Shown here piece by piece: positions 1 to 47,092 of a stretch of 47,092 nucleotides of DNA. Numbering within the stretch: position 1 is the first letter of the stretch; every line of letters starts with the position of its first letter. The translations under genes were made by a program, and so were the position numbers. The stretch is from Lentimicrobium sp. Its GTDB lineage: Bacteria > Bacteroidota > Bacteroidia > Bacteroidales > Lentimicrobiaceae. The notes beneath the pieces are model-generated. The model did no database searches. It saw nothing but the letters and a program-made list of their open reading frames with translations, and was not told the DNA's origin. The stretch is from assembly GCA_024709105.1 (NCBI GenBank), contig JANJXJ010000003.1:1-47092 (forward strand), given 5' to 3'.

Positions 1-1026
1 GCCATTTGGGACTCTATGTTCTTTCTTTTTGGTGGCAAAGCATTTGCCATTTTTGCACTTCTTTTTGGGCTTACCTTTTTCATTCAGTCTGACAATCAGG
101 CGAAAAAAGGCAAAAACTTCAATCCTAGATTTGCCTGGAGAATGACACTACTGCTGATTTTTGGTATTATCAATTCAGCATTTTATCAGGGAGACATTTT
201 ATCAATCTATGCTCTCCTGGGATTTTTTCTGATTCCGCTTTCTGCCCTCAGCAATAAACAGTTGTGTTGGATTTCAGTATTTCTTTTAATGCAACCCATT
301 GAATTATTCAGGTTTGCAGATGCAATGGCTAACCCTGGCAAAGTTGTTTCAGATCCTGCATCATGGGCATTTTTCGGAAAAATGGGAGATTATTTATATA
401 ACGGATCTTTTTTTGATGCCGTTACGGGAAATCTAACCAATGGAAAATGGGCAGTTCTGCTCTGGAATTACGAGAACGGCAGGTATTTCATCATTCTCGC
501 TCTTTTTGTTATTGGTGTGCTTGCCGGCAGAAAAGGCCTGTTTAAAACCAGCCCCGGGAACAAAAAAATCTGGCTCAGGATTCTTGTTTACTCAGGTTTG
601 GCATTTATTGTACTCTATTTTTCTGAGAAAAACATAGCCAGTTGGATAAAAGATGCTGCATTATATAAATCATCAGAATTGCTGCTGACAAGCTGGGCGA
701 ATCTGGCATTTACTTTTATTCTGGTTTCGGGGTTTACCTTGCTTTTCTATAATACTAAGGTCCGTTCGCTGCTGAACTTCTTCTCTCCGATGGGCCGCAT
801 GAGTCTGTCAAATTATATTTTGCAATCTCTTGCCGGGGCTACATTGTATTATGGATTCGGATTCGGATTATACAAAATTACCGGAGCAACCTATAGTCTG
901 CTCATCGGCATCTTTCTTACCCTCATTTTTTCCGCTTTTTGCAAGTCCTGGGCCAAACATCATAAACACGGTCCTTTGGAAGGAATCTGGCACAAGGCAA
1001 CCTGGCTGGGTAGTGACAAAAATTAA
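1..1026 (+). CDS. DUF418-family integral membrane protein, 5' end outside the window
   Basis: The reading frame is open from base 1, so the ATG at 16 is probably internal and the N-terminus lies upstream. The visible 341 residues are mostly hydrophobic helices. Near the start is a G-K-x-F-A-x-F-A-L-L-F-G-L stretch and near the end a P-M-G-R-M-S-L-S-N-Y-I-L-Q-S motif. Both are hallmarks of the YeiB/DUF418 family of multi-pass inner-membrane proteins, related to acyltransferase-3 proteins. The biochemical function of the family is not established. The next gene is convergent, with about 108 bp between the stops. Family call is fairly secure; role unknown. Confidence 0.8.
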   Translation, partial: AIWDSMFFLFGGKAFAIFALLFGLTFFIQSDNQAKKGKNFNPRFAWRMTLLLIFGIINSAFYQGDILSIYALLGFFLIPLSALSNKQLCWISVFLLMQPIELFRFADAMANPGKVVSDPASWAFFGKMGDYLYNGSFFDAVTGNLTNGKWAVLLWNYENGRYFIILALFVIGVLAGRKGLFKTSPGNKKIWLRILVYSGLAFIVLYFSEKNIASWIKDAALYKSSELLLTSWANLAFTFILVSGFTLLFYNTKVRSLLNFFSPMGRMSLSNYILQSLAGATLYYGFGFGLYKITGATYSLLIGIFLTLIFSAFCKSWAKHHKHGPLEGIWHKATWLGSDKN

Positions 1027-1134
1027 CACTTTCTGACAACCAACAAAACGCTGATTTTGGTAATTGCCAAATCTGCATTTGCATATTAGAATTCAGCGAC
1101 TCTGACCCCAGGCAGTATTACCTTGATTATCGGC

Positions 1135-2556
1135 TTAATTCTGAGGTATATACCAAACATTTTTGTCAAGATCAATCCCTCCGCCCACTTCTTCCTGCAC
1201 AACGCGATCAATAATCATAATGCCTTTCCGGGCCATATTTTCAAAATTATCTATTCCGTTATCAGGAAAATTTATTCTGGTACGGTGGATGTGAAATTTA
1301 TCGGAAAAACTTTGGTTAAAAGCCCTTTCAATGCCCTCCTTCCCTATCATAAAACCAATCAGCCCTGCCCATGTTGCAGTAGGATTATCGGAATCCCAAC
1401 CAGCAAGTGACCCGATTTTCACTGTTTCTATAAAATCACCCTCGCCATAAAAAAGACTTATCAGACTGGCTGCAAAATTAATGCCTGCTGCAAAACAACC
1501 ATTACAATAAAGGTTTCTGGAAGTAATATGGTAACCATCGGCTTGTTTCACCTGATAACGTTCATATATCGAATCACGGGTCTGTTCCCAGCTAAGGCCT
1601 GCTTTGTATTTTGAAAAAACATAATCGTACATTTTGGCAGGATAGGATTCCCCGGGAAGTTGACTCCTGGCTTCATCTGCCATGAAAAAAACCTTCTCTT
1701 TCATTGGCATACTATCATCAACCTGCGAAGCAAGTGAAAACATAGTAATATAAAATTCAGAAATCATCGCGGCCTCCTGGCTGGCAGTGGTTCTCACCGG
1801 AAGGTATGCCATCTGCAGGGCAATGTCAGGTCTTGCGGGGGCAAATAGCCCGAAAATCTCTGTAGTAAGCTGTGCATCAATCATATCAAAGTGTGGGTTT
1901 CTTTCGGGGCTGCCGGTTTCTGGCGGTACTACCCCTTCTTTCATCAAATCAAAAGCCTGTTGATTCGACACCCACAAATAATTCTCTTCTTCCGGTTTTA
2001 TATGTTTAAGCCAACCTTCCCTGATCTGCATGCCCGAGAGTACCGAAACATGGTTTGCCAGCAGCAACTCCTGGTAAATGTATTCTATATCGGTATCGTC
2101 ATCTGCCCCCCAGATACTGTCAGGCGATGCAAAAACAAAATCAATTACCGGTGACAGATTGCTTGGAACTCCCTGCCCCCAGATGCTGGGTTGGTCGGGC
2201 AGCCCCCAGTCGGCACGAGTGTAAAATAACCCGGTTTTTATCTCACCGATGTTCCCTATCTTATCCATCTCGGTGATTAATCCGGTCCAATTGCCAATGC
2301 AGGTACCCAACCAAAACCCTTGAAGTTTATTAATATAGGCTTCACGCGAAACTTCTAAATCAGTTTCAGAGGGTTTATAATTTTTATAGTCTAATGAAGT
2401 ATTGCGTATTTCTGCAGACTGAATATTTTTTTGTCCGAAACCGTTGAACGAAGCAAGCACCATAATAAAAAAGGATACCAGAATCAGGTTAGAGCGACAA
2501 GGCCTGTACATATTACCTATATGGGTCTGGAGCAGGTGTTCAAATTCTTTTCTCAT
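1135..2556 (-). CDS. Secreted ADP-ribosylglycohydrolase-family protein
   Basis: The 473-aa product has an N-terminal hydrophobic signal (about residues 20-40, ending near F-G-Q), so it is probably exported. A second ATG at codon 16 would give a more standard signal peptide. The body matches the ADP-ribosylglycohydrolase fold: K-L-Q-G-F-W-L-G-T-C-I-G-N near residue 74, the acidic metal site D-D-D-T-D-I-E-Y near 153, and G-W-D-S-D-N-P-T-A-T-W-A-G near 388, corresponding to the second D-x-D metal motif. Known members remove ADP-ribose from proteins or dinitrogenase reductase, but exported Bacteroidetes homologues have no settled substrate. It starts 10 bp after the stop of the NagX-like gene, so the two are probably co-transcribed. 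Confidence 0.8.
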   Translation of the reverse strand: MRKEFEHLLQTHIGNMYRPCRSNLILVSFFIMVLASFNGFGQKNIQSAEIRNTSLDYKNYKPSETDLEVSREAYINKLQGFWLGTCIGNWTGLITEMDKIGNIGEIKTGLFYTRADWGLPDQPSIWGQGVPSNLSPVIDFVFASPDSIWGADDDTDIEYIYQELLLANHVSVLSGMQIREGWLKHIKPEEENYLWVSNQQAFDLMKEGVVPPETGSPERNPHFDMIDAQLTTEIFGLFAPARPDIALQMAYLPVRTTASQEAAMISEFYITMFSLASQVDDSMPMKEKVFFMADEARSQLPGESYPAKMYDYVFSKYKAGLSWEQTRDSIYERYQVKQADGYHITSRNLYCNGCFAAGINFAASLISLFYGEGDFIETVKIGSLAGWDSDNPTATWAGLIGFMIGKEGIERAFNQSFSDKFHIHRTRINFPDNGIDNFENMARKGIMIIDRVVQEEVGGGIDLDKNVWYIPQN

Positions 2557-2566
2557 TTATCTGATA

Positions 2567-3661
2567 TCAGAGTTTAATAAAGATTTTTTTTCGGTAAAGC
2601 ACCAGAGCCGGGATAAAAATAAGCGAGGTGTAAAGCAAGGCATACATCAGGCTTGCAAAGTTGGCTGCAATTCCGGCCGAAGTAAGCATTTCCATAAAAT
2701 GACCTTTGATTCCGGTTTCTCCGAATCTGATGCCCCAGAAAAGAAAATCAACAACACCGGCAAGTACATATACTGCAATGGCATTGGAGCCAAAAACAAG
2801 GAACGGGCGAAACAAACGAATGTAACCCTTTAGATCAACAATTACCATTAAAGCTGCAAGAGTTGAAGCAGCAAGTCCTGATGAAACCAACACATAGGAG
2901 CTTGTCCAAAGGTTCTTATTTAAAGGAAAATGCCAGCTCCAGACAGTCCCTGCAACCGAAGCAGCAAAACCAGCAGTGAATAACCAGATAATTTTCTGCT
3001 CAGTACTCATTTTACTCAACAAAAGGCAACCGGCCAAAACCCCTGATATTCCGCTGGCTATGGCAGGCAGAGTGCTTAATATTCCTTCGGGGTCCCAGCT
3101 GCCGGCCCACAGTCTGCCAGGCAAAAATTCAGCATCAAACCATGCTGCCAGATTAATTCCGGGCTCAAGCATTACTTTGCCATAGCCAGGTGTTGGAATA
3201 AGAGTCATGGCAAGCCAGTAAAGTATCAGTATTCCAGCACCGGTAATGGCCAGCTTTTTAGCACTCATACTTAAAAAAAGAAATGCGCAGACCATAAAAA
3301 CAATAGCTATCCGCTGCAGTACTCCGGCAACCCTTAATTCGGCAAAATCGAAATAAGGATAAAGATTCAGGAAGATTCCAACTGCAAATATTTTTACTGA
3401 TCGCCACATTATTTTGCGATAAAGGCCTGCAATGGGCAATCCTGATTCCTTTTTTTTTGAATATGCCAGTGCAATGGACACACCAACTATAAAAATGAAA
3501 AATGGAAAAATCAGATCGGTGGGAGTTATTCCATTCCAGGGTTTATGAGAAAGTGGCGGGTAGATGTGGCTCCAGCTGCCCGGTGTGTTTACAAGAATCA
3601 TCGCCGCAATGGTAAAACCACGCAAAACATCCAGCGAAAGCAACCGCGAGTTTTCTGGCAT
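2567..3661 (-). CDS. NagX/HGSNAT-like transmembrane acyltransferase (DUF5009/DUF1624 type)
   Basis: A 364-aa multi-pass membrane protein. The N-terminus carries the family signature: L-S-L-D-V-L-R-G-F-T-I-A-x-M-I-L-V-N, followed by W-N-G-I-T-P-T-D-L-I-F-P-F-F-I-F-I-V-G. Relatives include the human lysosomal heparan-alpha-glucosaminide N-acetyltransferase and bacterial NagX, which move acetyl groups across a membrane to amino sugars. It is the upstream gene of a probable two-gene unit with the ADP-ribosylglycohydrolase homologue. Substrate is inferred only from family. Confidence 0.83.
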   Translation of the reverse strand: MPENSRLLSLDVLRGFTIAAMILVNTPGSWSHIYPPLSHKPWNGITPTDLIFPFFIFIVGVSIALAYSKKKESGLPIAGLYRKIMWRSVKIFAVGIFLNLYPYFDFAELRVAGVLQRIAIVFMVCAFLFLSMSAKKLAITGAGILILYWLAMTLIPTPGYGKVMLEPGINLAAWFDAEFLPGRLWAGSWDPEGILSTLPAIASGISGVLAGCLLLSKMSTEQKIIWLFTAGFAASVAGTVWSWHFPLNKNLWTSSYVLVSSGLAASTLAALMVIVDLKGYIRLFRPFLVFGSNAIAVYVLAGVVDFLFWGIRFGETGIKGHFMEMLTSAGIAANFASLMYALLYTSLIFIPALVLYRKKIFIKL

Positions 3662-3865
3662 AAGACTTATTTTTAAATATCCCTTTAAAGATTGTCAAAG
3701 ATAATGATCATGCCCGGCACTGCCAACTCCTGATTTTCATTCAGCATTTAATTGTATAGATTAAATCGGGGTTTCTCTATCGAATAATCACGGTCTGTCA
3801 ATCAATTAGGCTTATCTTTACAAGCAAAACACAAACAAGTGCGTTACATTCACTTTTCAATATCA

Positions 3866-4768
3866 ATGAGAAAAAACAACCTGGTTCTTATAAAAATAGT
3901 GGCTTTTTTGAGTTTATACATGTTCTGTTCATGCAACAGTTCGCCTGTTTCCCGGGAAGCCAGAGCCAAAAAACTCGCTTCGGGCTTTGCTTTTACCGAA
4001 GGCCCTGCGGCCGACAAACAAGGCAATATTTACTTTACTGATCAGCCCAACAACAAAATTCATGTGTGGACAACCCGGGGAGAACTTAAAACCTTTCTGG
4101 AAAACGCAGGCCGGGCAAACGGTTTGTATTTCGATTTGAATGGCAATCTGCTTTCCTGCTCCGATATGGACAACCAGCTTTGGAGCATTTCTATTGCAGA
4201 CTCCAGTTATAAAATATTGGCTGAAGATTATAATAACATGAAACTCAATGGCCCGAATGATCTTTGGGTTCACCCTGATGGAGGAATCTATTTTACCGAT
4301 CCTCTTTATGTAAGGCCCTACTGGACCCGCAACCCCGAAATGCAACAAGACGGCGAACACGTTTATTTTCTTTCGGCTGATAAAAAGAGACTGCAACGGG
4401 TGACGAATGATCTTATAAAGCCCAACGGTATTACAGGCACACCTGATGGCAAAAAATTGTATGTTGCTGATATAGGGGCGGATAAAACCTATGTTTACAA
4501 CATCCTTGCGGATGGAAGCCTCTCAGAGAAGAAACTATTCACCAGCCTGGGATCGGATGGAATGACCATTGATTCAAAAGGAAACATCTATCTCACAGGG
4601 AACGGAGTTACCATTTTCAACTCATCAGGAACTCAAATTGATCATATTCAAATTGATGAACCCTGGACAGCCAATGTTTGTTTCGGCGGCAGTGACAGAA
4701 AAACACTCTATATAACCGCAAGTACAGCCCTTTACAGCATCAGAATGAATGTTAAGGGAGTGTATTAA
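3866..4768 (+). CDS. SMP-30/gluconolactonase-family lipoprotein
   Basis: The frame is open from a GTG at 3839, but the ATG at 3866 begins a clean lipoprotein signal (M-R-K-N-N, a hydrophobic core, then a Cys within M-F-C-S-C-N), so 3866 is preferred. The 300-aa body is a six-bladed beta-propeller of the SMP-30/LRE family: G-F-A-F-T-E-G-P-A at the start of the fold (metal-binding Glu), N-G-P-N-D-L-W-V-H-P-D-G, K-P-N-G-I and G-S-D-G-M-T-I-D (metal-binding Asn and Asp). Members are calcium-dependent sugar lactonases. The aldose 1-epimerase gene follows 61 bp downstream on the same strand, suggesting shared sugar metabolism. Confidence 0.87.
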   Translation: MRKNNLVLIKIVAFLSLYMFCSCNSSPVSREARAKKLASGFAFTEGPAADKQGNIYFTDQPNNKIHVWTTRGELKTFLENAGRANGLYFDLNGNLLSCSDMDNQLWSISIADSSYKILAEDYNNMKLNGPNDLWVHPDGGIYFTDPLYVRPYWTRNPEMQQDGEHVYFLSADKKRLQRVTNDLIKPNGITGTPDGKKLYVADIGADKTYVYNILADGSLSEKKLFTSLGSDGMTIDSKGNIYLTGNGVTIFNSSGTQIDHIQIDEPWTANVCFGGSDRKTLYITASTALYSIRMNVKGVY

Positions 4769-4829
4769 TTTTGAAAGACAAGATCAGGATTACCGCAGCT
4801 TTCAGTAACTTTGCCAAAAAGCATCTACC

Positions 4830-5879
4830 ATGATTTCAGCCCCTGAAAATACAGGCAACTCAACCTCCCCAATGAATGCAGAACTCTACACACTCACCAA
4901 CGAAAAGGGCCTGAGTGTTTCAATTACCAACTACGGGGCAATACTTACATCCATAAAAGTCCCCGACCGCAATGGAATAACAGATGACATTGTGCTTGGC
5001 TTTGATGATCCGGCAGATTATTTAAAACCTGAATATCTTGAAAATTGCCCGTATTTCGGATGTATTGCCGGCAGGTTTGCCAACCGGATTGCAAAAGGTA
5101 AATTTTCGCTAAACGGAACTACCTGGCAACTCGCCTGCAACAATGGAGGGAATGCTTTGCATGGTGGCATTACAGGATTTGACAAAAAATACTGGAAAGG
5201 AAACCAATTCAGCAATGCAGAAGGAAACGGTGTAGAGCTCAGTCTTTTCAGCCCGCATCTTGAGGAAGGATATCCGGGTAATCTGCAGGTAAAAGTTACA
5301 TATATTCTTAATAACAACAATGAACTTCACCTTGACATCGAAGCCGTTACTGATCAGGCAACTGTACTGAACCTGACCAATCACACCTATTTTAACCTTT
5401 CGGGATGCAAGGAAACCATTTTAAATCACCGGCTTACCATCAACAGTAATCAACTGATAGAAACCAAAGATCTGATACCAACCGGAAAGATTATAAACAT
5501 TCAAAATACAGCTTTCGATTTTAGTACAGGTAAAGTGATTGGCCAGGATATTCATAATCTGCCCATCGGATACGACAGTGGATATTCCCTTGGCAACCAG
5601 GGCAAACTTGCAGAAGCAGCATTGCTTGAAGAGGAAAAAAGTGGTCGTTTTGTCAGAATATTTACCACCGAGCCATCAGTACATCTTTACACAGGCTACT
5701 TTATTCCCGAACTTAGCGGCCCAGATGGAAAAAAGTATGGCCGGTTTATGGGAACAGCACTTGAAACACAGCATTTTCCTGATTCACCCAACCATCCGGG
5801 ATTTCCATCTGCTGTGCTTAATCCCGGTGAAGTTTTCAGGAGTAAAACTATTTTCGGGTTTGGGATAACCGAGAATTAA
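4830..5879 (+). CDS. galM: Aldose 1-epimerase (mutarotase)
   Basis: A 349-aa protein of normal family length that interconverts alpha and beta anomers of aldoses. Active-site motifs are visible: G-R-F-A-N-R at 81-86, N-A-L-H-G-G with His111, L-T-N-H-T-Y-F-N-L with the catalytic acid His185, Asp249 in G-Y-D-S-G, and the catalytic base Glu312 in G-T-A-L-E-T-Q-H-F-P-D-S-P-N. There is no obvious signal peptide, unlike the upstream lactonase, so it is likely cytoplasmic. The first ~14 residues may be non-conserved and a later Met (codon 15) is an alternative start. Confidence 0.93.
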   Translation: MISAPENTGNSTSPMNAELYTLTNEKGLSVSITNYGAILTSIKVPDRNGITDDIVLGFDDPADYLKPEYLENCPYFGCIAGRFANRIAKGKFSLNGTTWQLACNNGGNALHGGITGFDKKYWKGNQFSNAEGNGVELSLFSPHLEEGYPGNLQVKVTYILNNNNELHLDIEAVTDQATVLNLTNHTYFNLSGCKETILNHRLTINSNQLIETKDLIPTGKIINIQNTAFDFSTGKVIGQDIHNLPIGYDSGYSLGNQGKLAEAALLEEEKSGRFVRIFTTEPSVHLYTGYFIPELSGPDGKKYGRFMGTALETQHFPDSPNHPGFPSAVLNPGEVFRSKTIFGFGITEN

Positions 5880-5923
5880 TTCCAAAGCATTTCGATCCAC
5901 TCCACAAAATCGGTTAATGAAAT

Positions 5924-6613
5924 TTAATCGGTTTTTCTTTTGGTAGCCCAGAATTTTACTGCAACTCCCAATTCTGCACTCAAGAATATATTTCCCAATT
6001 CAGGGTGGATTCGTGCCATGCCTGAGTAATTGATACTATTATCGAGATAAACAATAAAATAATTGCCATATCCTCTAAGCTTGAAGAACTTATTCAACAT
6101 TACTCCTGCTGAGAACCCGTTTCCCTTATTTATATCCACTTTTTTTCTGATTTCATCATCAAAAATATGGAAATTGGTCCTCAAAAATCCGGCATAAGGT
6201 TCAAAGCCAAAATCGTTACCAAAGTTGTATGAATAACCAGCTCTTAATGCATAATTAAAAACATTTGCATCTACAAGGCCCACATAATCACCACTATATG
6301 AAAATATCAGTATTTTTTTATTGGCATTAAAATGCTCAATAACGGGCCGGAATTCTGATGAAAAGAAGAAATCTTTATAGAAAAAAGTAATTCCCAATAT
6401 TAACGATTGCGTTTCCCCTAGAACCGGCCTGGTTTTTTTATCATAAACGTTTAATGCAGTTCCATTATTTAAAGCGAAAGCAAAATTGGTGGTTTCATAT
6501 TCTTTAACATATCCTGTTTTGTCGCGTGTAACTTTGTTTATGTGTCTGGAGTTTTGTGAAAATAATGAACCAGCAACCAGAATAGCAATCAGAAATAACA
6601 ATAAGCTCTTCAT
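5924..6613 (-). CDS. Predicted outer-membrane beta-barrel protein of unknown function
   Basis: The open frame extends up to 6742, but the ATG at 6613 starts a textbook signal peptide (M-K-S-L-L-L-F-L-I-A-I-L-V-A-G-S-L-F-S-Q). I take 6613 as the start, giving 229 aa. The mature part alternates hydrophobic and polar residues with many aromatic residues and glycines (for example A-L-R-A-G-Y-S-Y-N-F-G-N and S-A-E-L-G-V-A-V-K-F), as expected for a small outer-membrane barrel. I recognise no specific family. It is convergent with galM, with 44 bp between the stops. Confidence 0.6.
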   Translation of the reverse strand: MKSLLLFLIAILVAGSLFSQNSRHINKVTRDKTGYVKEYETTNFAFALNNGTALNVYDKKTRPVLGETQSLILGITFFYKDFFFSSEFRPVIEHFNANKKILIFSYSGDYVGLVDANVFNYALRAGYSYNFGNDFGFEPYAGFLRTNFHIFDDEIRKKVDINKGNGFSAGVMLNKFFKLRGYGNYFIVYLDNSINYSGMARIHPELGNIFLSAELGVAVKFWATKRKTD

Positions 6614-6795
6614 TGTGATTAGTTTAAGGAAAAAATATACCATTCTTGATGACTTGTTTCCTCTTAAAATAATGCTAATTTCATAAGGCATACAATTACC
6701 AAACAAGTGCTCAAATTTATATAATAATGCTATTTTAAGCAAGAAATTTCAAAAACGTTATTAACACATTAAATTCAATCTATCACATCTTTTTG

Positions 6796-6803
6796 TAATT
6801 TCG
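6796..6803 (+). promoter_or_regulatory. Candidate minus-7 box for the GT39 gene
   Basis: TAATTTCG resembles the Bacteroidetes minus-7 consensus TAnnTTTG with one change. It ends 10 bp before the ATG at 6813, which would give a very short leader. I see no clear minus-33 TTTG at the expected distance. Confidence 0.3.
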
Positions 6804-6812
6804 CGCTTGCGC

Positions 6813-8417
6813 ATGGATAAAACTTATTTTCAAACACACCGCATCTGGATTCTGATTGCGGTTTCTGCCGTAATACGCCTGCTGATAGCAGCTTTTACTG
6901 AATTGGGAAACGACGAAGTATACTACGTAAACTATGCTTTGTTCCCCGATTTAAGTCATTTCGATCACCCTCCTGTTACCGGATGGGTAATTCAGATTTT
7001 CACTTTAAACCTGTTATTTGACAGCGAGTTATTTATCAGACTGGGTGCGGTAATCCTGGGAAGCATCAACACCTATATTATTTATCTGATTGGTAAAACA
7101 ATAAAGGATGAAACCACCGGCTGGTACACCGCGTTGTTGTATACTGCTTCTTTTTACACTTTTGTAATATCAGGCATTTTTATGATGCCTGATGCACCAC
7201 AGACTTCTTTCTGGCTGCTCACTATGTTGCTGTTTGTAAAAGCTGTGAAAGCAGGGCCCGAAAACCCATCTGTAAATCGTTGGATACTGCTTGCCGGCAT
7301 AAGCGGCGGATTGGCAATGCTGTCGAAATATACCTCTGTATTCCTGTTTACCGGTGCTGGCTTGTATTTTTTACTCTTCGACCGGCGCTGGTTCACAAAA
7401 TGGCAGTTGTATGCTTCAATCATTATCGCTGCAATAATATTTTCTCCTGTAATACTCTGGAACATCAAATACAATTTTATTAGTTTCAGCTTTCACAGCA
7501 ACAGGGTCGAAGTGGTTGAAACAATGCTCAGGCCCGATCTGTTTGCAACAGAACTGGGCGGGCAGATTTTCTACAATAATCCATTTGTATGGGTACTGGT
7601 TATTGCCGGGTTGTTTGCATTTTTCAGAAAAAAAATGCCTGATAATCATAATGAAATCAAGATACTGATTACTACCGCATTGCCTGTTATACTTCTTTTC
7701 TTAGGTTTCTCATTGTTTCGCCGCACACTCCCCCACTGGACAGGACCAGCATACATGACACTGATGCCTTTGGCTGCTTTGTGGATCAGGGAATTGACCA
7801 AAGCAGGAACATCATCAAAAAAATTTCCTCCGCTTATTTCAGCAGCCGCCGGATTTCTTTTACTTATTCTAAGCATTGCACTACTGCAGATAGGATGGGG
7901 CCTGTTCCTGAACAAAGGAATTCATCCGCAGACAGGCAAAAGACTGGGAATTAAAGACATAACCCTCGATATGTATGGCTGGAAACAACTTAAAGAAGGG
8001 TTCGAGCCTGTTTATCAGAATGATACTGCATCAGGCCTGATGAAAAATGATGCCGTTATTATTCAGCAGCGCTGGTTTCCGGCTGCCAATATTGATTATT
8101 ATGTGGCCCGGCCATTGGGCATAAAACTTCTGACACTTGCCGATATTGAAAGAACCCATAAATACGCATGGATAACTCAGTACCGGGGAGGTTATAAGCC
8201 TATGCAGGATGCATACTATTTTTCTTCGAGCTACGATTTTTCAGACCCAAACTGGTATTATAAAGAATTGTTTATGATTATAGAAGGCCCTGACACCATT
8301 CCGGTATACCGCAACAATGTACTTGTTATGAATCATTATGTATGGAGAATGCGGGGACTGATGTTTCAGCCTTCTGACGATCTTACCGGCCGAAATGTAT
8401 TTAATGAAACTAAATAA
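6813..8417 (+). CDS. ArnT/PMT-like GT39-family membrane glycosyltransferase
   Basis: The frame is open from a TTG at 6807, but ATG 6813 is the natural start (534 aa). The N-terminus has a first membrane helix and then the periplasmic acidic motif G-N-D-E-V-Y-Y (Asp34, Glu35) and H-F-D-H-P-P-V. This is the pattern of PMT_2/ArnT-type enzymes that move sugars from polyprenyl-phosphate donors to lipid A or proteins. About ten further hydrophobic helices run to residue ~370, followed by a soluble C-terminal domain. Acceptor and sugar cannot be told from sequence. It stands alone and ends 6 bp from the convergent arsC-like gene. Confidence 0.82.
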   Translation: MDKTYFQTHRIWILIAVSAVIRLLIAAFTELGNDEVYYVNYALFPDLSHFDHPPVTGWVIQIFTLNLLFDSELFIRLGAVILGSINTYIIYLIGKTIKDETTGWYTALLYTASFYTFVISGIFMMPDAPQTSFWLLTMLLFVKAVKAGPENPSVNRWILLAGISGGLAMLSKYTSVFLFTGAGLYFLLFDRRWFTKWQLYASIIIAAIIFSPVILWNIKYNFISFSFHSNRVEVVETMLRPDLFATELGGQIFYNNPFVWVLVIAGLFAFFRKKMPDNHNEIKILITTALPVILLFLGFSLFRRTLPHWTGPAYMTLMPLAALWIRELTKAGTSSKKFPPLISAAAGFLLLILSIALLQIGWGLFLNKGIHPQTGKRLGIKDITLDMYGWKQLKEGFEPVYQNDTASGLMKNDAVIIQQRWFPAANIDYYVARPLGIKLLTLADIERTHKYAWITQYRGGYKPMQDAYYFSSSYDFSDPNWYYKELFMIIEGPDTIPVYRNNVLVMNHYVWRMRGLMFQPSDDLTGRNVFNETK

Positions 8418-8423
8418 TGCTTT

Positions 8424-8765
8424 TCAATTACCCAGTGCATCAATTTTTTCGGGGGGATCGGCCAACACCGCGTTTTCGCCCTTCACCACAATCGGGCGGC
8501 GAATCAGTTTGGGATATTCTGTAAGTATCTGCAACCATTCTTCATCAGTTAAATCCCTGCCTTTCAGGTTTTCCTTGTAGAATTCCTCCTGCATCCTTAC
8601 CAGTTCGGAAGGTTTAACCCCAAGTTTCTCTGCAATGGACTTTAGTTCTTCCACTGAAATCCCTTCGCGGATATACTCCCTTATTTCAAATTCTCCTCCT
8701 TTTGATTTAAGGTAATCCAGGCCAGCCCTCGACTTTCGGCATTTTGGGTTGTGATAGATAATCAT
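8424..8765 (-). CDS. arsC: ArsC/Spx-family (arsenate reductase-like) protein
   Basis: A 113-aa thioredoxin-fold protein starting M-I-I-Y-H-N-P-K-C-R-K-S-R. Cys9 sits where the catalytic cysteine of ArsC lies, followed by the expected basic residues. Near the C-terminus is I-R-R-P-I-V-V, whose arginine corresponds to the substrate-binding Arg of glutaredoxin-dependent arsenate reductases, and then D-P-P-E-K-I. No ars transporter or regulator is nearby, so a stress or redox role in place of arsenic detoxification is possible. It is probably a single-gene unit. Confidence 0.82.
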   Translation of the reverse strand: MIIYHNPKCRKSRAGLDYLKSKGGEFEIREYIREGISVEELKSIAEKLGVKPSELVRMQEEFYKENLKGRDLTDEEWLQILTEYPKLIRRPIVVKGENAVLADPPEKIDALGN

Positions 8766-8811
8766 TCCTTAAGATTTAAGATTGACAAACAACTGATGTA
8801 AAGATACAAAA

Positions 8812-8833
8812 ATGGCCGGAAACTACCGGCCAT
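8812..8833 (-). terminator. Rho-independent terminator after prfB
   Basis: Perfect 8-bp stem ATGGCCGG (8812-8819) / CCGGCCAT (8826-8833). On the minus strand it lies 22 bp past the prfB stop and is followed by TTTTTG, as expected for an intrinsic terminator. Confidence 0.75.
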
Positions 8834-8854
8834 CTTAATTTGTTCGAAAAAAAA

Positions 8855-9950
8855 CTATATAGCGTCACGGCCAAATTCCATCAGATAGGCTTTAATGAAA
8901 TCGTTGAGGTCGCCATCGAGCACCCTGGTGGTATCACTGGTTTCGTGGTCAGTTCTTAAGTCTTTCACCATTTTGTAAGGATGAAGAACATAATTGCGAA
9001 TCTGAGAGCCCCATTCTATTTTCTTTTTGTTGCCTTCGATCACTGCAATGGCTTCTTTTTTCTTTCTCAGTTCAATTTCATACAACTGCGAACGAAGCAT
9101 TTGCAGGGCCTTTTCACGGTTCTGGCCTTGCGAGCGGGTTTCCTGACACTCAATGATGATTCCCGATGGCTCATGCTTGAGCCTTACTGCAGTTTCAACT
9201 TTGTTTACATTTTGACCTCCGGGACCGCTTGATCTGAAAGTATCCCAGCTGATGTCTGATGCATTTACCTGAATGTCAATATTATCATCAACCACCGGAT
9301 AAACATAAACCGAAGCAAAAGAAGTATGCCGCTTATTGGCTGAATCAAATGGTGATAATCTTACCAGGCGGTGAACTCCGTTTTCGCCTTTCAGATATCC
9401 GAAAGCATATTCACCTTCAAATTCAATGGCAACAGACTTAATACCAGCCACATCGCCTTCGTGCAGGTCGAGCTGACGGATTTTATACTTATTCCGCTCA
9501 CCGTATCTGATGTACATTCGCATGAGCATTTCAGCCCAGTCATTGCTTTCGGTACCACCTGCACCTGCATTGATCTGCAGTATGGCATTCAAACGGTCTT
9601 CCTCATTACTGAGCATGTTCCGCAGCTCAAGATCTTCAATAAGATTTACGGCAACAGCATATTGCTGATCCAGATCTTCTTCTCCGGCTTCATCTAATTC
9701 ATAGAACTCCAGAAGCACCTGAAGATCGTCGCAGGCAGCAACAGCCGCATCATAATCTATGGTCCAGCGTTTCTTTTCCTGAATGGATTTCAGCAGTTGT
9801 TCAGCCTTTTTTGGATCATCCCAAAAACCCGGAAGGTGCGTAATGGCTTCCTCTTCTTCTATCCTTGCTTTCTTCCCTTCAACGTCAAAGAAACCTCCTC
9901 AAGGCATCCAGCCTTCTTCTGAGGTCGTTCAACTGCTCTTTCTGAACCAT
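8855..9950 (-). CDS. prfB: Peptide chain release factor 2, made through a programmed +1 frameshift
   Basis: RF2 ends translation at UGA and UAA codons. The gene is split in two frames. An ATG at 9950 opens 21 codons ending in an in-frame TGA (9887-9885), and the rest continues in the +1 frame from GAC (9886) to 8855, for 364 aa in total. The shift site reads AGGAGG TTT CTT TGA C, essentially the E. coli RF2 site: an internal Shine-Dalgarno three bases before the slippery CTT, then UGA-C. In the joined protein the anticodon-like S-P-F is at about 199-201 and the catalytic G-G-Q at about 244-246. The ATG overlaps the recX stop by one base (TAATG), suggesting coupling. Low RF2 levels would favour the shift, giving autoregulation. 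Confidence 0.95.
9885..9899 (-). promoter_or_regulatory. prfB: prfB programmed +1 frameshift site
   Basis: On the minus strand: AGGAGG (9899-9894), TTT, the slippery CTT (9890-9888) and the TGA stop (9887-9885) followed by C. Spacing and sequence match the well-studied RF2 autoregulatory frameshift. It is striking because Bacteroidota genes rarely use Shine-Dalgarno sequences for initiation; here the element acts inside the coding region. Confidence 0.93.
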
Positions 9951-10420
9951 TAGATACCTTTCTTCGACATTAATTCGTTAATGATCTCTGCAACGAGAGC
10001 AGGCTCATAACCTTTTGCAATAGCAGGTTTTGAAAGGCGATGTTTGAAAAGCACAACATTTGAGTGGTCGGTAGTTTCAATTTTATGTTCTACCATGTCA
10101 ACAATGTTCTGTCTGTATTCTACTTCATCAATTTCGGAGATACCAGCACGAATGGCTTCTTCGCTGATCTGCCTTGCGCGCAGTTCTCCGATAATGCGGT
10201 CGCGACCCCATTGTTTGTTGCGGAATTTGCCTCCTGCATAAAGTTTGGCATAACGCTCCTCATTGATAAAACCTTCATCTGTCAGGGTTTCAATGATCTT
10301 TTCAGTATTGGCTGCAGGTATCCCGATTCCTGTAGCGTGAATACGTACTTCAACTACACAACGCTCCTGCATTGCACACCAGCGGCGCAATTTTGCAAGT
10401 TGTTTTTCAAATTCTCTCAT
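9950..10420 (-). CDS. recX: RecX-family regulatory protein
   Basis: A 156-aa, mostly helical, charged protein. It contains the RecX repeat pattern: L-R-R-W-C-A-x-Q-E-R-C near residue 14, L-x-D-E-G-F-I-N-E-E-R-Y-A near 47, and W-G-R-D-R-I-I-G-E-L-R-A-R-Q-I-S near 71. RecX binds RecA filaments and limits recombination. The usual partner recA is not in this window. Its stop codon overlaps the prfB start by one base, so the two are likely translated from one message. Confidence 0.87.
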   Translation of the reverse strand: MREFEKQLAKLRRWCAMQERCVVEVRIHATGIGIPAANTEKIIETLTDEGFINEERYAKLYAGGKFRNKQWGRDRIIGELRARQISEEAIRAGISEIDEVEYRQNIVDMVEHKIETTDHSNVVLFKHRLSKPAIAKGYEPALVAEIINELMSKKGI

Positions 10421-10524
10421 GTCGTTTGAATTAAAATTAATTTATGCTTGCAAAAATATGAAAAAGAGATTAAATATTCCAAATTAAAAGTTGCAAATAC
10501 CTGTTAATCGGGCAGTGGCAGAAA

Positions 10525-10986
10525 TCAATTTTTTACATCAATCAAATAGATGTTGAATATGAGAACCGCATTGGCAGGTATCCCTGCGGGCGGATTTGAA
10601 CCATATCCTAACTTGCTGGGAACAAATAACATACCCTTTCCTCCTTTACCAAAATACTGAAGCCCCTCCTGCCAGCCCTGAATAAATCCGTATAATGGAT
10701 AAGTAAATACATTTGAATCAAAAACTTCTCCATCGGTATAAAATCCTGTGTATTGCACCCTGACTTCCGAATTAATATTGGGTTTAAGCGAGCTGCCAGC
10801 TTCCTCAATTAAATAGTAAAGTCCCGAAGCAGTTTTTGTGGCAGTCAGGTTATTATCGGCAAGGTACTGACGAATGATTTTATCGTCCTTCTCCGAGATA
10901 TCATCTTCCTTATTGCAGGAAGAAATAACCAGGAATAAAATTGGCAATGCAAGAAAAATGGCAGGAAATTTTCGAAAGAATTTCAT
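10525..10986 (-). CDS. FKBP-type peptidyl-prolyl isomerase lipoprotein
   Basis: The open frame begins at 11031, overlapping the sirtuin gene, but the ATG at 10986 (or 10989) starts a proper lipoprotein signal ending I-S-S-C-N. Using 10986 gives 153 aa and removes the overlap. The C-terminal ~95 residues form an FKBP domain: V-Q-Y-T-G-F-Y-x-D-G-E-V-F-D-S, then G-W-Q-E-G-L-Q, and L-G-Y-G-S-N-P-P-A-G-I-P-A-N-A-V-L-I-F. Such lipoproteins assist folding of exported proteins in the periplasm or at the outer membrane. Confidence 0.88.
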   Translation of the reverse strand: MKFFRKFPAIFLALPILFLVISSCNKEDDISEKDDKIIRQYLADNNLTATKTASGLYYLIEEAGSSLKPNINSEVRVQYTGFYTDGEVFDSNVFTYPLYGFIQGWQEGLQYFGKGGKGMLFVPSKLGYGSNPPAGIPANAVLIFNIYLIDVKN

Positions 10987-11011
10987 CATTAAGTAGTTAT
11001 TAATTAAAAAA

Positions 11012-11701
11012 TCAGAGTTCAAGCAATTCATTCACCAGCTCAGGTACACCATCTCCGGCTTTTTTCCTGATAATTGTAAGGTTTGAAATACCATCAAGCG
11101 GCAAACTGGCCGGATCAATCACATATCTTTTGCAACCAACCGGACTATAATGCATCAAACCAGCAGCCGGGTACACTTGCAGTGATGTGCCCACTACAAT
11201 CAGAATATCAGCTTCAGATACCATGTAAGCAGCCTTGGCTATGAGTGGAACCGGCTCGCCAAACCACACAATATGCGGGCGAAGCTGTGAACCTTTTTCG
11301 CATTTATCGCCTGCAAAAATCTCTTTATACCCGATGTTGTAAATCAGATTTTCGTCGAGGGTACTTCTCACTTTTACAAGCTCACCGTGCAGGTGAAGTA
11401 TTTTTGACGAACCAGCTCTTTCATGCAGATCATCAACATTTTGGGTAACCACCTGTACGTTATATTTCTCCTCAAGCCTGGCTAGAGCATAATGAGCGGC
11501 ATTTGGCTGCACTGCGGCGAGCTGCATGCGGCGATGGTTATAAAACTCCAGTACCAGTTCGCGGTTTTTTACCCATGCATCCCAGGTAGCAACATCTTCA
11601 ATATGATACTCTTCCCAAAGTCCATCAGAATCCCTGAAAGTCTTGATGCCACTTTCGGCACTGATGCCCGAACCGGAAAGTACAACTATGTTTTTCTTCA
11701 T
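11012..11701 (-). CDS. cobB: Sirtuin-type NAD-dependent protein deacylase lacking the zinc cysteines
   Basis: A 229-aa CobB-like sirtuin that removes acyl groups from lysines using NAD. Visible motifs are G-S-G-I-S-A-E-S-G-I (NAD loop), T-F-R-D, T-Q-N-V-D-D-L-H-E-R-A-G, the catalytic His105 in L-H-L-H-G-E-L, and V-G-T-S-L-x-V-Y-P-A-A-G. Tyr54 and Arg57 (Y-N-H-R) match the Y-x-x-R pair of class III sirtuins, which favours removal of succinyl or malonyl groups as well as acetyl. The segment that normally holds four zinc-binding cysteines (about residues 111-150) contains a single Cys. It lies just upstream of the FKBP lipoprotein gene. Confidence 0.88.
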   Translation of the reverse strand: MKKNIVVLSGSGISAESGIKTFRDSDGLWEEYHIEDVATWDAWVKNRELVLEFYNHRRMQLAAVQPNAAHYALARLEEKYNVQVVTQNVDDLHERAGSSKILHLHGELVKVRSTLDENLIYNIGYKEIFAGDKCEKGSQLRPHIVWFGEPVPLIAKAAYMVSEADILIVVGTSLQVYPAAGLMHYSPVGCKRYVIDPASLPLDGISNLTIIRKKAGDGVPELVNELLEL

Positions 11702-11886
11702 TTTTCAAAGAGTTTTATCTGCTTTCGGTTGTGATCCTGTGGTGCAAAAATAAGGAATTCATTTGTGCGTTTGTTTATCCTGCCAAAAGCAAAAAGTAAA
11801 TTCGCCGGAAACAACAGAAAACTTTAAACCATAGAATTCAGAACTGTTCACAGATACAATATAATATTATGAAAGAAAACGAAAAA

Positions 11887-11904
11887 CGGCGGGTTTCCCC
11901 GCCG
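11887..11904 (-). terminator. Rho-independent terminator after mdh
   Basis: Perfect 7-bp GC-rich stem CGGCGGG (11887-11893) / CCCGCCG (11898-11904) with a TTTC loop on the plus strand. Read on the minus strand it follows the mdh stop by about 25 bp and runs into TTTTTCG. Confidence 0.85.
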
Positions 11905-11929
11905 CTGAAATTTAATTCTGAATCAACCC

Positions 11930-12874
11930 TTAATCTTCAAACAGATTCATATCGTCGAGCACCTTCATAACTCCTTTTACAGAGTTTGCTGACTCTTCGA
12001 GCATCTTCTTTTCTTCCTTGTTCAGGTTAAGTTCAATGATTTCTTCAATTCCCTTTGAGCCCAATTTTACAGGAACACCCATATACACATCATTGAGGCC
12101 ATATTCACCGTTGAGCAATGCGCAAACCGGGAAAATACGTTTCTGGTCATCAACAATTGCTTCGACCATCTGCGCTGCGGCTGCTCCGGGGGCGTACCAT
12201 GCCGATGTTCCCATAAGGTTTACCAACTCACCGCCACCCTTTTTGGTCCGGTCAACAATCTTATCTATTTCTTCCTTGTTCAGCAGGTCGGTAACCGGTA
12301 TTCCGGCAATAGAAGTAAACCTGGGGAGTGGCACCATGGTGTCGCCATGTCCGCCCAAAAGCAGTGAATGAATGTCTTTGGGCGATACTTCAAGTGCCTC
12401 TGCGAGGAATGCTTTATAACGACCGGTATCCAGAATACCAGCCATACCAAATACCCTGCTTGAGTGCTTGCGGGCTGCTTTGTAAGCTGCGTAAGTCATT
12501 ACGTCCAAAGGATTTGAAACCACAATGATGATGGCCTCAGGTGAATATTTTACCACCTTTTCAGTAACTTCTTTTACAATAGCTGCATTGGTTTTAATCA
12601 AATCGTCGCGGCTCATGCCCGGCTTGCGCGGAAGACCTGAAGTAATCACCACAATGGATGAACCTTTGGTCTTCAGGTAATCATTGGTTACACCTACAAC
12701 CCTGGTGTTAAAATTGTTGATGGACGAGGTCTGCCAGATGTCGAGGGCTTTACCTTCGGCGACTCCTTCCTTAATATCAACAAGAACCACCTCGCGGGTA
12801 AGGTCTTTGTGTGCAATCACGTTTGCACAAGTGGCGCCTACATTTCCGGCACCAATTACAGTGATCTTCTTCAT
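11930..12874 (-). CDS. mdh: Malate dehydrogenase (LDH-like type)
   Basis: A 314-aa NAD-dependent enzyme interconverting malate and oxaloacetate. It has the N-terminal nucleotide loop G-A-G-N-V-G-A-T, the substrate-specificity loop L-P-R-K-P-G-M-S-R-D-D-L (Arg83 in place of the Gln of lactate dehydrogenases), N-P-L-D near 122, Arg152 and the catalytic His176 in G-G-H-G-D-T-M-V-P. Length and loop mark the LDH-like bacterial MDH group. It has its own candidate promoter and terminator although it follows maeB on the same strand, so the two malate genes are probably controlled separately. Confidence 0.96.
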   Translation of the reverse strand: MKKITVIGAGNVGATCANVIAHKDLTREVVLVDIKEGVAEGKALDIWQTSSINNFNTRVVGVTNDYLKTKGSSIVVITSGLPRKPGMSRDDLIKTNAAIVKEVTEKVVKYSPEAIIIVVSNPLDVMTYAAYKAARKHSSRVFGMAGILDTGRYKAFLAEALEVSPKDIHSLLLGGHGDTMVPLPRFTSIAGIPVTDLLNKEEIDKIVDRTKKGGGELVNLMGTSAWYAPGAAAAQMVEAIVDDQKRIFPVCALLNGEYGLNDVYMGVPVKLGSKGIEEIIELNLNKEEKKMLEESANSVKGVMKVLDDMNLFED

Positions 12875-12938
12875 TTTTATTGAAATTGCATTGATTAATA
12901 CTCTGTGTTAACTTCCGGACGAAAATTTCAAACCGAAA

Positions 12939-12973
12939 CAAAGGTAGAAATTTAGATACTTACATGTGACAAA
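12939..12973 (-). promoter_or_regulatory. Candidate Bacteroidetes-type promoter of mdh
   Basis: On the minus strand a TTTG (12973-12970) is followed after 23 bp by TACCTTTG (12946-12939), matching the TTTG/TAnnTTTG pattern. It lies about 65 bp upstream of the mdh ATG. The minus-33 part overlaps the hairpin at 12970-12999. Confidence 0.6.
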
Positions 12974-12999
12974 AATTGTTGTGCATTTAACAATTTTTG
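12970..12999 (-). terminator. AT-rich hairpin between maeB and mdh
   Basis: Perfect 11-bp inverted repeat CAAAAATTGTT (12970-12980) / AACAATTTTTG (12989-12999) around an 8-nt loop. It begins a few bases after the maeB stop, and its far arm ends in TTTTTG on the minus strand, so a maeB terminator is the simplest reading. It also overlaps the mdh minus-33 element, so an operator is possible. Confidence 0.55.
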
Positions 13000-13006
13000 G
13001 TCAAAA

Positions 13007-15292
13007 TTATGAACAGGAATTGTCATTTTGACATTGAGCGTCAATAACGGCAATGGTAACCATATTCACAATTTCTGCCACACTTGAACCCATCTGAAGC
13101 ACATGCACCGATTTGTTCAAGCCCATCAAAATAGGGCCAATAGCCTCAGCCCCACCCATTTCCTGAACCAGTTTGTAGGCAATATTTCCGGCTGTAAGAT
13201 ACGGAAAAATCAGGGTATTTGCCGGGCCATCTGCCAATTTTGAAAACGGAAAATTTTCGCGGAGAAGTTGGTTATTTAAAGCAAAATTAGCCTGTAAATC
13301 TCCGTCAACAATAAGCTCGGGATGTTCGGTATGCAGTTTATAAACAGCATCTCTCACCATAATCGGAATATTGCCTTCAACCGATCCAAAGTTTGAATAT
13401 GAAAGCATGGCTACCCGCGGTTCTACATTAAACTGTCTCACCATTTCGGCAGTCTGCAAGGTAATCTCAACCAACTTGTCCCGGTCCGGATTCATATTTA
13501 CAGTAGTATCAGCAAAGAAGAACGGGCCTTTTTTCGTAAGCATGATGTACATACCCGAAACAATATTTGCTCCTTTCTTTTTGCCAATTATGCGCAGAGC
13601 CGGCCTGATGGTAGCAGGATAGCTGCTGGTGAGTCCTGAAATCATGGCATCGGCATACCCATTCTCAACCAGACTCGGCCCGAAATAATTCCTGTGTGTC
13701 ATCATATCGAGTGCTGCGGCCATGGTAACCCCCCGGCGTTTGCGCTTTTCGTGAAACTGAGCTGCAAAAGCTTCTCTTCGTTCATTTTCCTCATCAGAAC
13801 GGGGATCAATGATTTCAACATCAGTAAGTTCCAAATCATGATCAACTATCATTTGCCTGATTAGTTCTTTATTCCCCAGCAATATAGGTATGGCAATTCC
13901 CTCCTCAACAACAATTTCTGCTGCTTTCAGAATTTTATAATTCTCTGCTTCTGCAAACACCACCCGTTTCGGACTTTTTCTTGCCCGGGCTTTTATCTGT
14001 CTGATTAATGGATTGCTTAGTCCCAGCCGTTTATTCAACTCATCTTTGTATGCATCCCAGTCGGTAATGGGTTTGCGTGCCACACCTGTATCCATAGCTG
14101 CCTTTGCAACCGCAGTAGCCACATGTGTAATCAAACGAGGGTCGCTGGGTTTTGGAATTATATACTCCTTACCAAATTTTAGATTAGTTACCTGATAAGC
14201 AATGTTTACTTCTTCCGGAACAGGTTGGCGGGCCAGATCGGCCAGAGCGTGAGCAGCAGCTAGTTTCATGCTGTCATTTATGGAAGTTGCCCTCACATCC
14301 AGCGCACCTCTGAATATGTATGGAAATCCAAGAACATTATTCACCTGATTGGGAAAGTCGGAACGGCCGGTTCCCATAATGATATCGCTTCGGGTAGCCA
14401 CTGCCAGATCGTACGATATTTCAGGTGTTGGGTTTGCCAGAGCAAAAACTATGGGGTTGCTGTTCATACTGAGCAACATTTCGGGAGTAACAGCTCCTGC
14501 AACGGAAAGACCCAGAAACATATCGGCTCCGGCCATTGCTTCGGCAAGTGTATTGATGTTGCGGTCGGTTACAAATTTCATTTTCCAGGGATTCAGGTCC
14601 TTTCTTGAGCGATTCAGTACTCCCTTCGAATCCACCATCACCAGATTTTCGGGTTTAACCCCAAGTTTAAGATACAAGGCCGAACACGAAATGGCAGAAG
14701 CTCCTGCTCCGTTCACCACAACTTTAATTTCGTCAATCTTTTTCCCGGTAATTTCAAGTGCATTGAGTAATCCGGCAGATGTAATCATGGCTGTACCATG
14801 CTGATCATCATGCATTACCGGAATATCAAGCAACTCCTTGAGCCTGTCTTCGATTTCAAAACATTCAGGGGCTTTAATGTCTTCGAGATTAATTCCTCCA
14901 AACGTAGGGGCAATGGCTTTTACTGCACATATCACCCCATCAATCGTTTTGTCATTGATTTCAATATCAAAGACATCAATATCGGCATAAATTTTAAACA
15001 GCAGTCCTTTGCCTTCCATTACAGGTTTTCCGGCTTCTGCGCCAATATCACCAAGTCCAAGCACTGCGGTACCATTTGAAATTACAGCTACCAGATTGCC
15101 CTTGGCTGTGTATTTGTATACATCTTCGGGGTTGTCGCGGATTTCAAGACAAGGTTCGGCGACTCCGGGGCTGTAGGCCAAAGAAAGGTCATACTGTGAA
15201 CTGTGAGGCTTGGTGGGAATAACTTCAATTTTCCCGGGCCTTCCGTCGGCGTGATAAGCCAACGCATTTTTCTTACTCAAAGGAATTTTCAT
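13007..15292 (-). CDS. maeB: NADP-dependent malic enzyme fused to a phosphotransacetylase-like domain
   Basis: A 761-aa two-domain protein. Residues ~1-425 are a malic enzyme converting malate to pyruvate and CO2, with P-G-V-A-E-P near 42, D-I-K-A-P-E-C-F-E near 138, H-D-D-Q-H-G-T-A near 161 (metal site) and the nucleotide loop N-G-A-G-A-S-A at 194-200. Residues ~430-755 resemble phosphate acetyltransferase. In characterised MaeB proteins this domain is regulatory, sensing acetyl-CoA, without making acetyl phosphate. Length is normal for the family. ruvA is divergent, with about 225 bp between the two starts. Confidence 0.95.
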
Positions 15293-15345
15293 ATATCAGG
15301 CTTTCAAGGTGTAACTCGAAAAGAATACCGCAGCCGGCAATTAAA

Positions 15346-15353
15346 CAAATGTA
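15346..15353 (-). promoter_or_regulatory. Candidate minus-7 box for maeB
   Basis: TACATTTG on the minus strand fits TAnnTTTG and lies about 55 bp upstream of the maeB ATG. No convincing minus-33 element was found at the expected spacing. Confidence 0.4.
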
Positions 15354-15483
15354 GAAAAATGCTTTTGATTTAGACCATTGGATTGTAAAAAAAATAAATC
15401 CGAAATTGAAATTTTAATCACCTCATTTTTAGTGCGAAAGTATTTGATTTGGTTAAAAAAAGTCTCAATTCAACAAATATCCC

Positions 15484-15491
15484 TATTTTTG
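15484..15491 (+). promoter_or_regulatory. Candidate minus-7 box for ruvA
   Basis: TATTTTTG fits TAnnTTTG and ends 26 bp before the preferred ruvA ATG at 15518. It lies inside the longer open frame starting at 15449, which supports the shorter ruvA start. Confidence 0.4.
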
Positions 15492-15517
15492 TCGGTTATC
15501 AGCCAAGACCTGACCGT

Positions 15518-16102
15518 ATGTATGCATTTTTAGAAGGGAAAATATCGGGGATTACCCCTGCCTCTGTGGTTATCGACTGCAACGGGGTGGGTTACGATGT
15601 TTCCATTTCAGTGAACACTTATACCAAAATCAAAGACCTTGAAACCTGCAGATTACATACACACCTGTCGGTTAGAGAGGACGCTATGGTTCTGTTTGGA
15701 TTTGCGGCAGAAGATGAGAGAGTTTTATTCAGGCATTTGATATCGGTTTCCGGGGTGGGAGCTGGCACAGCCAGATTAATACTTTCTTCACTCACTCCCG
15801 AAGAACTTACCGATGCAATAGTTTCGGGAAATGTGCCATTGCTTCAGCGGGTAAAAGGCATTGGCGGCAAAACTGCTCAAAGAATCATTGTTGACCTTAA
15901 AGATAAGTTGAGCCGTGACAGCGGAATGAGAGAAATTTTAGCTGGTCCGCACAATACAAAGAAGGAAGAGGCGTTAACTGCTTTAACTATGCTTGGGTTT
16001 AACAAAGTACTGGCAGGAAAAGTTGTTGATAAAATTTTAAAGGAAGAAGGCCTTTCGGTTTCGGTCGAACACCTGATTAAGAGTGCACTCAAAGTTCTAT
16101 AA
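15518..16102 (+). CDS. ruvA: Holliday junction branch migration protein RuvA
   Basis: RuvA binds four-way DNA junctions and loads the RuvB motor. The open frame begins at a TTG at 15449, but RuvA proteins start M-Y-x-F-L-x-G, which is exactly the ATG at 15518, giving 194 aa, close to the family norm. The OB-fold N-terminal domain is followed by the two helix-hairpin-helix motifs (V-S-G-V-G-A-G-T-A and V-K-G-I-G-G-K-T-A-Q-R-I) and a small C-terminal domain that contacts RuvB. sprA follows 54 bp downstream; the ruvA-sprA order is common in Bacteroidota. Confidence 0.95.
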   Translation: MYAFLEGKISGITPASVVIDCNGVGYDVSISVNTYTKIKDLETCRLHTHLSVREDAMVLFGFAAEDERVLFRHLISVSGVGAGTARLILSSLTPEELTDAIVSGNVPLLQRVKGIGGKTAQRIIVDLKDKLSRDSGMREILAGPHNTKKEEALTALTMLGFNKVLAGKVVDKILKEEGLSVSVEHLIKSALKVL

Positions 16103-16156
16103 ACACAAAAGCTGTTTAAAAATGGCAAACTTCATCTGTGGAAATTTATTAATGAA

Positions 16157-19100
16157 GTGCAGCCTGGCACAATAAACAGTATTTTTACACATACCAAACA
16201 CTTAAGTTCCTTGGAGCGAATTGCAAAATACTTAATTAGAATCGTTGTTTTTCTGTCGGTAATTTCCATCACCTGGGCCATACCGGCGTCAAATGAAATA
16301 TGGCAGAGTCCGCAAACTTCTCCGGTTCCTGCTGCACCACCCGACACCACCAAACCCGGCGGCAATCTCCCCTATCCGCTTCCGCAGCCCGACCCGGGTC
16401 AACCACTGCAGCCTTCCGACAAGAACAAAATGTTCCTCGGAACTCCTTCAAATATTACCGAAGATTTTATCTATAACCCGGCAACCAATTCCTTTGACTA
16501 TGTGAGAAAAGCCGGTGAACTTCAACTTACTTCCCCTTCGAATCTGAACTTTGAAGAATATAAAGAGCTGGATCTGGATCGCTCTCTTAATAATTTCTGG
16601 CGCGAAAAAGCAGTAAGCAGCGGACAAACCGCTACCCGGTCGGGAATTATTCCACAAATTCATATTGGTGGCGAAGTATTCGACCGCATTTTTGGCGGAA
16701 ATACCATTGACATCCGCCCACAGGGAAGCGCTGAAGTAACCTTTGGAATTCTTTCAAACCGCCGCGACGACCCTGCCCTAGACATCAGACAAAGAAAAAC
16801 CACCAATTTCGATTTCCAGCAGCGCATCCAAATGAGCGTAATGGCCAAAATCGGAGATAAAATTGAATTCAACACCAATTATAATACCGAAGCAACCTTC
16901 GATTTTGAGAACAAACTCAAACTCAAGTATGAAGGTAAAGAAGATGAAATTATCAAACTCATTGAGGCCGGAGACGTTACATTCCCGCTGAACAGCACAC
17001 TTATTACCGGAAGCCAGAGCCTTTTCGGATTAAAAACCCAGATGCAGTTTGGGAAAGCCACAGTTACCGGAGTTTTTTCGCAACAGAAAAGCGAAACTCA
17101 AACCATAACTGTACAAGGTGGTGCCCAAACCAGCAAATTCAGTGTAAGGGCGCTTGATTATGAAGAAAACCGGCACTTTTTTCTGGCTCAATACTTTGTT
17201 GATAACTATGATCAGGCTCTAAGTCAGCTGCCCATTATCAACTCCAATATCAACATTACAAAAATTGAGGTCTGGGTAACCAACATTGGGCCTGCCGTTA
17301 CCGATAACCGAAATCTGGTTGCCCTTATGGATCTGGGAGAACGCAAACCCTACAACCCAACCATATCCCCAACCATTGGCGCCAGCGCTTTCCCCGATAA
17401 TGGATCGAACAATATGATTTCGAGGTTCGACACTACCCGAATCAGAAATATAAATCTTGTAACTGAATATCTAACCGGAGCGCCATTCGGATATGTGTCA
17501 GGTACCGACTTCGAAAAAGTAGAAAATGCCAGGCGACTGAATGCCAACGAATATACTTTTAACTCAAAGCTCGGTTTTATTTCGCTTAACAGTACACTGA
17601 ATCCCGATCAGGTGCTTGCTGTTGCATTCCAGTATACTGTGATAGGGCAGGACAGCATTTTTCAGGTTGGGGAGTTTTCTGACCAGGGAATTACGCCTCC
17701 CAACACCCTGATGGTAAAACTGCTGAAGAGCACTGCCCTTAACACCAGGATTCCCATGTGGAATCTGATGATGAAGAACGTTTACAACATCGGGGCTTTT
17801 CAGCTGAACCGCGAAGATTTTATCCTGAATATCCTTTATTCGGGCAACGAAAATACAGTACCTACCGGATACTTTACCGAAGGCCGCGAAGGCGTAAAAG
17901 GGGTTCCGCTTATCAGGTTGTTTAATTTCGACAATCTCGATCCTCAGCTCAACCCGCCGCACGACGGATTGTTTGACTTTATTGATAATGCCGCACGGCA
18001 GGGAGGTACTATTCAGTCATCGAACGGCAGGGTATTTTTTACTGTACGCGAACCCTTTGGTTCATACCTGCGCAACAAACTTGAGGATAAAGAACTGGCC
18101 GACAAGTATTGTTATGATTCGCTTTACACACTTACCAAAAGCGGGGCACAGCAGTACCCTGACAAAAACCGTTTTTTAATTGACGGGCAATACAAATCTA
18201 CTGCGGGATCAGAAATTTCGTTGAATGCGCTGAACGTTCCTCAGGGATCGGTTCGTGTAACAGCAGGAGGAATTCCGCTAACCGAGAATGTTGACTACAC
18301 CGTTGACTACACGCTTGGCCGTGTAAAAATCATTAACGAAGGTATACTCAATTCAGGAACTCCGGTTAACATTTCACTCGAAAACAATGCCACCTTTAAT
18401 CTGCAAACCCAAACCATGATGGGCTTGCACGTTGACTACCGGGTGAACAAAGACCTGATGATTGGTGCTACTGTTATCAACCTTCATGAAAGGCCGCTTA
18501 CACAAAAAACCAATTTTGGGCAGGAGCCGATTTCCAACACCATGTGGGGAATGGACTTCAACTACCAAACCGAGTCAATGATGCTTACCCGCTTGATTGA
18601 CAAACTTCCATTTTACAGTACCAAAACACCATCACGAATTCAGTTTAACGGAGAATTTGCACACTTTATTCCAGGTCATTCAAAAGCGGTTGGAAAGACC
18701 GGCACATCTTATATTGATGACTTCGAAGGTGCCAAGTCCTCGATTGACCTTAAAAATACCGGCACCTGGTTTCTGGCCAGCACACCGCAGGGCCAGATCA
18801 GCCGCGATATGTTCCCTGAAGCAGCGCCTGGCACAGGACTTTCCTATGGATTCAACAGGGCCAAACTGGCCTGGTACACCATTGACCCCCTGTTTTATGA
18901 CCGCAACAGCAACCTGAGGCCGAAAAATGTATCTAAAGACGAATTATCGCGCAACTCAGTGAGGCTGGTGAGAGAAAGCGAAGTATTCCCCAATGCTGAC
19001 CCGCCCAACGGGCAGCCAATGAATCTTCCGGTTTTAAATCTGGCATTCTTCCCCGAAGAGCGTGGCCCCTATAACTTTGATGTTTTGCCCGGCGGATTAT

Positions 19101-22100
19101 CTCAGGGTATCAGTGAAGACGGAAAACTCCTATCACCCCGGACACGCTGGGGCGGAATCATGCGTAAAATTGAATCAACCGATTTTGAAGCAGCCAATGT
19201 GGAATACATCGAATTCTGGCTGATGGACCCCTTCTCTGAAGTTGAGAATCACCGCGGAGGAGACCTGTACTTTAATCTGGGCGATGTATCGGAAGACGTG
19301 TTGCGTGACGGCAGAAAAGGATATGAGAATGGGCTGCCTACTTCAGCAGAAGTGAAAAATGTAGATACCACCATCTGGGGCCGGGTTCCAACACTTCAGG
19401 CGCTGGTATTTGCTTTCGACAACGATATTGCTGCCCGCCCGTTCCAGGATGTGGGATATGACGGACTCAGCGATGCCGATGAACGCACATTCTTTGATGA
19501 CAATTACCTGCAAGCCATTGCCAATCAGTATGGCACTGCTTCTGAGGCATATCTGCAGGCTTTTGAAGATCCTTCATCTGATAATTATCATTTTTTCAGA
19601 GGAAGTGACTACGATGAAGATCCTAAGTATGGCAGCGTAGTTGAACGCTACAAAAAATTCAACGGAGTAGAAGGCAACTCACCTGCTACAGAACAATCGA
19701 GCGAAGAGTTCCAGACTCAAGCCACCACTCTGCCCAACGTTGAAGACATTAACCGCGACAATACTCTGAATGAGCAGGAGAGATATTTCCAGTACAAGAT
19801 CAATCTGGCTCCTGAAAAAATGAACATCGGCGAAAACTACATTACCGACATATATACTGCCAACGATATTCCTCTCGAAAACGGAAAAAGAGGCAGTGTA
19901 AAATGGTATCAGTTCAAAATTCCGGTTCAGAGCCCTGATGTAGTTGTTGGTAACATTCAGGATTTTAAAAGCATTCGCTTTATGAGGATGTTCCTGAAAG
20001 ATTTTGAAGAAGAGATAATTCTCAGATTTGCCACCCTTGAGCTGGTGCGCGGTGAATGGAGAAAATATTACAGCAATCTGCTTGAGCCGGGCGAGTATAT
20101 TCCCGATCCCAATCAGAACCAAACCTCTTTTGATATTTCAACTGTAAGTATTGAAGAAAACGGAAGCCGTTCACCGGTGCCTTATGTACTTCCTCCTGAT
20201 ATTGAGCGCGAAATCAATGTTGGTACTACCAACTACCAGCGTTTGAATGAGCAGGCTATGGTACTCAAGGTTTGCAACCTGCTCGATGGTGATGCCCGCG
20301 GAACTTACAAAACCACCGACTTCGACTTCAGACAGTACAAAAGGCTGAAGATGTACATTCACGCCGAAAAGTCACTGGAACTGCAGGAGCTCGATAAGGG
20401 AGATGTTACAGTATTTATCAGAATTGGTTCTGACTTCACCCAGAACTACTATGAATATGAAGTTCCTGTGGAATTTACACCCTGGTTTACATCGGCAGCC
20501 AACGACCGGTTGATATGGCCGGATGCCAACCGAATGGATATTGAGCTCAGCAAGCTGGTAAATGCCAAACAGCAACGCAACGATGAAATGGGATCTCCAG
20601 GGTCAATGATTACCGTACTTACACCCTATGAAGTTTTTGATGGAGAAAACAAGATTACTGTGGTGGGTATGCCCAGCCTGAGCGATATAAAAGCGTTTAT
20701 GATTGGGGTGAGAAATCCTAAAAAACGGTTTATTCAGGACAATGATGACGGTGATCCCAAATGCGCCGAAATCTGGGTAAATGAACTCAGGCTTACCGAT
20801 TTTGACGAATCACACGGTTTTGCAGCAACTGCCCGCCTGGCGGCCAACCTGGCTGACCTTGGTAATGTAGTGGTTTCAGGAAGCTACTCCACTCCAGGCT
20901 TTGGGAGTATTGAAAAGAAAGTGGGAGAAAGGTCGCAGGAAACCACCACTCAGTTTGATGTTGCTACGAACATTCAGCTTGGAAAATTCTTCCCCGAAAA
21001 ATCCGGAATCAAAATTCCCATGCACATTGACTATTCTGAAATGCGCATGACACCCAAGTACGACCCTCTTGATCCTGATGTTCATTATAAGGAAGTTATC
21101 AGCGACCTGACGAAAACCGAAAGAGACTCTGTGCGAAACAAGGTACAGGATTTCACCCGCCGAACCAACATTAATTTTGTAAATGTTCGTAAAGACCGGG
21201 TAGGCACCGGAGGTAAAAACAGAATTTACAGCATTGAAAACTTTGATTTTACCTACGCATATTCCGAGATATACCATAAAAATGTGGATCTGGAATACGA
21301 CAGCCGCAAACAATACCGCGGAGGGATCGGATACAACTTTATATATAATCCCAAGCCCGTTAAACCGCTGCAGAATGTTAAGTTCCTGCAAAGCAAATCG
21401 CTGGCCATTGTAAAAGACTTCAATTTCTATTACATGCCCAAGATGTTCTCTTTCAGAACTGATATGAACCGGCAATACAACGAGCGTTTGCTGCGCAACA
21501 AAAGCGATGCTCTTATAATTCTGGAACCTACATATACAAAAAGCTGGGACTGGAATCGTTTGTTTGATCTCAAATACGACATAGCTCAATCGCTCAAATT
21601 AGAATACAATGCAAATGCAAATGCCTATGTAAAGGAGCCTCCCGGACGTATCAGCCGCAGCGATGATGATTATCAGGCTGTAAGAGACTCTATTTGGGAC
21701 GAAATTATGAACTTCGGAAGCATGAACAGGTTTACCCAAAACATGAACCTGAATTACATTGTACCTATCAATAAAATTCCACTCTTTAACTGGGTTAACC
21801 TTAACACCCGTTATTCAAGCACCTTCAGGTGGGAAGCATCTCCCAGATCTATTCAGGAGCGAATGGGTAATACCATCGAGAACAGCAACACCATCAACAT
21901 CAATGGTAATGCCAGGTTAACCAATTTATACAATAAGTGGGGATTCCTCAGGAAACTAACCCAGCCCGCCCGCGGACAAACACCACCAAGGCCCGGTCCT
22001 GGTGGACGAATGGCTCCTGAACAAAAAGAACAACCCCCGGCACCTGAAGAAGCCGACTCTGCAAACCTTGCCAAAAAGTCACCACAAATTGCCAAAATAC

Positions 22101-23461
22101 TAGGCATCGGAGTGGTAAAACTGATTATTGGTTTTAAAGATGTACAGATTAACTATACCGAGTCTAATGGCACATTGCTGCCAGGATTTCTGCCTCAGCC
22201 AGATATCCTTGGGAACAACCTCAGTGCAATGGCACCTGGTATGGGATTTGCTTTTGGAAGTCAAAGAGACCTGAGATACGAAGCTGCAGAGAAAGGATGG
22301 CTCACAGCCGACTCGCTGCTCAATACTGCGTATGTAACCCGGCTTACCAAAAATCTTACTGCCAGGGCAACCTATGAGCCTTTCCCTGAGTTCAGGATTG
22401 AATTTACTGCCGATAAAACCGAATCATTCGGGCATCAGGAGTACTTCAAGGCAGATAAAGATGGTAATTTCGGTATTTCATCTCCTCAGGACAGAGGGTC
22501 TTACAGTATTTCGTTCTTCACCCTTAAAACAGCTTTCAAAAAAGATGATGATGAAAACATCTCCCCGGTTTTTGAAGATTTTAAGGAATACCGTTCGGTT
22601 ATTGCGGCAAGGCTCGGAGCGCTCAACCCCAATTCTGTTGGAGTAGACAGCCTTGGTTATGCTCAGGGATATGGACCTGCCTCACAGGATGTGCTTATTC
22701 CTGCTTTTATTGCAGCCTATTCGGGCAAAGACCCGATTAAGGTAAGCCTTTCACCTTTCCCAAAAATCCCGATGCCCAACTGGCGATTCTCCTATTCAGG
22801 ACTTTCGAAAATTGAATTCTTTAAAAAATACCTGAAACAACTTACTATTTCTCATTCTTACAGGTCAACCTATTCGGTTGGAAATTACATCTCAAATGTT
22901 GATTTTCTGCAAAATATGGGGTTTCCTGCAGGGTTTGATGCAGCCGGCAACTTTATCACACAAAACCGGATTGAAATCATTACCATTACCGAGCAGTTCA
23001 GCCCGCTCATCAACTTTGATATGACCTGGAACAACAGCCTGCTCTCAAGAATAGAGATAAAAAAATCAAGAAGCCTTTCGCTTAGTTTTGTTAACAATCA
23101 GGTAACAGAGGTAACCGGAAACGAGTTGGTAATTGGTGTCGGATACCGGTTTAAAGATGTAAAACTAAATCTTTCAAGCGGAGGAAGACGTCAGCAACTG
23201 AAGAGTGACCTGAATGTTAAACTTGACCTTTCGGTGCGCGACAACAAGTCAATCTTGCGCAGGCTCGATGAGGAAATAAATCAGATTTCAACAGGAAACA
23301 GAATAGTTTCGATCAACTCCTCTGCCGATTACATGATTAATCAAAGGTTTAATCTGAGGTTGTTCTTCGATAAAACCATTACCAATCCCTTCATTTCGTC
23401 ACAATTCCCGAACTCAACTACCAATGCAGGAGTTAGCCTGAGGTTTACACTGGCTCAGTAA
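16157..23461 (+). CDS. sprA: Type IX secretion outer-membrane translocon SprA (Sov)
   Basis: At about 2434 aa this has the size of SprA, the very large outer-membrane barrel through which T9SS cargo leaves the cell and which is also needed for gliding in motile relatives. Recognised stretches include I-H-I-G-G-E-V-F-D-R-I-F-G-G-N-T-I-D-I near residue 170, T-S-Y-I-D-D-F-E-G-A-K-S-S-I-D-L near 855 and A-E-I-W-V-N-E-L-R-L-T-D-F near 1540. The C-terminus is rich in alternating strand patterns. A Pro-rich low-complexity insert lies near residues 1935-1975. The start is uncertain: the frame begins with GTG at 16157 and has no early ATG, but a hydrophobic signal segment lies at ~24-42. TTG at 16211 is an alternative. 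A T9SS cargo gene occurs at 30.3-31.7 kb. Confidence 0.96.
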   Translation: MQPGTINSIFTHTKHLSSLERIAKYLIRIVVFLSVISITWAIPASNEIWQSPQTSPVPAAPPDTTKPGGNLPYPLPQPDPGQPLQPSDKNKMFLGTPSNITEDFIYNPATNSFDYVRKAGELQLTSPSNLNFEEYKELDLDRSLNNFWREKAVSSGQTATRSGIIPQIHIGGEVFDRIFGGNTIDIRPQGSAEVTFGILSNRRDDPALDIRQRKTTNFDFQQRIQMSVMAKIGDKIEFNTNYNTEATFDFENKLKLKYEGKEDEIIKLIEAGDVTFPLNSTLITGSQSLFGLKTQMQFGKATVTGVFSQQKSETQTITVQGGAQTSKFSVRALDYEENRHFFLAQYFVDNYDQALSQLPIINSNINITKIEVWVTNIGPAVTDNRNLVALMDLGERKPYNPTISPTIGASAFPDNGSNNMISRFDTTRIRNINLVTEYLTGAPFGYVSGTDFEKVENARRLNANEYTFNSKLGFISLNSTLNPDQVLAVAFQYTVIGQDSIFQVGEFSDQGITPPNTLMVKLLKSTALNTRIPMWNLMMKNVYNIGAFQLNREDFILNILYSGNENTVPTGYFTEGREGVKGVPLIRLFNFDNLDPQLNPPHDGLFDFIDNAARQGGTIQSSNGRVFFTVREPFGSYLRNKLEDKELADKYCYDSLYTLTKSGAQQYPDKNRFLIDGQYKSTAGSEISLNALNVPQGSVRVTAGGIPLTENVDYTVDYTLGRVKIINEGILNSGTPVNISLENNATFNLQTQTMMGLHVDYRVNKDLMIGATVINLHERPLTQKTNFGQEPISNTMWGMDFNYQTESMMLTRLIDKLPFYSTKTPSRIQFNGEFAHFIPGHSKAVGKTGTSYIDDFEGAKSSIDLKNTGTWFLASTPQGQISRDMFPEAAPGTGLSYGFNRAKLAWYTIDPLFYDRNSNLRPKNVSKDELSRNSVRLVRESEVFPNADPPNGQPMNLPVLNLAFFPEERGPYNFDVLPGGLSQGISEDGKLLSPRTRWGGIMRKIESTDFEAANVEYIEFWLMDPFSEVENHRGGDLYFNLGDVSEDVLRDGRKGYENGLPTSAEVKNVDTTIWGRVPTLQALVFAFDNDIAARPFQDVGYDGLSDADERTFFDDNYLQAIANQYGTASEAYLQAFEDPSSDNYHFFRGSDYDEDPKYGSVVERYKKFNGVEGNSPATEQSSEEFQTQATTLPNVEDINRDNTLNEQERYFQYKINLAPEKMNIGENYITDIYTANDIPLENGKRGSVKWYQFKIPVQSPDVVVGNIQDFKSIRFMRMFLKDFEEEIILRFATLELVRGEWRKYYSNLLEPGEYIPDPNQNQTSFDISTVSIEENGSRSPVPYVLPPDIEREINVGTTNYQRLNEQAMVLKVCNLLDGDARGTYKTTDFDFRQYKRLKMYIHAEKSLELQELDKGDVTVFIRIGSDFTQNYYEYEVPVEFTPWFTSAANDRLIWPDANRMDIELSKLVNAKQQRNDEMGSPGSMITVLTPYEVFDGENKITVVGMPSLSDIKAFMIGVRNPKKRFIQDNDDGDPKCAEIWVNELRLTDFDESHGFAATARLAANLADLGNVVVSGSYSTPGFGSIEKKVGERSQETTTQFDVATNIQLGKFFPEKSGIKIPMHIDYSEMRMTPKYDPLDPDVHYKEVISDLTKTERDSVRNKVQDFTRRTNINFVNVRKDRVGTGGKNRIYSIENFDFTYAYSEIYHKNVDLEYDSRKQYRGGIGYNFIYNPKPVKPLQNVKFLQSKSLAIVKDFNFYYMPKMFSFRTDMNRQYNERLLRNKSDALIILEPTYTKSWDWNRLFDLKYDIAQSLKLEYNANANAYVKEPPGRISRSDDDYQAVRDSIWDEIMNFGSMNRFTQNMNLNYIVPINKIPLFNWVNLNTRYSSTFRWEASPRSIQERMGNTIENSNTININGNARLTNLYNKWGFLRKLTQPARGQTPPRPGPGGRMAPEQKEQPPAPEEADSANLAKKSPQIAKILGIGVVKLIIGFKDVQINYTESNGTLLPGFLPQPDILGNNLSAMAPGMGFAFGSQRDLRYEAAEKGWLTADSLLNTAYVTRLTKNLTARATYEPFPEFRIEFTADKTESFGHQEYFKADKDGNFGISSPQDRGSYSISFFTLKTAFKKDDDENISPVFEDFKEYRSVIAARLGALNPNSVGVDSLGYAQGYGPASQDVLIPAFIAAYSGKDPIKVSLSPFPKIPMPNWRFSYSGLSKIEFFKKYLKQLTISHSYRSTYSVGNYISNVDFLQNMGFPAGFDAAGNFITQNRIEIITITEQFSPLINFDMTWNNSLLSRIEIKKSRSLSLSFVNNQVTEVTGNELVIGVGYRFKDVKLNLSSGGRRQQLKSDLNVKLDLSVRDNKSILRRLDEEINQISTGNRIVSINSSADYMINQRFNLRLFFDKTITNPFISSQFPNSTTNAGVSLRFTLAQ

Positions 23462-23482
23462 GGGTACCAGTTCATGATAAAT

Positions 23483-23513
23483 AAACAGCTGTCTTATTTC
23501 CGGACAGCTGTTT
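23483..23513. terminator. Bidirectional terminator shared by sprA and the parA-like gene
   Basis: Perfect 11-bp stem AAACAGCTGTC (23483-23493) / GACAGCTGTTT (23503-23513) with a 9-nt loop, flanked by T-rich sequence on the plus strand (TTATTTC) and A/T-rich sequence on the other side. It lies 22 bp past the sprA stop. The last codons and the stop of the convergent ParA gene are inside the loop and one arm, so the hairpin is partly coding. Confidence 0.85.
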
Positions 23514-24243
23514 TTATTTCTGTCCATAAATCGGCAAAAGCCTTTGCTGCATCAGAGGATGGTTTGAACTCCACTACCGGTTTCCTGAACTGCCCCATAC
23601 GTTCCACATCGCTGAGATAAGGAATTGTTGTATGGCAAAAGTTTCTGCCGGAGCCTTCCCATTCATCCAGAATACTTCTCTGAAGGCTTTTTCTTCTGTC
23701 AACCATCGAAAAGAATCCAAGAACTCTGGTTTTTTTTCCGGCCTTATGATTTTTAAGAAAATCTGCAAGATCTTCATGCGTTTTAACTGATAAAGTAGTG
23801 GGAACAACAGGCAAGAGCAGCAAATCAGAAGCCGAAAAAATACTTTCACTTAGAAAGGAAATTCCCGGGGGGCAATCCAGAAAGACCCACTTATAGTTAT
23901 CCTTAACCTGATCTATCATTTCAGCAATTCGGTCCCCGGGTCGTTTCATTTTTATCAGTTGCTCCTCGGTTTTGCGAAACGATATGGAAGCCGGAAGAAT
24001 ATCGAGATGTACAAGAGATGTGCTTTTAATATTTTCCTGAAGCGGTGATTTGCCCTTGAGCAGGGCTTTAACCGTGGTTTTAATTTTGGGCTTAACCTTA
24101 AGATAAAATGTTGAGGAAGCCTGAGGGTCGAGGTCAATAAGCAGCGTTTTCTCACCATCAAGCGCAGCCAGAGCTGCCAGGTTAACGGCTGCGGCTGTTT
24201 TTCCCACACCGCCTTTTATACTGAAAACCGAAATTGTGTACAT
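23494..24243 (-). CDS. Orphan ParA/MinD-family ATPase
   Basis: A 249-aa Walker-type ATPase with the deviant Walker A motif K-G-G-V-G-K-T-A at residues 10-17, L-I-D-L-D-P-Q-A-S-S near 36, and the Walker B-like V-F-L-D-C-P-P-G near 119. These features define ParA/Soj proteins that partition DNA or position protein complexes. No ParB gene or parS-like site is adjacent, so chromosome partitioning cannot be assumed; placing envelope or secretion machinery is another option. It points toward sprA and shares its terminator, and is divergent from gcvH with a 250-bp gap. Confidence 0.87.
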   Translation of the reverse strand: MYTISVFSIKGGVGKTAAAVNLAALAALDGEKTLLIDLDPQASSTFYLKVKPKIKTTVKALLKGKSPLQENIKSTSLVHLDILPASISFRKTEEQLIKMKRPGDRIAEMIDQVKDNYKWVFLDCPPGISFLSESIFSASDLLLLPVVPTTLSVKTHEDLADFLKNHKAGKKTRVLGFFSMVDRRKSLQRSILDEWEGSGRNFCHTTIPYLSDVERMGQFRKPVVEFKPSSDAAKAFADLWTEIKTAVRK

Positions 24244-24427
24244 CAGGAAACTACATTTTAATTATGAATGAATACCCGTATCACTTTCCGGTAAAAATAA
24301 TGAAATATTACTGAAAAACAAACCATTATCTATATCCTTTGACTGCCTTACTATGCTCTCCTTAATCAAACTTATTGTGTATTTAATTGTTTTTAAGCAA
24401 CTTAACAATACAATTATTTCTTTAATA

Positions 24428-24462
24428 TTTGGTATGATAATATTATGCTTTTACTAATTTTG
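24428..24462 (+). promoter_or_regulatory. Candidate Bacteroidetes-type promoter of gcvH
   Basis: TTTG (24428-24431) and TAATTTTG (24455-24462) separated by 23 bp, about 30 bp upstream of the gcvH ATG. This is the best-formed promoter of the divergent parA/gcvH interval. Confidence 0.65.
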
Positions 24463-24493
24463 AGGCCTGAACACAACATTAAAACCTTATATC

Positions 24494-24874
24494 ATGAACA
24501 TTCCCAGTAACCTTAAGTACACAAAAGAACACGAGTGGATAAAAGTTGAAGGCGATGTTGCACTTATAGGTGTAACAGAGTATGCACAATCTGAATTGGG
24601 CGACATCGTGTTTATTGAAGTTGAGACAGTTGGCGAAACTCTGTCGGCTGGTGATACTTTTGGAACCATTGAAGCTGTTAAAACAGTGAGCGACCTTTAT
24701 CTCCCGGTTTCAGGAGAAATTCTTGAGTTCAACGAAAGCCTCAACAGTTCACCCGAGTTGGTTAACTCAGATGCTTTTGGCGAAGGATGGATCATTAAAA
24801 TCAAACTGAGCAATCCTGCTGAACTTGATTCGTTGCTGAGCGCTGATGCTTATGCAGAATTAATCGGCATCTGA
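24494..24874 (+). CDS. gcvH: Glycine cleavage system H protein
   Basis: A 126-aa lipoyl carrier that shuttles the aminomethyl group between the P, T and L proteins of the glycine cleavage complex. It has the family start (Y-T-K-E-H-E-W-I), G-D-I-V-F-I-E-V near 36 and the lipoylation motif I-E-A-V-K-T-V-S-D with the modified lysine at Lys63. Length is standard. gcvP and gcvT are not in the window. It lies between sprA and a VanZ-like gene, an arrangement seen in many Bacteroidota. Confidence 0.97.
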
Positions 24875-24900
24875 TCAAAGCTCAACCTTGTAAACAATAC

Positions 24901-25317
24901 ATGCCGGGATTCGTAAGAAACCTTTGGCCTGCTTTGCTTTGGCTCACCGGGTTATTGGTTATCACACTAATCCCGGGTAATTTTGTGCCAAAAACAAAAG
25001 GTTTCTGGAGTCATTTGTCGGCCGACAAAATTATTCACCTGGTTTTATTTGCCGGCCAGAGTTTTTTGCTGTTGAAAGGATTAGCAAAACAATATCCTGA
25101 AAAGTCAGGACGTTATAAACTTAAAGTTGTTTTGCTGCTGTCAGTTATGCTGGCAGCCTTAACCGAAGTGTTGCAATGGCTTCTGCCCATCAAAAGAGAT
25201 GGTAATTTTTTTGATGGTTTGGCAAATATTGTTGGTATAACTATCGGATTAACAGCATATTTGCTTGTTGTCAGGAAAAAATATCAAAAGTTGAAAACCA
25301 AGCAAAAAATTGATTAA
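24901..25317 (+). CDS. VanZ-like small membrane protein
   Basis: A 138-aa protein with about four membrane helices and the VanZ-family pattern: L-I-P-G-N near 24, S-A-D-K-I-I-H-L-V-L-F-A-G near 40 and T-E-V-L-Q-W-L-L-P-I-K-R-D-G-N-F-F-D-G-L-A-N-I-V-G near 79. VanZ domains are tied to teicoplanin resistance in enterococci, but the short Bacteroidetes homologues have no known role. The gene starts 26 bp after gcvH and is probably co-transcribed with it and with tonB. Confidence 0.85.
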   Translation: MPGFVRNLWPALLWLTGLLVITLIPGNFVPKTKGFWSHLSADKIIHLVLFAGQSFLLLKGLAKQYPEKSGRYKLKVVLLLSVMLAALTEVLQWLLPIKRDGNFFDGLANIVGITIGLTAYLLVVRKKYQKLKTKQKID

Positions 25318-25371
25318 TTTAGCGCACTGCCAAACGGGTAGTTTCCCGAGAAAAAAAAGTAAGTAAACCAT

Positions 25372-26055
25372 ATGGAAGCAAAGAAAACCCCAAAAGCCGA
25401 TCTTGAGAAAAAGCGTGGTCTTTTTGTACAGATTGGTCTCATCGTTGCCCTGGCGGCAATGCTGGTTGCCTTTGAATGGAAGACGTATGATGCCAGGCAA
25501 TTGGATCTGGGCGGACGTCAGGCTGAGGCAATTGAGGAGGAGATGATTGAAATTACTCAACAAAACAAGCCTCCCCCACCACCTGCACCTCCTCCAACCA
25601 CAACTCTGATCAATATTGTTCAGGACAATGTTGAGATTGAGGACGATTTTATGATTGATGCTGAAGCCAATCAGCTGACTGAGATTCCAACTTACGTTCC
25701 TCCGGCAGTAACTGAAGAAGAAGAAGTTGCCGAAGCTGAAATTTTTACCGTAGTTGAAGATCAGCCAACATTTCCGGGAGGTGATGAAGCACGAATCCGC
25801 TTCCTTACCAACAACATTAAATATCCGCAAATGGCCCGCGAAAGTTCAATCCAGGGTACTGTATATGTAACCTTTGTTGTTGAGCGCGACGGATCAGTAA
25901 CTGACGTAAGGGTACTTCGTGGTATCGGCGGCGGTTGCGACGAGGAAGCCATCAGGGTTATCAAAGCCATGCCAAAATGGGTTCCCGGAAAACAAAGGGG
26001 CAAACCTGTACGTGTTCAGTTCAACATGCCCATCAAATTCACTCTCGCCGGATAA
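25372..26055 (+). CDS. tonB: TonB-family energy transducer
   Basis: A 227-aa protein with one N-terminal membrane helix (about residues 19-36), a Pro-rich linker (P-P-P-P-P-A-P-P-P near 64), an acidic spacer, and a C-terminal TonB domain (about 145-226) with Y-P-x-x-A-R-E-S-x-I-Q-G-T-V-Y-V-T-F-V-V and A-M-P-K-W-V-P-G-K. TonB couples the inner-membrane proton gradient to outer-membrane receptors. ExbB and ExbD are not adjacent. It could serve the TonB-dependent receptor at 31.9 kb, but that is inference. Confidence 0.92.
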   Translation: MEAKKTPKADLEKKRGLFVQIGLIVALAAMLVAFEWKTYDARQLDLGGRQAEAIEEEMIEITQQNKPPPPPAPPPTTTLINIVQDNVEIEDDFMIDAEANQLTEIPTYVPPAVTEEEEVAEAEIFTVVEDQPTFPGGDEARIRFLTNNIKYPQMARESSIQGTVYVTFVVERDGSVTDVRVLRGIGGGCDEEAIRVIKAMPKWVPGKQRGKPVRVQFNMPIKFTLAG

Positions 26056-26079
26056 GATTTTGTCTGCATAATTTTTATT

Positions 26080-26105
26080 GCCCGCCTTTCGGCGGGCTTT
26101 TTTTT
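26080..26105 (+). terminator. Rho-independent terminator after tonB
   Basis: Stem GCCCGCC (26080-26086) / GGCGGGC (26091-26097), TTTC loop, then eight T residues. It closes the gcvH-vanZ-tonB run. Confidence 0.92.
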
Positions 26106-26253
26106 GCATAAATTTCTCTCAAATTTAACTGAAAGCTGAGATCAGGCAAAACAGATATAGGAAAAACAGGTTTTTCAGTTTCTCATTCCCCGGTTTTCTT
26201 ATTTATAAACCGCTTACTTCAGGTAGTCATTTTGAGTGAATTCATGTCCTGTA

Positions 26254-26306
26254 CAGAAAACTATAATTCCTGAATGAAAAAAGAATCACAGGAATTATAG
26301 TTTCTG
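26254..26306. repeat. Long near-perfect inverted repeat (hairpin)
   Basis: Fifteen perfect base pairs AAACTATAATTCCTG (26258-26272) / CAGGAATTATAGTTT (26289-26303), extended by a further CAG/CTG after a one-base bulge, around a 16-nt A-rich loop. It is the strongest structure in the first half of the 647-bp gap after tonB. No T-run follows, so it is not a typical terminator, and no ORF is linked to it. Confidence 0.7.
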
Positions 26307-26443
26307 CATTAGTTAAAGCCTGCTTAAAAATAATCAAAAGTCATATTGGCCGTAACTTACAAAGTTAAATAAGAACAAAATTGCATAATATTGATGAGGT
26401 TTCCTCATTTTTCCATACCCCATTCGATGAACTGAAGATGCGA

Positions 26444-26648
26444 AATCCCGCAGGGATTACCCATCAATACTCCTCAGTGCAATTGGGGGTTATATGATAC
26501 GATCTGAAAAGCAGAACCCCGAAGTGGGTTCCCCCATGATAAAGGGCAACCCTTACAGGGTTGTTTTGCTTGCCGATCCATTAACCCCCGGTTGGGCAAG
26601 CCACACCGGGGGGTATTAAAGGGAAACTCCTAACGGAGTTTTAAGCAG
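26444..26648 (+). repeat. Dispersed multi-palindrome repeat, copy A
   Basis: The core (26497-26648) matches copy B at 36214-36366 with about 15 differences by eye. Within it are four short palindromes: AACCC/GGGTT, AACCCT-TAC-AGGGTT, a 9-bp ACCCCCGGT/ACCGGGGGT stem around a GGC-AA-GCC centre, and AAACTCC-TAAC-GGAGTTT. Copy A has one more palindrome just upstream (AATCCC-GCA-GGGATT, 26444-26458) that copy B lacks. The preceding stretch 26106-26443 holds the separate inverted repeat and no gene that I can support. Confidence 0.75.
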
Positions 26649-26702
26649 ACACTAAGTGTGGCACATTACTTGCGTCAATAACAACAGATAAAATGCACAA
26701 CT

Positions 26703-27182
26703 ATGAGAACTAAATCAGCATTCATCCTTTTGTTACTTTTTTCGATGGCATTGGTTTCAAATGCCCAGAATTATACAACATCAGCCGGTGCCAGGCTCGG
26801 CTACTTTAACGGCGTTTCTGTCAAACATTTTGTTTCAGGATCAAATGCTTTAGAGGGCATTGCATCCTTCCGCTGGGGCGGATTTGTGGTAACAGGGCTG
26901 TATGAATGGCAAAAACCCATCAAAGGAGCCAGAAATCTGGACTATTTTCTGGGGCTTGGCGGACATATAGGAGTCTGGCATTCGGACAGGTATTACTGGT
27001 ACGACAGCAAACGGGACGGAAACTTTGCCATTTTGGGGATTGATTTTATTGCCGGGCTGGAATACACCTTTACCGAAGTACCATTTAATGTGGGAATTGA
27101 CTGGAAACCTGCATTTAACCTTGTAGGCGACCACCATTGGTGGGGTGACGGCATGGCACTTTCCATCAGATATACCTTCTGA
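26703..27182 (+). CDS. Small secreted beta-barrel-like protein of unknown function
   Basis: A 159-aa protein with a clear signal peptide (M-R-T-K-S-A-F-I-L-L-L-L-F-S-M-A-L, cleavage near N-A-Q). The mature part is rich in Gly, Trp and Tyr in alternating patterns (for example L-D-Y-F-L-G-L-G-G-H-I-G-V) and ends in the aromatic S-I-R-Y-T-F typical of outer-membrane barrels, suggesting an eight-stranded barrel. I recognise no named family. It is flanked upstream by the repeat region and downstream by a shared terminator. Confidence 0.65.
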   Translation: MRTKSAFILLLLFSMALVSNAQNYTTSAGARLGYFNGVSVKHFVSGSNALEGIASFRWGGFVVTGLYEWQKPIKGARNLDYFLGLGGHIGVWHSDRYYWYDSKRDGNFAILGIDFIAGLEYTFTEVPFNVGIDWKPAFNLVGDHHWWGDGMALSIRYTF

Positions 27183-27185
27183 TTT

Positions 27186-27225
27186 AAAAAAAAGCAGCAG
27201 CCCGGGCGGACTGCTGCTTTTTTTT
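27186..27225. terminator. Bidirectional terminator
   Basis: GCAGCAG (27194-27200) / CTGCTGC (27211-27217) stem extended by an A8 run on the left and a T8 run on the right. It lies between the convergent beta-barrel and esterase genes and would work in both directions. Confidence 0.88.
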
Positions 27226-27241
27226 GCAAGAATTCCTATTG

Positions 27242-27961
27242 TTATCTGTGGTGTTCCATAAACCACCTGTAAAGCTCAGGATTGTTGTAGGTTTCTGTCC
27301 AGCTGTCGTGGCCGGCATCAGGATAAACAGTAAATTTTACCGGGTTTCCTGCTTCCTGAAGGCGTTTAACCATATTTTCGGCACCCTGTATGGGCACGAT
27401 ATTGTCCTGAGCGCCATGGAAAACCCAAATGGGCATATCTTTTAGTTCAGCTGCTCTTTCCGGATAATTGCGGTCAATCCTGCCACAAATGGGTGCAATG
27501 GCTGCAAAATAACCGGGATAGGCCATCGCCAGATCCCAGGTAGCCCAGCCTCCCATACTCAAACCAGTAAGATAAACGCGGCTTTCATCAACCCTGTATC
27601 GGGATGCAATATGTTTTATAAGAGAATAAATGGTTTCTGTGTCCCAGTCTCTTTTGTCAGGGCACTGCGGCGACAATACGATGAAAGGGAATTTTTCGCC
27701 ATTGGCTATCAGCTTTGGAGGCCCGTGCACCTTCACTTTTTCCAGATCATTGCCCCTTTCGCCAGAACCGTGCAGAAAAACCAGCAGCGGCCATTTGGCT
27801 TCAGGATTGGCTTCAAATCCATCGGGTAGATAAAGAAGATAATCTGCAGAAACATTGCGGATTATGTTTCCGCGGAAAGAGCCCTCGTGCTGCACCTGCT
27901 GTGCATTCAGCCCTGCTGACCATGCTACCATGAGCAATAGAATGATTAATTTATTCATCAT
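27242..27961 (-). CDS. Secreted alpha/beta-hydrolase (esterase/phospholipase-like)
   Basis: A 239-aa exported hydrolase: signal peptide to about residue 20, oxyanion motif F-L-H-G-S-G-E-R-G near 62, the nucleophile motif G-L-S-M-G-G with Ser135, a likely acid in H-G-A-Q-D-N-I-V-P near 188 and the catalytic His in D-A-G-H-D-S-W. This is the pattern of the LpqC/dienelactone-hydrolase-like esterases common in Bacteroidota. It begins 17 bp after the porin stop on the same strand, so the two are probably co-transcribed. Natural substrate unknown. Confidence 0.85.
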   Translation of the reverse strand: MMNKLIILLLMVAWSAGLNAQQVQHEGSFRGNIIRNVSADYLLYLPDGFEANPEAKWPLLVFLHGSGERGNDLEKVKVHGPPKLIANGEKFPFIVLSPQCPDKRDWDTETIYSLIKHIASRYRVDESRVYLTGLSMGGWATWDLAMAYPGYFAAIAPICGRIDRNYPERAAELKDMPIWVFHGAQDNIVPIQGAENMVKRLQEAGNPVKFTVYPDAGHDSWTETYNNPELYRWFMEHHR

Positions 27962-27978
27962 TAAGAGGTTAGTAAATT

Positions 27979-29991
27979 CTAATCAAAGAAATTCCACGAT
28001 ACACCAAACCTCAAACCCCGGTCGGGCATTGGATAGGAAGGCACCATGATGTAATTGTAACCCGAGAGTCCGCTGTTGAGGTGTTTCATTACCAGGAACA
28101 TACGCGCTCTTTTTACCCTGAGGTTAATAAAACCATCAACATAAGGGTAATTGCCTGTTTCGACCTGATTCTGAATGTAATACGATCTCAAAGCTGGCAT
28201 ATAGGCATCGGCATAAAATGAGGAATTATACATCAGCGATAAGCCGGCCTGAAGATAAAGAGCCCTTTTAAACAGAGCAAGGCTGTAGTATCCTGAAATT
28301 CTTCCGGCTATCTCAGGCAAACGAAGAAATGAGTCATCGCTTAGTTTTTGCCAGGTTGCAAATGCCTGCAAATCAAAGTTTCCGAAATGCAGATTGGTTT
28401 CGGCATAAGCCTGAGAAACTGCAAAAGATTTTCCGGCACGCGCTGGCTGAATATTCTCATCAAAATAAACATATCCGTCAAGATTGTAAAGATTAAAACC
28501 GGCTTTAAAGTTCTTGCGCGAATACATTACTTTTCCGCTAAAGATGGTTTGCTGCCCCAGACTGTTCTCCCAGGAGAAGTGATTTGAGTGATGATACTGA
28601 AATATGTAATCGGGTTGAAGTGCATTTAATGCCACAGATGCGTAAAGATTTCCCCAGGTTGAGGAATTGTCGAAGCCGGGCAGGGTGAGCATGGCTGCAA
28701 TTCCTTTGTCTCCATTAAAAGGCGCCCCGTTGGTAAGCCAGATTTTGCCCTCGGCCCGGGCAACCCCGAATGCATTCATTGATAGATAGGCAAAAGGCGT
28801 AATTCTGGTAAAAGATTTTTTGATACTGTCGTTTCTTTCAGCATCAAATCCATTCTTATACAAACTTATGGCATGTTCAATTCCAGCCCTGAGTAAAATT
28901 GCCTTTTCGGTGCCCCGGGTTTTGCCAACCCCTCCTTCAAATACGAGTTCATTCAGGAACTCATGATAATAAATTGAATCGAAAGTCTTTACCGAATCAA
29001 CAAAAATAGCAGGATAATAACCTGATTTGGGGTTGGCATCGGAGTAGAGAAAAGCATTGCGGGTGTAGGTAAAGGTATGGCGGAAGAAGTTGCTGCGTTC
29101 GGGATTAAAAAATATTTTGGGCAGTTTCTCTTCTTTTTGTGATGGCGGGCCTTGCTGTGTTCTTTGAATTTCAGGCGGGGGCATAAGCGAATCTGAGACC
29201 ACTTGAAGGGTATCGGAGATTTTTTTTGCGGGGTTACGTCCGAAATAATAATACTGTCTTACAAAAACTCCTGATTCTTTAATCAGATTATCGGCATTGC
29301 TTAAACGAATTGCTACTCTTTGCCGGTCTTCCTCAAGATTTTGTGTAAAAACCGAATCGTAAACAATGCCCCCGTTTTCGCGCCATTTGTAGCGATTGTT
29401 CCGGTAACTGGCCAGTACCGCATATCTTTCATTGTCCGAAATAAACTGACCTTGCAGGGCCACACTCGAATTGTCTGATTTCTGACGTGTGTAAAGCCCT
29501 ATGGAATTGATAATCCGCAAATCAACCCCGAAACTGAGTCCGCGGGCAATATTCTGACTATGAGTAACACTAAAGAGTTGTTCCTTGCCACTTCCGAAAG
29601 AATAGGCAACATTTGAATAAGGAGTAAAGCTGCGGTAATACCTCAGGTTATCGTTGCGAATGAGGTAAAGATTGAACACTGAAGGGGCAAAACGAAAACC
29701 GGCTTCTGCGGCAGGCTCAAAAAACAGGCTTTTGTAAGCCAGCCCGATGTTACCGTTGACAGCAGACAGTGTATTGAATGCCGCTACCGGATCATAATAC
29801 TGAAAGCCAGTAAGTAAGGTATCGCTTAATTTTGTCAGTTTACTTCCATTCCACCTGATGTCCGCATTAAAATAATAAACAGAAGCTGTATCCGGAGAAA
29901 GTTTAAAATCGTTCCCCTGCGTGGGTTCTTGTGCCAGTAATGCTGACAAACAAGCAGTTAAAGAGAGCAATAGTAGCGCAAAACGACGCAT
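27979..29991 (-). CDS. Putative outer-membrane porin (Porin_10 type)
   Basis: A 670-aa protein with a cleavable signal (ends L-S-A-L-L-A-Q) and a long alternating-strand barrel. The segment P-D-T-A-S-V-Y-Y-F-N-A-D-I-R-W near residue 33, then T-L-L-T-G-F-Q-Y-Y-D-P-V and N-G-N-I-G-L-A-Y-K-S-L-F-F, is characteristic of the Bacteroidetes putative porin family. The C-terminus ends in an aromatic strand (R-F-G-V-S-W-N-F-F-D). Its cargo is not known. It leads a two-gene unit with the secreted esterase. Confidence 0.82.
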   Translation of the reverse strand: MRRFALLLLSLTACLSALLAQEPTQGNDFKLSPDTASVYYFNADIRWNGSKLTKLSDTLLTGFQYYDPVAAFNTLSAVNGNIGLAYKSLFFEPAAEAGFRFAPSVFNLYLIRNDNLRYYRSFTPYSNVAYSFGSGKEQLFSVTHSQNIARGLSFGVDLRIINSIGLYTRQKSDNSSVALQGQFISDNERYAVLASYRNNRYKWRENGGIVYDSVFTQNLEEDRQRVAIRLSNADNLIKESGVFVRQYYYFGRNPAKKISDTLQVVSDSLMPPPEIQRTQQGPPSQKEEKLPKIFFNPERSNFFRHTFTYTRNAFLYSDANPKSGYYPAIFVDSVKTFDSIYYHEFLNELVFEGGVGKTRGTEKAILLRAGIEHAISLYKNGFDAERNDSIKKSFTRITPFAYLSMNAFGVARAEGKIWLTNGAPFNGDKGIAAMLTLPGFDNSSTWGNLYASVALNALQPDYIFQYHHSNHFSWENSLGQQTIFSGKVMYSRKNFKAGFNLYNLDGYVYFDENIQPARAGKSFAVSQAYAETNLHFGNFDLQAFATWQKLSDDSFLRLPEIAGRISGYYSLALFKRALYLQAGLSLMYNSSFYADAYMPALRSYYIQNQVETGNYPYVDGFINLRVKRARMFLVMKHLNSGLSGYNYIMVPSYPMPDRGLRFGVSWNFFD

Positions 29992-30012
29992 GAACAGAGA
30001 TTAGTTTCTTTG

Positions 30013-30046
30013 CAAAGATAAGGTTTACCAGATTAGTTAGCATCAA
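30013..30046 (-). promoter_or_regulatory. Candidate Bacteroidetes-type promoter of the porin-esterase unit
   Basis: On the minus strand TTG (30046-30044) and TATCTTTG (30020-30013) are separated by 23 bp. The box ends about 22 bp before the porin ATG. The remaining interval 30047-30290 shows nothing I can name. Confidence 0.6.
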
Positions 30047-30290
30047 CCCCGGCCAAAAACTGGTTTTGGATACCACTGATCAGTACTTCTGCTCTGTTTC
30101 TAATTAAATAAACAAATCCAGTGTCTTTGAAACGGACCTGTGTAAAACCAGAAATTTACCAGCAAGAAGTATCAACCTGCATTCCTGATTTCTAACAAAA
30201 ATACAGGAAAGCACAGCTCTAAAAGTAACTCAAACCGGAAGGTTATATTGTACTTTGCCTGAGCAGCAATGTATTTAAACCAGGAAATTT

Positions 30291-31688
30291 TTATTGTTTA
30301 ATCACCTGAGCAGAAAAGACTCCCTGCTTTGTAAAAAGAGTGATTACATAGGTTCCATTGATAAGTTCACTCAGGTCAATCTTTTCAGAAAGGTTCCTGC
30401 CAATCCTCATCACCTCTTTTCCCGCCGGATTGGACACCACCAGGCTGTCAGAAGGATGACTTTTGTATCCGGAAAGAATAACAATTCCCTGAGTTGGGTT
30501 CGGATGCAGATTGAGTTGCAGGATTTCATTACCGGAATTTATTCCTGAAGGCTGAGAATAGAACAGCCATTCAAAAGCTTCTTTGAAATTATTGCGCCAA
30601 AGGGCTTCGTTATGCTGACCGCCCTGAACAATCTTATGAGTAAGGTTTGTCGCCTGGTGACCGCCTGACTTTAAAGAATCTTCCATTCTTATCATATTTT
30701 CTACCACTCCTTCACCTTCAAGGGTTCCGGCCAGTTGAAAAATACGCAGCGGAAAAAGCGCCGGATGTGCTGAAGTAAAACTCCAGACCTGATCTGAAAA
30801 CCAGTATGAAGGGGAAAATACTCCTGCTTTGGAAAAAATCTGCTGATGCTTTACAGCCGCATAATGTGAGATTAACCCTCCCAGGGAACTTCCCATGATT
30901 CCGGTATTTTCCCGGTTGCTTAATGTGCGGTAATTCTGGTCAATATAGGGTTTAAGCGTTTCTACAATAAAATTGATGTATGCATCTCCTTCGCCACCTC
31001 CGTACTGAGGATTTGGCCAGGGTGTGTATTCGGCAATTCGATGAACTCCTCCATTTTCAATACCAACAACAATGGGAACATCTTTACCCTGGGCAGCCAG
31101 CAAATCAAGAGTTTCATCCACTTGCCATTCGCCGGAAAAAGAGGTAAGATCGTCAAAAAGATTCTGCCCGTCGTGCATATAAAGCACGGGATAGGATTTT
31201 GAGGATGACTGATAATCAGGGGGAAGATAGATCCATATTCTGCGGGTACGATTGAGTTGTGGCATAAAAAAGCTGGCATCCATCACCGAAACATTGGCCG
31301 ATGCTGTTGATCCGCCGCCGCTGCCGCCATCAGCCCAGCGATGAATGGTAACCTCCTGAGTCTGTCCGTTTCCAAAAATAAAAACCCGGTTGGATATCTC
31401 TTCTCCATTTGGCCCTTTTTCAACAGTCGCCCAGCTTCCGCGGGTGAATTTGAAATTAATGCGTGTTCCCTCAGTGCTTTGCGGAAGAGTAATTGACCAG
31501 TTGCCATTGTTATTGACTGTAAGTTTATAATTCTCATCTCCGGGATTCCAACCGTTGAAATCGCCGGCAATAAAAATATTGTCCTGAGGCGGTGTGTTTG
31601 CAGGCAATGATGTGATTACAAATGTAACCTGTGCAGGCAGAAGCAGACTCCACAAGGCTAATACAAACATTAACAGATATTTGGTCAT
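30291..31688 (-). CDS. Secreted esterase with N-terminal beta-sandwich module and T9SS sorting domain
   Basis: The ATG at 31688 (fifth codon of the longer frame) starts the signal peptide. Positions below count from the longer frame. Residues ~25-122 look like a CBM20/CBM48-type carbohydrate-binding sandwich (V-T-F-V-I-T-S-L-P-A, then I-F-I-A-G-D-F-N-G-W-N-P-G). Residues ~135-385 are an esterase of the enterochelin-esterase/esterase-D class, with the nucleophile Ser272 in G-S-S-L-G-G, M-H-D-G-Q-N-L-F-D near 175 and a late G-G-Q-H. Residues ~390-469 form a T9SS type A sorting domain (L-N-L-H-P-N-P-T-Q-G, then L-I-N-G-T-Y-V-I-T-L-F). It is therefore a probable SprA-dependent exported cargo, perhaps acting on polysaccharide esters. 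Confidence 0.87.
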   Translation of the reverse strand: MTKYLLMFVLALWSLLLPAQVTFVITSLPANTPPQDNIFIAGDFNGWNPGDENYKLTVNNNGNWSITLPQSTEGTRINFKFTRGSWATVEKGPNGEEISNRVFIFGNGQTQEVTIHRWADGGSGGGSTASANVSVMDASFFMPQLNRTRRIWIYLPPDYQSSSKSYPVLYMHDGQNLFDDLTSFSGEWQVDETLDLLAAQGKDVPIVVGIENGGVHRIAEYTPWPNPQYGGGEGDAYINFIVETLKPYIDQNYRTLSNRENTGIMGSSLGGLISHYAAVKHQQIFSKAGVFSPSYWFSDQVWSFTSAHPALFPLRIFQLAGTLEGEGVVENMIRMEDSLKSGGHQATNLTHKIVQGGQHNEALWRNNFKEAFEWLFYSQPSGINSGNEILQLNLHPNPTQGIVILSGYKSHPSDSLVVSNPAGKEVMRIGRNLSEKIDLSELINGTYVITLFTKQGVFSAQVIKQ

Positions 31689-31713
31689 AAAAACAGGCAT
31701 TGAAATTAAAACT

Positions 31714-31745
31714 CAAAAGTACTTAAAAAAAGGAAGTGTAATCAA
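31714..31745 (-). promoter_or_regulatory. Candidate promoter of the T9SS-cargo esterase
   Basis: On the minus strand TTG (31745-31743) and TACTTTTG (31721-31714) are 21 bp apart, with the box ending about 25 bp before the ATG at 31688. Confidence 0.45.
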
Positions 31746-31840
31746 TAATTCTACTCTCATGGTTGATGTTCCGGGGCATTAAGGAATCAACATTTCCCAT
31801 TGAAAAGTCTGAAAAAACATTTAGAAGCCGGAAAGAGTTG

Positions 31841-31848
31841 TAATTTTG
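31841..31848 (+). promoter_or_regulatory. Candidate minus-7 box of the TonB-dependent receptor gene
   Basis: TAATTTTG exactly fits TAnnTTTG and ends 24 bp before the ATG at 31873. No riboswitch-like structure was recognised in the ~180 bp upstream of the gene. Confidence 0.5.
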
Positions 31849-31872
31849 CCGCTCAAATAAAAATTAAAATCA

Positions 31873-33924
31873 ATGGAAAAACAACAGAACGAAGTGCGCG
31901 GAGCACTCTCTTTCAGGCGCTGGAACCGCAGTCCGTATGCGGTATTCAACAGTCTGGGACAGAGCATCCGCATAGGCGTACTCAGTCTGACGTGTTCCAT
32001 TCTGGTGCTGCCCGGCCATAGTCAGGAGCAGCCCGACAGTCTTCGTACCACTGCCTCTGAACGCGAAATTGAACTGGAAGAAGTGATTGTAAGTGCACAG
32101 CACGCTCCGGTGGTTCAATCGCAATTGATGAGGGTGGTGCAGGTAATCTCCCGCGCTGAAATTGAGCAGGCGCCGGCCACTGATCTGGCAAGTCTGCTTG
32201 AAAACCTGCGCGGAGTTGACATCAGACAGCGCGGGCCCTTCGGAATGCAAGCCGACATCAGCATAAGAGGAGGAACCTTCGATCAGGCAATTATCCTGCT
32301 TAACGGCATTAACCTTACCGATCCACAAACGGGGCATCACAACCTTAACCTCCCGGTTGACCTCAGCGCAATTGAGCGAATCGAAGTGCTGCAAGGGCCG
32401 GGGGCGAGAATCTTCGGCCCCAACGCCTTCAACGGTGCCATCAACATCATCACCACTTCTGCATCGAAGCAGGAAATCGAATTTTCGGCTGAAGGCGGGG
32501 CATATGGACTGGCGAAGGCTACAGGTACCGGCAGTTTCAGAATAAGGAATACCCACCACTTGATTGGGCTGGCAGGTTTTCGCAGTGACGGGTATACTGA
32601 AAACACAGATTTTGAAGGTATAAGCGCCTATTACCGAACCCTGCTTCCGGTGCAGGAGCAAAAATTAGACCTGCAGGCCGGTTATTCGCAAAAAGCATTC
32701 GGGGCAAACAGTTTCTATACACCCCGATACCCTGAACAATTCGAGGAAACCCGAACAATTTTTGCTTCAGCTTCCTTAAATGGTATTGCGAAAACCAGAA
32801 TTAAACCAACTTTCTATTGGCGCAGGCATCACGACAGGTTTGAACTTTTCAGAAACGAAGCGCCGGAATGGTACATTACACACAACTATCATATGACTGA
32901 TGTTGCCGGCGCCAGATTAAGCTGGATGAAGGCCGGCCCAAAGTTTAAAACTGCGCTGGCTGCCGATTACCGGTTTGAGCATATTTTCAGTAACGTGCTG
33001 GGTACAACATTGGCTGTACCTGTAAAAGTCCCGGGAGAAAGTAATGCCGGGTTTACAAAATCATTTCAAAGACAAGGACTTAGCCTGATGGCCGAACAAA
33101 CCATGATACTCAGCGAGTTTTCAGTTTCGGGTGGTTTGCTGGCCTGGGTGAACCCTGAACTGCCTGACGGAATAAGCTTTTACCCTGGCATTGATGCAAG
33201 TTTGAAGATTTCGGAATCCTCACTTATGTTTGCATCAGCCAACCAAACGCTCAGGCTACCCACTTTTACCGACCTTTTTTATCAGGGGCCGTCAAATATT
33301 GGGAATCCTGAACTCAAGCCTGAAAAAGCTTTTACCTATGAACTTGGATTTAAAACCCAACTGCCTGAATTTTACTTCAGTGCATCTGCATTTTACAGAA
33401 AAGGTGAAAATCTGATTGACTGGGTTAAAGAAAATGACGATGAAAAATGGCAAAGTAAAAATCTTACTTTGGTCAACATCAAAGGCCTGGAGGTTAGTTT
33501 GGATTATAAAAATAAATCGGCTGGCAAAAAATCGTTTCTCACAAGTGCTGGCATACATTATACCTGGTTTGATGCCAGCAAAAAAAGTGAGGGATTTGCC
33601 TCCATGTATGCGCTCGACCAGATGAAACACAAGATTGACCTGACCTTGAATCACCGCATTACTTCTGAAAGCGGAATCAGCTGGAGATTGAGCTGGCAGG
33701 ACAGAGCAGGAGGATATCAGCCCTATGACGGAGTAGTTTTTCTGCCAGAAACCCCCTTCAAACCAGTGGTGATTGCCGATGCAAAAGCCTGGTACAATTT
33801 CCGGAAATTACAGATGTACATAAATTTCACAAATCTAACCAATGCCAGGGTAATGGATCACTCCAATGTTCCTCAGCCGGGCCTGTGGGTTTATGGTGGA
33901 ATAAAGATGAAGCTAAATATTTGA
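31873..33924 (+). CDS. TonB-dependent outer-membrane receptor (BtuB-like group)
   Basis: A 683-aa receptor with a plug domain (about residues 75-190, including D-I-S-I-R-G-G-T-F-D-Q-A-I-I-L-L-N-G-I and R-I-E-V-L-Q-G-P-G-A-R-I-F-G-P-N-A-F-N-G-A-I-N-I-I-T) and a barrel ending in an aromatic strand. An acidic segment E-I-E-L-E-E-V-I-V-S-A near 66 fits a TonB box. The N-terminus is unusual: ~30 polar residues with F-R-R-W-N-R precede the hydrophobic signal core (~33-48). Receptors with this start are found near corrinoid genes in some Bacteroidetes, from memory, but no such gene is near here, so the substrate is open. Confidence 0.88.
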   Translation: MEKQQNEVRGALSFRRWNRSPYAVFNSLGQSIRIGVLSLTCSILVLPGHSQEQPDSLRTTASEREIELEEVIVSAQHAPVVQSQLMRVVQVISRAEIEQAPATDLASLLENLRGVDIRQRGPFGMQADISIRGGTFDQAIILLNGINLTDPQTGHHNLNLPVDLSAIERIEVLQGPGARIFGPNAFNGAINIITTSASKQEIEFSAEGGAYGLAKATGTGSFRIRNTHHLIGLAGFRSDGYTENTDFEGISAYYRTLLPVQEQKLDLQAGYSQKAFGANSFYTPRYPEQFEETRTIFASASLNGIAKTRIKPTFYWRRHHDRFELFRNEAPEWYITHNYHMTDVAGARLSWMKAGPKFKTALAADYRFEHIFSNVLGTTLAVPVKVPGESNAGFTKSFQRQGLSLMAEQTMILSEFSVSGGLLAWVNPELPDGISFYPGIDASLKISESSLMFASANQTLRLPTFTDLFYQGPSNIGNPELKPEKAFTYELGFKTQLPEFYFSASAFYRKGENLIDWVKENDDEKWQSKNLTLVNIKGLEVSLDYKNKSAGKKSFLTSAGIHYTWFDASKKSEGFASMYALDQMKHKIDLTLNHRITSESGISWRLSWQDRAGGYQPYDGVVFLPETPFKPVVIADAKAWYNFRKLQMYINFTNLTNARVMDHSNVPQPGLWVYGGIKMKLNI

Positions 33925-33939
33925 TTATCAGTCAGCTTT

Positions 33940-33975
33940 AAAGCCCGGAGGACAGCAATATTCTCCGGGCTTTTT
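33940..33975 (+). terminator. Rho-independent terminator after the receptor gene
   Basis: Perfect 11-bp stem AAAGCCCGGAG (33940-33950) / CTCCGGGCTTT (33963-33973), followed by more T residues, 16 bp past the stop. The following 33976-34194 shows no feature I can support. Confidence 0.9.
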
Positions 33976-34194
33976 CTTCATAATCGTTCACTCATCAACA
34001 AGGAAAGAGCTTTGAGAAATTACTGCAAAAGGACTGTGTTGTTACAAGCATCAATTGACTTTTATCAATAAAGACCTGCCACTCATATGCAATTCAAATA
34101 ATTCATAAAGAACACTCCGGTTCAGGCAACACAATAAGCGGGAAAGAGTACAAGTTAACACTTTGACATTCCAAACAAGTATTATTCAAATGCG

Positions 34195-34202
34195 TATCTT
34201 TG
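34195..34202 (+). promoter_or_regulatory. Candidate minus-7 box of the GH13 gene
   Basis: TATCTTTG fits TAnnTTTG and ends 26 bp before the ATG at 34229. It lies within the longer open frame from 34163, supporting the later start. A TTTG at 34162-34165 is 29 bp upstream, wider than usual. Confidence 0.45.
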
Positions 34203-34228
34203 ACCTCGCAAACCACAAACCCACCGCC

Positions 34229-36100
34229 ATGAAAACCATCAGATGGATATTCCCGTTGCTGCTGATTCCGGTAATGATCAGTTGCGCACCCAAATCAGAA
34301 AAACAAAACGAAAATTCGATGGAGTCAAATAAAAAAGCAGTTGTTTATCAGGTATTTACAAGACTATTTGGAAATACAAACACCACCAACAAACCCTGGG
34401 GCACCCTGGAAGAAAACGGGGTAGGCAAGTTCAACGATTTCACCGACAAGGCATTGGAAGAAATCAAGGCACTGGGTGTTACGCACATATGGTACACCGG
34501 AGTTCCGCATCACGCACTGATCAGGGATTACACAGCTTACGGCATCAGCAACGATGACCCCGATGTAGTAAAAGGAAGAGCCGGCTCACCTTATGCGGTT
34601 AAAGATTATTATAATGTAAACCCTGATCTGGCCAGCGACCCGGCTAAACGATTGGAGGAGTTCATCGCCCTGGTGGAACGCACCCATAAACATGGCATGA
34701 AGGTGATTATAGATATTGTGCCCAACCATGTGGCCCGGCGGTATCAGTCGCTCAACAATCCTGAAGGTGTTGAAGATTTTGGCGCTTCTGACAATACATC
34801 GGTTGAATATGCGCGCAACAACAACTTCTATTACATTCCGGGACAAGCATTTGCAGTTCCTGCTCCAAAAAACGATTACAAACCACTTGGTGGAGAGGCT
34901 CATCCAATGGCTGATGGCAAATTTGACGAAAACCCTGCCAAATGGACCGGCAATGGCTCTCGTATGGCACAACCTGATTTTTATGACTGGTACGAAACCG
35001 TAAAAATCAATTACGGTGTGCGTCCCGACGGTACTAAGGATTTTGACACACTTCCGGCTGGGTTTGACAAAAAAACTGCCGCAGAACATTTTACTTACTG
35101 GCAGGGCAAAGATGTGCCCGACAGCTGGAAAAAATTCAGGGATATTGCACTTTACTGGACAAAGCTCGGAGTGGATGGATTCAGGTTTGATATGGCCGAA
35201 ATGGTTCCTGTTGAGTTCTGGAGTTATATGAATTCTTCCATAAAAAATGCCAACCCGAATGCCTTTTTGCTGGCTGAAGTTTACAATCCCGGCCTTTACA
35301 GGGATTACATTCATCTGGGAAAAATGGATTATCTCTACGACAAGGTTGAACTTTACGATACCCTGAAAAACATCATTCAAGGACACGGATCAGCCGATAA
35401 TCTGGCTGCCATACAAAGCGGTCTGGCCGATATTGAGCACCATATGCTGCATTTCCTTGAAAATCATGATGAACAGCGGCTGGCAAGTCCGGCTTTTGCA
35501 GGAAATGCAATCAAAGGAAAACCTGCGATGGTGCTGAGTGCAACCATAAGCACCTCTCCTACCATGATTTATTTCGGACAGGAAGCAGGCGAACCCGGCG
35601 ATGGGAATGCAGGCTTTGGCAGCGCCACAAGAACCACCATTTTTGATTACTGGGGTGTTCCTTCGCACCAACGCTGGATGAACAAAGGTAAATTTGACGG
35701 AGGCCTGCTTACTCCATGGGAAAAAGACCTGAGGGATTTTTACAAGAGATTGCTCAATTTTACCCTGAACAGCGAAGCCATGATGGGCAGGTATATGGAA
35801 ATTCATACCCACAACCGGTTTAACACACAAGGTTACTTCGAAAAGAGTTTTTCATTTGCCCGCTGGAGCGACAACGAAAAATTGCTGGTGCTTGTAAATT
35901 TCAAAGACTGGGCTACCGACGAATATGAACTTCAGCTTCCTGAAGAACTGATAAAAGCCTGGGGGCTTGGCAACGGTGAATATACAATGACCGACCAGCT
36001 TTATGGCAAAGACACATTCAAACTTACTGTAAAGGATGGCAGCGGCAGAATAAAAGTAAGTGTTAAGCCACTTGAATCCTTTATCCTGAAACTCAGCTGA
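34229..36100 (+). CDS. GH13-family alpha-glucan-active lipoprotein (alpha-amylase-like)
   Basis: The preferred ATG at 34229 begins a lipoprotein signal (M-K-T-I-R-W to V-M-I-S-C), giving 623 aa. All four GH13 regions are seen: D-I-V-P-N-H at ~162-167; G-F-R-F-D-M-A-E-M with nucleophile Asp321; L-A-E-V-Y-N with acid/base Glu350; and E-N-H-D-E-Q with Asp414. A beta-sandwich C domain follows. Activity is therefore expected on alpha-glucans or related alpha-glucosides, tethered at the periplasmic or outer-membrane face. No SusC/SusD pair is adjacent, so this is not a standard polysaccharide-utilisation locus. Confidence 0.91.
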   Translation: MKTIRWIFPLLLIPVMISCAPKSEKQNENSMESNKKAVVYQVFTRLFGNTNTTNKPWGTLEENGVGKFNDFTDKALEEIKALGVTHIWYTGVPHHALIRDYTAYGISNDDPDVVKGRAGSPYAVKDYYNVNPDLASDPAKRLEEFIALVERTHKHGMKVIIDIVPNHVARRYQSLNNPEGVEDFGASDNTSVEYARNNNFYYIPGQAFAVPAPKNDYKPLGGEAHPMADGKFDENPAKWTGNGSRMAQPDFYDWYETVKINYGVRPDGTKDFDTLPAGFDKKTAAEHFTYWQGKDVPDSWKKFRDIALYWTKLGVDGFRFDMAEMVPVEFWSYMNSSIKNANPNAFLLAEVYNPGLYRDYIHLGKMDYLYDKVELYDTLKNIIQGHGSADNLAAIQSGLADIEHHMLHFLENHDEQRLASPAFAGNAIKGKPAMVLSATISTSPTMIYFGQEAGEPGDGNAGFGSATRTTIFDYWGVPSHQRWMNKGKFDGGLLTPWEKDLRDFYKRLLNFTLNSEAMMGRYMEIHTHNRFNTQGYFEKSFSFARWSDNEKLLVLVNFKDWATDEYELQLPEELIKAWGLGNGEYTMTDQLYGKDTFKLTVKDGSGRIKVSVKPLESFILKLS

Positions 36101-36213
36101 GCAGGCATACGGAAGAGTTGAAAATTATAAAGTTTCAACGGTTCTGAAATGGGTATTCTCAAAAGAACTATGAAACGGCGTAATTATAACCTTTTGAGAA
36201 AGTCCCTTATGCA

Positions 36214-36366
36214 ATACGACCTGAAAAACAGAACCCCGGAGTGAGTTCCGCCCAGGTAAAGGGCAACCCTTACAGGGTTATTTTGTCTGCCGATCCATTA
36301 ACCCCCGGTTTGGCAAGCCGCACCGGGGGTTAATAAAGGGAAACTCCTAACGGAGTTTTTCAGCAG
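36214..36366 (+). repeat. Dispersed multi-palindrome repeat, copy B
   Basis: Near-identical in layout to copy A at 26497-26648. It keeps AACCCT-TAC-AGGGTT and AAACTCC-TAAC-GGAGTTT exactly, and its central stem is a perfect 10 bp, AACCCCCGGT/ACCGGGGGTT. The first palindrome is degraded (GGGTT became GAGTT). The last stem runs into T5, so on the plus strand it could act as a terminator, but it lies 114 bp past the GH13 stop. The rest of the gap, 36367-36592, shows nothing I can name. Confidence 0.75.
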
Positions 36367-36592
36367 GTTCTATGTCCTTTTATAATGCAATCCATGCTCA
36401 GGTTGACAACCAAAGCATGTAACAATTTACAGCGCGAAACAAACACAAAACTGAGCTTTCTCATAAGTAAAAACATCAGGCAGAATTGCAGCTGTTCCGC
36501 CGCGGGCAGAGAGTTCAGCTGTTTATCCTTCACAAAAGCGGTGGAGGCCAATGAGTTTGAGGTAGGATGCGAAGTATGAAATAATCGGAAAG

Positions 36593-36635
36593 TCAGAATT
36601 AGATTTGGATTCTGATAACTTTTGAGTTAACTTTG
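36593..36635 (+). promoter_or_regulatory. Candidate promoter and operator of higBA
   Basis: An inverted repeat TCAGAAT (36593-36599) / ATTCTGA (36609-36615) overlaps a minus-33 TTTG (36604-36607), which is 20 bp from a minus-7 TAACTTTG (36628-36635). An operator over the promoter is what HigA autoregulation would need. The predicted transcript start would fall at about the GTG start codon, so the leader would be almost absent. Confidence 0.45.
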
Positions 36636-36639
36636 TCGG

Positions 36640-36984
36640 GTGGAATCTCAAAGACAAATCATCTTTCACGGAAAGTATTTTACCAACTTTTATCTGGAGC
36701 AACCAGAAAAAGTTCAGGAGAAGATTGAATTTGTTTTCAAATTGATAAGGACTGTTCAGAAGGTTCCTAAAAAATACCTTAGCCACTTGACTGGAACAGA
36801 TGGACTTTATGAAATCCGTATAGAATTTGAAAGCAATATTTATCGGATTTTCTGCTGTTTTGATAAAGAGAAATTGGTTGTTCTATTCAACGGTTTTCAA
36901 AAGAAAACTCAGAAAACACCCAGGAAAGAAATTGATTTAGCATTGAGACTTAAAGTTGAATATTTTAACTCAAAAAAGAAATGA
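36640..36984 (+). CDS. higB: HigB/RelE-family toxin (type II toxin-antitoxin)
   Basis: A 114-aa basic protein of the phage-derived Gp49/HigB group: E-K-I-E-F-V-F-K-L-I-R-T-V-Q-K-V-P near residue 27, L-T-G-T-D-G-L-Y-E-I-R-I-E near 49, and I-Y-R-I-F-C-C-F-D near 67, followed by L-F-N-G-F-Q-K-K-T-Q-K-T-P. Characterised members are ribosome-dependent mRNA interferases. The only start near the right place is GTG 36640, and no early ATG exists. The antitoxin gene begins one base past its stop, in the toxin-first order typical of higBA. Confidence 0.87.
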   Translation: MESQRQIIFHGKYFTNFYLEQPEKVQEKIEFVFKLIRTVQKVPKKYLSHLTGTDGLYEIRIEFESNIYRIFCCFDKEKLVVLFNGFQKKTQKTPRKEIDLALRLKVEYFNSKKK

Positions 36985-36985
36985 C

Positions 36986-37291
36986 ATGGACAAAGAACTG
37001 ATTAAAGATGCTGGTAACTTTGATGAGTTATTAGACATTAAATATGGTAAAATCGGAACTGTGAAACGTGACAGTTTTGAGGAACGTGCTCAATATTTTG
37101 TGATTAGTGAAATGTTGAGAGAAGCCAGAAAGGAAGCAAAAATGACACAAGAACAACTTGCCCAAAAAGTAGGAACAAAAAAGAGTTATATTTCCCGGCT
37201 TGAAAATGGAAAGTGTGACATTCAACTTTCGACACTTTACAGGATATTTGAATTTGGACTTGGAAAAAGAATTAATCTTTTAATAGGATAA
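36986..37291 (+). CDS. higA: HigA-like antitoxin with XRE helix-turn-helix
   Basis: The ATG at 36986 gives 101 aa, whereas the longer frame from a TTG at 36956 would overlap the toxin gene. Residues ~53-76 form a Cro/CI-type helix-turn-helix (M-T-Q-E-Q-L-A-Q-K-V-G-T-K-K-S-Y-I-S-R-L-E-N-G-K). The N-terminal ~45 residues likely bind the toxin. It should neutralise HigB and repress the operon. A group II intron is inserted only 9 bp after its stop, so read-through into flanking DNA is interrupted. Confidence 0.9.
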   Translation: MDKELIKDAGNFDELLDIKYGKIGTVKRDSFEERAQYFVISEMLREARKEAKMTQEQLAQKVGTKKSYISRLENGKCDIQLSTLYRIFEFGLGKRINLLIG

Positions 37292-37346
37292 AAATGCCAA
37301 ATCGAGTAGACGGCTCCGCCAGTAGTTAGCTGACGGAGTGCGCCTC

Positions 37347-38663
37347 TCACACCACTGTACGTACGGGTCTCGTATACAGCGGTTCGTTAAGATGTGGGGC
37401 AATCTTCTCATAAAGTGAAAGCATAGCCACATACCCTCTTTTGCTTAATCGGTCTAAGGTAATAGTTGTAATCAGAATCGGACTTTGAGCAACTGCCCAA
37501 CCTCCCATTCTGGTTCTGCTCCATTGGTAAGCATGATCTGGGTCAATACCGAGACGGATCAGATTTTTCCTTTTTCGTTCGGGTTTCTTCCAGTGCTTCC
37601 AGAAACAATACCTCAGACGGTTACGCACCCACCCATCGAGTTCTTTGAGTTTGCCCTGTATACTTGCCATACGGAAGTACCCAAGCCATCCTCTCTGGAG
37701 TTCGTTGAGTTTTATAATGCGTTCGTCAAAGGTTGCCGGAGTCGTTTTACGGGTGATGATTTTGATCTTCTGCTTTAACGATTTCCATCCTTTCTCGCTC
37801 ACTACCAACTGGTATTTGCCTTTCTCACCCTTTACGTAAGTGGGTACGAATCCGTATCCAAGTAAAGTAAAGTTCACAGGTTTACGTATGCCACTTTTCT
37901 CCCGATTGATAGGTAGTTTCAGCTTGTTCTTTAGGAAAAGAAAAGCTTCGTTACCCGCTTTTCGGGCTGCATAATTACTTTTGGCATAAATGCTAAAGTC
38001 ATCGGCATAGCGCACATAGCGAAGCCCCTGTTTGTCCAGTTCCTTATCCAACTCATTCAGCATGATGTTTGAAAGTAACGGGCTTAATGGGCTTCCCTGC
38101 GGAACCCCTTTTCTGCGTTTGGTGAGTTTGCCGTTTATTTGAATCGGCGCTTTCAGCCATTTGCGGATAAGGCGTAATGTGATCGGACATTTTACCTTGC
38201 GGTACAGCAACTGCAAAAGAATACAATGATCCACTTCATCGAAGAAGTTCTTCAGATCTATGTCAACAATGTGCTGATAGCCTGAATTGATGTATTCCTG
38301 TGCCTTGAGTACTGCCTGCTGGGCGTTGCGGTTGGGACGGAAACCGAAGCTGTAGTCTTCAAATTCAACCTCGAATTTCATGGCTATTACCTGCCCGACT
38401 GCTTGTTGCAGAAGACGGTCGGTAACGGTTGGAATACCCAGTAAGCGGGTTTTTCCGTTGCTTTTTGGTATTTCTACCCCCAGAATTGGCTTGGGCAAGT
38501 ATTTACACTGTCGGATTTCGGCCTCAATGTGCTGTCTGTTAATATTCAGATGGGCATAGAGATCACTGGCCTTCATACCGTCAACGCCTGCAGAACCTTT
38601 GTTCGACAGAACTTTGCGATAGGCAAGCGTTACATTCCTCCGGTTTAATACCTGTTCAATCAT
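37347..38663 (-). CDS. ltrA: Group II intron reverse transcriptase/maturase
   Basis: The frame is open from a GTG at 38726, but ATG 38663 (M-I-E-Q-V-L-N-R-R-N) matches the usual start and gives 438 aa. The reverse transcriptase domain has G-S-A-G-V-D-G-M, the Y-S-F-G-F-R-P-N-R-N-A block, G-V-P-Q-G-S-P-L-S-P-L-L-S-N and the active-site Y-A-D-D (~219-222). A maturase (GIIM) domain follows: L-N-E-L-Q-R-G-W-L-G-Y-F, then W-V-R-N-R-L-R-Y-C-F-W-K-H-W. No HNH endonuclease is visible. The final ~12 codons and the stop lie within the intron's domain V, so protein and ribozyme sequence overlap. The gene looks intact. Confidence 0.93.
   Translation of the reverse strand: MIEQVLNRRNVTLAYRKVLSNKGSAGVDGMKASDLYAHLNINRQHIEAEIRQCKYLPKPILGVEIPKSNGKTRLLGIPTVTDRLLQQAVGQVIAMKFEVEFEDYSFGFRPNRNAQQAVLKAQEYINSGYQHIVDIDLKNFFDEVDHCILLQLLYRKVKCPITLRLIRKWLKAPIQINGKLTKRRKGVPQGSPLSPLLSNIMLNELDKELDKQGLRYVRYADDFSIYAKSNYAARKAGNEAFLFLKNKLKLPINREKSGIRKPVNFTLLGYGFVPTYVKGEKGKYQLVVSEKGWKSLKQKIKIITRKTTPATFDERIIKLNELQRGWLGYFRMASIQGKLKELDGWVRNRLRYCFWKHWKKPERKRKNLIRLGIDPDHAYQWSRTRMGGWAVAQSPILITTITLDRLSKRGYVAMLSLYEKIAPHLNEPLYTRPVRTVV
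37351..37385 (-). ncRNA. Group II intron domain V hairpin
   Basis: ACCGCTGTA pairs with TACAGTGGT (one G-U pair). Above this are a two-base bulge and a four-pair upper stem (TACG/CGTA), the layout of the catalytic domain V. It is at the 3' end of the intron and overlaps the maturase C-terminus. Confidence 0.8.
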
Positions 38664-39188
38664 TCTGTGTTTACTTGTTTTTACCCTGTTCCGCCTATAG
38701 CAGGGCTTCCGTACGAGACGGATCACTGCCTAATTTGAAACATCTTCACGTTCAGTCCTTCATTGCTTCTGTGAGACTTCCGATTATCTATACCGGCTCG
38801 TATCGGGCAACTACTATGACCTCTGCTGACTTCTCATTACGGTCAGTAAATGACCCATGAGACCTCCCCTGGTAAGAGCTGTTTCCTTCCTCCAATCGCT
38901 GCGGCATCTACTATCAAACGATATTTTATTCTTCGGACGTTACAATGATGTGCTTGCTTATCCTCGTTTAATAGCCTCATATACCGTTCCTGTTCGTCAG
39001 TACCGGATTTTGCAGTCTGGCTTCCTTCACTGCTGTCGTCACCGACAACCAGCTTGCCACTTGCTATTACTTCGGGTCGTTACTCCCGCGTATAGGGGAC
39101 TTGCACCCCTTGGAAAATTATTCACACTTGTCAGGTAACTCCAAAAAGAAAATTTGTATTTTTGATCTTTTTCCAGAGCGTACAACAA

Positions 39189-39250
39189 GTGTGCGCTGCA
39201 GCCATGCAGGGCACACACATCATACACCAGCAATAAAACCAATTGCTGGT
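39189..39250. repeat. Two adjacent hairpins beside the intron insertion site
   Basis: Hairpin 1: GTGTGCGCTGCA (39189-39200) / TGCAGGGCACAC (39205-39216), 12-bp arms with one mismatch and a GCCA loop. Hairpin 2: ACCAGCAAT (39226-39234) / ATTGCTGGT (39242-39250), perfect, extendable by ATAC/GTAT after a bulge. They lie 60-120 bp from the intron's 5' end, in a 257-bp gene-free stretch. Their nature is unknown; integron attC was considered and not supported. Confidence 0.55.
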
Positions 39251-39384
39251 GCAGTATTAACCTGGAAGTTTCAGCTCTATTTCTTATACTTTACAGACAA
39301 CCTGATTTATTGTTGTCTCATCACGTACATAGAAGACTCATTTCATAACGAAAGAAGATTCTGGCAATAAAACACAAAAAAGTC

Positions 39385-40587
39385 CTACACCCGTTCAATC
39401 GCCATAGCGATGCCTTGTCCTACTCCAATGCACATGGTGCACAGGGCTTTAGACAATTTGTCTTTTTGTAATTGCCTTACTGCAGTTGTAACGATTCTTG
39501 CACCGCTCATTCCGAGGGGATGCCCGAGGGCGATGGCTCCGCCTCTTGGATTAATGCGGGCATCGTCATCAGCCAGGCCTAATTCGCGGGTGCAAGCCAG
39601 CGACTGGGCAGCAAATGCCTCATTCAGTTCGATGATGTCAAAATCATTGAGAGTAAGTCCGGTCAAAGCCAGCAATTTGCGCGTTGCAGGAACGGGGCCA
39701 ATACCCATAATGCGCGGAGGAACTCCGGCACTTTGCATTCCAATTATTCTGGCCAAAGGGGTGAGGTTGTATTTTTTAACTGCTGCGGCTGAAGCTATGA
39801 TCAGAGCTGCGGCTCCATCGTTTACACCTGAGGCATTTCCGGCGGTAATTGTACCTCCCTGACGGGTGATGGCTTTCAGTGCAGCCAGTTTCTCCACCGG
39901 AGAAAGCCTTGGATGCTCATCGGTATCGAAGATAAAAGGTTCAGCTTTGGGGCGGGGTAAAGAAACCGGGATAATTTCATCAGCAAACAAACCGGCTTCA
40001 ATAGCTTTGCTGGCCTTCAGCTGACTGCGGTAAGCAAACAAATCCTGATCTTCGCGGCTGATATTCATCTCCTGCGCAAGATTCTCGGCAGTTTCTATCA
40101 TGCTGTCAACCCCGTAAAGTTCCTGCATGCGTTTGTTTACAAACCGCCAGCCGATGGTAGTATCGTATATTTCGGTTTGCCGGGCAAAGGCTTCGGTTGA
40201 TTTACCCATCACAAAAGGGGCACGTGTCATACTTTCAACACCACCTGCAAGAATCAATTCAGCTTCACCGGCTTTGATGGCACGGGCGGCAGTTCCTATG
40301 GCTTCCATACCCGAACCACACAACCTGTTAACAGTCATACCAGGCACCTGCAATGGCAAACCCGCAAGCAGGAGTGCCATACGTGCAACATTCCGGTTGT
40401 CCTCGCCTGCCTGATTGGCGCAACCCATAATCACGTCATCAATTTGTGCAGGGTCAATTCCACTGTTGCGTTCAAGAATTGCTTTCAAAGGAATGGCAGC
40501 CAGATCATCGGCACGCACAGCAGCAAGCGATCCACCATATCGGCCAACGGGTGTGCGGATGGCATCACAAATAAAAACCTCGTTCAT
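39385..40587 (-). CDS. Acetyl-CoA C-acyltransferase (thiolase, PcaF-like)
   Basis: A 400-aa thiolase. The nucleophile is Cys90 in N-R-L-C-G-S-G; the catalytic His356 ([11 protein letters not shown]) and Cys386 (C-I-G-V-G) are present. The start [21 protein letters not shown] resembles beta-ketoadipyl-CoA thiolases, favouring the degradative reaction (beta-ketoacyl-CoA + CoA to acetyl-CoA + shortened acyl-CoA). It is the last gene of a same-strand set that also supplies a CoA-transferase and an aminotransferase, so its substrate is inferred to be a beta-ketoacyl-CoA derived from an amino acid. Confidence 0.93.
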
Positions 40588-40663
40588 AAAAATTCCTGAT
40601 TTAAAAAGAAACAGGCTGTTGTATCACGCAGCCTGCTTCTGGCAAATAAAATAATGTAAATTG

Positions 40664-42007
40664 TTATGCCTGAAGGTGCGGCTTAATGTGCCTGAAACTT
40701 TTCAGCATGGCATCACTCAGCAGGTCAATTTCAGGTTGCCCGATTACGGTCGAAAGCACACATGAGCAGGAGTTTATCATAATTACTCCTTCTTCATACA
40801 TCTTTTCCAAAAACATATTCATGATCATTTTGGTGTGTGCATCTTCATAACTCTCGCGATAGTTTTTGGGTGCCACTTCTCGGAAATGAACTTTGAACAT
40901 ACTTCCCTTTCCGGTGATGCTTAAGGGAATACCGGCAATTTTCCCGGCTTCCTTAATCTGATTGATCGCAATTTGAGAGAAATTGTTCAGCTTAATCATG
41001 GCTTCGCGATCGAGCATCTCCATGGCAACCTTTCCGGCAGTCATTGAAATGGGATTGGCTGAAAATGTGCCTGAAAGCGGGAATCTGAAATCGCTTCCTC
41101 CCGGATCAAGAATGTTCATAATGTCGGCCCTGCCTGCAAAAGCTCCGATAGGGAAACCACCACCGATGATTTTTCCCATGGAAGTTAAATCAGGCCTTAC
41201 TGAATAAGCAGATTGAGCGCCTTCATAATCGGCTCTGAAGCAGATGACCTCGTCAAAACACAGCAGGGCTCCGTTTTCGCGGGTCCATTTGTACAGAGCT
41301 TCTACAAACTCAGGAGTAGCCTGAACCATGCCAATGCGATGCGGAACCGGATCAATCAGCACACAGGCAATTTCGCCTGCATGGCGGTTCAGGATGTTAA
41401 TGGTACGTTCAATGTCATTGTAATGATACACCACCACATTGTCGAGTACAGCCTGAGGTGTTCCCACTACATGCGCAACACTTCTGGGGTTGTCAATGTC
41501 GCCCCAGGTAGCCGGTGAAGAACTCTGGCTCACTTCAGCGGTATCAAAACTTCCGTGGTAACCACCTTCGGCTTTGGCAATTTTAGGTTTTCCGGTAAAT
41601 GCGCGGGCAGCTTTGATCATGGCCATTACAGCTTCGGTACCCGAATTCATAAAACGGATTTTATCAAATCCGGGGACGCGGTTACAAAGCAGGGTGGCAT
41701 GTTCAATTTCTATTTCGGTGCCTATGGTATAGGCTGTACCTTTCTGCATTTGTTTGTAAACCGCCTCAATAATCTGAGGATGAGCGTGTCCGTGTATCAG
41801 CGAAGCAATGTTGTTGGCATAGTCAACTTTCTTATTTCCGTTAATATCGGTTACATAACAGCCTTTCGCTTCCGACACGTAGAAGGGATGAGGCTTGCGG
41901 AATACCACATTACGGCTTATTCCGCCAGGGAGAACTTTACAAGCTTTTTCGTACAGTTCTTCTTCCTTTTTCAGCACCTGAATGGTTTCATTGTCGTGCA
42001 TTGACAT
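40664..42007 (-). CDS. Class III aminotransferase (GSA-aminomutase/beta-amino-acid transaminase-like)
   Basis: A 447-aa PLP enzyme of fold type I: G-G-I-S-R-N near 28, N-S-G-T-E-A at 121-126, E-G-G-Y-H-G near 148, D-E-V at 252-254 and the PLP lysine Lys279 in M-G-K-I-I-G-G-G-F-P-I-G. The closest pattern is the glutamate-1-semialdehyde aminomutase subgroup. That subgroup also contains known beta-phenylalanine/beta-amino-acid transaminases and fits a role distinct from haem synthesis. It sits 20 bp after the CoA-transferase B subunit and 76 bp before the thiolase gene. I infer that it turns a beta-amino acid into a beta-keto acid. Confidence 0.87.
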   Translation of the reverse strand: MSMHDNETIQVLKKEEELYEKACKVLPGGISRNVVFRKPHPFYVSEAKGCYVTDINGNKKVDYANNIASLIHGHAHPQIIEAVYKQMQKGTAYTIGTEIEIEHATLLCNRVPGFDKIRFMNSGTEAVMAMIKAARAFTGKPKIAKAEGGYHGSFDTAEVSQSSSPATWGDIDNPRSVAHVVGTPQAVLDNVVVYHYNDIERTINILNRHAGEIACVLIDPVPHRIGMVQATPEFVEALYKWTRENGALLCFDEVICFRADYEGAQSAYSVRPDLTSMGKIIGGGFPIGAFAGRADIMNILDPGGSDFRFPLSGTFSANPISMTAGKVAMEMLDREAMIKLNNFSQIAINQIKEAGKIAGIPLSITGKGSMFKVHFREVAPKNYRESYEDAHTKMIMNMFLEKMYEEGVIMINSCSCVLSTVIGQPEIDLLSDAMLKSFRHIKPHLQA

Positions 42008-42027
42008 GACTATCAGAGTTTAACAGT

Positions 42028-42681
42028 TTAATAAAGTTTCAATTCGGCTGCGGTACAGCTTTTAAGATATTCAAAATCCACACCCGGAGCCATTTCTCTC
42101 ACAAACAGCCCGTTTTCAGTTACATCAATAACTGCCAGATCAGTGTAAATGTGGTTTACCACACCTTTTCCGGTAAGCGGATAAGTACATTCCTTAACAA
42201 TTTTAGGTTCTCCGTTTTTGGTGGTGTGCTGGGTAAACACAATGATTGTTTTTACACCTTCCACCAGATCCATGGCACCGCCTACTGCAGGAATGGCGCC
42301 GGGTTCTCCGGTTGACCAGTTGGCCAGATCGCCGTTTTCAGAAATCTGGAATGCGCCGAGCACACAGATATCAATATGCCCTCCCCTCACCATGGCAAAA
42401 CTATCGGCATGGTGAAAAAAACAAGCTCCTTTAATGGCTGTAACCGGTTTTTTACCGGCATTTATCAGCTCGTCGTCTTCCAGTTCCTTTGCTGGTGATG
42501 GTCCAACACCCAAAAGTCCGTTTTCGGTATGGAAAATAACTTCCCGGCCCTCGGGGATGTAATTGGCAACCAGTTCGGGCAATCCGATGCCCAGATTCAC
42601 ATATGCTCCATCAGGGATATCGCAGGCAATTTTACCAGCCATTTCCTCTTTGTTCCAGCCTTTTACTTCATTTAAGCCCAT
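42028..42681 (-). CDS. scoB: 3-oxoacid CoA-transferase, subunit B
   Basis: A 217-aa subunit with the catalytic Glu53 in H-T-E-N-G-L-L-G-V-G, preceded by Y-V-N-L-G-I-G-L-P and followed by G-G-A-M-D-L-V-E-G-V-K. It pairs with subunit A to move CoA from an acyl-CoA (succinyl- or acetyl-CoA in relatives) to a 3-oxoacid. Its ATG overlaps the end of the subunit A gene by 10 bp, indicating coupled translation and fixed stoichiometry. Relatives are AtoA, ScoB and PcaJ; the exact acid cannot be told from sequence. Confidence 0.94.
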   Translation of the reverse strand: MGLNEVKGWNKEEMAGKIACDIPDGAYVNLGIGLPELVANYIPEGREVIFHTENGLLGVGPSPAKELEDDELINAGKKPVTAIKGACFFHHADSFAMVRGGHIDICVLGAFQISENGDLANWSTGEPGAIPAVGGAMDLVEGVKTIIVFTQHTTKNGEPKIVKECTYPLTGKGVVNHIYTDLAVIDVTENGLFVREMAPGVDFEYLKSCTAAELKLY

Positions 42682-43388
42682 GGATACCTCCTGTTCTCCC
42701 TGATCAGCTGATTTTCGCTGACCGGATTGGCGATTTCTACCACTTTTTTTACAAAAATACCCGGAGTAACTACTATTTCGGGATCTATTTCGCCGGTTTC
42801 AACCACTTGCGAAGCCTGTACAATGGCATGACTGGCAGCCATACACATTACAGGGCCAAAATTACGTGCAGTTTTGTTGAATAACAGGTTGCCATACCGA
42901 TCGGCTATCCGGCATTTTACCAAAGCAAAATCGGCTTTGATCCCAAACTCCATTACATAGGGTTTTCCGTCGAATAAACGCATTTCCTTGCCTTCGGCCA
43001 GGGGTGTATTTACCGATGTTGGTGTAAAGAATGCAGGAATGCCGGCCCCTCCGGCTCTGATGCGCTCGGCCAGTGTACCCTGGGGAACCAGCTCAAGGTC
43101 AATTTCTCCTTTGCGGTAAAGCTCAGGAAATACCACCGAATTGGCAGTACGCGGAAACGAGCAGATCATTTTTCGTACCTGTTTGTTTTCAATCAGGGCT
43201 GCCAGTCCAATGTGTCCGTTTCCTGTATTGTTGCTGATTACGGTGAGGTCTTTGGCTCCGTGGTCAATCAGGGCATGTATCAGTTCGATGGGGCTTCCTG
43301 CCTCACCAAAACCACTGATCATTATGGTGGCTCCGTCAAAAATACCAGAAACCGCCTCCGAAGCAGATTTAACAATTTTATTGATCAT
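42672..43388 (-). CDS. scoA: 3-oxoacid CoA-transferase, subunit A
   Basis: A 238-aa subunit with the CoA-binding pattern I-M-I-S-G-F-G-E-A-G-S-P near residue 22, T-V-I-S-N-N-T-G near 49, and I-A-D-R-Y-G-N-L-L-F-N-K-T-A-R-N-F-G-P-V-M near 160, a stretch typical of PcaI/ScoA/AtoD. It overlaps subunit B by 10 bp. The radical-SAM gene ends 170 bp upstream on the same strand; the gap holds no gene, and a separate promoter there cannot be excluded. Confidence 0.93.
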   Translation of the reverse strand: MINKIVKSASEAVSGIFDGATIMISGFGEAGSPIELIHALIDHGAKDLTVISNNTGNGHIGLAALIENKQVRKMICSFPRTANSVVFPELYRKGEIDLELVPQGTLAERIRAGGAGIPAFFTPTSVNTPLAEGKEMRLFDGKPYVMEFGIKADFALVKCRIADRYGNLLFNKTARNFGPVMCMAASHAIVQASQVVETGEIDPEIVVTPGIFVKKVVEIANPVSENQLIRENRRYPWA

Positions 43389-43558
43389 AACGCAATGATT
43401 TATTGCTTATTAATTTTCAGTAATCACTGAAGATTGCCGTTTAGCTTGCGAAAGAAAACGTCAGTTGCAGAGGTTATGACAAAACAGCAATCCGGAATCA
43501 CCGGAAAAACTGTTTAGAAATCAGAAGCAATGCTGCAACCAACGTTTCCCTGCAGACT

Positions 43559-45139
43559 CTATTTCTTGCGTGTTTTTACAATGTTGTGCTCCAGGTGATG
43601 CTCAATGGCATAGAGTTCATCTTCGTAGAAGTGTTTATCTGCAGCATAGGGTTGCAAATTGGCTATGGTGTTTTCTACTTCGTCATACTTCGCCAGATAC
43701 ACCTGATCCATCCACTCCATGTTGCGGGCTTCGTTGAATTTAAGTGCAAAAAGTTTTTCGCCGTTCAGTTCAAGTGTTCCCAGCATACTGATTTTACCGG
43801 CAGAGGAGGTCATAGTGATGTACCTTGACGGACGGTTGATGGATGAAAGTGAGCGGTAAACTTTGCTGAACACCTCATTGATTTTTGCAAGGGGCTGTGT
43901 AAAATAGTGATGCTCACCAGTAGGCCTTGCGCAGTACATTGAATGGAATCCAACACCCAGTGTAGCCAAAAGATTACCCAGGTCAATCCAGTTCTGAGCT
44001 GAACGGTCAACATCCACAACGCCATTATCGTCAACAAACAGGCTGATGTGATTCATGATCGGGCTCTGGCTTTTGACAGTTGCTCCGTGTGCCTTTAACC
44101 TGCGGATAGCGGCTATGGTACTGGGATTCATCAACTCGCGAGGAGTAGAGAAATGCGACATAAATACCAGCTGAATACCATTGTCGTACAAACGCCTAAT
44201 CAGGCTAAGCATTTTGTTGTATGAAGGCATGATTACCAGTTCAGGATTAAAAGTCAGCACCCTGGTGCCCAAGCGGATGGTTTTGATGTGACCCAGCGCC
44301 GGGTCTTCGATAATCGGGGTAATATATTCTTCAAAACGATCGGCGCTCAGATAACCCGCATCTCCGCCGGTGATGAGCACGTCACTCACTTCGGTGTGCT
44401 GCTTCAGATATTCGTGAATCTGATAAACGTCGCGCTGAATAAACATATCTTCATCACCACGCACCTGAGCATGACGGAAACAATAATTGCAGAATGCAAA
44501 GCAGTTCTGGGTCTGAATGTCGAAAATAAGCTGACACTGCGGATATTTATGCTGACTGCCTTCCACAATCTCGGCTTCACCCTCCGAATTGATAAAGGTG
44601 GGCTTGTTCAGCTGCTGCTTTCCGTCGTGCGGATTGGTTTCCTTGATGTAATCCTTTACTATCTGCTGCTTTTCTTCCTCTGAAGTTGCACTCAGGTAGG
44701 CTTTTGCAACATCGGGCCTGATCATTCCCGGTTGCGGGAAAACCAGCTGGAAAACAGAATCCTTTTCAAAATTTCTCCAGTTGATGGTATTAAGCACGTG
44801 TTTGGTGGCCATAAACCGGTAAACATGGATAAAGAGTTCACGCTCTTCAAGATGGCCGATGTGGATTCCGTTTTCTTCGAGAATGGCATTGATTTCTCTG
44901 AAACCCTTGATGCCTGAATAATGCTTTTTGTCGTTAAAATGAAACTCTTCTTTTTCTTTTAAGCCTGAGTGTCTGGTAAAAGCAGCATGAAGCCTGGCAA
45001 GTACACCGGCAGGCAATAAATTTTCGTCACGGATAATTGCTTTTGTTTCCTCAGAGTAGTGGAAACGGGTCATCAGTTCTTCTACTTCGCTTTGGCTGAA
45101 AAGTACTTTTTCAGGTGTGGCTGTCAGGTTGTTGTTCAT
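43559..45139 (-). CDS. Divergent KamA-family radical-SAM 2,3-aminomutase (lysine 2,3-aminomutase-like)
   Basis: A 526-aa protein, about 110 aa longer than classical lysine 2,3-aminomutase because of an N-terminal extension. It has the radical-SAM cysteines Cys213, Cys217 and Cys220 (C-F-A-F-C-N-Y-C), an Arg222 matching the carboxylate-binding Arg134 of the Clostridium subterminale enzyme, L-I-T-G-G-D-A near 255 (S-A-M site), and Lys449 in S-S-A-G-K-I matching the PLP lysine Lys337. My alignment from memory puts Ala404 and a Thr/Ile at ~441-442 where that enzyme has Asp293 and Asp330, which bind the lysine side-chain amine. The C-terminal C-N-C-D-V-C zinc motif is also missing. The substrate may not be lysine. 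Confidence 0.88.
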   Translation of the reverse strand: MNNNLTATPEKVLFSQSEVEELMTRFHYSEETKAIIRDENLLPAGVLARLHAAFTRHSGLKEKEEFHFNDKKHYSGIKGFREINAILEENGIHIGHLEERELFIHVYRFMATKHVLNTINWRNFEKDSVFQLVFPQPGMIRPDVAKAYLSATSEEEKQQIVKDYIKETNPHDGKQQLNKPTFINSEGEAEIVEGSQHKYPQCQLIFDIQTQNCFAFCNYCFRHAQVRGDEDMFIQRDVYQIHEYLKQHTEVSDVLITGGDAGYLSADRFEEYITPIIEDPALGHIKTIRLGTRVLTFNPELVIMPSYNKMLSLIRRLYDNGIQLVFMSHFSTPRELMNPSTIAAIRRLKAHGATVKSQSPIMNHISLFVDDNGVVDVDRSAQNWIDLGNLLATLGVGFHSMYCARPTGEHHYFTQPLAKINEVFSKVYRSLSSINRPSRYITMTSSAGKISMLGTLELNGEKLFALKFNEARNMEWMDQVYLAKYDEVENTIANLQPYAADKHFYEDELYAIEHHLEHNIVKTRKK

Positions 45140-45227
45140 TTCGGGTGATTTTTGTGTAATCTTATTTTGATTGATTTTCTTCCTTCCAACGACAAAACTT
45201 GGACTTGATTAATCCATTATAAACTGA

Positions 45228-45248
45228 TTATCTGATTGTTACAGATAA
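45228..45248. repeat. Short inverted repeat upstream of the kamA-like gene
   Basis: TTATCTG (45228-45234) / CAGATAA (45242-45248), perfect 7-bp arms with a 7-nt spacer, about 90 bp upstream of the start at 45139. It could be an operator, but no regulator gene is nearby. The rest of 45140-45425 shows nothing further. Confidence 0.3.
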
Positions 45249-45425
45249 AAGGTTTACAACTGTAATCTGCTTTGCAACTCATAAAATGCTTATGCAAAAG
45301 CACTCAGTTTCAAGCGGTGAAAGTAAACAAAGACTTGGACTTAGCACATCAATTGATAAAATTTTTTTTGAGTGTTATTTTTGATCAAGAGTTATAAAAA
45401 TAAGGGGATAGAGTTGATAATTTGA

Positions 45426-45659
45426 AGTTTTGAAAAGGTAAAAATATCAATGGATGAAAAAGGTAGTGCTACAGACAATGTTTATATTGAACGTTTCTTC
45501 CGAACCATAAAATATGATAAGATTTACCTGGAGCGACCAGAAACCGGAAATGAACTGTATGCGGTTTGTAAACAGTTTATCAACTACTATAACGAAAGAC
45601 GGGATCATTCTGCTACCGGGGATGTGCCGCCAAATAAGGTTTACAGGAAGGTTGCATGA
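45426..45659 (+). pseudogene. IS3-family transposase (OrfB) C-terminal remnant
   Basis: Only the last ~75 codons of an IS3-group integrase-type transposase remain. They read K-I-S-M-D-E-K-G-S-A-T-D-N-V-Y-I-E-R-F-F-R-T-I-K-Y-D, including the final Glu of the DDE triad, then I-N-Y-Y-N-E-R-R-D-H-S-A. A TGA at 45423 closes the frame upstream, and the rest of the gene with the other two catalytic acids is gone. It marks an old insertion next to the AT-rich tail of the window. No terminal inverted repeats were found. Confidence 0.85.
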
Positions 45660-45875
45660 GTTTTCAACAAAACAGGAAAGTTACTAATCTCCCCCCGCCC
45701 CGTGTTAACAATGGCAAAATAATTATATTTGTATTAAAAATTGTTTAAAGGGATTAAGCAACCCCAGAGATGTTTGGATTTATTTTGAAGGCAATATGAG
45801 CGGAAAAACATTTTCACCAGAATTATGGCACTTTATATACCGAATTCCCCGTCTATGGTAAAAAAAATTAAAACG

Positions 45876-46370
45876 ATGACACGGAAACCCAATTTTAAGA
45901 CAATCAAGTTGACTTGGATTATATCCATGTGGACATATTGCGCCTTCTTAAATGTTAGCTGCAATAATATTAAATATTCGACAAAATTAACTGATATTAA
46001 ATATATCAATTTGAATGCTTTTTGCGAGCGAAATAAGATCAACAAGAATGACACTTGCAATTTGCAGATATCCATAACTAATCTTTCCACTGATACACTA
46101 TTTTTTGAAAATATCCATTCGATTTCATTAAATTATGTGAAAAATGAAAAAGAAATCTTTGGTGATCACCGTTATATTGAATTTAATAGCGTGGTTAGCA
46201 ATTTAATTTTATATCCAAATTTACCTTATAGTTTTAATGTATTTTTCTCTGATTCAACAAATTTTTTCAATTCAGGACTAAATAAGGTCTACATTTCACT
46301 CTTTATTACAAGAAATGAATCAACTTATGTTTCACTTTCAAATCAGTTTGAAATTTACTTTGTAGAATGA
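45876..46370 (+). CDS. Predicted lipoprotein of unknown function
   Basis: The frame is open from 45825, but the ATG at 45876 starts a signal ending in F-L-N-V-S-C-N, a plausible lipobox, and gives 164 aa. The mature part is polar, rich in Asn, Ser and aromatic residues, with beta-strand character (for example L-Q-I-S-I-T-N-L-S-T-D-T-L-F-F), reminiscent of an Ig-like sandwich. I recognise no family. Base composition is clearly more AT-rich than the metabolic genes before it, which together with the nearby IS remnant suggests recently acquired DNA. Confidence 0.55.
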   Translation: MTRKPNFKTIKLTWIISMWTYCAFLNVSCNNIKYSTKLTDIKYINLNAFCERNKINKNDTCNLQISITNLSTDTLFFENIHSISLNYVKNEKEIFGDHRYIEFNSVVSNLILYPNLPYSFNVFFSDSTNFFNSGLNKVYISLFITRNESTYVSLSNQFEIYFVE

Positions 46371-46445
46371 TATGCCCCTCCCGGCTTACCGTTATTTCGA
46401 TTTCTTTTTCAAATCCAATAACATCCACACTTCAACTAAATTCCC

Positions 46446-46453
46446 TATTTTTG
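46446..46453 (+). promoter_or_regulatory. Candidate minus-7 box of the last gene
   Basis: TATTTTTG fits TAnnTTTG and ends 30 bp before the ATG at 46484. A minus-33 element was not identified. Confidence 0.35.
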
Positions 46454-46483
46454 AAACATAATTGTATTAAGAGAAAATAAACT

Positions 46484-47092
46484 ATGCAACACTTAAAAAA
46501 ATGGGCTTATTCCCCACCTGCAGTATACTTATACGTTTTGTTAACTATTCTATCAGGTTGTGGAATAGGTACACCATTAAGAACTAAAAGCAGCTTTTCA
46601 TATTGCTTTGATGGAGAAAATACTGGTTTAGATACCATGCTAAAGTTAAATGGTTTTTTTTATATTAAAAATGAAGTTAATAAAAATTTGATAATTGATA
46701 AGTCCAATGTTGGAAACTTTCAACCAGCATTTAAGTTTTACGAGAATGGCTTTGTACATCGTAATCCATACATCCTTTTAGATTTAAATAAAAGCAAATT
46801 TGGATCACGGATTGATAACTTTTCAGGAGCAGATTTTGGCCGCTATATCCTAAATGGTGATACAATAAAAATTCAACTCGTAGAACCACCTGGAGGGCAG
46901 ACTCAAGATATCTACGAGGTTTGGTTTGTTATTATAGACAAGTATAATATGAGACCTGTTTATTGGGGCGACCCTGATTTGGTTTCTGATAAAACTGTGG
47001 AAGAATATATCAAAAAAGGACCTTACCGGAACGAAACTTTTACATTTTACCCCATGGAAAGCAAAATCAACCCTGAAAAAACCTGGATTTAT
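46484..47092 (+). CDS. Predicted lipoprotein of unknown function, 3' end outside the window
   Basis: An ATG at 46484 opens 203 codons without a stop up to the window edge. The N-terminus is a lipoprotein signal: positive M-Q-H-L-K-K, a hydrophobic core, then L-L-T-I-L-S-G-C. The rest is beta-rich with many aromatic residues (for example L-N-G-F-F-Y-I-K-N-E, then D-I-Y-E-V-W-F-V-I-I-D-K). No family recognised. Like the gene before it, it is AT-rich. Reading frame and signal make it a credible gene. Confidence 0.65.
   Translation, partial: MQHLKKWAYSPPAVYLYVLLTILSGCGIGTPLRTKSSFSYCFDGENTGLDTMLKLNGFFYIKNEVNKNLIIDKSNVGNFQPAFKFYENGFVHRNPYILLDLNKSKFGSRIDNFSGADFGRYILNGDTIKIQLVEPPGGQTQDIYEVWFVIIDKYNMRPVYWGDPDLVSDKTVEEYIKKGPYRNETFTFYPMESKINPEKTWIY

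Follow-up and report, generated by a model that had tools for sequence, protein, structure and literature searches.

A conserved operon proposed to degrade lysine-derived L-2-aminoadipate through a candidate 2,3-aminomutase and a PcaF-type thiolase

A five-gene operon of Lentimicrobium sp. probably degrades L-2-aminoadipate, a product of lysine, yielding acetyl-CoA and succinyl-CoA. From its gene families, gene order, pocket substitutions, linkage to lysine-to-2-aminoadipate genes and β-ketoadipate-type regulator, all read from sequence, we infer the substrate and each reaction with its direction. In the proposed scheme, lysine would reach 2-aminoadipate via saccharopine, lysine 6-transaminase or piperidine-6-carboxylate (P6C) routes. 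A radical-SAM/PLP aminomutase would then convert 2-aminoadipate to 3-aminoadipate by shifting its C2 amino group to C3; an aminotransferase and a CoA-transferase, acting in either order and with succinyl-CoA as the probable CoA donor, would convert this compound to 3-oxoadipyl-CoA; and a PcaF-type thiolase would split 3-oxoadipyl-CoA into acetyl-CoA and succinyl-CoA, regenerating the donor. The net products from 2-aminoadipate would be acetyl-CoA, succinate and glutamate, formed without decarboxylation, oxygen, 2-oxoadipate dehydrogenase or glutaryl-CoA dehydrogenase. It seems fairly likely that this is an unreported oxygen-independent, carbon-conserving mode of lysine degradation, in which a new L-2-aminoadipate 2,3-aminomutase joins the saccharopine and β-ketoadipate pathways, and that it has spread as an operon in eight phyla. 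Among the matches listed from the open-licence literature, none describes such a pathway, and in that literature six names for 3-aminoadipate turned up only in a meteorite study and in a title in one review's reference list.

The operon lies within a 47,092-nucleotide stretch of DNA (the window), where, as claimed in the initial annotation, five open reading frames share one strand, the minus strand, at 39385..45139. The kam gene (43559..45139) encodes a divergent radical-SAM/PLP aminomutase of 526 residues that carries a CxxxCxxC motif and a PLP lysine and aligns by hhalign with KamA-type proteins. The coaA (42672..43388) and coaB (42028..42681) reading frames overlap by 10 bp and encode subunits A and B of a 3-oxoacid CoA-transferase; both exceed their family cut-offs (355.3 versus 128.5 for TIGR02429 pcaI_scoA and 303.5 versus 243.55 for TIGR02428 pcaJ_scoB), in agreement with the earlier assignment. 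Their best PDB matches are 3cdk_A, a succinyl-CoA:3-ketoacid CoA transferase, and 3rrl_B, respectively, and we propose that the enzyme acts on 3-oxoadipate or 3-aminoadipate. The thl product (39385..40587) exceeds the TIGR02430 pcaF cut-off (678.4 versus 597 bits), bearing out its description as a PcaF-like thiolase; all five operon thiolases scanned, this one included, are above the cut-off, with four relatives scoring 662.0–695.0. Its PDB matches are 8gqh ('Thiolase'; 566.9 bits) followed by Pseudomonas putida PcaF (6pca; 563.1 bits), and we propose that it cleaves 3-oxoadipyl-CoA in the manner of PcaF.

The remaining gene, AT (40664..42007), encodes a class III PLP aminotransferase, as its PF00202 match confirms. 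The initial annotation had noted that its reading would fail if AT were a true glutamate-1-semialdehyde aminomutase (HemL). AT is HemL-like, but it scores 361.6 against TIGR00713, below the hemL cut-off of 527.3, and the HemL assignment is rejected by this score. No gene in the window's genome exceeds the TIGR00713 cut-off. Of the 32 kam genomes scanned for an AT homologue of at least 50% identity, 30 have one, the window's own among them, and two (G306 and G589) do not; 23 of 29 non-window genomes with the operon-type aminotransferase have a second homologue of 31–38% identity and HemL-like size (open frame of 429–448 residues). We propose that AT transaminates 3-aminoadipate or 3-aminoadipyl-CoA.

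Conservation of gene order supports a shared function. We collected 80 related loci, leaving out 13 that ended before their order could be judged. The order kam-coaA-coaB-AT-thl, on one strand, is kept in 50 of the 67 evaluable loci; seven more lack only thl, and in ten, all from Colwelliaceae, kam stands alone. Because order and strand recur in 50 of 67 loci and rows of the kam clade come from eight phyla, the clustering exceeds chance. A search of other genomes for these five families, proposed as a check in the initial annotation, thus reveals widespread clustering and does not refute the idea of a single pathway, which the evidence supports, combining an amino shift with transamination, CoA transfer and thiolysis. 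KamD (PF09043), one of the classical lysine-fermentation proteins said to be absent, indeed has no match in the window's genome (G000) and is absent from 50 of 52 genome handles, the exceptions being two Marinifilum carriers (G329 and G332); the 52 handles represent 51 genomes, as G070 and G301, whose places are identical, count as one. In Colwelliaceae, all eight genomes fetched (of ten) have coaA-coaB-AT-thl as an operon of its own with a divergently oriented IclR-type gene next to it, and this neighbour exceeds the TIGR02431 pcaR_pcaU cut-off in three of three scanned.

Genes for making 2-aminoadipate from lysine accompany the operon in many genomes. In Cloacimonadota locus L048, genes for saccharopine dehydrogenase (SDH) and lysine-ketoglutarate reductase (LKR), identified by Pfam and PDB matches, are joined to it in a single run on one strand: SDH-(12 bp)-LKR-(13 bp)-kam-coaA-coaB-AT-thl. 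In a second Cloacimonadota locus (L047), the arrangement is the same except for one inserted gene. The window's genome encodes all three saccharopine-pathway members on contigs other than that of the operon: LKR and SDH are adjacent (G000:C62), and the aminoadipate semialdehyde/P6C dehydrogenase scores 789.2 against NF050084 (cut-off 730; G000:C6). LKR is found in 29 of 36 non-gammaproteobacterial carriers, and lysine 6-transaminase exceeds its cut-off in three further such carriers lacking LKR. A P6C dehydrogenase homologue (at least 61% identity) occurs in 30 of these 36, the model scan having covered the window genome's copy only; none was found at E≤1e-60 in the two Cloacimonadota genomes with joined genes or in four other non-gammaproteobacterial carriers, and G303 and G305 contain none of the three lysine markers. 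Within Bacteroidota, LKR is present in 23 of 25 carriers versus 74 of 294 non-carriers, a comparison that ignores phylogeny. The frequency of LKR in relatives without kam (the same 74 of 294) counts against the lysine link.

The identity of kam itself bears most directly on the substrate. The initial description of it as KamA-like holds for the CxxxCxxC motif and PLP lysine, but the protein is divergent and does not reach the cut-off for any KamA-type model that it matched, including TIGR00238 (72.8 versus 199.2), TIGR03820 for lysine 2,3-aminomutase (68.1 versus 525.4 bits) and TIGR04368 for glutamate 2,3-aminomutase (60 versus 650 bits). Its radical-SAM cysteines (C213, C217 and C220) are invariant together with R222 and K449, which places it in the superfamily. 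By hhalign, residues of lysine 2,3-aminomutase (LAM) pair with kam as follows: D293 with R405, D330 with T442 and the PLP lysine K337 with K449. The α-carboxylate arginine R134 corresponds to R222. Position 405 is Arg, and position 442 Thr or Ser, in 78 of 78 kam rows. We take LAM Asp293 and Asp330 to bind the side-chain amine of lysine; their replacement by Arg and Thr/Ser, with the α-carboxylate arginine and PLP lysine kept, suggests that an acidic rather than a basic side chain fits the pocket. Alignment A1 comprised 41 kam proteins, and three short fragments were excluded from the tree and residue counts; of ten canonical-KamA stretches fetched, seven had an open reading frame passing the filter and six entered alignment A2. 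The kam proteins form their own clade (SH-aLRT 99), and we propose that kam is a new enzyme, L-2-aminoadipate 2,3-aminomutase.

These residues make it improbable that the operon instead takes lysine through β-lysine, β-lysyl-CoA and 3-oxo-6-aminohexanoyl-CoA to acetyl-CoA and 4-aminobutyryl-CoA. That route has the same reaction types in the same order, KamA enzymes are best known for acting on lysine, and gammaproteobacterial carriers with no detected 2-aminoadipate source would be accounted for. However, both lysine-binding aspartates are lost, one to an invariant arginine, the thiolase exceeds the pcaF cut-off, the regulator is PcaR/PcaU-like and the joining of saccharopine genes to kam would be hard to understand. 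The same four features render unlikely the analogy to the acetyl-β-lysine route drawn in the initial annotation. The pocket speaks less clearly about glutamate, which might pass via 3-aminoglutarate and 3-oxoglutaryl-CoA to acetyl-CoA and malonyl-CoA. In glutamate 2,3-aminomutase, Lys and Asn replace the two aspartates of lysine aminomutase, a change of the kind seen in kam, and the R405 equivalent is conserved in all 28 kam460 paralogues. In two genomes inspected, these paralogues are surrounded by unrelated genes; R405 therefore does not discriminate between 2-aminoadipate and glutamate. Against this unlikely alternative stand the 3-oxoadipyl-CoA-type thiolase, the PcaR/PcaU-type regulator and linkage of the operon with lysine-to-2-aminoadipate genes. 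We favor 2-aminoadipate as the substrate because the lysine-binding aspartates are gone, the thiolase belongs with those for 3-oxoadipyl-CoA, a β-ketoadipate-type regulator lies beside the operon where it is split and saccharopine genes are joined to the operon in Cloacimonadota.

The gammaproteobacterial carriers fit 2-aminoadipate less readily. Neither LKR (at a threshold of at least 183 bits) nor lysine 6-transaminase was found in any of the 15. Three of these carriers have a lysine-forming saccharopine dehydrogenase of the fungal type, and another three have a homologue of P6C dehydrogenase. In the other nine, no source of 2-aminoadipate was detected, with the lysine-forming enzyme's own query covering Shewanella only (5 of 15 carriers). 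Within Shewanella, kam occurs in 17 of 129 genomes and the lysine-forming enzyme in 9 of 129, with both in three (one a weak 36% match); as a phylogeny-controlled test this association is not significant (Fisher p = 0.097) and counts against our reading. Another amino acid, such as a hydroxylated 2-aminoadipate or lineage-specific substrates, with a close analogue of 3-oxoadipyl-CoA reaching the thiolase, could explain these nine genomes, most of which keep the gene order; we give this idea little credence, as gammaproteobacterial kam proteins are 57–61% identical to that of the window (10 rows) and have the same pocket residues. Synthesis of 2-aminoadipate from acetyl-CoA and succinyl-CoA via 3-oxoadipyl-CoA and 3-aminoadipate is highly improbable: the steps are reversible in principle and fungal saccharopine enzymes run towards lysine, but thiolase condensation is unfavorable and 30 of 36 non-gammaproteobacterial carriers have a homologue of the oxidative P6C dehydrogenase. 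PcaF-type thiolases are also termed degradative in one paper (PMC7337054).

If correct, degradation of 2-aminoadipate by this operon would give lysine a direct, oxygen-free entry to succinyl-CoA and acetyl-CoA, with the amino group moved so that 2-aminoadipate enters a pathway that normally serves aromatic compounds. It would account for a PcaF thiolase beside amino-acid genes in Bacteroidales, Ignavibacteria and Cloacimonadota, widen the substrate range of the radical-SAM aminomutases and correct the annotation of genes that models call HemL, PcaF or KamA family. The operon would also be a source of 3-aminoadipate and 3-oxoadipate, of interest for the production of adipate-type chemicals.

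Known systems resemble parts of the proposed pathway. Like KamA/AblA lysine 2,3-aminomutase (PDB 2a5h), kam has the radical-SAM motif, α-carboxylate arginine and PLP lysine, but it differs in its 526-residue length, sub-cut-off scores, replaced side-chain aspartates and separate clade. It shares with glutamate 2,3-aminomutase a positive residue at an aspartate position of lysine aminomutase, whereas its TIGR04368 score is far below the cut-off. The saccharopine pathway (LKR/SDH and aminoadipate semialdehyde dehydrogenase), whose genes lie on other contigs in the window's genome and adjoin the operon in L048, continues from 2-aminoadipate via 2-oxoadipate, in contrast to the 3-aminoadipate proposed here; to our knowledge, all known routes from 2-aminoadipate pass through 2-oxoadipate and lose CO2, one continuing to glutaryl-CoA. 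Another continues to 2-hydroxyglutarate, according to PMC7286885. Lysine fermentation yields acetate and butyrate and, in Cloacamonas, uses Kat, a 3-aminobutyryl-CoA aminotransferase, as described in PMC3149608. From that account, Kat resembles AT as a HemL-like class III enzyme that works alongside both a CoA-transferase and a thiolase in a pathway that includes an aminomutase, and sets a precedent for transaminating a β-aminoacyl-CoA; the relation remains an analogy, as no Kat-like gene emerged when 117 Cloacimonadota genomes were searched with the window's AT (E≤1e-90), the two genomes matched both being kam carriers. Finally, the lower part of the β-ketoadipate pathway (PcaIJ, PcaF and PcaR) shares with the operon its CoA-transferase family and a thiolase above the equivalog cut-off, and with the Colwelliaceae scanned a PcaR/PcaU-type regulator. 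That pathway is fed from protocatechuate or catechol, whereas the operon, in our proposal, would be fed from an amino acid via an aminomutase and an aminotransferase.

The initial annotation read five same-strand genes as an amino-acid degradation set, and all five were confirmed at their coordinates on the minus strand of the window. The first in transcription order, kam (45139-43559), is a divergent KamA relative that scores 72.8 against TIGR00238 (cut-off 199.2) in the family scan and has one match among solved structures, the lysine 2,3-aminomutase 2a5h (E=2.2e-11). It is followed by coaA and coaB, whose reading frames overlap by 10 bp and encode the two CoA-transferase subunits (PcaI/ScoA and PcaJ/ScoB families), then by AT, a HemL-like class III aminotransferase scoring below the HemL cut-off (361.6 vs 527.3), and last by thl, a PcaF thiolase gene ending at 39385 (TIGR02430, 678.4 bits; cut-off 597). 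Just downstream, also on the minus strand, lies a group II intron (37347-39048) with a reverse transcriptase/maturase ORF (37347-38726; TIGR04416 over cut-off) and a match to catalytic intron D1-D4 (38877-39048; Rfam RF02001). Elsewhere in the window, a Gp49-like (PF05973) and helix-turn-helix gene pair (36640-37291) resembles HigB-HigA toxin-antitoxin modules, and 16157-23461 encodes a 2434-aa homologue (PF14349) of the type 9 secretion protein SprA.

The thl of all five operons scanned passed the 3-oxoadipyl-CoA thiolase model. Its best PDB matches are 8gqh ('Thiolase', 566.9 bits) and then P. putida PcaF (6pca, 563.1). PcaF is described as a thiolase of degradation that has a long covering loop (PMC7337054). 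Formation of 3-oxoadipyl-CoA via a 2,3-aminomutase would imply 2-aminoadipate as the starting amino acid. The saccharopine pathway turns lysine into 2-aminoadipate. In the most likely route, as predicted from sequence, kam would convert 2-aminoadipate to 3-aminoadipate, AT and CoaAB, acting in either order, would yield 3-oxoadipyl-CoA, and thl would cleave this thioester to acetyl-CoA and succinyl-CoA.

The kam substrate pocket bears on this assignment. Profile alignment of 41 kam proteins with six KamA-type proteins (probability 99.4) pairs window residues R405, T442 and K449 with Asp293, Asp330 and the PLP lysine 337 of 2a5h, and alignment of kam to the structure pairs R222 with Arg134. None of R222, R405 and K449 varies across 78 sequences, and the residue at 442 is always Thr (38) or Ser (40). 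We take Asp293 and Asp330 to bind the side-chain amine of lysine, and glutamate 2,3-aminomutase presumably carries Lys and Asn at these positions. An invariant Arg where Asp stood favours a substrate whose side chain carries a carboxylate. R405 is also common to 28 of 28 kam460 paralogues, which counts against the 2-aminoadipate reading. The window's genome encodes a second, 445-aa kam paralogue (G000:C183:18016-19224; L215:6963-8300; 34% identity), possibly a glutamate-type 2,3-aminomutase; its family (28 sequences) retains the PLP lysine and the Arg that replaces the lysine-binding Asp, and its neighbours are unrelated genes in both genomes examined (L215, L216).

The gene set clusters in other genomes. 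We sought kam relatives in one genome per species and analysed the best 80 of 86 loci (54-87% identity over the best segment); gene order was judged by script in 67, the other 13 ending too early. The order kam-coaA-coaB-AT-thl on one strand occurs in 50 of the 67, kam-coaA-coaB-AT without thl in seven, and kam alone in ten, all Colwellia or Litorilituus by record title. For eight of these ten, we fetched the region of the best aminotransferase match; in 8/8, whose likeness to one another was judged by eye, coaA-coaB-AT-thl forms a separate operon divergent from an IclR-type gene. All three such regulators scanned pass TIGR02431, 'beta-ketoadipate pathway transcriptional regulators, PcaR/PcaU/PobR family' (309.2, 306.5 and 319.5; cut-off 284.75). 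Of the 32 kam genomes scanned, 30 encode an aminotransferase with 50% identity or more; none was found in G306 or Colwellia G589. A 184-aa helix-turn-helix/cupin-like regulator (labelled by eye; no NCBIfam match on scan) lies directly upstream of kam in 18/80 loci, from Bacteroidota and Neomarinimicrobiota (for example L043:7398-7952), and in 16 gammaproteobacterial loci kam and a LysR-type gene are divergently arranged.

A quick tree, which gave long-branch warnings, places the kam proteins in a single group (SH-aLRT 99) that is distinct both from KamA-type proteins and from a set of 460-aa paralogues. Members of the kam group belong to Bacteroidota, Ignavibacteriota, Cloacimonadota, Edwardsiibacteriota, Fidelibacterota (Neomarinimicrobiota), Pseudomonadota, Thermodesulfobacteriota and Myxococcota, and the partial interleaving of these phyla suggests that kam has spread horizontally. 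Operon-form kam is rare: of 296 genomes drawn from the window's phylum, it occurs in just two, the window's own and G070.

Genes of the saccharopine pathway accompany the operon. In Cloacimonadota locus L048, saccharopine dehydrogenase (SDH; 5312-6631) directly precedes lysine-ketoglutarate reductase (LKR; 6644-7933) with a 12 bp gap, and LKR ends 13 bp before kam (from 7947), which is followed by coaA, coaB, AT and thl. Both were identified by Pfam and best PDB matches (human aminoadipic semialdehyde synthase, 265 bits; saccharopine reductase, 314 bits). Locus L047 shares this arrangement plus one inserted gene. In the window's genome, adjacent LKR and SDH genes (G000:C62) and a piperidine-6-carboxylate (P6C) dehydrogenase (G000:C6; NF050084, 789.2; cut-off 730) lie on contigs other than the window's. 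Among 20 carrier LKR regions examined, SDH adjoins LKR in 13, and P6C dehydrogenase adjoins LKR or LKR-SDH in four (L152, L157, L158, L165).

Our lysine-marker search covered 52 handles: the window's genome, G070 and 50 from the set of 80 loci. G070 and G301 are the same genome, which leaves 51. Of 36 non-gammaproteobacterial carriers, 29 have LKR (at least 183 bits), 30 a P6C dehydrogenase homologue (at least 61% identity; not found in G302, G303, G305, G307, G308 and G328), and three, all without LKR, a lysine 6-transaminase over cut-off (G320, G342, G345), which in G342 adjoins a P6C dehydrogenase homologue; neither LKR nor lysine 6-transaminase was found in G303, G305, G324 and G339. Within Bacteroidota by record title, LKR occurs in 23/25 carriers versus 74/294 non-carriers (at least 159 bits in one piece; two more in pieces), with a Fisher p of ~3e-11 that is inflated by shared ancestry and uses a comparison set, the GTDB phylum, wider than that of the carriers.

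The gammaproteobacterial carriers count against this link. Neither LKR nor lysine 6-transaminase was found in any of 15. Three have a P6C dehydrogenase homologue (G318, G333, G334; 54-61%), and in three others (G312, G319, G330) a fungal-type lysine-forming saccharopine dehydrogenase adjoins SDH, identified by Pfam and PDB in G319 and by likeness in G312 and G330, in G312 also by the Shewanella search. Nine of the 15 showed no 2-aminoadipate-related marker, the lysine-forming enzyme's own query having been run in Shewanella only (5/15). Across 129 Shewanella genomes, kam occurs in 17, the lysine-forming enzyme in nine and both in three (p = 0.097, not significant), one of the three (G461) resting on a 36% match in a 777-aa frame. 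KamD in two Marinifilum carriers also counts against the proposal. P6C dehydrogenase was not found at E<=1e-60 in the two Cloacimonadota MAGs with joined genes, where another aldehyde dehydrogenase may serve. Near saccharopine genes, Shewanella and Colwellia carry a phosphotransferase-aminotransferase fusion (L201:4937-7294, PF01636 and PF00202; L200:1-2244, by likeness) that looks like a hydroxylysine kinase plus phospho-lyase and would also feed aminoadipate semialdehyde.

The individual enzyme kinds are already known; their combination and the predicted 2-aminoadipate 2,3-aminomutase appear new, and the pathway was absent among the matches listed for open-licence literature on 3-aminoadipate, on aminoadipate with aminomutase, and on saccharopine or lysine catabolism with 3-oxoadipyl-CoA. 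Transamination at the CoA-ester stage has a precedent in Kat of Cloacamonas lysine fermentation, a HemL-like enzyme that acts on 3-aminobutyryl-CoA and accepts thioesters only (PMC3149608). The same paper reports a 60% identical Kat homologue in deltaproteobacterium NaphS2, which is without lysine fermentation genes (PMC3149608); we speculate that this homologue could be part of a kam-coaA-coaB-AT-thl-type operon. More broadly, the proposed pathway would belong with the beta-amino-acid degradation pathways built on a radical-SAM aminomutase.
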